From positions 1 through 42,174 of the forward strand of contig JAKAGV010000024.1 of NCBI GenBank assembly GCA_021815405.1: a DNA stretch of 42,174 nt, read 5' to 3'. Position 1 is the stretch's first letter, and every line of letters begins with the position of its first letter. This DNA comes from Bacteroidota bacterium. Lineage in GTDB: Bacteria > Bacteroidota > Ignavibacteria > Ignavibacteriales > Ignavibacteriaceae. This document shows, piece after piece, positions 1 to 42,174 of this stretch. The notes below the pieces were generated by a model. It did no database searches. It saw only the letters and a list, made by a program, of their open reading frames with translations, and was not told where the DNA came from. The translations under genes were made by a program, and so were the position numbers.

Positions 1-3
1 TAG

Positions 4-141
4 AGAGAAGAAATTGAAGACAGCTTTAGCCGGTTGGAAATAATAACTCCACTCCGAGTAATAAATAAAGCCAAGAAAGCTCTATACCTAATGGAATCCC
101 TGCCCGAAGACCATCTGGAGAGTTATCATTCATTTATGTGA
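4..141 (+). pseudogene. Possible ORF remnant, unrecognised
   Basis: A 45-codon frame stays open from just after an in-frame TAG at position 1 to a TGA at 139-141. It reads like protein (charged, amphipathic, ending ...LPEDHLESYHSFM). It has no ATG before codon 30 (position 91) and no visible ribosome binding site. I do not recognise it. It could be the tail of a broken gene interrupted by the TAG, or chance. The following 300 bases have scattered short open stretches but no intact frame, which fits decayed sequence at the edge of the locus. Confidence 0.2.
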
Positions 142-451
142 AATAATTTTTTAACCACATTGAGATTGATAGGAGATTTGTCAATATATTGAATGGTAAT
201 GCAAATGATCTTGATAAGGGATGAGAAGACTACGAAAAGAGGATTCGTGACCCAGCTGAATAAAATTATTCATTGGATGGATAGGTTCTGACGGACATAT
301 CGCATTTCATGAACCCGCTTCTTCTTTGGATTCATTAACAAGAGTGATAACTTAAAAATAAATCATTGTAAACAAATTTTTAGAGTTGACAGAAATTGAC
401 CATAGAGCAATACTGAGGACAACTAAATTCTATATCAAAATAATATTGGTT
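142..451. other. Gene-free stretch upstream of the iclR-type gene
   Basis: No intact coding frame, RNA gene or clear terminator is visible here. Short open stretches are repeatedly broken by stops, so it may be decayed coding DNA. It lies just downstream of the 3' end of the minus-strand regulator gene. Confidence 0.4.
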
Positions 452-1219
452 TTATACTTTGCCAGCCTTGCTAATCAAACTTGAAGAAATAGTTTGAGTA
501 AGAAGGGGGAGTTCCTTTTTCAATTTATCAAGGACATGTTTATTGGCTCTGACTTTGGGCATAGAAAGACTTATTGCAGCATATGCAAATTGTTCTTTAT
601 TTAATATTGGAGCACTTATACATATAACACCATCATGACCTTCTTCATCATCAACTGCAAAACCCTGTACTTTTACCTTTTCTAATTCTTTCTCCAGAGT
701 GGTAATATTCATAATAGTCTTTTTTGTAAACCTTGTGAATGAATAATCTTTTAGTATTTTCTTACGCTCATCTACAGGCATAAAAGCCATTATTGATTTA
801 CCTATTGCAGTAGAATGGAAAGAAGCATGATCGCCAATATTATCGCTTATTCTAAATGAGTGACTGGATTCTATAACATTTATATAAATTGGAGATCCTT
901 CAACTAGCTTTGCAAGGTTAACAGTTTCTTTAAATTCATCTCTTAACTTTTCCATGTATGGTTGAGCTAAGCTTAACAAATCATTTCCTCTATTGGCTCC
1001 ATCTATAAAAGAAACGAACTTAGAACTTAAAGTAAAAGTTTGAGAATCGGGATCTTGATCAACATATCCAAGAACTTGTAAAGTATAAAGAAGACGAAAC
1101 ACAGTTGGTTTTGGGAAAGCAACTCTCTCTGTGATTTCTTTTAAGGATAGTTTTGATTCTTGGCTTAATGTTTCAAGCACTTCAAAAGCTTTTGTAACCA
1201 CTTTTATTTTTGAGCTCAT
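452..1219 (-). CDS. IclR family transcriptional regulator
   Basis: A 255-residue protein of usual IclR length. The N-terminal winged helix-turn-helix is at about residues 8-70, with the recognition-helix region near residues 34-48 (FPKPTVFRLLYTL). The C-terminal effector-binding domain is at about 80-250, with the characteristic stretch around 130-147 (GDHASFHSTAIGKSIMAF). IclR proteins are dimeric repressors or activators that bind a small metabolite; KdgR is the uronate-responsive member. This is the only minus-strand gene in the window and it faces away from the catabolic genes, the usual arrangement for a local regulator. A palindrome at 1263-1279 in the shared intergenic region is a candidate operator. 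The family call is firm. The inducer is unknown, though a uronate or ketodeoxy-sugar acid would fit the neighbourhood. Confidence 0.92.
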   Translation of the reverse strand: MSSKIKVVTKAFEVLETLSQESKLSLKEITERVAFPKPTVFRLLYTLQVLGYVDQDPDSQTFTLSSKFVSFIDGANRGNDLLSLAQPYMEKLRDEFKETVNLAKLVEGSPIYINVIESSHSFRISDNIGDHASFHSTAIGKSIMAFMPVDERKKILKDYSFTRFTKKTIMNITTLEKELEKVKVQGFAVDDEEGHDGVICISAPILNKEQFAYAAISLSMPKVRANKHVLDKLKKELPLLTQTISSSLISKAGKV

Positions 1220-1262
1220 TGGATTTTTTATAACCTTAATAAATATTCAACAAATATTAAAA

Positions 1263-1279
1263 TAGATTTATCAAATCTA
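1263..1279. promoter_or_regulatory. 17-bp palindrome, candidate IclR operator
   Basis: TAGATTT-ATC-AAATCTA is a perfect 7-bp inverted repeat around a 3-base centre. It lies 44 bases upstream of the regulator's start and about 100 bases before the divergent aminotransferase gene. Its size and position suit an IclR-type dimer site controlling both directions. I see the symmetry directly; binding is inferred. Confidence 0.45.
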
Positions 1280-1341
1280 ATATGCAACCTTTCTGATTAA
1301 AGAATTAAAAATGTAAAAAATTGTAATGTGACTTTTTATGC

Positions 1342-1368
1342 TTGACAAGGAAAAAACATTTATATAAT
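1342..1368 (+). promoter_or_regulatory. Sigma70-like promoter candidate
   Basis: TTGACA at 1342-1347 and TATAAT at 1363-1368 are separated by 15 bases, shorter than the ideal 17. If used, transcription would begin near 1375. That leaves almost no leader before the ATG at 1380 and would favour the ATG at 1452 as the true start of the aminotransferase. Bacteroidota promoters usually differ from this consensus, so confidence is low. Confidence 0.22.
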
Positions 1369-1379
1369 TTGAAAATGAA

Positions 1380-2762
1380 ATGCAATTTCACTATGTGAAA
1401 TCTGTGATTGACGGGGCGAAGCTGTATAAAAACTTAATGCAGGATGCAAATATGAAATTGAAAGAAAGAAAAATACCGGGACCAAAATCAGAAAAATTAC
1501 TCAACGAATCTAAAACTTTTGAACCTAAAAGCATGTCAGATCAGGTTCCCGTTGTTTGGGATCACGCTGACGGGGTATGGATAACGGATGTTGACGGGAA
1601 CATCTTTCTCGATTTCACTTCGGGAGTATTAGTTACAAACATAGGACATTCCCATCCGAAGCATGTAAAAGCAGTTGAAGAACAGGCAAAGAGGCTAATG
1701 AACTGCTATTCTTTTCCAACGCCGGAAAGAGTTGAGTTATCTGGAAAATTAGTAGAAGTTTTACCGGGAAATATTGACAAGGTATTTTTGTTAACAACAG
1801 GAGCTGAGGCGACTGAAGCAGCTATCCGTATTTCTAAAAGATATTCGGGCAAGCATGAAGTGTTATCCTTTGCAGGAGCTTTTCATGGAAGGACATATGG
1901 ACCAATGAGTGTTGCGGGAAGTATAAATACAAGGCGTAAGTTCGGACCTGCTTTGCCCGGGGGAATTATAGTTCCTTACGGTAACTGCTACCGATGTGCC
2001 TATGATAAAAAGTTTCCTGAATGCGATTATTATTGTATAAAAGTAATGGATAGATTAATTGAATCATGCTCTTCTGGAGATTTGGGGACAGTCATAGCAG
2101 AACCATACCAAGGTACAGCAGGATTTGTGTTCCCACCCAAAGGATGGCTAAAAGAATTAGAGAAGTGGGCAGCGGATAGAGGACTGATTTTAATAATTGA
2201 TGAGGTCCAATCGTCATTCGGCAGAACAGGTAAACTGTTTGCTGTTGAGTGGGAAGATATAAAGCCGCAAATGATTTGCCTTGGTAAAGGACTTGGGAGC
2301 GGCATTCCAACTTCTGCTGTCGGCGGAGAAAAGAAAATATTTGATTGTATGTCTCCAGGCGAAATGTCAAGTACAACAGGCGGCAATCCGCTTTCAAGTG
2401 CAGCGGCCCTGTCAGTGCTTGAAATAATGAAGGAAGAAAATCTGCCCGAGCATGCACGCACCGTTGGTGAATATTTATTATCACGATTAAATGAACTTTG
2501 GAAAAAATATGAATTCGTAGGCGATGTAAGAGGTATGGGGTTAGTTATAGGAATAGAAATTGTTAAGGACAAAAAAGGGAAAGTGCCTGTAGCGGATATT
2601 TGTAAGAAAATAATTTCCAGATGCGCAGAATTTGGATTAATGCTCGGGCGAGTAGGCATGTATGGAAATGTAATTCGTGTTGCTCCTCCTCTTATAATTA
2701 AAAATGAAGAGTGTGATATGGCGATAGAAATTTTAGATAAAGCAATGAGCGAAATAAATTAA
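1380..2762 (+). CDS. Class III PLP-dependent aminotransferase (GABA/ornithine aminotransferase-like)
   Basis: A fold-type I aminotransferase of 460 residues. Visible motifs are GAEATEAA at 141-148 (cofactor phosphate), E241 in EPYQG, D274 in IIDEVQ (pyridine nitrogen) and the Schiff-base lysine K303 in ICLGKGLGSG. A four-cysteine insert (C203, C206, C215, C219) matches that of many GABA- and broad-specificity class III enzymes. It may be structural or metal-binding. The family transfers an omega- or alpha-amino group to a keto acid in the cytoplasm; the substrate cannot be read from sequence. It is first in a run with a 2-hydroxyacid dehydrogenase 32 bases downstream and an M20 hydrolase. The start is uncertain: ATG 1452 has AGGA seven bases upstream and suits the promoter candidate better than ATG 1380. 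Confidence 0.9.
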   Translation: MQFHYVKSVIDGAKLYKNLMQDANMKLKERKIPGPKSEKLLNESKTFEPKSMSDQVPVVWDHADGVWITDVDGNIFLDFTSGVLVTNIGHSHPKHVKAVEEQAKRLMNCYSFPTPERVELSGKLVEVLPGNIDKVFLLTTGAEATEAAIRISKRYSGKHEVLSFAGAFHGRTYGPMSVAGSINTRRKFGPALPGGIIVPYGNCYRCAYDKKFPECDYYCIKVMDRLIESCSSGDLGTVIAEPYQGTAGFVFPPKGWLKELEKWAADRGLILIIDEVQSSFGRTGKLFAVEWEDIKPQMICLGKGLGSGIPTSAVGGEKKIFDCMSPGEMSSTTGGNPLSSAAALSVLEIMKEENLPEHARTVGEYLLSRLNELWKKYEFVGDVRGMGLVIGIEIVKDKKGKVPVADICKKIISRCAEFGLMLGRVGMYGNVIRVAPPLIIKNEECDMAIEILDKAMSEIN

Positions 2763-2794
2763 ATGAAATAGAAAAATAGATAAAAAATAAAACA

Positions 2795-3760
2795 ATGAAA
2801 GTAGTAATTACAGATTATATTGAAGAAGATCTCGAATGGGAAAAGCAGGTTTTTAATGATATGGAATTAGATTATTTTTTTTATCAAATGAAACATGCAA
2901 CTTCCGAAGAATTAATTGAAAAACTAAATGATGCTGATATTATAATTGTTAATATGGCAAAAATTGATAGAGAAGTTTTATCAAAATTAAATAAGTGTAG
3001 GCTTATAATCAGGCATGGTGTGGGGTATGATAATATCGATATAAAATCAGCGAGAGAATTTAATATTACAGTTTCTTATGTGCCAGATTACTGTGGTGAA
3101 GAAGTAGCTGAGCAGGCAGTGATGCTTCTCCTAACAACGTACCGAAAGCTTGGGCAGCAATTTGAAAGCATGAAGTTATCAATTGAAAAAGGTGAGTGGG
3201 ATTTTTCTCCTGTAGTTCCTGTAAGAAGATTCTCTGGTAAAAATGCAGGTATAATTGGCTGCGGAAGAATAGGTCAGAAGGTTCTAAAAATATTACGCGG
3301 ATTTAATATTAATGTGCTTGTACATGATCCATTATTAAGTGAAAAAAGATTAGGTGAACTCGGCATTTCTAATTTGAGTTTAGAAGAGGTACTGACACAA
3401 TCAGATATGATAACGATACACTGCACTCTTGATCCAACAACACACCATATGATTGGTGAAAAAGAACTTCGAATGATGAAGCGGGAAGCAGTAATAGTAA
3501 ATACGGCGCGGGGAGGCTTAATTAACAATGAAGCTCTTGCCAAGGCATGCAGAGAAAAATGGATTGCAGGTGCCGGTATAGATGTATTTGAAAAAGAACC
3601 GCCGAAGAAAAATTTTCCTTTAATTGGATTAGAGAATGTAATTCTTACACCTCATCTAAGTTGGTATTCTGAAGACGCAGGCTGGAATATAAGAAAAAAA
3701 ATTGTAGAGGATGTGAGGAGATTCATAAACGGGGAAAAGCCAAGATTCCCACTAAACTGA
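2795..3760 (+). CDS. D-2-hydroxyacid dehydrogenase (NAD-dependent, SerA/CtBP-like)
   Basis: A 321-residue cytoplasmic oxidoreductase that would interconvert a 2-keto acid and a D-2-hydroxy acid with NAD(P). The catalytic domain is split around a Rossmann domain, whose dinucleotide loop is GCGRIG at 155-160. The catalytic triad is visible as R239 (NTARGG), E268 (FEKEPP) and H287 (TPHLSW). Length matches the minimal glyoxylate/hydroxypyruvate reductase type, without the C-terminal ACT domain of long SerA forms, so serine biosynthesis is less likely. It sits between the aminotransferase and the M20 hydrolase, which starts 2 bases after its stop. A role reducing the keto acid made by the aminotransferase is plausible but inferred. 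Confidence 0.9.
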   Translation: MKVVITDYIEEDLEWEKQVFNDMELDYFFYQMKHATSEELIEKLNDADIIIVNMAKIDREVLSKLNKCRLIIRHGVGYDNIDIKSAREFNITVSYVPDYCGEEVAEQAVMLLLTTYRKLGQQFESMKLSIEKGEWDFSPVVPVRRFSGKNAGIIGCGRIGQKVLKILRGFNINVLVHDPLLSEKRLGELGISNLSLEEVLTQSDMITIHCTLDPTTHHMIGEKELRMMKREAVIVNTARGGLINNEALAKACREKWIAGAGIDVFEKEPPKKNFPLIGLENVILTPHLSWYSEDAGWNIRKKIVEDVRRFINGEKPRFPLN

Positions 3761-3762
3761 AT

Positions 3763-5037
3763 TTGAAAATTAATATGATCAATTTAGAAAATGATTTGGA
3801 TATGTTAATTGACAAGCATTTAAACGAAGCTGTCAATTTTTTATGTGAAATGATAAAGTTTGAATCTGTACGAGGAAATGAAGGTCCGGTTAATAGATTT
3901 ATATTTAATGAAATGAAAAACTTATGCGATAATGCAGAGTTGATCCAGATTTCAGATACTTTCCCTTTACATTCAGAATACAGCTGGAAGATGGAAGGAT
4001 TAAATTATTCTGATACACAAAATGTAAGATTTAAATTTAATCCCGAGATCATAATGGGAAAGAGTTTAATAATAAATGCACATAGTGACGTAGTCCCACC
4101 TTCTAGAAACCAAATTGATGCATTTAACCCCGCAATAAAAAACGGTAAAATATTTGGAAGAGGAGCCTGCGACGATAAAGGACAAATTGCTGTTATATAT
4201 CTTGCTTTGAAATGCCTTAATGAGTTAAAGTTGAAACCGGCAGCGCCTTTATCTATTGATATTGTTATAGAAGAAGAAAACGGTGGCAACGGGACTTTGT
4301 ATGCCATCCATGACCAGATAAAAGCGGATGGCGCAATAGTTATGGAGCCATCACAATTTAAAATACTTCCTTCCGTAAGAGGAGCCGTGTGGTTCGAAGT
4401 CCAATGCGTTGGAAGACCAACGCACAGCGGAAGTCAGGTGCCGGGTATTAGTGCAATAAAGCTTGCTTATCAAGCAATGAGAATACTTGAAGATTATCAT
4501 AATGAACTTTTAAGAAAATCTCGCGGCATAAATAAATTATTTGACGAATTTGAGAATCCAATGCCCTTAACTTTTGGTATGCTAAATGCAGGGGATTGGC
4601 CTGCAACCGTTCCGGCAGTCGCTTCAGTTAAAGGAGTTTTCGGTTTTCTGCCAAATAACACTGTTAAAGAAGTTCAAGATGGAATGATTGAAGCAATAAA
4701 AAATCATGCTGATAATTGGCTGCGTGAAAATTTTGAAATTACATTTAACATGCTGAACAATGAAGGGAATCAAATTCCTGAAAACCACCTCTTAGTTGAA
4801 GAACTTAAGAAGGCGGAATTAAAAGCCGGTATTGAACCAGTTGTTTCTGCTATGACAGCAGCCTGCGATGCATGGCAGTATGTTCATCGACTAGAAATTC
4901 CTACTGTTGTTTTTGGGGCAGGTAGTTTAAGTCATGCTCATTCAAATTTAGAACAGATTAATATCGAAGATATACGTAATCTTGCAAAGACATTACTCTA
5001 TTTTATAGAAGAATGGTGCGGGCTAACCGACAAATGA
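3763..5037 (+). CDS. M20 family metallo-hydrolase (ArgE/DapE/ACY1-like)
   Basis: A two-zinc amidohydrolase or peptidase of 424 residues. Zinc ligands and catalytic residues visible are H107 and D109 (NAHSDV), D137 (GACDDKG), the acidic pair E171-E172 (base and ligand), E195 (VMEPS) and a late His in SLSHAHSNLE. H221 (RPTHSG) is the dimerisation-domain histidine. M20 enzymes remove N-acyl groups or cleave short peptides in the cytoplasm. No signal peptide is visible. The frame can begin at TTG 3763, two bases after the previous stop, or at ATG 3775; I cannot decide. Tight coupling with the aminotransferase and hydroxyacid dehydrogenase suggests one pathway, perhaps deacylation of an N-acyl amino compound before transamination. 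Confidence 0.88.
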   Translation: MKINMINLENDLDMLIDKHLNEAVNFLCEMIKFESVRGNEGPVNRFIFNEMKNLCDNAELIQISDTFPLHSEYSWKMEGLNYSDTQNVRFKFNPEIIMGKSLIINAHSDVVPPSRNQIDAFNPAIKNGKIFGRGACDDKGQIAVIYLALKCLNELKLKPAAPLSIDIVIEEENGGNGTLYAIHDQIKADGAIVMEPSQFKILPSVRGAVWFEVQCVGRPTHSGSQVPGISAIKLAYQAMRILEDYHNELLRKSRGINKLFDEFENPMPLTFGMLNAGDWPATVPAVASVKGVFGFLPNNTVKEVQDGMIEAIKNHADNWLRENFEITFNMLNNEGNQIPENHLLVEELKKAELKAGIEPVVSAMTAACDAWQYVHRLEIPTVVFGAGSLSHAHSNLEQINIEDIRNLAKTLLYFIEEWCGLTDK

Positions 5038-5324
5038 AACAGAAAATATTCAATTCTTTTTACAATTTTTAGAACTACTCTCATTTTTTCTAAACACATA
5101 TGAACCGGATTTTTAATTAGGTGCTAAATCACTCAATTAAATTCCACTTTGTGAATTATTTTCGGCATCAAAAACCTAGGCTAACTTATATAGCTGCGCA
5201 TAAAACTTAAAGCGAAATTATTACTAAAAATATACTCATAATATGTTAAAAAATTATAAAAATCTTGGCTTGGGGAAGTTGAAAGTATTTTAAATTCAGT
5301 CTATAATATGAAAGGCATAATATA

Positions 5325-6707
5325 ATGGATAGAAGAAAATTTGTAGCGGCATCTCTAGGCAGCATATTTGCAACTAAATTAACTAGTGCCGAAAGTTTAT
5401 TAAAGAGGGGGAACTTTATTAAAGAAAATTTAACTCCCCATAGTAGCCAATTAGAGTTTGGTGATTTACCTCTGAATGAACTTGTAAAAAAATATCATTA
5501 TTATCTCTTTGATGATTTCCTTCCTTTCATGGACAAATATGTTATAGATCATAAATACGGCGGATTTTTATGCAATACTACTTTAAAGGGAGAACATGTT
5601 AATACAAACAAAGATTCTTGGTTTGAAGGAAGGGGTATTTGGGTATATTCTTTCCTTTATAGAAATTTCGGCAAAGATGAAAAATATCTTAATGTTGCTC
5701 GAAAATCTTTAAATTTAATTTTGAAAAATAAACCTAGTGATGGCAAATTATGGCCTCAGCAAATGACACGTGAAGGGAAACCGCTTACACCTCCTGCAAC
5801 TGAAATTTATGGTGATCTTTTTATCGCTGAAGGACTAAGTGAATTTGCTCTGGCTTCAGGAGAGATGAAATATTGGGACTTGGCAAAAAGTATTATACTA
5901 AAATGTTGGAACATTTATAATAAACCAGATTATTATCCTCAAATAGTAGCCGAATATTTAGGACCAAAGCCAATGCCGTTCCCAGGTGCAAAAATCCAGG
6001 GTGTTTCTATGGTCATGATTGGAACAATAAATAATATGTTCAAATCTAAAAACGATTCTGATTTGGAAAATATTTTGAACGAATGTAGAAATGCTGTTAT
6101 AAATAAACATTTCGATCCTGAATACCGACTTGATACTGAACTATTAAACCATGATTATTCCCGTCCGACCAACTATCTTTCTCAATTTGTTTATACAGGA
6201 CATTCGATTGAGACTTTATGGCCTATTATGGAGAGAGCAGTAAAATTAAGGGATGTCGAATTATTTAAAACTGCTGCGGAAAGATTTAAGAGGCATATTG
6301 AGGTAGCTTGGGACCAAGTATATGGCGGTGCATTTAGAAGTTTAAATAATGTTGATGAAAATCTATGGGAAGTCGATAGATTGCCTAAGGCATTATGGGC
6401 ACAGCAAGAAGCATTAAACGGTATGATGATAATGATAGAACAAACCGGCGATGAATGGGCAAAGAACTGGTGGTTTCCAAAGGTATACAAATATATGGTT
6501 GATAAATTTCTTTTGAAGCAATATGGTTATCCGCTCTGGATTGTATATGCAGATAGAAAAGTGACTTTCGATCCGAAGTACAGCAGAATAGAAAACTATC
6601 ATCTTCCTCGCCATCTTATGCTGACTTATTTAGCTCTGGAAAGGATAATTAAAAATAACGGAAAACCGGCATGGCGAGCAGCATTTAATAAAAAGGATGG
6701 ACAATGA
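5325..6707 (+). CDS. AGE-family (N-acylglucosamine 2-epimerase-like) exported protein
   Basis: A 460-residue (alpha/alpha)6-barrel protein of the N-acylglucosamine 2-epimerase/cellobiose 2-epimerase superfamily. Supporting motifs are the GRGIWVYS stretch near residues 102-109, TGHSIETLW at 291-299 (H293, E296), the KALWAQQEAL helix near 355-364 and the C-terminal NYHLPRH with H426 and H430. These histidines correspond to the family's epimerisation pair. The N-terminus (MDRRKFVAASLGSIFATKLTSA) looks like a twin-arginine export signal, so it would act in the periplasm; many AGE proteins are cytoplasmic. Its stop overlaps the next start as ATGA, so the two are translationally coupled. Epimerisation at C2 of an amino sugar or disaccharide is inferred; the substrate is unknown. 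Confidence 0.8.
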   Translation: MDRRKFVAASLGSIFATKLTSAESLLKRGNFIKENLTPHSSQLEFGDLPLNELVKKYHYYLFDDFLPFMDKYVIDHKYGGFLCNTTLKGEHVNTNKDSWFEGRGIWVYSFLYRNFGKDEKYLNVARKSLNLILKNKPSDGKLWPQQMTREGKPLTPPATEIYGDLFIAEGLSEFALASGEMKYWDLAKSIILKCWNIYNKPDYYPQIVAEYLGPKPMPFPGAKIQGVSMVMIGTINNMFKSKNDSDLENILNECRNAVINKHFDPEYRLDTELLNHDYSRPTNYLSQFVYTGHSIETLWPIMERAVKLRDVELFKTAAERFKRHIEVAWDQVYGGAFRSLNNVDENLWEVDRLPKALWAQQEALNGMMIMIEQTGDEWAKNWWFPKVYKYMVDKFLLKQYGYPLWIVYADRKVTFDPKYSRIENYHLPRHLMLTYLALERIIKNNGKPAWRAAFNKKDGQ

Positions 6708-8887
6708 TTCCTATTCCTAAAAATAAAAATTTTTTAAGCTATTATATTATTCTTGCGTTATCTCTAATATTTATTTTTTCTGGATCGAAAATATTCGCTC
6801 AGACTTTAAGTGTCTCAGTAAGTCCTAAAAGAGTAATTCCGGGAGACACGGTACAAATTAAAATAGTAGTAAAGAATAATGAAAAACCTTCTGCCTATAT
6901 TCTAGTACCTCAGCAAGGAGGCGTTGCATTAAAATTAAGACAGGAGAATTCTTCGTTATATACTTGCAGGTATGTAGTAAAAAAAGAATTGCCGCAAGGG
7001 CTTTACGCAGTTAATATCTGGACAGGCGACAGCCTTAAACCAACTGCAATTGGCAAAGGTAGTTTTCTATTTAAAAAAATAATAGGAGACTTTTGTACAA
7101 TCGAAACATTCGATCCGAATAATCTTAAAGTAGATATTGAAAATTATCTTAATCAATTTGAAAGTTTCGGAGGGAATTTTTTAATAGTCCACGGAATTAT
7201 TACGCCACCTGTTGTTTATTATCAATCAAAAATTTGCAACACCGAGCACTCTTCTAAAATTCAACAGACATATCTACAAACTTTATTGACTCAATGCGAT
7301 AAACGAGGAATTCCGGTTCTTCTTTCTACAAGCTGGGATATGACGAGAGATATCCCTGCTGTTAAGCGAACAAAAAGCACAGAAGAAATTATGCATGAGT
7401 TGTATAATCTTTATGGTTATCATCCCTCTGTAATAGGTTTTTATGCTTATCAAGAAGGCAGTGGATTAAATTATCTTCCTTTTATTCGTGAGTTTTGCGG
7501 ATATGCAAAACATCTTGACAAAGGATTGTTAACCGGTACCGCACCGTATATGAATAACGCTTTACTTTCCGGCTACTTAGGAACAGTTAAGAATCTGGAT
7601 ATTATAATTTACCAAGGTATGGTCATGGCAAGTTATAGACCTGATAACCGTTTAAAGTTTCCTTTCAGAAGAGTAAAAGATTTCGGCTCTGTTTGTGTCG
7701 GTGCAAAAAAGCTTCAAAATAAAATTGCACTAACGCATGTTGAGCTTTTTGGTTACGGTGAAAACACGCTGGAGAATATGTATATAACGGGATATAACAA
7801 TATCTATCAGCAAATACTAAGCGCAGCCACTGTACCAGGGAATGACGGAATAACATTATTTACGTACAGTTATGTTATTTACAACTACTTAAAAACACAT
7901 AAAGAATTTAAGCCAAGCAGACAGGCTGTATTTGACGGTGTAAAAGCTTTCCAGCTTATCGGTAAAGCATCTCAAAAGACTAATCAGCTTACGGTATATT
8001 ATCCATGGACAGATTTTCAAATTAATAGATGGGCAAGTTATTATTATAATGCGCTGGATGCTTTTAGAACGCTCGGGATGCCGGTTGATATATTATCATA
8101 TACTCCTCCGCTTAGAGAAGCATATCCGCCTTATTATCCTTTTCATGTAAATCCCAATGTATTGAAACGTTTATTAAAAAATAAGAAGACACTTGTACTT
8201 CCAAATGTTTCGGGGCTTTATCAAACGGATAGTGATTTTATAAAAAGTTTTCTTGAAAATGGCGGAACTGTTATTGCATTTGGTCCTCATGTACCGACGG
8301 GAACAACTTATGATCGTTCTCAAATATTCGGTATAAAAAAGACTGGTAAAGAAAAGATGCATAGTGAGATTATAGCTGAAAAATATTTTAATGATACTAA
8401 TATTAGTAACAAAAAGTGGAATCTCGAAAAAATAAAACTTCCTGTCTGGAAAAGTACGGGAGCGAAAGCAGTGGCCGAATTTGAGGATGGTTCACCTGCC
8501 GTTGTTATAAATAATTACGGCAAAGGGAAAGTAGTATCTATATTGACTGATGCGAAAACCGCTGCGGAAAAATTTCCCAGGTTAATACGAAATTTATTTG
8601 ATAAGCTTGGCATAAAACGATACGTGGATATTATCGGTACTAATAAAAATACGGATGTAGCCGTTAGTAAAACAGGGGAGGGATTCACTGCTGCGATTGT
8701 AAATCATAATAATAACAAACTGAATATTATTTTAAAGCCATTAACAGATTTATCAAAAAAAGGATCTGAGAAGTGGATTGATTTGGTTAACGGAAAGACG
8801 ATAAAAGAATCTAAGATCAGCGGTTCTTTAAAAATAACTGTTATGCCAAGAGAATATAGACTTATAAAAATGGAAACATCAAACTAA
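6704..8887 (+). CDS. Secreted glycosidase-like protein: TIM barrel (DUF4434-like) plus amidotransferase-like domain
   Basis: A 727-residue exported protein with a signal peptide ending near AQ33. An N-terminal beta-sandwich (about 33-125) is followed by a TIM-barrel-like region (about 130-420). This contains YGYHPSVIGFYAYQEGSG, reminiscent of DUF4434 putative glycosyl hydrolases, with E251 a catalytic-acid candidate. Residues about 425-655 resemble the class I amidotransferase-like/beta-galactosidase trimerisation fold (LVLPNVSGLYQTDSDFIKSF, then GGTVIAFGPH). A short C-terminal beta domain closes the protein. This order resembles GH42-type enzymes. It overlaps the AGE gene by 4 bases, so a shared function on the same glycan is likely. 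The specific reaction is unknown and the domain calls are by eye. Confidence 0.6.
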   Translation: MIPIPKNKNFLSYYIILALSLIFIFSGSKIFAQTLSVSVSPKRVIPGDTVQIKIVVKNNEKPSAYILVPQQGGVALKLRQENSSLYTCRYVVKKELPQGLYAVNIWTGDSLKPTAIGKGSFLFKKIIGDFCTIETFDPNNLKVDIENYLNQFESFGGNFLIVHGIITPPVVYYQSKICNTEHSSKIQQTYLQTLLTQCDKRGIPVLLSTSWDMTRDIPAVKRTKSTEEIMHELYNLYGYHPSVIGFYAYQEGSGLNYLPFIREFCGYAKHLDKGLLTGTAPYMNNALLSGYLGTVKNLDIIIYQGMVMASYRPDNRLKFPFRRVKDFGSVCVGAKKLQNKIALTHVELFGYGENTLENMYITGYNNIYQQILSAATVPGNDGITLFTYSYVIYNYLKTHKEFKPSRQAVFDGVKAFQLIGKASQKTNQLTVYYPWTDFQINRWASYYYNALDAFRTLGMPVDILSYTPPLREAYPPYYPFHVNPNVLKRLLKNKKTLVLPNVSGLYQTDSDFIKSFLENGGTVIAFGPHVPTGTTYDRSQIFGIKKTGKEKMHSEIIAEKYFNDTNISNKKWNLEKIKLPVWKSTGAKAVAEFEDGSPAVVINNYGKGKVVSILTDAKTAAEKFPRLIRNLFDKLGIKRYVDIIGTNKNTDVAVSKTGEGFTAAIVNHNNNKLNIILKPLTDLSKKGSEKWIDLVNGKTIKESKISGSLKITVMPREYRLIKMETSN

Positions 8888-8976
8888 ATCAAGTGGTCAT
8901 TTAAGAGTCCATATTTCCATCCCAAAATATTAAGAATGCAAAGAATAAACGGACAACAATTTCCCGAAGTAAGTAA

Positions 8977-11415
8977 ATGAAAGCAATTAAAATTAAAATC
9001 ATTTTAGTTTGCTTGATAGCTTTTATATTTGCTTTTAACCTGCATGCTCAAAAAGTCAGTAAGAGAAGCATCTATCATAAGGGGTGGATAGATCTTAATA
9101 AAAACGGTAAAATGGATCCTTATGAAAATCCCAAATTAGATATTGAAGACCGGATAAATGATTTATTATCGCGTATGACACTTGATGAAAAAACCTGTCA
9201 GATGGTAACACTTTATGGGTACGGGAGAGTATTAAAAGATGCACTTCCCACTCCTGAATGGAAGAAAGAATCGTGGAGAAACGGAATTGGAAATATAGAC
9301 GAACAATTAAACGGATTTCGTGGATTCGGTAAGCCATTATCGCATAACAAATATGTTTGGCCAGCATCGAGACACGCATGGGCAATAAATCAAGTTCAAA
9401 AATTTTTCATTGAGGATACACGTCTCGGTATTCCTGCGGATATGACTGACGAAGGCATACGCGGAGTTGAAGCATATAAATCGACTGATTTCCCTTTCCC
9501 GATCGGGATAGGCTGTACATGGGATACTTCACTTGAGCACGAGATAGGAGAGATAACCGGACAGGAAGCGCGTATCTTAGGCTACACTAATGTTTACGCT
9601 CCAATTCTTGATGTCGAAAGAGATCCGAGGTGGGGAGAGACTGAGGCAACTTACGGTGAGTCTCCTTATTTGGTATCTCAGATGGGTGTCGCATTAGTAA
9701 AAGGAATGCAGGATCATTATCAAATTGCAGCAACCGCAAAACATTATGTCGTTTACAGTGCTGTAAAAGGTGCAAGAGAAGGAATGGGAAGAGTTGATCC
9801 CCAAACATCTCCAAGAGCTGTACGTAATATTTTCTTGGCACCTTTCAAAAGCGTAATTGAAAAAGCCGGACTATTAGGTATAATGAGTTCGTATAACGAT
9901 TACGACGGGGTTCCCATTACAGGAAGCAGATATTATTTAACGGATCTGCTTCGCTTGCATTATGGTTTTCGAGGCTATATTGTTTCAGACAGTGATGCTT
10001 TAAAATATCTATACAGCAAACATCATGTTGCCGTATCTTACAAGGATGCTGTTAGACAGGCAGTTGATGCGGGACTAAATGTGCGTACAACATTCAGTAT
10101 GCCGGATGTTTTTTTAAAGCCTTTACGTGAACTGGTAAAGGAAGGTCAGATATCGATGAAAACGATTGACAACAGAGTAAGAGATATTTTAAGAGTAAAA
10201 TTTTTAGAAGGCTTGTTCGATCATCCTTATGTTTCAGCTCCAAAATTAGCCGATAAGATTATAAATAATAAAGCGCATCAAAAAGTTGCCTTAAGAGCAG
10301 CATTAGAATCGTTAGTACTTCTGAAAAATCATAAAAATCTTCTTCCGCTTAAAAAAGATATTAAATCAATAGCAATTTGCGGACCCAACGCAATGGATAC
10401 TACTTTAGAGCTGCAGCACTATGGTCCGTTAGCTACACATGTTATTACCGTATTGCAAGGAATTAAAAACGAAGTTCCACCTTCAACAATAATTTATTAT
10501 ACGAAGGGCTGCAATGTAACCGACAAGGATTGGCCTAATAGTGAAATACTTCCAGAGCCATTGACTGATGAAGAGAAACAAGGAATAGAAAAAGCAGTAA
10601 TGAATGCAAAGAAAGCCGATGTTGCAATTGTAGTAGTCGGTGATTCCCGAAAGACTATTGGTGAGAATAGATCTAGAACCAGTCTTCAATTACCAGGGCG
10701 ACAGTTGGACTTAATAAAGGCTGTGTATAAGACCGGAACGCCAACTGTAGTTGTATTAATTAACGGCAGACCGATGAGTATAAACTGGACGAATAAATAT
10801 GTGCCTGCAATATTGGAAGCATGGATTCCAGGTGAAAAATGCGGCGAAGCAATTGCCCAAGTCTTGTTTGGTGATTATAATCCCGGCGGAAAATTAACCG
10901 TGACTTTTCCAAAAACCGTGGGGCAGGTTCCATTAAATTTTCCGGCAAAGCCGAATGCCAATATTAACAGCGGTGAAGCCGGTGTAAGTGGAGTAATATA
11001 TCCATTTGGTTATGGACTCAGTTATACAACATTTAAATACAGCAATCTTAAAATAACTCCCCAAAAACAATACCCTGCGGGAAATATCCATATATCATTT
11101 GATGTTGAAAATAACGGTAAAATGGCTGGAGATGAAGTTGTTCAAATGTATACGCGGGATGAAGTAAGCAGTGTAACAACTTATGTGAAAAATTTAAGCG
11201 GTTTTGAAAGAGTACATTTAATGCCTGACGAAAAAAAGCATATAGAATTTACAATAACGGCAAATGATCTTAAGTTATGGAACAGAGCAATGAAATGGGT
11301 TGTTGAGCCGGGAAAGTTTAAAGTAATGATTGGCTCGTCTTCCGAAGATATAAGATTGCAAGGCGAGTTCGTTATCTTACCATATAATTGGAATTTTTTA
11401 AAGAAAGCATATTAA
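8977..11415 (+). CDS. Glycoside hydrolase family 3 beta-glycosidase
   Basis: A secreted 812-residue GH3 enzyme (signal peptide ending ...NLHAQ). The N-terminal barrel includes LSRMTLDEKTCQM (64-76), the AKHY lysine-histidine pair (K255, H256) and the nucleophile D338 in GFRGYIVSDSDA. The C-terminal alpha/beta domain covers about 420-660, and an FnIII-like domain about 690-800. Length and order match BglX-type periplasmic beta-glucosidases and xylosidases. Residues 39-50 form a textbook EF-hand calcium loop (DLNKNGKMDPYE), seen in many Bacteroidota GH3 proteins just before the barrel. It would release terminal beta-linked sugars in the periplasm. Precise sugar specificity cannot be read from the sequence. 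Confidence 0.93.
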   Translation: MKAIKIKIILVCLIAFIFAFNLHAQKVSKRSIYHKGWIDLNKNGKMDPYENPKLDIEDRINDLLSRMTLDEKTCQMVTLYGYGRVLKDALPTPEWKKESWRNGIGNIDEQLNGFRGFGKPLSHNKYVWPASRHAWAINQVQKFFIEDTRLGIPADMTDEGIRGVEAYKSTDFPFPIGIGCTWDTSLEHEIGEITGQEARILGYTNVYAPILDVERDPRWGETEATYGESPYLVSQMGVALVKGMQDHYQIAATAKHYVVYSAVKGAREGMGRVDPQTSPRAVRNIFLAPFKSVIEKAGLLGIMSSYNDYDGVPITGSRYYLTDLLRLHYGFRGYIVSDSDALKYLYSKHHVAVSYKDAVRQAVDAGLNVRTTFSMPDVFLKPLRELVKEGQISMKTIDNRVRDILRVKFLEGLFDHPYVSAPKLADKIINNKAHQKVALRAALESLVLLKNHKNLLPLKKDIKSIAICGPNAMDTTLELQHYGPLATHVITVLQGIKNEVPPSTIIYYTKGCNVTDKDWPNSEILPEPLTDEEKQGIEKAVMNAKKADVAIVVVGDSRKTIGENRSRTSLQLPGRQLDLIKAVYKTGTPTVVVLINGRPMSINWTNKYVPAILEAWIPGEKCGEAIAQVLFGDYNPGGKLTVTFPKTVGQVPLNFPAKPNANINSGEAGVSGVIYPFGYGLSYTTFKYSNLKITPQKQYPAGNIHISFDVENNGKMAGDEVVQMYTRDEVSSVTTYVKNLSGFERVHLMPDEKKHIEFTITANDLKLWNRAMKWVVEPGKFKVMIGSSSEDIRLQGEFVILPYNWNFLKKAY

Positions 11416-11673
11416 TCCATTTTTACTGTTACAAAGGTTTCTATTTTGGTATAATTTGGATTAAATACTTGCATACTAATGAGCCAGCAATTGCTGAGGA
11501 TTTTAGATTGCGAATCAGGTTACTATTATTTTTATAGCCAATAAACTTCCAGGTGGTAATAATACTTTTAACATGTAGTGCTTCCATAATCACTTAGCTT
11601 GCCGGTAATCTTTTTAGTTAAAATGAAACAAATCCTACAATAATTACAAATAAAATTTTAAAAGACGAACACT

Positions 11674-12342
11674 ATGAATAATAAATCTGAAACAGAACTA
11701 TTGAATTATTTTGAGAAGAATGCTTATGCGGCTGTTTTTTCGGATATTTTGGATGAAATGGGATATCATTTTCAAGTTGTATCTCCCAATGCAGGAATTC
11801 ATCCCTTAAAAGAAAATTTTGTTATCGCCGGTAGAGTAGTAACACTATTAAACGAAAGTGATAATAATGAAGAAGAACCATACGATGCTGTAATAAAGTG
11901 TATTGATTCCTTGAAACCGGATACAATAATAGTAACTACTGGCACGGATAGATTTGTTACAGGAATAATGGGAGAATTAACTGCAACCGCATTACGGACA
12001 AGAAAAAGCCGAGGTGCAATTGTGAATGGTTATTCTCGCGATGTAAGAAAATTGATTAGCATGGATTTTCCGACTTTTGCCTGGGGTGCTTCACCTATAG
12101 ATACAACAGGCAGAGTAAGGGTTATCGATTATAATGTCCCTGTAGTTATAGGAGGAGTAAAAATATTTCCGGAAGATTTAATATTTGCGGATCTTGATGG
12201 AATAGTCGTCATCCCGAGGAAAGTTGAAAAAGAAGTAACAGAAGAAGTAATAAAAAGAATAAGTACGGAAAACGTCGTTAGAAAAGAATTGGGTGAAGGA
12301 AAAACGATGGCTGAAGTTTGGAATAAGCATCATGTTTTATGA
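11674..12342 (+). CDS. RraA-like protein (HMG/CHA aldolase family)
   Basis: A 222-residue cytoplasmic protein of the RraA/4-hydroxy-4-methyl-2-oxoglutarate aldolase family, once called 'demethylmenaquinone methyltransferase'. Features are GRVV at 53-56, the GIMGEL loop at 97-102, and the metal/substrate-binding R122-D123 in GYSRDVR. FAWGASPIDTTGR and LIFADLDGIVVIPR follow at about 136-147 and 169-182. The Arg-Asp pair and MGE loop suggest a real aldolase or decarboxylase rather than the RNase E-inhibitor branch. Such enzymes cleave 4-hydroxy-2-keto acids to pyruvate, which would suit downstream steps of sugar-acid catabolism. It lacks a signal peptide and sits alone among genes for secreted enzymes, with about 260 bases free upstream and 150 downstream. 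Confidence 0.85.
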   Translation: MNNKSETELLNYFEKNAYAAVFSDILDEMGYHFQVVSPNAGIHPLKENFVIAGRVVTLLNESDNNEEEPYDAVIKCIDSLKPDTIIVTTGTDRFVTGIMGELTATALRTRKSRGAIVNGYSRDVRKLISMDFPTFAWGASPIDTTGRVRVIDYNVPVVIGGVKIFPEDLIFADLDGIVVIPRKVEKEVTEEVIKRISTENVVRKELGEGKTMAEVWNKHHVL

Positions 12343-12489
12343 TAAATAATTCTATCCTATTTAATTTATTTGTTGATTAATAAAATCATATTGACGATCT
12401 ATTTATTCAAAATCTTTTTATTATGAACGCAAGAGTTAATATCAATATTATTAAGGTAACTATTTAAAAATAATTTATACTATGAATAA

Positions 12490-13914
12490 ATGTTAAAGAT
12501 AAGCTCTATTATATTAATTTTAATCTTTTTAAATACTTTAAGTGTATCGGCAAAAATAACTTTGCCGGATATTATTCAAAGTAATATGGTACTTCAGCAG
12601 AAATCCAAAGTATTGCTATGGGGAGAAGCAAGAAGTAATGCAGAAGTAACAATTAAAGCATCATGGAGTAAGAAACTTTATAAAACAAAGTCCAACGCAG
12701 ACGGTTCTTGGAGAATTACAGTTCAAACACCCGCCGCTGGCGGACCGTATGATATTACTTTTAACGACGGAACAAGATTAAAAATAAAAAATATTTTAAT
12801 TGGAGAAGTCTGGTTATGTTCCGGTCAATCAAATATGGAAATACCTGTTGTTGGATATAGTTACTGGCCTGCTCCAATTTTACATTCTAACGACATACTG
12901 TTTAATTCCAATAACTCGCAAATAAGACTTTATAAAGTTGAAAAAGCATTTTCGAAAAAACCATTAAAAGACTGCAAGGGGATTTGGCAAGAATCCAATC
13001 CGCAAACTGTAAGGGAGTTTAGTGCTGTAGGTTATTTATATGCTAAGTTATTACAACAGAAGTTAAAAGTACCGGTTGGAATTATTGAAGCTGCGGTAGG
13101 TGCGACTGTTATAGAAACATGGATGAGTAAAAACAGTCTTGCGGAAGTACCCGAAGTAAAACTTTCCTATAAACCGGATTCATCTAAAATAGATATGAAT
13201 GATCCTTCGGTTGCATTTAATGCGATGATCAATCCGCTAACTGAATTTCGTATTAAGGGTGTTATATGGTATCAGGGTGAGCAAAATTGGGTAGACCCTA
13301 AATATTACAATAAATTGATGGTAGCAATGGTAAAAGGATGGCGAAAATTATGGGGGCAAGGTAATTTCCCGTTTTATTATGTACAGATTGCTCCATATAA
13401 ATATCCGTATGACAGAAATTTAGTTCCGTATTTGAGAGAAGAACAACTAAAAGCAATGAATGAAATTCCTAATTGCGGAATGGTAGTCAGTCTGGACGTC
13501 GGTTCTGAATATACTGTTCATCCGCCGAATAAATTAATAATTAGTAAACGGTTGCTGTATTGGGCTCTTGCAAAGACTTATGGGTGGAAAGGATTGGCTT
13601 ATTGCGGTCCTATTTATAAAAGTATGAAAATCAAAGGCAATTCAATAGAAGTATTTTTTAATTATGATTCTACCGGCTTAACATCTTACGGGAAAAAATT
13701 ATCGTGTTTTAAAATAGCCGGTAAGGACAAAAAATTTTATCAAGCGTCTGCAAGAATTTCTCGTGATAAGCTCGGAACCGATATTGTAATAGTCCATAGT
13801 GATAGTGTTAAAACTCCAATTGCAGTTCGATATGGTTTTAAGGACTGGGTGAAAGGTGATTTATACAATAATATGGGCTTGCCTGCTTCACCATTCAAAA
13901 CAGATAACTGGTAA
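12490..13914 (+). CDS. Sialate O-acetylesterase-type SGNH esterase
   Basis: A secreted 474-residue carbohydrate esterase of the SASA (DUF303) family, of usual length. The signal peptide ends near SVSA21. An N-terminal beta-domain (about 22-105) precedes the SGNH core. Its nucleophile is S114 in CSGQSNME, the oxyanion and conserved block is GVIWYQGEQN (257-266), and the distal pair is D336 with H344 in YTVHPPNK. These enzymes remove O-acetyl groups from sialic acids, xylan or other acetylated sugars. In this locus it probably deacetylates the target glycan so that glycosidases can act. No sialidase or sialic-acid lyase is visible, so true sialate specificity is unsupported. Confidence 0.88.
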   Translation: MLKISSIILILIFLNTLSVSAKITLPDIIQSNMVLQQKSKVLLWGEARSNAEVTIKASWSKKLYKTKSNADGSWRITVQTPAAGGPYDITFNDGTRLKIKNILIGEVWLCSGQSNMEIPVVGYSYWPAPILHSNDILFNSNNSQIRLYKVEKAFSKKPLKDCKGIWQESNPQTVREFSAVGYLYAKLLQQKLKVPVGIIEAAVGATVIETWMSKNSLAEVPEVKLSYKPDSSKIDMNDPSVAFNAMINPLTEFRIKGVIWYQGEQNWVDPKYYNKLMVAMVKGWRKLWGQGNFPFYYVQIAPYKYPYDRNLVPYLREEQLKAMNEIPNCGMVVSLDVGSEYTVHPPNKLIISKRLLYWALAKTYGWKGLAYCGPIYKSMKIKGNSIEVFFNYDSTGLTSYGKKLSCFKIAGKDKKFYQASARISRDKLGTDIVIVHSDSVKTPIAVRYGFKDWVKGDLYNNMGLPASPFKTDNW

Positions 13915-13988
13915 TCTGAGTCGCATATCTTAGCAGAGAAATTACTTTTACAAGTCAACATTAAAAATTTAAATTATCGAGGTTATAA

Positions 13989-15260
13989 ATGATAAAAAAA
14001 ATATTAATAGCATTTTTATTTTATTTAGTAATTTTTAATTGTAGTATCTTTCCAAAAAATTCAGTCAAAACAGTTAAGGGAACAATTAAACCATACAAAG
14101 AAAGAATTCAGGGCTTTATCGGTTCATATCATCCTTATAAGGGTGTTATATACGGCGGATTCGGGTGGAAAGATGGAGAACTTGTACAGAGAGCATTTAA
14201 TTTTGGTGAGAATGCAATTATATCTCGGAATGAATACAGCAAGTATACTTTCAGGGAAAATGTAATAAACAATTGCGAAAAATGGAACGTAAACAAAGTT
14301 TACGGAAGCCTGGCAGGTGTTTCTGAAAAAGGAGCTGTAAATCAGCCTGATGATACTCTTTTATGGCAGCCGGTTAGTAATTTTCCAGGAATGATTCAAG
14401 GAGCTCATAGATTTTCTGAGCTTTCGAAAATATACCCGCAAATACGGGGAGTTATCATTGATGATTTTTACAGCAACTATCCCAAAACTTTATCAATAAA
14501 ACAACTGCGCGAAATTAAGGATGCTCTTTTAGGTAAACACATAGATGCGAACGGGAATGTTGATCATAATTCGAAAGCAACTACGCCGAATTTAAAATTA
14601 TATATAGTCGTTTATACCGTTCCTCCTCAAATGTATCATATAAATCCCGAAGTATTAAAACTTATAGATGGTGTCAGCTTATGGCCGGCAAATCAGAACG
14701 AATCATATAAAAAATTTGATAGTGATATAAAAATTATAAAAAAAAATTACCCAGGAAAAACTATTTTCCCCGGTGTATATGTGTACAATAACAAAGCAAA
14801 ATACTTGAGTCCGGAAAGCATTCGGTATTTAGTAAATCGAACTATAGATTTATACAATAAGGGTGAAGTAAACGGTTTATTAGTTTTTTCCCCTGTATGG
14901 TTTTCAAAAGATATGATTTCAAAAGATGAATGGATGAAATTAGCTTTGCCGAGATTTCTGGATAGTGTTTATTATCCATATTTGGGAGAAGCGGAAGGAA
15001 AAGTAATTGATAGAAGAACCGGAAAACCGATTGAAAAAATGATTATAACCGTAAGCAGAACAGTAAACAAAAAGAATTTTATAGTTGCAAAAAAATTAAC
15101 AAACAATTTAGGAGAATATAATTTTGGCGCTTGGGCAGACAAGAACAATTCCGGAATATATGAAATTAGATTTGAAAAGCCTTTATATAAGACAAAAACA
15201 ATTTATGTAAAATTAATCGCCGGACATGAGGTAGTACTTCCAGATATAAAAATTGAATAG
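13989..15260 (+). CDS. IDDF-motif secreted protein, paralog A (no sorting domain)
   Basis: A 423-residue exported protein of a family I do not recognise, the first of four close copies in this window. After a signal peptide comes a barrel-like domain (about 40-330) with alternating strand/helix blocks, including NFGENAII (71-78), MIQGAHRFSELSKIYPQIRG (135-154), VIIDDFYSNYP (155-165), NLKLYIVVYT (201-210) and NGLLVFSPVWF (295-305). The acidic pair D158-D159 at a strand end resembles glycosidase active sites, but no catalytic claim can be made. HIDANGNVD (184-192) is calcium-loop-like. Residues about 334-423 form a carboxypeptidase-regulatory-like beta-sandwich (GEAEGKVIDRRTGKPIE...). It ends there without a T9SS tail, so it would be periplasmic. 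It lies 69 bases before paralog B. Confidence 0.8.
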   Translation: MIKKILIAFLFYLVIFNCSIFPKNSVKTVKGTIKPYKERIQGFIGSYHPYKGVIYGGFGWKDGELVQRAFNFGENAIISRNEYSKYTFRENVINNCEKWNVNKVYGSLAGVSEKGAVNQPDDTLLWQPVSNFPGMIQGAHRFSELSKIYPQIRGVIIDDFYSNYPKTLSIKQLREIKDALLGKHIDANGNVDHNSKATTPNLKLYIVVYTVPPQMYHINPEVLKLIDGVSLWPANQNESYKKFDSDIKIIKKNYPGKTIFPGVYVYNNKAKYLSPESIRYLVNRTIDLYNKGEVNGLLVFSPVWFSKDMISKDEWMKLALPRFLDSVYYPYLGEAEGKVIDRRTGKPIEKMIITVSRTVNKKNFIVAKKLTNNLGEYNFGAWADKNNSGIYEIRFEKPLYKTKTIYVKLIAGHEVVLPDIKIE

Positions 15261-15329
15261 TTATCGAGCCTTCATCCGTTAATCATTAAAAATTTTAGTA
15301 TTCACATCAATAGGGTATTCCAATATAAT

Positions 15330-16598
15330 ATGAAGAGAAAAATATTTATTACTTTAGCTTTATTTTTAATATTATTCATAGGTAATATTTATTCCCAACA
15401 TTCGATTAAAATTTTAACTGGGATAGTTAAGCCTGTAAAAGAAAAAATTCAAGGATTCTTGGGTTCATATCATCCATACAATGGAGACATTTATGGCGGC
15501 TTCGGATGGAAAGGCGGACAATCAATTCAAGAAGCATTTTCATTTGGTGAAAATGCTGTTATTTCGGAAGCCTCATACAGCGGATATACTTTTAAAGAAA
15601 ACATTATCAATAACTGTGTTAAATGGAATATAAATAAATTATATGGAATGTTGGCTGGAATTTCGGAAAAAGGAGTTGTCAACCAACCAGGTGATACGGC
15701 TCTATATAGCCCATACAGCCATGATCCGGGAATGATACAAGGAGCGCATCGGTTTTCCGAACTCTCGAAAATCTATCCTCAAATAAGGGGAATAATAATA
15801 GATGATTTTTTCTATAACTATCCTAAAACATTAACACTTGAAGATTTGCGGGATATTAAAGATGCTCTTCTCGGTAAACGAATAGATAAAAACGGAAATG
15901 TTGTTCATTCTTCAAAAGCGACTACACCGAACTTAAAACTTTATATTGTAGTTTATAGTACTCAGATTAATACTATTGATCCAAAAGTTTTAAGTTTAAT
16001 TAATGGTGTTAGCTTTTGGATTTATAATCAAAGTGTATTGTATCAAAATTTTAATAACTACATTAAACTAATAAAGAAAGATTATCCTGGTAAAGAAATT
16101 ATTCCAGGCGTTTATGTTTATAACAGTGGTTATAAATACGCCAGTCCCGAAAGTATTCGCTACATAACTGATCAATCTATAAATTTGTACAAAAAAGGTG
16201 AAGTGAACGGTTTGTTGGTTTTTTCTCCGGTCTGGTTTTCAAAAGGAATTATTTCAAGAGATGAGTGGGAGAAATTAGCATTACCGAGATTTCTGGATAG
16301 TGTCTATTATCCGTATCTGGGAGAAGCAGAAAGTAAAATAGTTGATCAGGGAACTGGAAAACCTATTGAAAATGTTATTGTAACTATAAGCAGAAATGTA
16401 AACAATGAAAAACAGATAGTAGCACAAAAATCAACTAATGACTTTGGCTATTTTAAATTCGGTGCTTTGGCAGGGAGAAAAAGATCAACGCTTTATAAAA
16501 TTAGATTAAACAAACCCAATTATAAAACAAAAGTAATTTATACTAAAATAAAAGCTGGAGAAAATGTAGTGTTACCGGATATAAAAATTAAAAAGTAA
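15330..16598 (+). CDS. IDDF-motif secreted protein, paralog B (no sorting domain)
   Basis: The second copy, 422 residues, aligned with paralog A almost without gaps; IIIDDF again places the acidic pair at D158-D159. Blocks shared with A include QGAHRFSELSKIYPQIRG, KDALLGK, KATTPNLKLYIVVY, PESIRYITDQSINLYKKGEVNGLLVFSPVWFSK and LALPRFLDSVYYPYLGEAE. The signal peptide ends near NIYSQ. The carboxypeptidase-regulatory-like domain occupies about 333-422 and there is no T9SS tail. FYNYP replaces FYSNYP after the IDDF motif, and SFWIYNQ replaces SLWPANQ, so the predicted binding face differs somewhat between copies. A and B are a tandem duplication. Function unknown. Confidence 0.8.
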   Translation: MKRKIFITLALFLILFIGNIYSQHSIKILTGIVKPVKEKIQGFLGSYHPYNGDIYGGFGWKGGQSIQEAFSFGENAVISEASYSGYTFKENIINNCVKWNINKLYGMLAGISEKGVVNQPGDTALYSPYSHDPGMIQGAHRFSELSKIYPQIRGIIIDDFFYNYPKTLTLEDLRDIKDALLGKRIDKNGNVVHSSKATTPNLKLYIVVYSTQINTIDPKVLSLINGVSFWIYNQSVLYQNFNNYIKLIKKDYPGKEIIPGVYVYNSGYKYASPESIRYITDQSINLYKKGEVNGLLVFSPVWFSKGIISRDEWEKLALPRFLDSVYYPYLGEAESKIVDQGTGKPIENVIVTISRNVNNEKQIVAQKSTNDFGYFKFGALAGRKRSTLYKIRLNKPNYKTKVIYTKIKAGENVVLPDIKIKK

Positions 16599-16744
16599 TG
16601 TGGTTTTTATTTGTTAAATAATTAAATGTATAAATAAATAATCCTTTGGAACACTAAAGTTGATGATAAAACATTATGTATCCGAACATCAGATATTAAA
16701 ACGATAAGAAATTAATTTTATTAAACCAACAACAAAAGAGTATT

Positions 16745-17971
16745 ATGAAAAAACTAGCTATCAATGGTGGTGAAAGAATCAGAAATAAACCGTTTACTAA
16801 GTGGCCAATTTTTGGCGAAGAAGAAATTACACAAGTTAATGAGGTATTCAACAGCAGAGTATGGGGAATAGGGGGAACTAAAGTAAAGGAATTTGAAGAT
16901 TTGTTTGCACAGATGCATAATGCTAAATTCGGAATAGCCGTAGTGAATGGCACCGTTGCACTTGAAGTCGCATTAAAAGCTTGTAAAATTGGAGATGGAG
17001 ACGAAGTAATAGTTCCGGATTATACTTTTGCTGCAACGGCAACATCGGTACTTAATGTGAATGCAATTCCGGTTTTTGTAGATATTGATCCTGATACTTT
17101 CTCAATAGATCCTAACAAAATATCCGAGGCGATTACTACTAAAACTAAAGCAATTATTGCAGTTCATATGGGAGGGCAACCTGCAAATATGGACGCCATT
17201 ATGCAAATTGCAGAAAAGGCAAATCTTTATGTAATAGAAGATGCGGCACAGGCTCATTTTGCAGAATGGAAATCAAAAAAAATAGGATCCATTGGACATA
17301 TTGCTTCGTTTAGTTTCCAAAGTAGTAAGAATATAACTTCGGGAGAAGGCGGTATTGTTATAACAAACAATGAAGAGTTAGCTCAAAGAAGTTGGTCGTA
17401 TCATAACTCTGGAAGAAGACTAGGCGGTCAGTGGTACGAACATCCGTTTTTAGGCAGTAACTATAGAATGACAGAATTTCAAGCAGCTATTTTATTGGCA
17501 CAGTTAAAAAGGGCAAATCAACAAAAGGAAATAAGAGAACACAACGCACAACATCTAACCGAAAGATTGCTTAAAATTAATGGTGTAAATGTTTTAAAGC
17601 GTGATAGCAGAGTTAATGTACATAGTTATCATCTTTACATTTTAAAGTACCAAGAAGAAAAATTTCCAGGAATATCCAGAGATGTTTTTGTAAATGCACT
17701 AAATAGTGAAGGTATACCAGCAACTAGGGGATACGTCCCACTTCATAAAGAAGGTTTTTTAAAAGAAGTGAAGGAATTTACTATCAAGTCGTTGGATTAT
17801 GCTAAAAAAAATTATGATAATATATCATTCCCTGAAACAGAAAAAGCATGCAGAAATAGCATTTGGCTTCCTCAATATATTTTACTCGGTACAATAAAAG
17901 ATATAGATGATGTGGCAGATGCATTCGAAAAAATTATTGAAAATATCGATGAATTAAAAAGTTTAAATTAA
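16745..17971 (+). CDS. DegT/DnrJ/EryC1/StrS family PLP aminotransferase
   Basis: A 408-residue cytoplasmic sugar-aminotransferase-type enzyme. The Schiff-base lysine is K195 in SFQSSKNITSGEGG, the cofactor aspartate is D166 in VIEDAAQAH, and VVNGTVALEVAL (67-78) is the phosphate-binding stretch. YHNSGRR and SNYRMTEFQAA follow in the usual order. Members transaminate keto-sugars, often nucleotide-bound, or form scyllo-inosamine and AHBA. The N-terminal LAINGGERIRNKPF stretch is typical of the subgroup that lies beside Gfo/Idh/MocA oxidoreductases, two of which occur further on. Here it is flanked by secreted-protein genes, so it may act on an oxidised sugar during catabolism or in glycan building. 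The direction is unknown. Confidence 0.9.
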   Translation: MKKLAINGGERIRNKPFTKWPIFGEEEITQVNEVFNSRVWGIGGTKVKEFEDLFAQMHNAKFGIAVVNGTVALEVALKACKIGDGDEVIVPDYTFAATATSVLNVNAIPVFVDIDPDTFSIDPNKISEAITTKTKAIIAVHMGGQPANMDAIMQIAEKANLYVIEDAAQAHFAEWKSKKIGSIGHIASFSFQSSKNITSGEGGIVITNNEELAQRSWSYHNSGRRLGGQWYEHPFLGSNYRMTEFQAAILLAQLKRANQQKEIREHNAQHLTERLLKINGVNVLKRDSRVNVHSYHLYILKYQEEKFPGISRDVFVNALNSEGIPATRGYVPLHKEGFLKEVKEFTIKSLDYAKKNYDNISFPETEKACRNSIWLPQYILLGTIKDIDDVADAFEKIIENIDELKSLN

Positions 17972-18202
17972 TTGAATTATCTAAGAACAAGTATTAAATA
18001 TTAAACCTTCATAAAATCTTTTAAAAAATTGCAAAAAAAATTTGAGTAATTGATTTAATAATTAGTCTATCCCATTTTATCCTACGTAGCACATCATTCT
18101 GTAAATCTAATATGATTTAATAATAACAGTTCCAGAGACTGGTTAAAAAAAAATCTCATTGCTTATTATTTGTATAAAATCTTTTTTCGTACTCTATTTC
18201 AA

Positions 18203-18208
18203 GAGGAG
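18203..18208 (+). promoter_or_regulatory. Strong Shine-Dalgarno deciding the TonB-receptor start
   Basis: GAGGAG lies six bases before the ATG at 18215. The frame is open back to an ATG at 18170, but that extension lacks a ribosome binding site and would put 15 odd residues before a good signal peptide. SD sequences this good are rare in this window. Confidence 0.7.
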
Positions 18209-18214
18209 AACAAA

Positions 18215-21112
18215 ATGAACAAATTATATTATGTCGCAAATATTACAATAATAATTACCTTTTTATTAAGTATTAAAATACTCGCAGGCGGTTCAAAAAT
18301 AGAAGGGTATGTACAGGATGCTCAAACGGGAAAGGCATTGCCCGGGGCATATATTGTTATTAAAGGAACAGGCTTTGGCGCAGTAACAAATACGAACGGT
18401 AGGTATGCAATTGAAAATGTACCGGCTGGTTCATATGTTATAAAAGTAACGTTTATAGGTTATAGAACAGGAGAATATTCTATTAAAATAATAGAAGGAA
18501 TTAATGTAGAACGTAATTTTAAACTTGAAGCAGTTTCTTTACGCGGTAAGACAGTTGTAGTTACTGCACAGGCAGGAGGTCAAAATGCAGCAATAAATCA
18601 GCAGCTCTCATCGAGCCAAATTGAAAACGTAGTATCCTCGGCGCGTATTAGAGAACTGCCAGATGAAAATGCTGCTGAATCTGTAGGTCGACTTCCGGGA
18701 GTATCTCTGATAAGATCTGGTGGCGAAGGTGCACAGGTTGTAATAAGAGGATTAGCGCCGAAATATAATTTAATTACAATAGATGGAGTACAAATACCGA
18801 GTAACGTATCCGGAAGTAATGCTGTTGATTTAAGCATGATCTCTTCCAGTATGCTTGATGGAATACAAGTTATTAAGGCTGTTACGCCAGATATGGATGC
18901 ATCAGCATTGGGAGGAACGGTCAACTTTCAATTAAGGGAAGCTGCAAACACTAATTTAAGCAACGCATTTAATCTTACTGCCCAAGGGGGATATAATGGT
19001 TTACTAAACACTTACTCAAATTATAAATTTGTTGGAAGTTCTGAGGCTCGCTATTTTAATTCAAAATTAGGAATCTTTGGTGAGGTTAGTGCGGAAAGAC
19101 GTGATTTGACCTCCAACGTTTTAGGTGCATCTTTCTCATTGAATGGACCTGTGCTAGGTAAAGTAAATCCAACTTATTTAGATGTCCTAGCTCTTACCGA
19201 TGTCCCGCGCATTGTGCAACGTTACGGAGGTACAATTACTATGGATTATAAAAGCTCAGATTTGGAAATAGGTCTGATGAATCTATTTAGTTTAAGTAAT
19301 ACGAATGCACAATATAGAGGAGAATCGTATAGTCTTATTAGCAATCTTCATAATATGGCGACTACCGATGAACAGAATAAACTCGATATTATTACAAATA
19401 TTCTAGATATTAAAAAGAACTTCCAATATTTTACAGTTGATGCGAAATTAGCTCATTCTTATTCAGAGAATATTATTCCCAATGGTGAAGTTTTTTCGTT
19501 TACGCAGAGTTCTGTGGGGCTTAGCCATGTTTCCTATCAACGATTAAATCCACAAGAAATTCCTCCTCTTGCAAGTATTGATTTATCCAAAACTTTTTTA
19601 CAAACTTGGGACAAGTTTAATAGTTTTAACAGAAACCGTCATCTTTCTGCTTCACTTGATTTCCAATCCCAATTCAATTTTTCACAGGAAATTACTAGCA
19701 AATTTAAATTTGGCGGCATGTTTAAATATTCTATCAACTCTTATGATTATAACATTGGTGATGGATCAATGGTTTATTCAAGTTACCCAATAATACAAGC
19801 ACTGATAAATGCATTTCCATGGATGGCTAAAACTATTTCTAATTCAAATTCATTGATCCCTTATACTTTATTAGAAATGTCAAATTTTAATTATGGGAAA
19901 TTTTTGGGGGGAAATTATCACATGTATCCAGCTACAAACATTGGGCTCATGCACCAAATGATTAGTATTATCAGTCAGCCTCAAAATGTAACTGAGCAAT
20001 CATTCCCTTATGATAGTTTTTTATCAACTACGAGTGACTATTCTGGTAAAGAATATGAAAGTGCTGCTTACATAATGGCTACTACAAATTTTGGACAGGA
20101 TATTTCATTAATAACAGGTGCAAGATTTCAGCAGCTTGTAACTGCTTACACTGCACCAAGAGGATATCAAACCTCTGAAGCCGGCATTTCGTATAGTTAT
20201 CACGACACAACAATCGATGAAACACATGGTTACTGGCTGCCCATGGCACTTTTAAAATATAAACTATTGCCCTGGTTACAATTACATTTAGCATATACTA
20301 ATACATTACATTATCCTTCATATACATCAATAGTACCGAAAATTAATATCGGATTGTCAGGGAATATTGCATGGAATAATTTTGCTTTAAAACCAGCGCG
20401 TTCGGAAAATTATGATGTTGCAGTTGCTTTATACAGTAATAATATAGGTTTATTTACAGTTGATGGATTCTTAAAACACATATCCAATTTAATATTTCCA
20501 TTTACTGAGTATGTTGTTAATCCTTCGAATTATCCTGGAATTCCAGGTAACACTGTCGGAGATTTAATAGCTACATTTGAAAATAATCCAAATCCGGTAG
20601 ACCTTTGGGGAGTAGAGCTTGATTGGCAGACACACTTTTGGTACCTGCCAAGTGTCCTATCCGGATTGATTCTCGATATAAATTATACTCATATATTTTC
20701 AAAAGCTAAGTACCCCTTGACTACTGTTTCAACTGTGTATTACCCTAAATTTCAGAAAACGATAGACTACAGCTTTTATACAGACCGTATGGTTTATCAA
20801 CCAGATAACATTGTTAATTTATCAATCGGATATGATTATAAAGGTTTCTCGTCTCGTGTTTCTATGATTCTTCAATCTAAAGTATTTCAAGGTACAAATT
20901 TCTGGCCGGAACTTAGGGTAAATACTGCAAGATATGTTAGGTGGGATATATCTGTTAAGCAAGAGTTGGGCTTGTTTGGAATTCAAGCATTCTTTGATAT
21001 TAGCAACTTAAATAATGAAAGCGATCTAAGCCTAAATCAAGGATCAAACTTCCCAGTGTCTGAACAGTATTATGGTCTTAAAGCCGATCTGGGATTCCAG
21101 AAGAACTTTTAA
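18215..21112 (+). CDS. TonB-dependent receptor with carboxypeptidase-regulatory domain
   Basis: An outer-membrane transporter of 965 residues from the chosen start. After the signal peptide comes a CarboxypepD_reg-like domain (about 30-115, SKIEGYVQDAQTGKALPGAY...). Next is the plug (about 125-235) with RELPDENAAESVGRLPGVSL, GGEGAQVVIRGLAPKYN and ITIDGVQI. The rest is a 22-strand-type barrel rich in alternating aromatic/polar strands, ending in F. The plug wording resembles the TIGR01782 (Xanthomonas/Caulobacter) class of carbohydrate receptors rather than classic SusC. No SusD-like lipoprotein follows, so this is not a standard Sus pair. It likely imports oligosaccharides across the outer membrane using TonB energy, supplying the periplasmic glycosidases encoded around it. 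Confidence 0.92.
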   Translation: MNKLYYVANITIIITFLLSIKILAGGSKIEGYVQDAQTGKALPGAYIVIKGTGFGAVTNTNGRYAIENVPAGSYVIKVTFIGYRTGEYSIKIIEGINVERNFKLEAVSLRGKTVVVTAQAGGQNAAINQQLSSSQIENVVSSARIRELPDENAAESVGRLPGVSLIRSGGEGAQVVIRGLAPKYNLITIDGVQIPSNVSGSNAVDLSMISSSMLDGIQVIKAVTPDMDASALGGTVNFQLREAANTNLSNAFNLTAQGGYNGLLNTYSNYKFVGSSEARYFNSKLGIFGEVSAERRDLTSNVLGASFSLNGPVLGKVNPTYLDVLALTDVPRIVQRYGGTITMDYKSSDLEIGLMNLFSLSNTNAQYRGESYSLISNLHNMATTDEQNKLDIITNILDIKKNFQYFTVDAKLAHSYSENIIPNGEVFSFTQSSVGLSHVSYQRLNPQEIPPLASIDLSKTFLQTWDKFNSFNRNRHLSASLDFQSQFNFSQEITSKFKFGGMFKYSINSYDYNIGDGSMVYSSYPIIQALINAFPWMAKTISNSNSLIPYTLLEMSNFNYGKFLGGNYHMYPATNIGLMHQMISIISQPQNVTEQSFPYDSFLSTTSDYSGKEYESAAYIMATTNFGQDISLITGARFQQLVTAYTAPRGYQTSEAGISYSYHDTTIDETHGYWLPMALLKYKLLPWLQLHLAYTNTLHYPSYTSIVPKINIGLSGNIAWNNFALKPARSENYDVAVALYSNNIGLFTVDGFLKHISNLIFPFTEYVVNPSNYPGIPGNTVGDLIATFENNPNPVDLWGVELDWQTHFWYLPSVLSGLILDINYTHIFSKAKYPLTTVSTVYYPKFQKTIDYSFYTDRMVYQPDNIVNLSIGYDYKGFSSRVSMILQSKVFQGTNFWPELRVNTARYVRWDISVKQELGLFGIQAFFDISNLNNESDLSLNQGSNFPVSEQYYGLKADLGFQKNF

Positions 21113-21430
21113 ATCGATTACTTTATAATTAATAATCTTGAGATGAAGTAAACCAATACCAAAGCACCAACAGTTATATCCAATGCGTCAATAATGAAAT
21201 GTAAGTTAATTAAAGCCTGATTCTTCTTCAATTTAAATCCTGCTAAATAATTTTCTTTTGCTAAATTATTTTTTTAACAATTATTCTATCAAAATATGTT
21301 TTTAAAAAGTCTATTGAAAAAAGCAAATAGGGAAAATTTACAAGTTACATATCATGGAAGAGATAGTCCTGCTAATTTCATGTTTAGAGTTAAAATATTT
21401 AAATACTATCTAAATGAAAGGATAATAATA
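21113..21430. other. Intergenic region before the beta-helix gene
   Basis: About 318 bases without a supported gene or clear terminator. A reading frame continuous with the next gene opens at ATG 21296, but its 45 added residues are lysine-rich, unlike a signal peptide, and would bury the real one. I treat it as untranslated leader. Confidence 0.45.
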
Positions 21431-23215
21431 ATGAAAACTTTACTTTCAGTAATAACTATTATTACATTGACTATTCTATTTGCAGTACCCAACACTACAT
21501 TTGCTCAAGCACCAGATACTGTGGTGGTTTCAGCCTATCCTGTTGGCAACATAAATAATTTTATCATGTCTGATACTAATTCTACCGGTGGTAGAGCAAA
21601 TCCTAATCGAGTGTATGAATTACGCCGAGATTCGATATATTATTTCACAGGTCTAATTAAATTAAACTTTAATCTTACAATGATTGCAGAACCGGGTACA
21701 GGCGCACTTCCAGTTCTTGAACCTGCAATTCTATCAAATAATTCTAGACCTTCTACATTCATCGACATATTTAGCGGCAATTTATCATTGAAACAAATAT
21801 ACTTTTCTAACTTTGCCCCGGACGGTATTCCTACAGCATCAGCAAGAACGATTATAGTAACGGGTGACAGTTCTAAAATAAAAATTGACAGTTGTATTTT
21901 TGATGGCATGAGATCCGCTGCAATTTGGGGCGGAGGTAAACACAATAGCTATTGGATAACAGATAATATCTTTAGAAATATGCAGGATTATCTCGGCTTC
22001 TTTGGGGCAGACGCTTGGATGTCACTTGGTACTTCTAATCCAATTGATACAGTTTATTTTGTAAACAATACAGTTTTCTGCAGTGGAGGCTATGTATTTT
22101 ATTCCAATTTTTATAGCGGGTATACAAATTTCAGTCATAATACAGTGTATTTGAATGATATAGCTCCTCTCGGAATATTCAATACAACGAACGGAGTTTT
22201 TGATAACAACATTTTTTATGGTGTAGATGCCGGAGGTTATACTGTTCCGGGTGGCGGAGGAAATAGCATTATGTGGTTCCATACTCTATTAAGTAATGTG
22301 GGAACACTATACAACATAACCGAAGCCGAAAGACGAGTAGAAGTTAAAAACAATGCTTATTTCTGGCCACAGGCAATACAAAATATTTGGAAGACTTATA
22401 ACGATACCTCATCTCATCATAGATATCCGCCTGTCTTTATGGATAGTCTCACCACAACAATGTTTCAAGATACAACATTTCTATCTGTAAAAAAGATGTT
22501 TATTGGCGATACATTGACCTCAGTAGATACTTCATACATACAAGCCACAGATACATCTTTTGTTGCAGACACAACTATTATGAGCGATACTACAATAATT
22601 GTTAATAGAACTAAATTAACTAAATGGTATCCTAACTTCGAGGAGTCTGGTAATGTTAATGCAGATCCGGGATTTTCTTCCTCTGTACTTGGGCAGGTGG
22701 ACAGTTTAGCCCAATATGTTTGGCTTTACCTTTCCGGTGGTCTGAAAACATATATTTGGTGGTATAATCCTACAGGTACATTAGCACCGCCCGTTCAGCC
22801 AGTTCCAGAGAATTTAGCATATTCTAATACTGCATTACAGCATGCTGGTACAGACGGTTATGCATTAGGTGATTTAAACTGGTTCCCTCAACAACATCAA
22901 GAATGGTTAGGAAATTTAACAGATGTTAATACAAGTAAAAGTACAGTACCTACAGGATATGCTCTAAGTCAAAATTACCCGAATCCATTTAATCCTTCAA
23001 CTGTAATATCCTATTCCATTCCCAAGGAATCTCACGTTGTATTGAAAATATATAATATCTTGGGACAGGAAGTAAGTACACTTGTTGATCAGAACCAGGT
23101 TGCCGGAAATTATAAAGTATCTTTTAATGCAAGCTCACTTGCTTCAGGTATATATTTCTATACTTTAAAAAGCGGTGATTTTGTTAATGTCAAAAAAATG
23201 GTTCTGCTTAAATAA
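21431..23215 (+). CDS. T9SS-exported parallel beta-helix protein
   Basis: A 594-residue secreted protein. I start it at ATG 21431 because the signal peptide (MKTLLSVITIITLTILFAVPNTTFAQ) begins there and AAAGGA precedes it. Residues about 30-330 show right-handed beta-helix-like repeats (IKIDSCIFDGM, YWITDNIFRNM, VYFVNNTVF, FSHNTVYLND, GVFDNNIFYG), as in pectate-lyase-like and DUF5123 proteins. A Thr/Asp-rich segment (DTTFLSVKK...DTTIIV) lies near 360-415. The last 85 or so residues are a type A T9SS sorting domain (SQNYPNPFNPST ... VKKMVLLK). It would be delivered to the cell surface and may bind or cleave polysaccharide near the TonB receptor. No lyase active site is recognisable. Confidence 0.82.
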   Translation: MKTLLSVITIITLTILFAVPNTTFAQAPDTVVVSAYPVGNINNFIMSDTNSTGGRANPNRVYELRRDSIYYFTGLIKLNFNLTMIAEPGTGALPVLEPAILSNNSRPSTFIDIFSGNLSLKQIYFSNFAPDGIPTASARTIIVTGDSSKIKIDSCIFDGMRSAAIWGGGKHNSYWITDNIFRNMQDYLGFFGADAWMSLGTSNPIDTVYFVNNTVFCSGGYVFYSNFYSGYTNFSHNTVYLNDIAPLGIFNTTNGVFDNNIFYGVDAGGYTVPGGGGNSIMWFHTLLSNVGTLYNITEAERRVEVKNNAYFWPQAIQNIWKTYNDTSSHHRYPPVFMDSLTTTMFQDTTFLSVKKMFIGDTLTSVDTSYIQATDTSFVADTTIMSDTTIIVNRTKLTKWYPNFEESGNVNADPGFSSSVLGQVDSLAQYVWLYLSGGLKTYIWWYNPTGTLAPPVQPVPENLAYSNTALQHAGTDGYALGDLNWFPQQHQEWLGNLTDVNTSKSTVPTGYALSQNYPNPFNPSTVISYSIPKESHVVLKIYNILGQEVSTLVDQNQVAGNYKVSFNASSLASGIYFYTLKSGDFVNVKKMVLLK

Positions 23216-23232
23216 TACTAGGTAACAAATGA

Positions 23233-23247
23233 CTTATTATCAATAAG
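23233..23247 (+). terminator. Small hairpin after the beta-helix gene, possible weak terminator
   Basis: A perfect 6-bp stem with a 3-base loop lies 18 bases after the stop codon. It has no downstream T-tract and the stem is AT-rich, so it is a weak candidate. Confidence 0.2.
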
Positions 23248-23269
23248 CCATTGATATAAAAACTCCGTT

Positions 23270-23328
23270 GAAATATTGGAGTAATTGGAATAATGGAGAA
23301 TATCTGTGATTCTTTACTCCAATATTTC
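23270..23328. repeat. Inverted-repeat intergenic element, copy 1
   Basis: Perfect 15-bp arms (GAAATATTGGAGTAA at 23270-23284 and TTACTCCAATATTTC at 23314-23328) enclose 29 bases. The section TTGGAATAATGGAG...TTACTCCAATA (23285-23324) matches the reverse complement of 39741-39790 at both ends, with a different middle. This suggests a small dispersed hairpin element. Confidence 0.55.
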
Positions 23329-23676
23329 TATATATATAATTAAAACAATATTTATAAATAAGCTGCAAAAGTTTCGTTTGTCGAGTGTTAATAAAAAGAT
23401 GGAAATGATTTTGAGAACATTTAATAATATGTTCTTGAAAAAATAATAAATGAATCTTTAAAACAGTTTCCTAAATAGATTCAATATGAACCTGGTAATT
23501 AAAAAAACATTTTTTACCATTTCTTTGAACGATCAAAATGTATGAATTAAAAAATTGAATGCATCTTTTGGAAAACTGAATTAATTCATAAAATTTTTAT
23601 AGACATCTTAACACATAAAAATTAATTAATATCGAAAACTTTTAAGGCTATTCTGTTGAAATCATTTGAGTCACAT

Positions 23677-25245
23677 ATGTTTAGAAATTTCTTCATTAGC
23701 ATAATTTTTTGCACAATTATTCTATTTAATAATTCATTTTCTCAAGAGCCAAATCATTTACAAAAAAATACAAATAACCTTAGTTCCTTTAGAATGCAAG
23801 GCTTTATAGGGTTCTTTCATAATTCTCCAGGTACTATCTATGGAGGTTGGGGATGGCCTTATGGTGAATTGATTCAAACAGCGTTTAATTTCGGAGAAAA
23901 TGCGATACTCAATTCGGCTGGATACACGGGTTACACTTTCCAGGATAACCTGACCAGCAGTTGCACTATTTGGGATTTAAACAAAGTGTACGGTATTTTA
24001 ATTGGACCAAGTGAAAAAGGAGCTGTAAATCAGCCTGCAGATACGGCACTGTTTCAGCCCTTCTCAAGTTTTCCCGGAATGATTCAAGGAGCTCACCGAT
24101 TTTCAGAATTATCTAAAATTTATCCTCAAATACAAGGAGTAATTATTGACGATTTTTATAGTAATTACCCCAAATATTTAACTCTTGCACAATTACAGGA
24201 AATAAAGGATGCCCTTTTAGGTAAATCAATCGATGCCAACGGTAATGTTGATGATTCATCAGTAGCTACAACACCGAATCTTAAGCTTTATATTGTTGTA
24301 TATGCAACTGGTTCACAATTGTATATGGTAGATCCTAATGTTCTAAAAATTATCGATGGAGTAAATCTTTGGTGTTATAGCCAAAATATAGACTATACAA
24401 ATTATGCCAACAATGTAAATATTGTTGAAAAAAATTATCCTGGTAAAGAAATAATTGGCGGATTATATATCAGTGCCGGCTTAAATCAGATGACGCCTCA
24501 AAGTATTCAATCTTTATATCAGACGGAAATTAATCTTTATGATCAGGGAAACATAAGCGATGTACTGACCTTTGCGGCTATCTGGTTGACTCAACAATAC
24601 ATAACTCAATCAAGATGGGATTCACTTGCAATACCTCCTTTACTAGACACAGTTTATTATCCTTACTTAGGAGAAGCATCGGGAAAAATTATTGATGGAC
24701 AAACAAATATTCCGATTCAAAACGCACTGGTAACGGTACAAAGATATACTAACTCAGGACCTATTACTATCGCTGAAAAATATACGGCAAGTACAGGCGC
24801 GTATGATTTCGGTGCATGGGCTGGGAAAGATAGTCTAATAAATTATAGAGTAAAGGTTGAAGATTCATCTTACGCTACGCAGTACATGAATGTTCAATTA
24901 CAAGCCGGACAAAATATTGATCTGCCGGACATAAAATTGGATGCGATTACCGGAATAAATTCTGACATCGGAAATATACCTTCATCTTATAAACTTAAAC
25001 AAAATTATCCTAATCCCTTTAATCCGTCTACTACAATCTCTTATTCCATGCCAAAGGAAGCAAATGTTGTATTAAAAGTATTCAATTATTTAGGACAGGA
25101 AGTTTCCACACTTGTTAATAAAATACAAGCAGCGGGTAATTATAACATAACATTTAATGCCGATTCGATGCCATCCGGAGTATATTTTTATTCTTTACGA
25201 AGTGGTGGTTTTACACAGGTAAAAAAAATGCTGCTTTTAAAATAG
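23677..25245 (+). CDS. IDDF-motif secreted protein, paralog C (with T9SS sorting domain)
   Basis: The third copy of the family, 522 residues from ATG 23677. A TTG at 23656 could add seven residues. I prefer the ATG because MFRNFFISIIFCTIILFNNSFSQ is a compact signal peptide, and it puts the IIDDF acidic pair at 158-159, exactly as in A and B. The barrel-like domain and carboxypeptidase-regulatory-like domain (GEASGKIIDGQTNIPIQNALV) match the others. An extra 87 residues at the end form a T9SS type A sorting domain (LKQNYPNPFNPST ... VKKMLLLK). It would therefore be secreted to, and probably anchored on, the cell surface. Its closest neighbour in sequence is paralog D, 40 bases downstream. Catalytic or binding role unknown. 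Confidence 0.82.
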   Translation: MFRNFFISIIFCTIILFNNSFSQEPNHLQKNTNNLSSFRMQGFIGFFHNSPGTIYGGWGWPYGELIQTAFNFGENAILNSAGYTGYTFQDNLTSSCTIWDLNKVYGILIGPSEKGAVNQPADTALFQPFSSFPGMIQGAHRFSELSKIYPQIQGVIIDDFYSNYPKYLTLAQLQEIKDALLGKSIDANGNVDDSSVATTPNLKLYIVVYATGSQLYMVDPNVLKIIDGVNLWCYSQNIDYTNYANNVNIVEKNYPGKEIIGGLYISAGLNQMTPQSIQSLYQTEINLYDQGNISDVLTFAAIWLTQQYITQSRWDSLAIPPLLDTVYYPYLGEASGKIIDGQTNIPIQNALVTVQRYTNSGPITIAEKYTASTGAYDFGAWAGKDSLINYRVKVEDSSYATQYMNVQLQAGQNIDLPDIKLDAITGINSDIGNIPSSYKLKQNYPNPFNPSTTISYSMPKEANVVLKVFNYLGQEVSTLVNKIQAAGNYNITFNADSMPSGVYFYSLRSGGFTQVKKMLLLK

Positions 25246-25285
25246 AGCTAAATGGCACGGTTGTAAAAAATTCGAGTTACAAGGT

Positions 25286-26851
25286 TTGAAAAAAATAATT
25301 ATTACTTTGTTTTTTTGTTTATTTGTTTTTGCAGGCAACTCATTTTCGAAAGTTTCTAATAAGCCAGTTAAAAATGTGGTTCAACAGGGCTTAGTAAAGT
25401 TTCCCGGATTCATGGGATTTTATTCTAATTCAACCGGTACCATATACGGAGGTTTTGGTCTGCCTGCGGGAGAATTAATACAAAGAGCTTTTAATTTCGG
25501 TGAAAATGCAATTATATCTCAATCCGGTTATTATGGTTATACTTTTTTGGCAAATTTAGACAGTAATTGTATAAACTGGGATGCAAACAAAATATACGGT
25601 ATATTACGTCCGCCAAGTGAAAAAGGTGCAGTTAATCAGCCTGGAGATACGTCACTGTTTCAGCCTTTCACTAACTATCCCGGTATGATTCAAGGTGCAC
25701 ACCGGTTTTCAGAACTATCAAAAATATATCCTCAAATACAAGGAGTAATTATTGATGATTTTTACAGCAATTACCCAAATTCTTTAACTGTTGCTCAACT
25801 ACAGGAAATAAAAGATGCTCTTCTTGGTAAGCAGATGGACGCAAACGGGAATATTGATCCTAATTCGAAAGCAACTACTCCGAATTTAAAATTGTATATA
25901 GTAGCTTATACTATTCCTTCACAAATGTATATGGTTGATCCCAATGTTCTTAAACTTATTGATGGAGTAAATCTTTGGTGTGCCACTCAAAATGCTGATT
26001 ATCAAAATTACGATAATTATGTTAATATCGTAAAAAAGAATTACCCTGGAAAAGATATTATTGCAGGAATATATATCCTAAATAGTATTGAAGCTATGAC
26101 TCCAGAAAGTATTCACTTTCTATATAGGAAAGATATTGATTTATACAATAACGGAAACATCAGCGATATTTATACTTTTGCGGCAATTTGGCTAACGCAG
26201 CAATATATAACTCAAACAAGGTGGGATTCACTTGCAATTCCTCCATTATTAGACTCAGTATATTATCCTTATTTAGGTGAAGCAAGCGGGAAAGTAATAG
26301 ATGCACAAACCGGTCAAGCGGTACAAAATGCACTTGTTACGATAAGAAGAATAAATAGTCAGAATCCATTAATTGTTTCTCAAAAGTTTACTAAAAGCAG
26401 TGGAGGATATGATTTTGGTGCCTGGTCGGGGAAAGACAGCATCATATCATATCAAATTAGTGTTGAAGATTCTTCCTTTAAATCCAATTCAATAGATGTT
26501 CAATTGCAGGCAGGAAAAGAAATAGTATTGCCGGATATAAAATTACAAGCGGTAACAGGAGTACATAATGAAGGAAATTTTACCCTGGAAACATTCGAGC
26601 TAAAACAGAACTATCCAAATCCGTATAATCCTTCAACGGAAATATCATATACAATACCGGAAGAAAGTTACGTTGCATTAAAGGTTTACAATTTTCTGGG
26701 ACAGGAAGTATCGACATTAGTAAATAAGATACTGCCAGCAGGAAGTTATCATACAACATTTACTGCCGGTTCATTGCCATCCGGAGTATATTTTTATTCT
26801 TTACGAAGCGGCAACTTTACTCAAGTAAAAAAAATGATATTGTTAAAGTGA
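25286..26851 (+). CDS. IDDF-motif secreted protein, paralog D (with T9SS sorting domain)
   Basis: The fourth copy, 521 residues, starting at TTG 25286. No ATG gives a signal peptide, whereas TTG yields MKKIIITLFFCLFVFAGNSFS. Shared blocks include QGAHRFSELSKIYPQIQG, VIIDDFYSNYP (D157-D158), KDALLGKQMDANGNID, VDPNVLKLIDGVNLW, ISDIYTFAAIWLTQQYITQTRWDSLAIPPLLDSVYYPYLGEASGKVID and the regulatory-like beta-sandwich. The C-terminus is a T9SS type A sorting domain (LKQNYPNPYNPST ... VKKMILLK). The AAIWLTQQYITQ block is shared only with C; A and B have FSPVWFSK there, so the pairs diverged before the latest duplications. Likely surface exposed. Function unknown. Confidence 0.82.
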   Translation: MKKIIITLFFCLFVFAGNSFSKVSNKPVKNVVQQGLVKFPGFMGFYSNSTGTIYGGFGLPAGELIQRAFNFGENAIISQSGYYGYTFLANLDSNCINWDANKIYGILRPPSEKGAVNQPGDTSLFQPFTNYPGMIQGAHRFSELSKIYPQIQGVIIDDFYSNYPNSLTVAQLQEIKDALLGKQMDANGNIDPNSKATTPNLKLYIVAYTIPSQMYMVDPNVLKLIDGVNLWCATQNADYQNYDNYVNIVKKNYPGKDIIAGIYILNSIEAMTPESIHFLYRKDIDLYNNGNISDIYTFAAIWLTQQYITQTRWDSLAIPPLLDSVYYPYLGEASGKVIDAQTGQAVQNALVTIRRINSQNPLIVSQKFTKSSGGYDFGAWSGKDSIISYQISVEDSSFKSNSIDVQLQAGKEIVLPDIKLQAVTGVHNEGNFTLETFELKQNYPNPYNPSTEISYTIPEESYVALKVYNFLGQEVSTLVNKILPAGSYHTTFTAGSLPSGVYFYSLRSGNFTQVKKMILLK

Positions 26852-26890
26852 AAACTCATCTTAGAAAATTAAACAGAAATTGAAATAAAA

Positions 26891-28228
26891 ATGAAAAGAA
26901 ACCTATTTGTTTTGTTTATTGTACTTTTGTTAATAAATACTCAAAGTATTCTACCCCAAAATAGTACTAGTTCTATTGATAATATTCCAGAATTCTTGCC
27001 ACAAAAGAAAAATTCATTTATAGAAGAAGACAAAAAACCGTCCGGTTTCAGCATTAGAGGGATTAAGGGATGGTCATGGACTCCAGAACAATATCTTAAA
27101 GAAATTCCTATCCTTGCAAAATACAAGATGAACTTTTTAATGGAAGGTTATATATCCATGTTCAGTCAACCACTAGTTGCCAATTCTAATATTAAATGGA
27201 ATAATGAATGGTGGCTGCCAATACCTCAAGCTAAGAAGAAAGCATATGAAAAAGTGTTTGAGAAATGCCGCAAGTATGGAATTACATTTTGTTTTTCACT
27301 TAATCCGCAGCTTTTCTCACCAAGACCATTAAAGCTTACGAGCAATAAGGATTTTGACAATATTTGGGAAAAATATAGCTGGGCACAGAAAAACGGAGTA
27401 AGATGTTTTTGCGTTGCTCTTGATGATGTTTCGGGAGTAAAGATTAGCGGTAAACTGCAATCGGAATTTGTAAATAGATTATTAACACGCTTAAGGAAAA
27501 AAGATCCGGGTGCACAAATGATATTCTGTCCTACATATTACTACGGAGACGGGACATCAGCAAAGCATAAACCTTACCTGGAACAATTAGCCAAATATCT
27601 TGATCCCAGCGTATATGTATTCTGGACAGGTCCTGAAGTTGTATCTCCCACTATAACTGTTAACGATGCGGAAATATTCAAAAATATAGTAAAGCATAGA
27701 GTGTTTCTTTGGGACAACTATCCAGTGAATGACGGACATGTGACCTTACACCTTGCACCGGTTACGGGAAGGGATAGAAATCTTTTCAAAGTAATCGACG
27801 GATATATGTCCAATCCATTTTTTCCTGAAGATGAAATGAACCGGATACCCCTATTTACTATTGCTTCTTATACTTACGATCCGCAGGATTACAATCCTGA
27901 AAAATCTATCGGTCAGGCAATCATTCATCAGACTAATAATAAAGCCCAACAACAGGTGCTGTTAAAACTAGTGCAGTTATTTTCCAGCAAAATAGAAAGC
28001 ACTGCGTTTAATTCTGTTATTAATGATTTTCAACAGATAACCGATATATCTTATTCACGATATCTTGCGGATTTGTATATAAAATACTTAAAAGAAGTAC
28101 AGAAAGAGTTAATTGAAAGATTTCCTAATAAATATAATAATACTAAGATAATGTTTTCAAAAACAATTAAGACTGTTGAAAATGATTATCGCAATAAATA
28201 CGGTGCAGCTTTTGCATTGTTTCATTAA
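26891..28228 (+). CDS. GH84-type beta-N-acetylglucosaminidase (secreted)
   Basis: A 445-residue exported protein with the order of motifs of the GH84 catalytic domain. These are WSWTPEQYLKEI (61-72), ITFCFSLNPQL (131-141), the adjacent catalytic aspartates D178-D179 in FCVALDDVSG, and FCPTYYYGDGTS (212-223). VFWTGPEVVSPTIT (243-256), FLWDNYPVNDG (272-282), LAPVTGRDRNL (288-298) and the following NPFFPEDEMNRIPLFTI stretch complete the set. GH84 uses substrate-assisted catalysis through the 2-acetamido group, and the first Asp of the pair polarises it. The usual N-terminal GH20b-like domain is missing: only about 50 residues precede the barrel. It implies that the target glycan or glycoprotein carries beta-linked GlcNAc-type residues. 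It lies 39 bases downstream of paralog D, probably in one transcript. Confidence 0.85.
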   Translation: MKRNLFVLFIVLLLINTQSILPQNSTSSIDNIPEFLPQKKNSFIEEDKKPSGFSIRGIKGWSWTPEQYLKEIPILAKYKMNFLMEGYISMFSQPLVANSNIKWNNEWWLPIPQAKKKAYEKVFEKCRKYGITFCFSLNPQLFSPRPLKLTSNKDFDNIWEKYSWAQKNGVRCFCVALDDVSGVKISGKLQSEFVNRLLTRLRKKDPGAQMIFCPTYYYGDGTSAKHKPYLEQLAKYLDPSVYVFWTGPEVVSPTITVNDAEIFKNIVKHRVFLWDNYPVNDGHVTLHLAPVTGRDRNLFKVIDGYMSNPFFPEDEMNRIPLFTIASYTYDPQDYNPEKSIGQAIIHQTNNKAQQQVLLKLVQLFSSKIESTAFNSVINDFQQITDISYSRYLADLYIKYLKEVQKELIERFPNKYNNTKIMFSKTIKTVENDYRNKYGAAFALFH

Positions 28229-28370
28229 TGAAAATTATAAAATTTATAGAATCTGATATTCAATGGAATATTAAAAGTTTTAGATCAGCCTGGTCTATAA
28301 AACATTTTAAAGTTGTTACAGAAATACATATCTAATAAAAAATATTGATTTCCCTTTATAGAGTAGATTC

Positions 28371-29639
28371 ATGAATAAAACTACTTTAACAAAAAAAATA
28401 ATGAAACCAATACTTGCTGTTGTCGGTCCTGCCGCAGTAATGACAGCTGGCGTAATGGGTTCAGGTTCCACAACTTCATTGATTCTTTCCGGGACATATT
28501 TTGGTTATAGTTTACTTTGGGTGGCAGTTTATACAATTCCGATTTTAGTAATCATTCAGGATTCGGCTTCTCGAATCGGTGTAATGTCTGGGAATAAAGG
28601 AATGTTTACAATTATGGACGAACAAATTCATCCTTTATTAAAATGGTTTTTTTTATTTCCGATTATCATCCTTGCATTTGTAGCAAACATGGGGCAAACA
28701 AAGGTAATGGTATCATCAGTTCTTACAATATTAGGGGCTTATAATCCTGTTTATGGGATAATAATACTTACTACCGTTGTAGTTGTAATTGGTGTATGGC
28801 TTACGGTAATTTTCGGAGGTTATAAAAGAATCGAAAAAATTATGACTGGCGTACTTTTTTTTATGGCTTTAGCGTTCTTGCTTGTAAGTCTAAAAGGATT
28901 TGAAAAACCGTTAGAGATATTGAAAGGTTTGGTTCCTAATATACCGCCAAATGACGGCGGACGGAATTCACTTCAGTTTATTTCTGCTATAACCGGCGCT
29001 TCAATTGCGATTACAGCTATATTAGCTTTCCCATACTTTACTGCGGAAGGGGGATATAAAAAACAGGATGTGTCAGCTAATTTCAAGAAAGCAGTTTTAA
29101 CCTTCGGATTGATACGCGGTATATGGTGCATAGCTGCTTTGGTAGCAGGTGCATCGGTTTTATTCGTACTTTCAAATCATTTAAAAATAGAAAACATAAG
29201 TCAGGCAGGACAAATTCTCGGTCCGATTTTAGGAAATTGGGGAGTTGTAATTTTTTCACTCGGATTATTCGGTTCAGCATACGCAACGTTTATTGTTGTA
29301 GCGCAGCTGCTTACTTACTTTACACTGGACGCATTCAAAAAGGATTGGCGATTTGATATAAAGAACAAAAGATTTATAGTACTCTTCTCGATTTTTTTAT
29401 TTCTGCCGGGACTAACATCATTTTTATGGAACATACCGGCTTTACTTTCGATAGTCGCGGCAATGATGTTAAGCGTATTCGGAACGCCGATTACAATTAT
29501 TATAGTTATTTATCTTATGAATAAAAAAAACTTCATCGGAGAAAACAAAGCAAGTATAGCACGCAATACAATCTTAGCTGTAGGATTTATATTAACCTTC
29601 ATGCTTGCTTATTACCAGATTGTTCAATTCATAAAATAA
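28371..29639 (+). CDS. NRAMP-like transporter lacking the canonical metal-binding motifs
   Basis: A 422-residue inner-membrane protein with about 11 hydrophobic segments, fitting the NRAMP branch of the LeuT/APC fold. TM1 keeps GP19-20 and the glycine-rich unwound region. Where metal-transporting NRAMPs have DPGN, it reads MGSGS (29-33). The TM6 motif, normally MPH, is TAILAFPYF (215-223), and the following AEGGYKKQD loop takes the place of the usual one. Without the Asp, Asn and Met ligands, transition-metal transport is unlikely. Its place between a GH84 and a lyase suggests transport of a glycan product or an organic anion. That is inference: I see a family resemblance and the missing motifs, not a substrate. 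Confidence 0.75.
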   Translation: MNKTTLTKKIMKPILAVVGPAAVMTAGVMGSGSTTSLILSGTYFGYSLLWVAVYTIPILVIIQDSASRIGVMSGNKGMFTIMDEQIHPLLKWFFLFPIIILAFVANMGQTKVMVSSVLTILGAYNPVYGIIILTTVVVVIGVWLTVIFGGYKRIEKIMTGVLFFMALAFLLVSLKGFEKPLEILKGLVPNIPPNDGGRNSLQFISAITGASIAITAILAFPYFTAEGGYKKQDVSANFKKAVLTFGLIRGIWCIAALVAGASVLFVLSNHLKIENISQAGQILGPILGNWGVVIFSLGLFGSAYATFIVVAQLLTYFTLDAFKKDWRFDIKNKRFIVLFSIFLFLPGLTSFLWNIPALLSIVAAMMLSVFGTPITIIIVIYLMNKKNFIGENKASIARNTILAVGFILTFMLAYYQIVQFIK

Positions 29640-29681
29640 TAAACTTCTTGAACAGACAGTAATTTAATAAGAAAGATTTCC

Positions 29682-30746
29682 ATGAAATCAATTTTATGGT
29701 TTGTACTAAATATTACTTTAGCCTTCAGCCTCATATTTTCATCTTTAAATTATGCTAAATATAATAATTCTAGTTTGAAAGGAAAAGCTTCGTCCTTAGC
29801 GGTTGAAAACGATTCTTCATTAAGTAAGCTCACGGTGAAGAAATACAATTATTCTAATCTGAATGAAATTAGAAGACAGAATGAAGAATATATTTCGAAA
29901 ATGCTTCGTGAAAGAAAATTTTTCCCTTTGGGGAAAAGAATAGTGGTAGCATACGCTGGAATGCATTACGATGCGCAAAAAAGACCGAAGATAAAAGAAA
30001 TGATTTCCAGGCTAAAAGATCTTGGAGTAAATTGTTACAGCTATTTGATAGATAGCTCTCCAACCGAAGACCTGGCTAAACTGCCTGAGTTTTGCAGCCT
30101 CGCTTCAAAAGCCGGAATTGAAGTTTGGGTTGTACTAGTTCCTCCGACTGAAGAACCAGGGCAAAAAGGAATGCCGGATAATTTAAGATATCCGCCGTAC
30201 GGTCTTAATTATGTGAAGTGGGCAAAACAAATTTCGGAAATTTCAAAAGAGCATAAAAATTTGAGGCTGTTAATGATAGATGACTTCGCTTATAATCTTA
30301 AAAAATTTAGCTTGTCTTATACAAAAGAAATTTATCATGCGCTGAAATCTAATAACAGGAATATTCTTTTCGGAATTACTTGTTATGAAAATCAATTAGG
30401 AAAGAGCAAATTCGATCTCAACAGCTATAAACCCTATATTGAAGCAGTTGAATGGGGTTATCAATCTAATTCCAAATTTGATACCGATTACGGCATAAGC
30501 GCAAAAAGTCTATCCTATAATATTCAAGATTTTAGGAAAGCATTCCCAAATAACTTACTGATTCCATGCATATACTTCAATCCTAATTCTTCATGGAAGA
30601 GAGAACCGACGGCTGACTATCTTAAGGACTGCATATCAATTGCTTACAAAGAAGCCGGTATTGCTTTTATATATTGTACACCGGATATAGGTACAGAAAA
30701 TTATAAAATAGTCAAAAATTTTTGCAGAGAAAAATTAATTAGATAA
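29682..30746 (+). CDS. Secreted TIM-barrel-like protein with IDDF motif, distant relative of paralogs A-D
   Basis: A 354-residue exported protein, unrecognised. After a signal sequence and a linker rich in Ser and Asn (about 25-75), the barrel-like domain shows strand/helix alternation: KRIVVAYAGMHYD (85-97), DLGVNCYSYLID (113-124), IEVWVVLVPPTEEP (146-159) and LRLLMIDDFAYN (194-205) with D200-D201. A late strand carries GIAFIYCTPDIG. The IDDF position, the 'YL.D.I..AYK' helix and the final strand parallel the four copies above, though identity is low and it has neither the regulatory-like domain nor a T9SS tail. It may be a minimal, diverged member or an unrelated barrel with a convergent motif. 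The lyase gene follows 33 bases later. Confidence 0.65.
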   Translation: MKSILWFVLNITLAFSLIFSSLNYAKYNNSSLKGKASSLAVENDSSLSKLTVKKYNYSNLNEIRRQNEEYISKMLRERKFFPLGKRIVVAYAGMHYDAQKRPKIKEMISRLKDLGVNCYSYLIDSSPTEDLAKLPEFCSLASKAGIEVWVVLVPPTEEPGQKGMPDNLRYPPYGLNYVKWAKQISEISKEHKNLRLLMIDDFAYNLKKFSLSYTKEIYHALKSNNRNILFGITCYENQLGKSKFDLNSYKPYIEAVEWGYQSNSKFDTDYGISAKSLSYNIQDFRKAFPNNLLIPCIYFNPNSSWKREPTADYLKDCISIAYKEAGIAFIYCTPDIGTENYKIVKNFCREKLIR

Positions 30747-30779
30747 GAACAAAATTTGTTCAGCTAAACAGAAAACCTG

Positions 30780-33700
30780 ATGAAAGTAAAAATATTTACC
30801 GCCGTTATATTAATCGTAGCCTTGCAGTGCGGCTTTATCTATAGTGTTTCAATAACTGGTTCAAAATTATTTGATAATTCTGTAGTTACCGAAAAAGTTG
30901 ATTACAAACAGGATTTTAGTGGAGGCTCTGTAAGCGGATGGGAATCATATCCGCCCTTTCAGGATACCGGATTTGATCCTTATTTTTATTGTACAAGAGT
31001 CGATGCACCGAACGGCAATAAATATGCGCTTATGTTCGAATACCATCCCACATTCAAAACAGAACATGAGATGGGTTTTATAAAAAAGTTGTCTCTTGTA
31101 GCAGACGATAATTCAAAAGTATCTTTCTATTATAAAGCGGACGGATACGGTTATTTTAAGGGGATGAAAATAGTTTTGTACGGAACCAATGGTAAGCGAT
31201 ATTCTTATAAAACATCAATTAACGACAACAGGAGATGGATTTTTATTGATGTCCCTGTTAAAAATTTTAAGAATTCTGGCGAATCTATAAAATCTGGAAT
31301 TGGAATCAGCGGGTTCTCAATGGTTACTTATATTCCCAAAACAAATCCTGATATTAATTATAGATTATATTTTACAGATTTAACTATTGCGGCAATGCAG
31401 GCAGTAAAATTTAAAATACTAAAACCTGCCACTGATTACCTTGAAAATATAGATTTGATTGTACCGCTTCATCATTATCATGCCGGACAAAAGTTTAATC
31501 TTTCTGCAAAATTACCTTGGACAGTAAAGTTAAAATCCGCTGATGTAAGTTTGAGTAATCCGGATGGAAAAATTATTTTGCAAAATGTTTCGTTGGAATT
31601 GAATTCGTCCACTAATATTTGGGGTAAGGATAATATTTATGATTTTTCCAAAGATGATATTCCAGGGCAATGGTGCGTTGAAATTAATGGTATGGACGAC
31701 AGCGGAAAAAAGGTTGAAACAAAATTTAACATTTGGTTGATGCGGAAAAATATACCACATCCAAGGTTGTTCTTTACCGATAAACAAATTAATGAATGCA
31801 AAGAAAAAATTAAGAGCAAGCATTGGAAAAGCTGGTGGGACTCATTAATTAATAAAGCAACTGATTTAAGGAATACATCCAATGTAGGTTCTATAAAAAT
31901 TCCTAAGAAGAAATCCGGTTTAAGAAATGTTTCTCAGACAAAATTAAGTTTGGAATCACTTTCAAAAGTTAATATTTGTAAGTTTGATTCTGTTCATTTA
32001 TTGCCAACCATAAGCCACTATTTTGATATAATGCAGCCAGCTGAAAAAATTTTGCAGGACAATGCTTTGATTTATGCAATAACAGGAGATACTGCTGCAG
32101 GCAACTATGCTAAAAAAGCATTGTTAATAATATCGGGCTGGAAAACCTGGACGCATCCTTGGTTTACTGCAAGACACAGAGAAACATATTATCCTATAGG
32201 TGAACTAGGAGTCCGTGCAGCATTTTGTTACGATGTTGTTTATCCATTAATGACTAAAGAAGAAAGGGATAAAGTAAGCGAAGGACTGCTTAAAAATTGT
32301 ATTATTCCTGCATATGATGAATATGTTTTGCAGGATAGAGTTCCCTCGGCAACAAGTAATTGGGTAAGTAACACAGTTAGCGGAGGGCTTAGTTGTGCTC
32401 TTGCAATTTACTGCGATGATCCGAAGCTAGGGAGTCTTGAGCCTTATATTTCCGGATTATTAAAGAAGCTAGAAATAAATATTAATAACACTCTGGATAC
32501 TGCAGGTGCATGGGGAGAAGGAATTAACTATCAAGCCTTTGCTTATTCAAATACACTGCCGACTATTTCGGCAATTAAAAATGTTTTAAACCTGAATTTG
32601 GCAAGCAAAAGCTTATTAGGGTCTTATAAATATTTTCTGTATAATTTTTCCAATCCTGATATTCTTGATGTTGGAGATAGTCATACACAATTATCTACAT
32701 TATCGGAATATGCCTGGCTTTCCTCGTATTCGCATAATCCGGTATTCCAATGGCTTTATATGAAAAGCCCGAGGAACGAAATTTTTGATTTTATGTTTGG
32801 AAGTGATAAGGGTAAAGTAACCCCTCCGACTTCACTTCCAACATCCATACAATTTCCTGAACTAGGCGCTGTTGTTTTTAGATCTGGCTGGTCACCAGAT
32901 GATATAGTAATGAATTTTAGATCAGGTCCATTTTATAATCACCAGCATTTTGACCAGGGAAGCTTTCAGATAAATGCCTTCGGTCAATCATTATTAACCG
33001 AAGCCGGATGGGCTAATTATTATACAAATCCGTATTATCGCAGTTATTATATTCAGCCTATAGGGCACAACACGCTTCTTCTTGATGAGGATGGCGGTTC
33101 TCAAAGAAGCGGTGACTTCCTTCATTTTATAAAAGCTGCGGATAAGCATGCCAGGCTGAAAGATTTTATTACAACTAACTTCTATTCATCGGCTACGGGC
33201 AAATTAGCCGATATATACCGTGGTAAGCTTAGTCTGTTCGAAAGAAATATAATATTTGTGAATAAAAAATATTTCGTTGTTTATGACAGAATAAAATCCT
33301 CCAAAGACCCGCATAGTTACGATTTACTTTTCCATTTTGCAAATTCTAAAGAAGCTAAATTAGAAAATAATAACACATTTACTTTTTCAACGGATAAAGC
33401 ATCTCTTTATTCACAGGTAATTTTTCCTGAAAACATAAAAATGAAAATAGTTGATAGACCCGTAAAGTTTGGTGACCCAATAACAATGCCCGGATATGTT
33501 CAGGTTAGCAATTCTAAAAAAAGTATGGAAGAAAACTTTTTAACAGTTCTTTATCCAGTTAAAGGCGATGGAAGTGTGTTAAATTTATCTGGTGATATTA
33601 CAAAACTAAATGGAAATAATTATATCGGTATAAAAGTGAATGAAAATAATCAAATTGATGAGCTCCTCTTCAGCACTACCGCAACAAAATCTGGAAATAA

Positions 33701-34052
33701 AAATATCAAAGCTGGAAAACTCGAAGCTGACGCACGTGTTGCGGAAGTTAGCATAAAGGATAATAAATTATTGAATTTTGCAGGACAGGAAGCTATAAAC
33801 TTTAATTACGGCGGGACAAAATATATAGAAACAAATTTACCGGTAACATTTGCGGTAAAAATGAAAACAAAATCAGATAGATGGGAATTTAGCTCTCATA
33901 AAAATTTCAGCGCTAAAATAAATTTAACTTCGCAGCCTGAAAAAATCATATTAAACGGAAAAGAACCCCTCAAAAGCCGGTATCATATTGAAAATAGTAA
34001 ATTGAGTATTTCTATTTCAAAAGGAAATAATTTACTTGAAATAGAATATTAA
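30780..34052 (+). CDS. Heparinase II/III-family polysaccharide lyase-like protein
   Basis: A 1090-residue secreted protein. An N-terminal beta-rich segment (about 40-320) may bind carbohydrate. PHPRLFFTDKQINECKEKIK (327-346) introduces the alpha/alpha toroid, which contains NWVSNTVSGG (527-536) and GAWGEGINYQAFAYS (576-590) with candidate catalytic Y584. The heparinase II/III beta-sandwich follows, with NHQHFDQGSFQINAFG (720-735; H721, H723) and QPIGHNTLLLDEDG (759-772; H763). These are the family's metal and catalytic positions. It would cleave uronic-acid-containing chains by beta-elimination, giving unsaturated ends that suit the KduD-like enzyme nearby. Heparan, hyaluronan-like, alginate or another uronan cannot be distinguished. 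No sulfatase is encoded here, favouring an unsulfated substrate. Confidence 0.85.
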   Translation: MKVKIFTAVILIVALQCGFIYSVSITGSKLFDNSVVTEKVDYKQDFSGGSVSGWESYPPFQDTGFDPYFYCTRVDAPNGNKYALMFEYHPTFKTEHEMGFIKKLSLVADDNSKVSFYYKADGYGYFKGMKIVLYGTNGKRYSYKTSINDNRRWIFIDVPVKNFKNSGESIKSGIGISGFSMVTYIPKTNPDINYRLYFTDLTIAAMQAVKFKILKPATDYLENIDLIVPLHHYHAGQKFNLSAKLPWTVKLKSADVSLSNPDGKIILQNVSLELNSSTNIWGKDNIYDFSKDDIPGQWCVEINGMDDSGKKVETKFNIWLMRKNIPHPRLFFTDKQINECKEKIKSKHWKSWWDSLINKATDLRNTSNVGSIKIPKKKSGLRNVSQTKLSLESLSKVNICKFDSVHLLPTISHYFDIMQPAEKILQDNALIYAITGDTAAGNYAKKALLIISGWKTWTHPWFTARHRETYYPIGELGVRAAFCYDVVYPLMTKEERDKVSEGLLKNCIIPAYDEYVLQDRVPSATSNWVSNTVSGGLSCALAIYCDDPKLGSLEPYISGLLKKLEININNTLDTAGAWGEGINYQAFAYSNTLPTISAIKNVLNLNLASKSLLGSYKYFLYNFSNPDILDVGDSHTQLSTLSEYAWLSSYSHNPVFQWLYMKSPRNEIFDFMFGSDKGKVTPPTSLPTSIQFPELGAVVFRSGWSPDDIVMNFRSGPFYNHQHFDQGSFQINAFGQSLLTEAGWANYYTNPYYRSYYIQPIGHNTLLLDEDGGSQRSGDFLHFIKAADKHARLKDFITTNFYSSATGKLADIYRGKLSLFERNIIFVNKKYFVVYDRIKSSKDPHSYDLLFHFANSKEAKLENNNTFTFSTDKASLYSQVIFPENIKMKIVDRPVKFGDPITMPGYVQVSNSKKSMEENFLTVLYPVKGDGSVLNLSGDITKLNGNNYIGIKVNENNQIDELLFSTTATKSGNKNIKAGKLEADARVAEVSIKDNKLLNFAGQEAINFNYGGTKYIETNLPVTFAVKMKTKSDRWEFSSHKNFSAKINLTSQPEKIILNGKEPLKSRYHIENSKLSISISKGNNLLEIEY

Positions 34053-34152
34053 ATACACTTATTAATAACTTTCACTTTTGTATTGAATGAAAGCGTTAAT
34101 GTTAAAATTAGAACGGTAAATTTTATAACAGTAAAAAATTGCAGGTTTAAAA

Positions 34153-35184
34153 ATGGATAAAATACGTTTTGGAATAATCGGGCTTGGAATAATGGGACAG
34201 AATTACCTTGAAATATATAAATCCCAGAATCCTATGACTCATGTATCCGCAGTAGCAAACCATTCTGAAAACATATTAAAAAGTGTTTCGAATAAATTCG
34301 GAATTGCTGAAGCGGACAGGTATACTGATTACAAAAAAATTCTTGATAGAAAAGACATAAATGCCATTGTAGTTGCTACTCCTGATTTTGCTCATACACA
34401 AATAGTAATTGATGCACTTTCCGCGGGCAAACACGTTTTGGTAGAAAAACCGTTAACCATTTCTACTAAAGAAGCCGACCAAATTGTAGAAGCAGTTAAA
34501 AAAACTAATCTAAAACTTCAGGTAAATTATAACCATAGATGGCTATCTTCATATTATGAAGCAAAGATGCAGATCCAGAGCGGTGCAATCGGCAAACCCT
34601 TGGTTGCTTATGCAAGAAAAAATGATACGATTTATGTTGCGACCGGAATGCTTAAGTGGGCTTCGAAATCTAATCCTACATACTTTTTGAGTGCGCATGA
34701 TGTAGATCTTGTTAGATGGTTTTTTAACAGCGAGCCTATTGAAGCGAGGGCATACGGAGTTAAAGAAGTCATGGTGAAAAAAGGTATAGATACTTATGAT
34801 ATTATTCAGGGTCAGGTAAAATTCCAGAATGGCAGCATAGCTACATTTGAATCCGGCTGGATTTATCCGGATACATTTCCGACAATGACCGATTCGTTCG
34901 TTGAGGTAATAGGTGCAAACGGACATCTTCACCTTGACCGTAAATACGAATCTATTGAAGTCAGCACGGAGAAAGGATTTACTTATCCGAAAACTTTTCT
35001 GATAAAAAATATTTTCGGAAAAGTGCGAGGTGCGTTTGCAAACGCTCTCGATTCTTTTGCTGATTGCATTTTAAATAATACCGATCCGGTTGTAAGTGCA
35101 TTTGATGGAAGACAGGTTACGGCTGTTCTAGAAGCAATTGTAAAATCAGCTGACAACAACGGAGAGACAATAAAAATAAAATGA
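34153..35184 (+). CDS. Gfo/Idh/MocA family oxidoreductase (first of two)
   Basis: A 343-residue NAD(P)-dependent sugar dehydrogenase-type protein. The Rossmann loop is GIIGLGIMG (7-15), the EKP cofactor motif is at 98-100, and HDVD at 182-185 supplies the usual active-site histidine and aspartate. The C-terminal alpha/beta domain covers about 125-340. No signal peptide is visible. It overlaps the next gene by ATGA, so it is translationally coupled to the amidohydrolase-like genes. Family members oxidise or reduce a hydroxyl on sugars, inositols or sugar acids. Together with the following amidohydrolase-2 proteins, oxidation to a lactone followed by hydrolysis is a reasonable but unproven scheme. 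Confidence 0.92.
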   Translation: MDKIRFGIIGLGIMGQNYLEIYKSQNPMTHVSAVANHSENILKSVSNKFGIAEADRYTDYKKILDRKDINAIVVATPDFAHTQIVIDALSAGKHVLVEKPLTISTKEADQIVEAVKKTNLKLQVNYNHRWLSSYYEAKMQIQSGAIGKPLVAYARKNDTIYVATGMLKWASKSNPTYFLSAHDVDLVRWFFNSEPIEARAYGVKEVMVKKGIDTYDIIQGQVKFQNGSIATFESGWIYPDTFPTMTDSFVEVIGANGHLHLDRKYESIEVSTEKGFTYPKTFLIKNIFGKVRGAFANALDSFADCILNNTDPVVSAFDGRQVTAVLEAIVKSADNNGETIKIK

Positions 35185-35939
35185 GTAATATTAAAAGCGA
35201 TCTTACGTTTTTTGATTGCAATGTTTTTATAGGTCGACATCAAAATCCTTACATTGATTCTCCCTTTAATATTAGCATACTTGAAGATACTATGATAGCA
35301 TCCGGTCTGAGCGGAGGTCTCATTTATCATTCTGCTTCTTTCTTATATGATGCTTCTTACGGCAATAAAATATTACTTGATGAAGCAAAAGGTAAAACGG
35401 AATTTAAACTAGTATGGATTGCTTTACCAGAATATTGCACCCCGGAAACTAATGCAGAGAATTTTATTTCTCAGTTAAAAAAGAATAAAATATCGGCGGT
35501 AAAAATTTTTCCGCGGTATCATAATTTTAATGTTGTTACCGGTTCGCTTGATTTGCTGTTTAATTTCTTAAGCGAAGAAAAAATTCCGTTGCTCGCAGAC
35601 CAGGAAGAAATTTCCTGGGAGGAAATAGTTTATATCCTTAACAGATATAATGAAATGCCTTTCCTGCTTCAAAATACAGGTTATAGGATGGAACGTTATA
35701 TAATTCCTTTTTTCGATAAATATAAAAATTTTTATCTTGATATTTCTCGCTATCAAGCGCATGGTGGAATTGAATATCTTTGCGGACAATTCGGTTCAGA
35801 CCGTATTTTGTTCGGTAGCGGGATGCCGGTTTTTTCTGCTGAACCAATAATGATGATGATAAATTATGCGGATATTTCGCTGAAGGAAAAGCAAAACATT
35901 TCTTCTAATAATATAATAAGGCTGCTGGGAAATGAGTAA
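35181..35939 (+). CDS. Amidohydrolase-2-like protein with degenerate metal site
   Basis: A 252-residue TIM-barrel protein similar in size and layout to its downstream neighbour, but lacking the family's metal ligands. The first-strand HxH is replaced by FDCNVFIG (11-18). The fifth-strand His region reads PLLADQEE (136-143). The eighth-strand Asp is lost, since FGSDMP in the neighbour is FGSGMP here (211-216). It is therefore probably catalytically dead, or uses another mechanism, and may pair with the active homolog as a heteromer. It overlaps the preceding gene by 4 bases and the following one by 8, which implies tight co-expression and fixed stoichiometry. Confidence 0.75.
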   Translation: MSNIKSDLTFFDCNVFIGRHQNPYIDSPFNISILEDTMIASGLSGGLIYHSASFLYDASYGNKILLDEAKGKTEFKLVWIALPEYCTPETNAENFISQLKKNKISAVKIFPRYHNFNVVTGSLDLLFNFLSEEKIPLLADQEEISWEEIVYILNRYNEMPFLLQNTGYRMERYIIPFFDKYKNFYLDISRYQAHGGIEYLCGQFGSDRILFGSGMPVFSAEPIMMMINYADISLKEKQNISSNNIIRLLGNE

Positions 35940-36699
35940 AACGGATTATGAAATTATTGATGCACATGCCCATGTGGGAAGTTATTTCCAGTTTCCGATA
36001 AGGCACAATGAAATAAAAGAAATTGTCGAGACAGCCCGCTCTTATGGAATAATAAAAATGTGCGCTAGTCATTTAATTAATTTTGTTTATGATACAGGAG
36101 ATGGTAATCAACTAACTCAAGATGCGATGACAGAGTATGCCGATTTTTTCTTATTCGGCGGTGTTCTTGATCCCAGTGAAAGTGAAATTGAAATTGAGAA
36201 TAAATACCTCGCTATAAATCCAAATGTTTGCATGTGGAACGAACTGCATCCGGCACTTCATCAATATCCGATCAGCGGAAGGGGATACAAATTCATACTT
36301 GATTTGATACGGAAAGATCCAAAGCCGGTTCTTGTTCATACCGACGAGAGCGATAAATTTTCGAAGCCGGGACAAATGGAAGAGTTGATCAAACGCTATC
36401 CAGAAATTCCTTTTATAATCGGACACAGCGGTAATGTAATTGGAGGATTTGAAATAGCAATTGAAATTGTTAAGAAATATGAAAATGCTTTCCTCGACAG
36501 CGCTTTCTCAAGAAATTATTTGGGATTGATGAAGCGGATGATTGATCAAGTCAGTGCGGAAAAAATATTATTTGGAAGTGATATGCCTTTTCTAAACGGG
36601 GCTGCTGAAATCGGTAAGCTGTACGAATCCGGAATTACGGATAATAACAGACAAAAAATATTTCATGATAATTCGGCTGAACTATTACGGATTAAATAA
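35932..36699 (+). CDS. Amidohydrolase family 2 (lactonase-like metallohydrolase)
   Basis: A 255-residue TIM-barrel hydrolase with an intact metal site: HAH (H12, H14) on the first strand, H136 in VLVHTDES, H165 in IGHSGN and D217 in FGSDMPF. Amidohydrolase-2 members include sugar lactonases and decarboxylases acting on cyclic acids. No signal peptide is visible, so it is cytoplasmic. It starts inside the end of its degenerate homolog, and both are bracketed by Gfo/Idh/MocA dehydrogenases. A sugar-lactone substrate produced by one of those dehydrogenases is the most economical guess. Confidence 0.85.
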   Translation: MSKTDYEIIDAHAHVGSYFQFPIRHNEIKEIVETARSYGIIKMCASHLINFVYDTGDGNQLTQDAMTEYADFFLFGGVLDPSESEIEIENKYLAINPNVCMWNELHPALHQYPISGRGYKFILDLIRKDPKPVLVHTDESDKFSKPGQMEELIKRYPEIPFIIGHSGNVIGGFEIAIEIVKKYENAFLDSAFSRNYLGLMKRMIDQVSAEKILFGSDMPFLNGAAEIGKLYESGITDNNRQKIFHDNSAELLRIK

Positions 36700-36750
36700 T
36701 AAGTCCCGGTCGAGCTAAATATAAATCCATCAATAAATTTTTAATTAAAT

Positions 36751-37737
36751 ATGAAATCAAAAAAAATAATTCGAATTGGTTTAGCGGGAGCTGGCTTTAT
36801 AAGCGGAGTTCATGCATCGGCAACAGAAAATTTGAAAAATGTTGTCATCGATTCCGTCTTTGACATAGATAAAAACAGAGCTCAAAAATTTGCTGAAAAG
36901 TATGGCGTTGTAAATTACTATGACAGTTTCGATGCATTACTTAAAAGTGAAATTGATGCAGTGGTAATTGGTTTGCCTACTCCGTTTCACAAAGAATATT
37001 CTATTGAAGCTTTAAGCAGGTCAAAACATGTTTTATGCGAAAAACCTATTGCCTTAAAGTTGGAAGATGCTGATGAGATGATAAAAGCTGCGGAGAAATC
37101 AGATGCAATATTTATGATTGCGCATGTATTAAGATTTTGGTCGGAGTATGTTAAAGTTAAACAACTAATTGATGAAGGTTCTTTTGGTAATATAAAAAAA
37201 ATATACGCCTACAGATTCTCGGATGTACCTCAATGGTCTAAGAATAACTGGCTTCTTGATCCGATGAAAAGCGGCGGAGTACCGGTAGATTTGCAAATTC
37301 ATGACCTTGATTTTATTAGATGGTTAATGGGGGAGCCTTCATCTGTATTTACTGTGGGGAATACGCAAGACGAAGGTTTAATTATTAATTCAAGCTGCCT
37401 AATGCAATATGCTAATTCCACTGCAGTTGCAGAGGCTGGATATATTATGCCCTTAAATATGGGATTAGAGATGGGTTTTAAAATAATTACTGATTCGGCT
37501 ATTATAGATTATAATAATTTAAGAGAGCCATCATTAATAATAAAAAAGGATGGTAATATTTTTGAAGCAATCCGGGTCGAAAATAAAAATGCTTATTCGG
37601 AACAAATATCATATTTCACAGAATGTATCCGCAAAGGAAATAACCCTGAAAGAATTAGTACATCAGATGCAAAAAAATCTCTAGAATTGTCCCTCAAAAT
37701 AAAATCATTAATTGAAGCAGTTTCAATAAAAAATTAA
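36751..37737 (+). CDS. Gfo/Idh/MocA family oxidoreductase (second of two)
   Basis: A 328-residue dehydrogenase. The Rossmann loop is GLAGAGFIS (10-18), EKP is at 97-99, and SGGVPVDLQIHDLDFIRWL (174-192) carries the conserved glycines, H184 and D187. It is clearly related to, but not a duplicate of, the oxidoreductase at the head of this operon, so the two may catalyse successive steps or opposite half-reactions at different carbons. It starts 51 bases after the active amidohydrolase. About 190 gene-free bases follow, so the operon may end here. Confidence 0.92.
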   Translation: MKSKKIIRIGLAGAGFISGVHASATENLKNVVIDSVFDIDKNRAQKFAEKYGVVNYYDSFDALLKSEIDAVVIGLPTPFHKEYSIEALSRSKHVLCEKPIALKLEDADEMIKAAEKSDAIFMIAHVLRFWSEYVKVKQLIDEGSFGNIKKIYAYRFSDVPQWSKNNWLLDPMKSGGVPVDLQIHDLDFIRWLMGEPSSVFTVGNTQDEGLIINSSCLMQYANSTAVAEAGYIMPLNMGLEMGFKIITDSAIIDYNNLREPSLIIKKDGNIFEAIRVENKNAYSEQISYFTECIRKGNNPERISTSDAKKSLELSLKIKSLIEAVSIKN

Positions 37738-37928
37738 ACTAAAACCTTATCATCTCATCTCAATAAAACATAGCTTAAAAACAAAACTGAACATTTAATT
37801 TCAAATCCAAATTTAGCTAATTAAAAATTCTTTCAGCTGATTGTTGGAATAAGTTATAAAATAATTTTTTTAACAAGTATTGAGTAAACATATATGAATA
37901 GCGATTTAATCTTTCCAATGGAGGTCAA

Positions 37929-39689
37929 TTGACAATAATAGATTGGGGTTTTGTAGCTCTATACATTTTAATTTCACTTGGCATAGGCTTATATTTTAAA
38001 AATTATGCAGGTAAAAATATCGAAGAATATTTTATCAAAGGCAGAAATTTAAGCTGGTGGTTGATCGGTTTTTCTGCTGTAGCAGCATATACAGATGCCG
38101 GAATTGCGCCTGCAATAACTATGTGGGTTTATACTGGCGGATTGTTGGGCAACGGTGTTTGGTGGATTCCTTTTATAGTTTGGATGCCACTGTCTGCTGT
38201 TCTTTGGTCTAAATATTGGAGAAGGTTAAAGACGCTTACTTCGGCAGAATTAATTGAAATAAGATATTCAGGTAAAGCTGCAGGAATTTACAGAGGTATA
38301 TATGCTTTCCTGATTGGATTTGTTTTCACAGTTCTCTTAATGGGTTATGTTTCCGGGTGGATGACTGATGCATTAGGACCTATAATAGGATGGACGCCAT
38401 TCAATTTGATTTTTTATGCCGCACTTGCTACCGTAGTATACACAACATTGGCAGGACAGTACGGAGTTGTTTACGGTGATTTATTTCAATTTTTAATCTT
38501 TTTTATTGGAAACGCAATTTTTATTCCGATACTGTTAACTCATGTCGGTGGGATGAGCCATGTCTATTCAGGTATAGAAGCTTTAAGAGGCAGCAGCGCT
38601 AAAGAGTTCTTTAATGTACTTCCGCCGACTAACACATTAACCGGAATAACAATTTTTGCATTTGTTATACAAGGAATGTTCTTTGCAGCTTCTCCGACTG
38701 GCGGCGAGGGCTTTACCGCACAAAGATTTATGGCAGCAAAAAACGAGTTCCACGCACAAATAGGACAACTCTTTAATACAATGCTTACATTAATTATAAG
38801 AGTAGTTCCATTCATATTCACGGGCATGATAGCGGCTGCAATTTTTGCACCTCATACAATTGCTGATCCGGGTAAACTATGGGCGATGCTGATTCATAAA
38901 TTTTCACCAGTCGGATTAACAGGAGTAATTGTAGCTGGAATATTTGCGGCATATATGTCTACCATTAGTACCGAAATGAACATGGGCTCAGCTTACTTAA
39001 TAAATGATTTGTATAAGAGATTTATAAAGAAAGAAGCTAGTGATAAACATTATGTATTTGCAGCAAGGACTGCATCTGTTTTGCTTTTTGCACTTTCTCT
39101 ATTAGTTGCTTATTACCTTATAAAAGGAATGGAGTCATGGTTCTTATTTATTAATTCTGTTGTATTCGCATTTATTCTTCCATTAAGCTGGTTAAGATTT
39201 TTTTGGTGGAGGCTTAATATTTACGGTGAAGCATCCGCTTTAATAGTAGGGCTTCCCCTAGGTTATATTGTCTGGTTCCCTTTGGGATTTTCAAAACTTC
39301 CTTTCTGGGAAGGATTTCTACTTTTGTTCGGATTAGGCTGGATAGTTATTGTTACTGTAACATTACTTACGCAACCTGAAAAGCTGGAAACGCTTAAAAA
39401 CTTTTATTCCTTATGTAAACCGCCGGGATTATGGAGCCCAGTTACAAAAGAGTTCTCCAATATCGATAAAAGAAAAATTAGAAAAGAAACGATTGATGAT
39501 ATAATTGACAGTGTTATTGCAATTATAGTATGTGCTATGGTTATTTTGGTAGTAATTAGTTTATTCGGGAGAAATTATACTGTATTCGGCTATGCATTGT
39601 TAATTCTTATCATTAGCGGAACTTCGTTTATTATCAGATGGAAAAGAAAAGGTATCTTTACCGGACTAAGAAACAATGTGGGAGAGTAA
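37929..39689 (+). CDS. Sodium:solute symporter (SSS family)
   Basis: A 586-residue inner-membrane carrier with about 13-14 hydrophobic segments. It begins with MTIIDWGFVALYILISLGIG. The characteristic TM8 region GVIVAGIFAAYMSTISTEMNMGSAYLINDLYK (about 334-366) carries the Ser/Thr residues that form the Na2 site in this family. The start is TTG 37929, preceded by GGAGG at 37920-37924; an ATG at 37919 lies in another frame. SSS proteins use the sodium gradient to import sugars, sugar acids, amino acids or sialic acid. In this setting it most likely brings in a mono- or disaccharide or uronate product. The long C-terminal segment (about 500-586) holds two more hydrophobic spans. Confidence 0.9.
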   Translation: MTIIDWGFVALYILISLGIGLYFKNYAGKNIEEYFIKGRNLSWWLIGFSAVAAYTDAGIAPAITMWVYTGGLLGNGVWWIPFIVWMPLSAVLWSKYWRRLKTLTSAELIEIRYSGKAAGIYRGIYAFLIGFVFTVLLMGYVSGWMTDALGPIIGWTPFNLIFYAALATVVYTTLAGQYGVVYGDLFQFLIFFIGNAIFIPILLTHVGGMSHVYSGIEALRGSSAKEFFNVLPPTNTLTGITIFAFVIQGMFFAASPTGGEGFTAQRFMAAKNEFHAQIGQLFNTMLTLIIRVVPFIFTGMIAAAIFAPHTIADPGKLWAMLIHKFSPVGLTGVIVAGIFAAYMSTISTEMNMGSAYLINDLYKRFIKKEASDKHYVFAARTASVLLFALSLLVAYYLIKGMESWFLFINSVVFAFILPLSWLRFFWWRLNIYGEASALIVGLPLGYIVWFPLGFSKLPFWEGFLLLFGLGWIVIVTVTLLTQPEKLETLKNFYSLCKPPGLWSPVTKEFSNIDKRKIRKETIDDIIDSVIAIIVCAMVILVVISLFGRNYTVFGYALLILIISGTSFIIRWKRKGIFTGLRNNVGE

Positions 39690-39740
39690 TTGTAAAAAAA
39701 TATCTTAATTAGTCATCTTACACAGGCACTACCCATGTAG

Positions 39741-39790
39741 TATTGGAGTAATTTAGTCTAATCCATTTCGCCACTACTCCATTATTCCAA
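39741..39790. repeat. Inverted-repeat intergenic element, copy 2
   Basis: TTGGAGTAAT (39743-39752) can pair with ATTATTCCAA (39781-39790), 10 bp with one G-U. TATTGGAGTAATT and the reverse complement of CTCCATTATTCCAA recur exactly in the intergenic element at 23270-23328, in opposite orientation. It lies between the symporter stop and the ceramidase-like gene, where it could also slow or end transcription. Confidence 0.5.
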
Positions 39791-39843
39791 AGGCTTGCGT
39801 AACGTGAGTTAATTATTAATTTAGTTTTATTGACAGAAAAATC

Positions 39844-41181
39844 ATGGAAAGAAAATCTAATCAATATATAAAAGTCGGAATTTCAGTCGTAGATATTTCC
39901 CCTAAAAAAGGAATTGAACTATGCGGTTATGCAGCTCGTTCTGGTGGAAATACGGGAATTCTTGATAATGTTTATGTAAAAACCATCGCAATTGATGATG
40001 GAAATAAAAAAGCTGCATTAATTAGCTGCGATTTACTGGGACTTGATTTTGAAATTATTTCTTCTATAAAGAATAAAGCAAAAAAAGAATTAGGACTTGA
40101 TACAAAAGCTTTAATGATTGCAAGCATACATACGCATTCAGGACCGGTAACTATTCACAATAACGGCATCGGATTAAAAGATGATGATTATATAAAATTT
40201 TTAAAAGAAAAATTGTGGGAATCAATTTCAACAGCCTTTACTTCAATGGAACCAGCTGATGCATATTATTATCAAGGTACTTGCGATATTGGCATTAATC
40301 GAAGAGGGAGGATTGAAGAGGGGAGTATTGAACCTTCTGCAGACCCAAATGGTATTATTGACAGGCAGGTTTCCGTAATTGCATTTTATAGGCTAGAAAA
40401 TAATGGACCATTTTCAGTATTCTTTAATTTCGGATGTCATCCGGTGGTTCTTGAACCCGAAAATAATTTAGTCTCAGCAGACTTTCCGGGAGCGGCTTGT
40501 AGCTTTATTGAAAAATCTTTTAATGGTAGGGTTAAAGCAATTTTTACAAACGGAAGCGCTGGAAATATTAATCCTATATTACGAGGTTCTGAGAATGAGG
40601 TAAAGATAAACGGAGAAAAACTAGGTAGTGCGGTTATGGACATTTTAAAAACTAAAGGTTCAAAGTTAGATCCATTTTTATCTTATGATGTTATTGAAGT
40701 TATCCTACCTTATGCTCAACCTATAATGAAAGAAGAATTTCAAAAAACTTTAGCAGAATATAATGAACAGCGCAAAAAAACAAAACCAGGATCCGTTGAG
40801 GAAAAATTAGCTGAAGCTAATATTAACTGGGCAAATAAATATTTGGATGAAATATCAAATGGTAAAATTCCCGATTATCTTCAAATTTATTTATATGGAT
40901 TAAGAATCGGCAATCTTAGCCTTATTGGAATTCCTGCCGAAGTTTTTGCCCAAACTTCTATTTGGATTAAAGAACATGTCTCCGACAAAGTGTTGGTACT
41001 TGGATATACGAACGGAAATATTGGGTACCTTCCTTCTAGTGATGAAATTTCTCAAGGGGGATATGAGGTTTCGGAAGCGCATAAATATTATAATCGCCCA
41101 AACCATTATTCAGGAGATGCCGAAGAAAATGTCCGGTTCGCTTCTTTAAAATTATTTGAAAGTATTCAGACAGATTCTTGA
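39844..41181 (+). CDS. Neutral ceramidase N-terminal-domain protein, cytoplasmic
   Basis: A 445-residue protein matching the catalytic domain of neutral/alkaline ceramidases: VGISVVDISP (11-20), the metal-binding HTHSGP (H96, H98), GINRR (150-154), GCHPVVLEP (197-205) and NGSAGNINP (236-244). The secreted bacterial ceramidases have a signal peptide and a C-terminal immunoglobulin-like domain. Both are absent here, so the protein is short and probably cytoplasmic. Such stripped forms occur in sugar-utilisation loci and are unlikely to act on ceramide; an amide bond in an amino-sugar derivative is one possibility. It lies 9 bases before the KduD-like gene, so they are surely co-transcribed. Confidence 0.85.
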   Translation: MERKSNQYIKVGISVVDISPKKGIELCGYAARSGGNTGILDNVYVKTIAIDDGNKKAALISCDLLGLDFEIISSIKNKAKKELGLDTKALMIASIHTHSGPVTIHNNGIGLKDDDYIKFLKEKLWESISTAFTSMEPADAYYYQGTCDIGINRRGRIEEGSIEPSADPNGIIDRQVSVIAFYRLENNGPFSVFFNFGCHPVVLEPENNLVSADFPGAACSFIEKSFNGRVKAIFTNGSAGNINPILRGSENEVKINGEKLGSAVMDILKTKGSKLDPFLSYDVIEVILPYAQPIMKEEFQKTLAEYNEQRKKTKPGSVEEKLAEANINWANKYLDEISNGKIPDYLQIYLYGLRIGNLSLIGIPAEVFAQTSIWIKEHVSDKVLVLGYTNGNIGYLPSSDEISQGGYEVSEAHKYYNRPNHYSGDAEENVRFASLKLFESIQTDS

Positions 41182-41190
41182 AAGTTTAAA

Positions 41191-41958
41191 ATGATTTTGG
41201 ATAAGTTTAGATTAAACGGTAAAACTGCATTAGTTACGGGATGCAAAAGAGGAATCGGTAAAGCAATTGCAGAGGGATTAGCCGAAGCCGGTGCAAATAT
41301 TATCGGGGTCAGTGCTTCATTGGAACTGGAAGGAAGCGAAGTCGAAAAAAAAATTAAAAAGATAGGAAGAAAATTCAAAGCATATCAGTGTGATTTTTCT
41401 AATCGAAAAAGTTTATATGAATTCATAAATAAGACAAAATCAGAAAATGAAAGAATCGACATTCTGATTAATAATGCAGGTACGCAACTACGCAAGCCTG
41501 TAGCAGAATTTCCCGATGAATACTGGGATAAAGTTATCGAAGTGAACTTGAATTCGCAGTTTATTTTAGCTAGAGAGTTTGGCAAAGAAATGATTAAACG
41601 GAGATACGGTAAAATAGTATTTACTGCTTCTCTTTTATCTTTTCAAGGAGGGATTACGATCCCGGCATATGCTGCAAGTAAAGGTGGACTTAAATCTTTA
41701 ACAATGGCATTTGCTAATGAGTGGGCAGATAAAGGGGTAAATGTAAACGCAATTGTACCAGGTTATATAGCTACAGACAATACAGAAGCCTTATTAAACG
41801 ATCCGTTAAGAAGTAATCAAATATCCTCAAGAATTCCTGCTGCTAGATGGGGAGTCCCAGAAGATATTAAAGGAGCTGCAGTTTTTTTATGTTCAGACGC
41901 ATCAAAATATATTCATGGGATAATGTTGGTCGTTGACGGTGGATGGATGGGGAGATAG
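41191..41958 (+). CDS. kduD: KduD-like SDR dehydrogenase (2-deoxy-D-gluconate 3-dehydrogenase type)
   Basis: A 255-residue short-chain dehydrogenase. The cofactor loop is TGCKRGIG (16-23), NNAG is at 94-97, and the catalytic residues are N119, S147, Y160 and K164. The whole C-terminal half (SLLSFQGGITIPAYAASK, NVNAIVPGYIATDNTEAL, RIPAARWGVPEDI, VVDGGW) runs closely parallel to E. coli KduD as I remember it. KduD reduces the 5-keto form of a deoxy-ketogluconate with NADH during catabolism of unsaturated uronates released by lyases. That links it to the heparinase-type lyase upstream. The usual partner KduI is not visible. The specific symbol is by resemblance, and related SDRs with other sugar-acid substrates cannot be excluded. 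Confidence 0.8.
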   Translation: MILDKFRLNGKTALVTGCKRGIGKAIAEGLAEAGANIIGVSASLELEGSEVEKKIKKIGRKFKAYQCDFSNRKSLYEFINKTKSENERIDILINNAGTQLRKPVAEFPDEYWDKVIEVNLNSQFILAREFGKEMIKRRYGKIVFTASLLSFQGGITIPAYAASKGGLKSLTMAFANEWADKGVNVNAIVPGYIATDNTEALLNDPLRSNQISSRIPAARWGVPEDIKGAAVFLCSDASKYIHGIMLVVDGGWMGR

Positions 41959-42029
41959 TCATATAATAAACCTATAAATCATATTTCTACGAAATTTTTT
42001 CCTTCAAATCTTAATAAAGAGTGGTAATT

Positions 42030-42174
42030 ATGTTCTCTCAAAAACCTACCGGAGAAGTATTCTATCCGTCAAATGAAATTGTAAAGCACGCACATGCAAA
42101 GTGCGATGAAATGTACAGGTCAGCCGAAGAAGACCTCGAAGGCTTCTGGGCAAAGGAAGCAAAAGAGCTTCACT
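42030..42174 (+). CDS. acs: Acetyl-CoA synthetase, N-terminal part (runs off the window)
   Basis: Only the first 48 codons are present, ending at the window edge. The start (MFSQKPTGEVFYPSNEIVKH) and the following EMYRSAEEDLEGFWAKEAKELH match the conserved N-terminal stretch of AMP-forming acetate-CoA ligases (the YPS...V...A...Y..S..D...FW...A..L pattern). The enzyme makes acetyl-CoA from acetate, CoA and ATP. It is a general metabolic gene and probably marks the end of the glycan locus. It could still assimilate acetate released by the esterase or M20 enzyme. Another acyl-CoA synthetase of the same family is possible from this fragment. Confidence 0.75.
   Translation, partial: MFSQKPTGEVFYPSNEIVKHAHAKCDEMYRSAEEDLEGFWAKEAKELH

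Follow-up and report, generated by a model that had tools for sequence, protein, structure and literature searches.

A rare NRAMP-related clade without the usual metal-site side chains, found near uronate catabolism genes

In canonical NRAMP/SLC11 proteins (MntH, DMT1; PF01566), the metal site is built around a DPGN motif in TM1 and an MPH motif in TM6, and the TM6 Ala gives a backbone ligand. KdgT and ExuT, the KDG/uronate transporters with the same job as that proposed below for an NRAMP-like protein, belong to protein families other than NRAMP. Outside the canonical proteins, the Mg2+ transporters of the EleNRMT type (NRMTs) are recognised, in the part of PMC8806188 drawn on here, by DxxG in TM1 and TxxA/T in TM6, and mutation of their TM1 Asp is described there as strongly compromising EleNRMT. 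An excerpt of PMC12873925 describes 'Nramp-related' proteins, which vary at the DPGN and MPH positions and are paraphyletic to canonical Nramps, and one of PMC10606218 names 'orphan' and NRMT outgroups within PF01566. A link to organic-acid catabolism is given by PxpT, which is required for the growth of Corynebacterium glutamicum on 5-oxoproline, and by the deletion of ycsG in Bacillus subtilis, which blocks 5-oxoproline use (both PMC13274462). This precedent is disputed, because YcsG, an NRAMP-family protein of the pxp operon, has been read as a Mn importer: cells that overproduced it contained more Mn, the gene was given the new name mntG, and the 5-oxoproline phenotype was called possibly polar (passages of PMC10448178). 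A search of open-licence papers found no NRAMP-family protein with a uronate assigned to it, and the nearest literature case is a figure legend in PMC6431674, where 'Nramp, metal-ion transporter' is written for two alginolytic systems of Alteromonas sp. 76-1; no assignment to the clade described below is implied. The branch that an earlier note on the present DNA had called new is new in part: Asp-less 'Nramp-related' or 'orphan' proteins and PxpT had already been described in the same excerpts (PMC12873925, PMC10606218, PMC13274462).

The window is the whole stretch of 42,174 nucleotides that was analysed, and all coordinates refer to it unless another locus (L number) is named; G numbers denote genomes. 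Its NRAMP-like gene and the segments that matter for the metal site are as follows.

28371..29639, plus strand: NRAMP-like transporter without side-chain metal ligands, 422 aa (Pfam, tree, fold model, alignment)
28455..28469, plus strand: TM1 unwound segment M29-G-S-G-S33, canonical xDPGN (alignment, AF2 model)
28686..28697, plus strand: TM3 N106-M-G-Q109 in place of the canonical acidic pair (alignment; N, M and Q invariant in nine clade rows)
28995..29015, plus strand: TM6 unwound segment G209-A-S-I-A-I-T215, canonical GATxMPH (alignment, AF2 model)

The protein matched Pfam Nramp (PF01566) over positions 3-356 of the 357 in the profile, at 132.3 bits (cut-off 29.8; E 2.9e-38), and PDB chains matched were EleNRMT (7qia, E 1.6e-15), Bacteroides fragilis Nramp (10ky, 5.1e-14) and Deinococcus radiodurans MntH (3.2e-9 at best). 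The NCBIfam models NF001923 and TIGR01197 gave 58.4 vs 430 and 26.5 vs 272.5, respectively, and the broad model NF037982 ('Nramp family divalent metal transporter') was narrowly passed (52.1 vs a cut-off of 50), which we counted against a uronate function. For motif mapping, the protein was aligned with Escherichia coli MntH and other NRAMP-family proteins (70 rows, counted as MntH and 69 further). In TM1, M29-G30-S-G-S33 is aligned with I-D34-P-G-N37 of MntH, with Asp changed to Gly30 and Asn to Ser33; in TM6, G209-A-S-I-A213-I-T215 is aligned with GATIMPH, with Met, Pro and His changed to Ala213, Ile214 and Thr215. The absence of DPGN and MPH claimed in the earlier note is thus borne out, with GSGS and AIT at the aligned sites, but the AILAFPYF that it had put in place of MPH is offset by three, being residues 216-223, just after the equivalent Ala-Ile-Thr at 213-215. 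The canonical TM3 Asp and Glu (each in 7/7 canonical rows) are replaced by Asn106 and Gln109, and the canonical TM10 Gln (7/7) by Met365, all of them invariant in the nine rows of the clade defined below. The Ala of TM6 is kept, as Ala210, in the window protein and its sister from L029 only, with Gly or Gln in the other seven clade rows. As aligned, therefore, all known side-chain metal ligands are confirmed to be changed in the window protein, and the claim that every metal ligand is missing holds for the aligned side chains, the TM3 acids and the TM10 Gln, but not for this backbone ligand. The L029 protein (81% identical) has identical residues at the ligand sites, and in the seven further clade rows Asp, Asn, Met and His are likewise missing from these sites, so that the loss is not a single-gene oddity.

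The fold was predicted with AlphaFold2 from a 52-row alignment (pLDDT 91.9, pTM 0.90), and the model was broken in its helices at residues 29-30 and 212-213. In structure searches, NRAMP-family entries occupied Foldseek ranks 1-28 and VIA ranks 1-26; the best match was D. radiodurans MntH (6c3i; Z 46.0, rmsd 2.5 over 380 residues), with EleNRMT (7qji) at Z 44.1, human NRAMP1 (9f6p) at 41.1 and a YcsG model (9a52) at 39.0, and the first match outside the family was AdiC (Z 29.2). Because the model fits NRAMP structures best and is broken at these two places, the motif reading is not an alignment artefact, and the window protein is confidently predicted to have the NRAMP/LeuT-type fold. It resembles canonical NRAMPs in this predicted fold, in the TM1 and TM6 breaks and in GP..GYSLLW and other framework residues, and differs from them in lacking DPGN, MPH, the TM3 acids and the TM10 Gln, in forming its own clade and in its catabolic loci. 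With the NRMTs it shares the position outside canonical NRAMP, the fold (Z 44.1 as given above) and Ala at the TM6 Met site, as in 18/25 NRMT-like rows. However, NRMT-like rows keep the TM1 Asp (25/25), the TM3 Glu (24/25) and the TM10 Gln (25/25), none of which is found in the window clade, and in place of the DxxG and TxxA/T of the NRMTs the window protein has Gly30xxSer33 and Ala210xxAla213 (PMC8806188, as excerpted).

Ligands supplied from elsewhere in the protein, which by the earlier note's own terms would speak against its reading, were considered as well. Two acids that do not vary within the clade, Asp64 in TM2 and Asp320, were rejected as replacement ligands; they look like framework, because NRMT-like rows carry Glu at both positions (25/25). 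Met107, Met113 and Met365 are invariant in the nine clade rows and mostly absent from other groups, and the Met365 site keeps Gln in 7/7 canonical, 25/25 NRMT-like and 19/19 GPGT rows. These three residues are possible soft-metal ligands, which we did not reject and judged less likely from gene context; the uronate reading leaves them unexplained, and they led us to rate sugar-acid import slightly lower and metal transport slightly higher. That a metal is still moved, either as a divalent cation through backbone carbonyls and water or as a soft metal through these methionines, would agree with PF01566 membership, with the replacement of the TM10 Gln by Met365 together with the invariance of Met107 and Met113, with the largely hydrated Mg2+ bound by EleNRMT (part of PMC8806188) and with the report of YcsG as a Mn importer (part of PMC10448178). 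We nevertheless consider it distinctly unlikely: 9/9 clade rows have Gly at the TM1 Asp site and amides at the sites of the TM3 acids, whereas the TM1 Asp is stated in a passage of PMC8806188 to be universally conserved in SLC11 and required for EleNRMT transport; the operon context of the clade is catabolic; and the window genome also encodes a separate canonical NRAMP with DPGN and MPH, which was counted in favour of the uronate reading. An invariant Arg198 precedes TM6 in the clade and is a candidate anion contact.

A tree of 70 rows of NRAMP-family proteins, from which the partial L112 was omitted, joined the window protein with those of L029, L114, L113, L098, L030, L111, L096 and L097 (9/70 rows) at a support of 100/100. 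Separate clades were formed by canonical DPGN proteins (7 rows, 100/100), by NRMT-like NDAGG/NDSGG proteins with one DPSG row (26) and by GPGT/VPYN proteins (19). The phylogenetic check proposed in the earlier note thus placed the window protein outside the canonical metal-transporting clade, and outside the NRMT-like group as well. The deeper position of the clade, including its grouping with an Asp-less GTGS group, had a support of 80/47 only; within the clade, the window protein and L029 paired with L114 at a weak 85/57, and the other six rows were their sister group (99/99). Loci that were shorter or repeated extracts around a gene already present were not added to the counts again (L060, L061, L067-L069, L102-L106 and L108-L110, and likewise L107 of L112). 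The clade is rare within the sampled genomes, which covered the phylum of the window and that of L030: its members were found in 1/395 genomes drawn from the former and 4/347 drawn from the latter (threshold >500 bits), in 2/164 genomes of the window's order and 1/294 in a draw from its class, and in 5/193 and 3/142 genomes of the classes of G688 and G545, both within the phylum of L030. A plasmid search returned seven records at 22-26% identity to the window protein, and no plasmid record matched the L096 protein.

The genes of the window that bear on the cargo are listed below.

452..1219, minus strand: IclR-type regulator at the locus edge, conserved in the sister locus
8977..11415, plus strand: GH3 glycoside hydrolase, conserved in the sister
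11674..12342, plus strand: RraA-like aldolase (PF03737), conserved in the sister
18170..21112, plus strand: TonB-dependent outer-membrane receptor (Plug and CarbopepD_reg_2), conserved in the sister
26891..28228, plus strand: GH84-like beta-N-acetylglucosaminidase, the gene before the NRAMP-like gene (PF07555, 182.8 bits)
29682..30746, plus strand: 354-aa protein, the next gene, between transporter and lyase, conserved (52% in the sister)
30780..34052, plus strand: heparinase II/III-like polysaccharide lyase (PF07940, 70.2 bits; signal-like N-terminus by eye)
34153..35184, plus strand: Gfo/Idh/MocA oxidoreductase, conserved in the sister
35181..36699, plus strand: two Amidohydro_2-type genes, conserved in the sister, the first one below the Pfam cut-off
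37929..39689, plus strand: sodium:solute symporter, a second transporter (PF00474)
41191..41958, plus strand: KduD-like 2-dehydro-3-deoxy-D-gluconate 5-dehydrogenase (TIGR01832 as best match, 315.8 bits, below the 338.85 cut-off)

In the sister locus, L029, of which 57 of the 63 kb of contig were searched, 16 genes are kept in unchanged order: those for the IclR regulator, a class-III aminotransferase, a D-2-hydroxyacid dehydrogenase, an M20 protein, GH3, the RraA-like aldolase, the TonB receptor, a beta-helix-like protein, one secreted T9SS-type protein, the NRAMP-like protein, the 354-aa protein, the lyase, Gfo/Idh, the two Amidohydro_2-type proteins and KduD. The lyase, which matched heparinase II and oligoalginate lyase in the PDB, is 70% identical in the sister, and the window KduD is 85% identical to the sister's and 44% to that of E. 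coli. The 354-aa protein gave no Pfam or NCBIfam match. Absent from the searched 57 kb of the sister were GH84, a SASA esterase, a GlcNAc-2-epimerase-like gene, a GH42-like gene, a DegT aminotransferase, the sodium:solute symporter and a ceramidase-like gene, and the second Gfo/Idh of the window found there just a 31% match, to the first Gfo/Idh. Because the symporter and these other genes are absent from the sister, the NRAMP-like protein is the sole evident inner-membrane transporter of the conserved set by Pfam scans. The symporter, which was not found in the other nine clade loci, could serve the same sugar in the window, and this was counted against the uronate reading, as were the distance of the window KduD from the NRAMP-like gene (11.5 kb), its score below cut-off and the lack of a KdgF in the window locus; KduI-family genes lie in two places elsewhere in the window genome. 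As an observation aside, four paralogues in the window (13989-15260, 15330-16598, 23656-25245 and 25286-26851) all match one sister gene at 51-64%; two of them carry T9SS tails by Pfam, which gives no catalytic family.

The conserved set also holds genes that would suit a different organic acid of the locus, such as an aldonate, a 2-keto acid or an amino acid, carried by analogy with PxpT: the class-III aminotransferase, the D-2-hydroxyacid dehydrogenase, the RraA-like aldolase and the two Amidohydro_2-type genes. KDPG-aldolase genes in two loci of the GTGS group point the same way. Such a cargo appears very unlikely, however, as the lyase and KduD are conserved in the very same locus.

The neighbourhoods of the other clade members give the uronate link its clearest form. 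In G688 (L096), the order is ROK, a KduI/IolB-family gene, a KdgF-type cupin, KduD, the NRAMP-like gene, Eda (KDPG aldolase), a KDG-kinase-like gene, a TonB-type outer-membrane protein (OMP) and a carboxylesterase, and 4 bp are shared between the NRAMP-like gene and Eda. There, two genes scored above curated cut-offs, KduD with 349.2 (equivalog cut-off 338.85) and Eda with 196.5 (TIGR01182, cut-off 156.05); the cupin matched the 'pectin degradation protein' entries 5fpz/5fpx best in the PDB, the KduI-family gene matched a KduI best in the PDB and scored higher in NCBIfam for IolB than for KduI, both below cut-off, and the kinase fitted best, below cut-off, a KDPG aldolase/kinase fusion model. 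The sub-threshold scores of the KduI-family gene and the kinase were counted against the uronate reading. G895 (L111) carries ROK, a KduI-family gene, KdgF, KduD, the NRAMP-like gene, an OMP (by eye), an esterase and a Pec_lyase gene; G497 (L097) carries ROK, KdgF, KduD and the NRAMP-like gene; and a KdgF-type cupin adjoins the transporter in both G545 and G1094, the latter cupin being 82% identical to the former. The NRAMP-like proteins of the strongest operons are 34-37% identical to the window protein and belong to the other sub-branch, so their substrates may differ, and this was counted against extending the uronate reading to the window. Also counted against it were the three of ten clade loci without a uronate gene: L030, a 4.5-kb contig with ROK and the start of an OMP gene; L112, whose contig begins inside the NRAMP-like gene; and L114 (5 kb), where an alcohol dehydrogenase and Gfo/Idh lie beside it.

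These neighbourhoods also bear on whether a neutral or amino sugar, a polyol or an inositol derivative from the same glycan is imported instead of a uronate. Such a cargo would fit the GH84 gene directly before the NRAMP-like gene in the window, the Gfo/Idh beside the divergent member L114, which scores best, below cut-off, with inositol dehydrogenase and has the alcohol dehydrogenase on the other side of the transporter gene, the best though sub-threshold score of the L096 KduI-family gene with IolB, and the ROK regulators beside L030, L096, L097 and L111. We hold it to be unlikely, as KdgF, KduD, Eda and the KDG-kinase-like gene jointly indicate uronates. GH84 was found in the window alone and in none of the other nine clade loci, and the amino-sugar cargo it had suggested was dropped because of this restriction to 1/10 loci. 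Of the sugar or uronate transporter proposed in the earlier note, the uronate part is therefore favoured, by catabolism genes in 7/10 clade loci, and the amino-sugar part is not; of the co-occurrence that it expected, the lyase is kept in the sister locus, but a lyase of the window type occurs in 2/10 clade loci (the window and L029, and none of the other eight), and GH84 in 1/10.

KdgF, KduI or KduD was found in 7/10 clade loci compared with 0/60 other NRAMP-family loci (L115-L174); the queries were KduD, KduI, KdgK and Eda of E. coli together with clade sequences of KdgF, KduI, KduD, Eda and the kinase. These controls were drawn from search matches rather than at random, several from one genome, and spanned approximately 8 kb per side where the contig allowed (10/60 were shorter than 17 kb, three of these 3.8-4.7 kb); clade and control spans differ, and the window KduD, 11.5 kb off, would fall outside the control span. 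The E. coli KduD query scored 229-256 bits in complete clade genes vs at most 124 in controls, and KduD was called in controls at 200 bits, with L134, L142 and L144 (60-124 bits, 25-34%) scored negative; L029, where the locus stops within KduD (135 bits), was scored positive on the 85% identity of the whole gene to that of the window. The KdgF and KduI queries had no match in the 60 control loci at E 1e-5. When Eda and KDG kinase were also counted, 2/60 controls became positive, namely the GTGS-group loci L134 and L141. Fisher's test gave p 1e-7 for KduI/KdgF/KduD and 3e-6 with Eda and KDG kinase added, values that come from related loci and from thresholds chosen after the scores were known. 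Thus, the clade is linked to uronate catabolism genes, and the window's own link consists of KduD and the lyase.

Taken together, the protein most likely represents a distinct PF01566 branch, devoid of the usual metal site, and acts as an inner-membrane importer of a uronic-acid breakdown product, as gene context suggests. From the same context, we put the probability that the window protein imports sugar acids in general at about 0.6; that its cargo is unsaturated uronate, DKI or KDG in particular is a more tentative proposal, somewhat short of an even chance. In such a pathway, the lyase would release a 4,5-unsaturated uronate outside the cytoplasm, which would open to its keto form either spontaneously or through KdgF, both routes being described in portions of PMC6868183 and PMC9510102. 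The unsaturated uronate, or DKI/DEH as its linear keto form, or perhaps KDG, would then bind between the unwound TM1 and TM6, in a pocket predicted to have Gly, Ser, Ala and Thr in place of Asp, Asn, Met and His, and Asn106 and Gln109 in place of the TM3 acids; with the acidic metal site turned into an amide-bearing pocket, a carboxylate would no longer be repelled. Alternating access would move the sugar acid inward, perhaps by H+ symport or uniport, and cytoplasmic KduD with its partners would convert the imported compound to KDG and onward. If this is right, a metal-importer family also yields uronate importers, and one fold has switched its cargo from metal cation to organic anion, which is uncommon; some 'orphan' Nramp-related proteins gain a function; and the metal label is corrected in glycan loci, for which the Alteromonas sp. 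76-1 legend is a printed example. The compact clade operons offer the setting in which the uronate idea can be tested.

Other Asp-less groups of the family extend the comparison. As a positive control, the neighbourhood approach recovered a known link for one of them, which was counted as a precedent in favour of the uronate reading. PxpA-, PxpB- and PxpC-type genes, sought with queries from L129, lie near 16/19 GPGT/VPYN loci (L116-L126, L129, L130, L137, L139 and L143, with L129 itself counted) and near 0/41 other controls and 0/10 clade loci. The L129 genes pass the PxpA and PxpB models, and the third fits 5-oxoprolinase/urea amidolyase and PxpC models best, below their cut-offs. Because of these neighbours, the GPGT/VPYN group probably consists of 5-oxoproline transporters; its rows were taken as PxpT relatives by their PxpABC neighbours and not by direct sequence comparison. 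The likeness of PxpT/YcsG to the window protein, as NRAMP-family proteins tied to organic-acid catabolism, is one of working principle, whereas the GPGT/VPYN rows form a separate supported clade, without PxpABC in any window-clade locus. The GTGS (IGTGS) group (L134:8061-9344, L141:7961-9232, L138:7976-9217, L131:8054-9352 and L158:7917-9158) is likewise Asp-less, and some of its members lie in sugar-acid or glycan loci: in 2/5 of the group's loci (L134 and L141) KDPG-aldolase genes exceed the curated cut-off, and L134 also has a KDG-kinase-like and L131 a NagB-like gene, each scoring below cut-off. Unlike this partial likeness in context, its motifs differ from those of the window clade, and the grouping of the two is unsupported (80/47). 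DgoK and SMP30, named by eye in L141, gave no NCBIfam match at 1e-20. It may be that loss of the TM1 Asp marks NRAMP-related lineages (the window clade, GPGT and GTGS) whose cargoes are organic acids, for the most part cyclic or sugar carboxylates, a generalisation that we find possible and rather less than evenly balanced. If true, the NRAMP scaffold moves metals or organic anions, organic-acid transport could predate metal transport in the family, and many 'divalent metal cation transporter' annotations are misnamed.

Two further NRAMP-related forms were seen among the controls. L115:8291-9616 encodes an LGPGS protein, and two genes away L115:11837-13564 encodes a membrane protein of 575 aa, which also looks NRAMP/APC-like by eye and gave no NCBIfam match at 1e-20. 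L127:8041-9285 and L136:8019-9263 form a separate long-branch group (FGSGS / ALWPN), and the neighbours of L127 look by eye respiratory and not catabolic.
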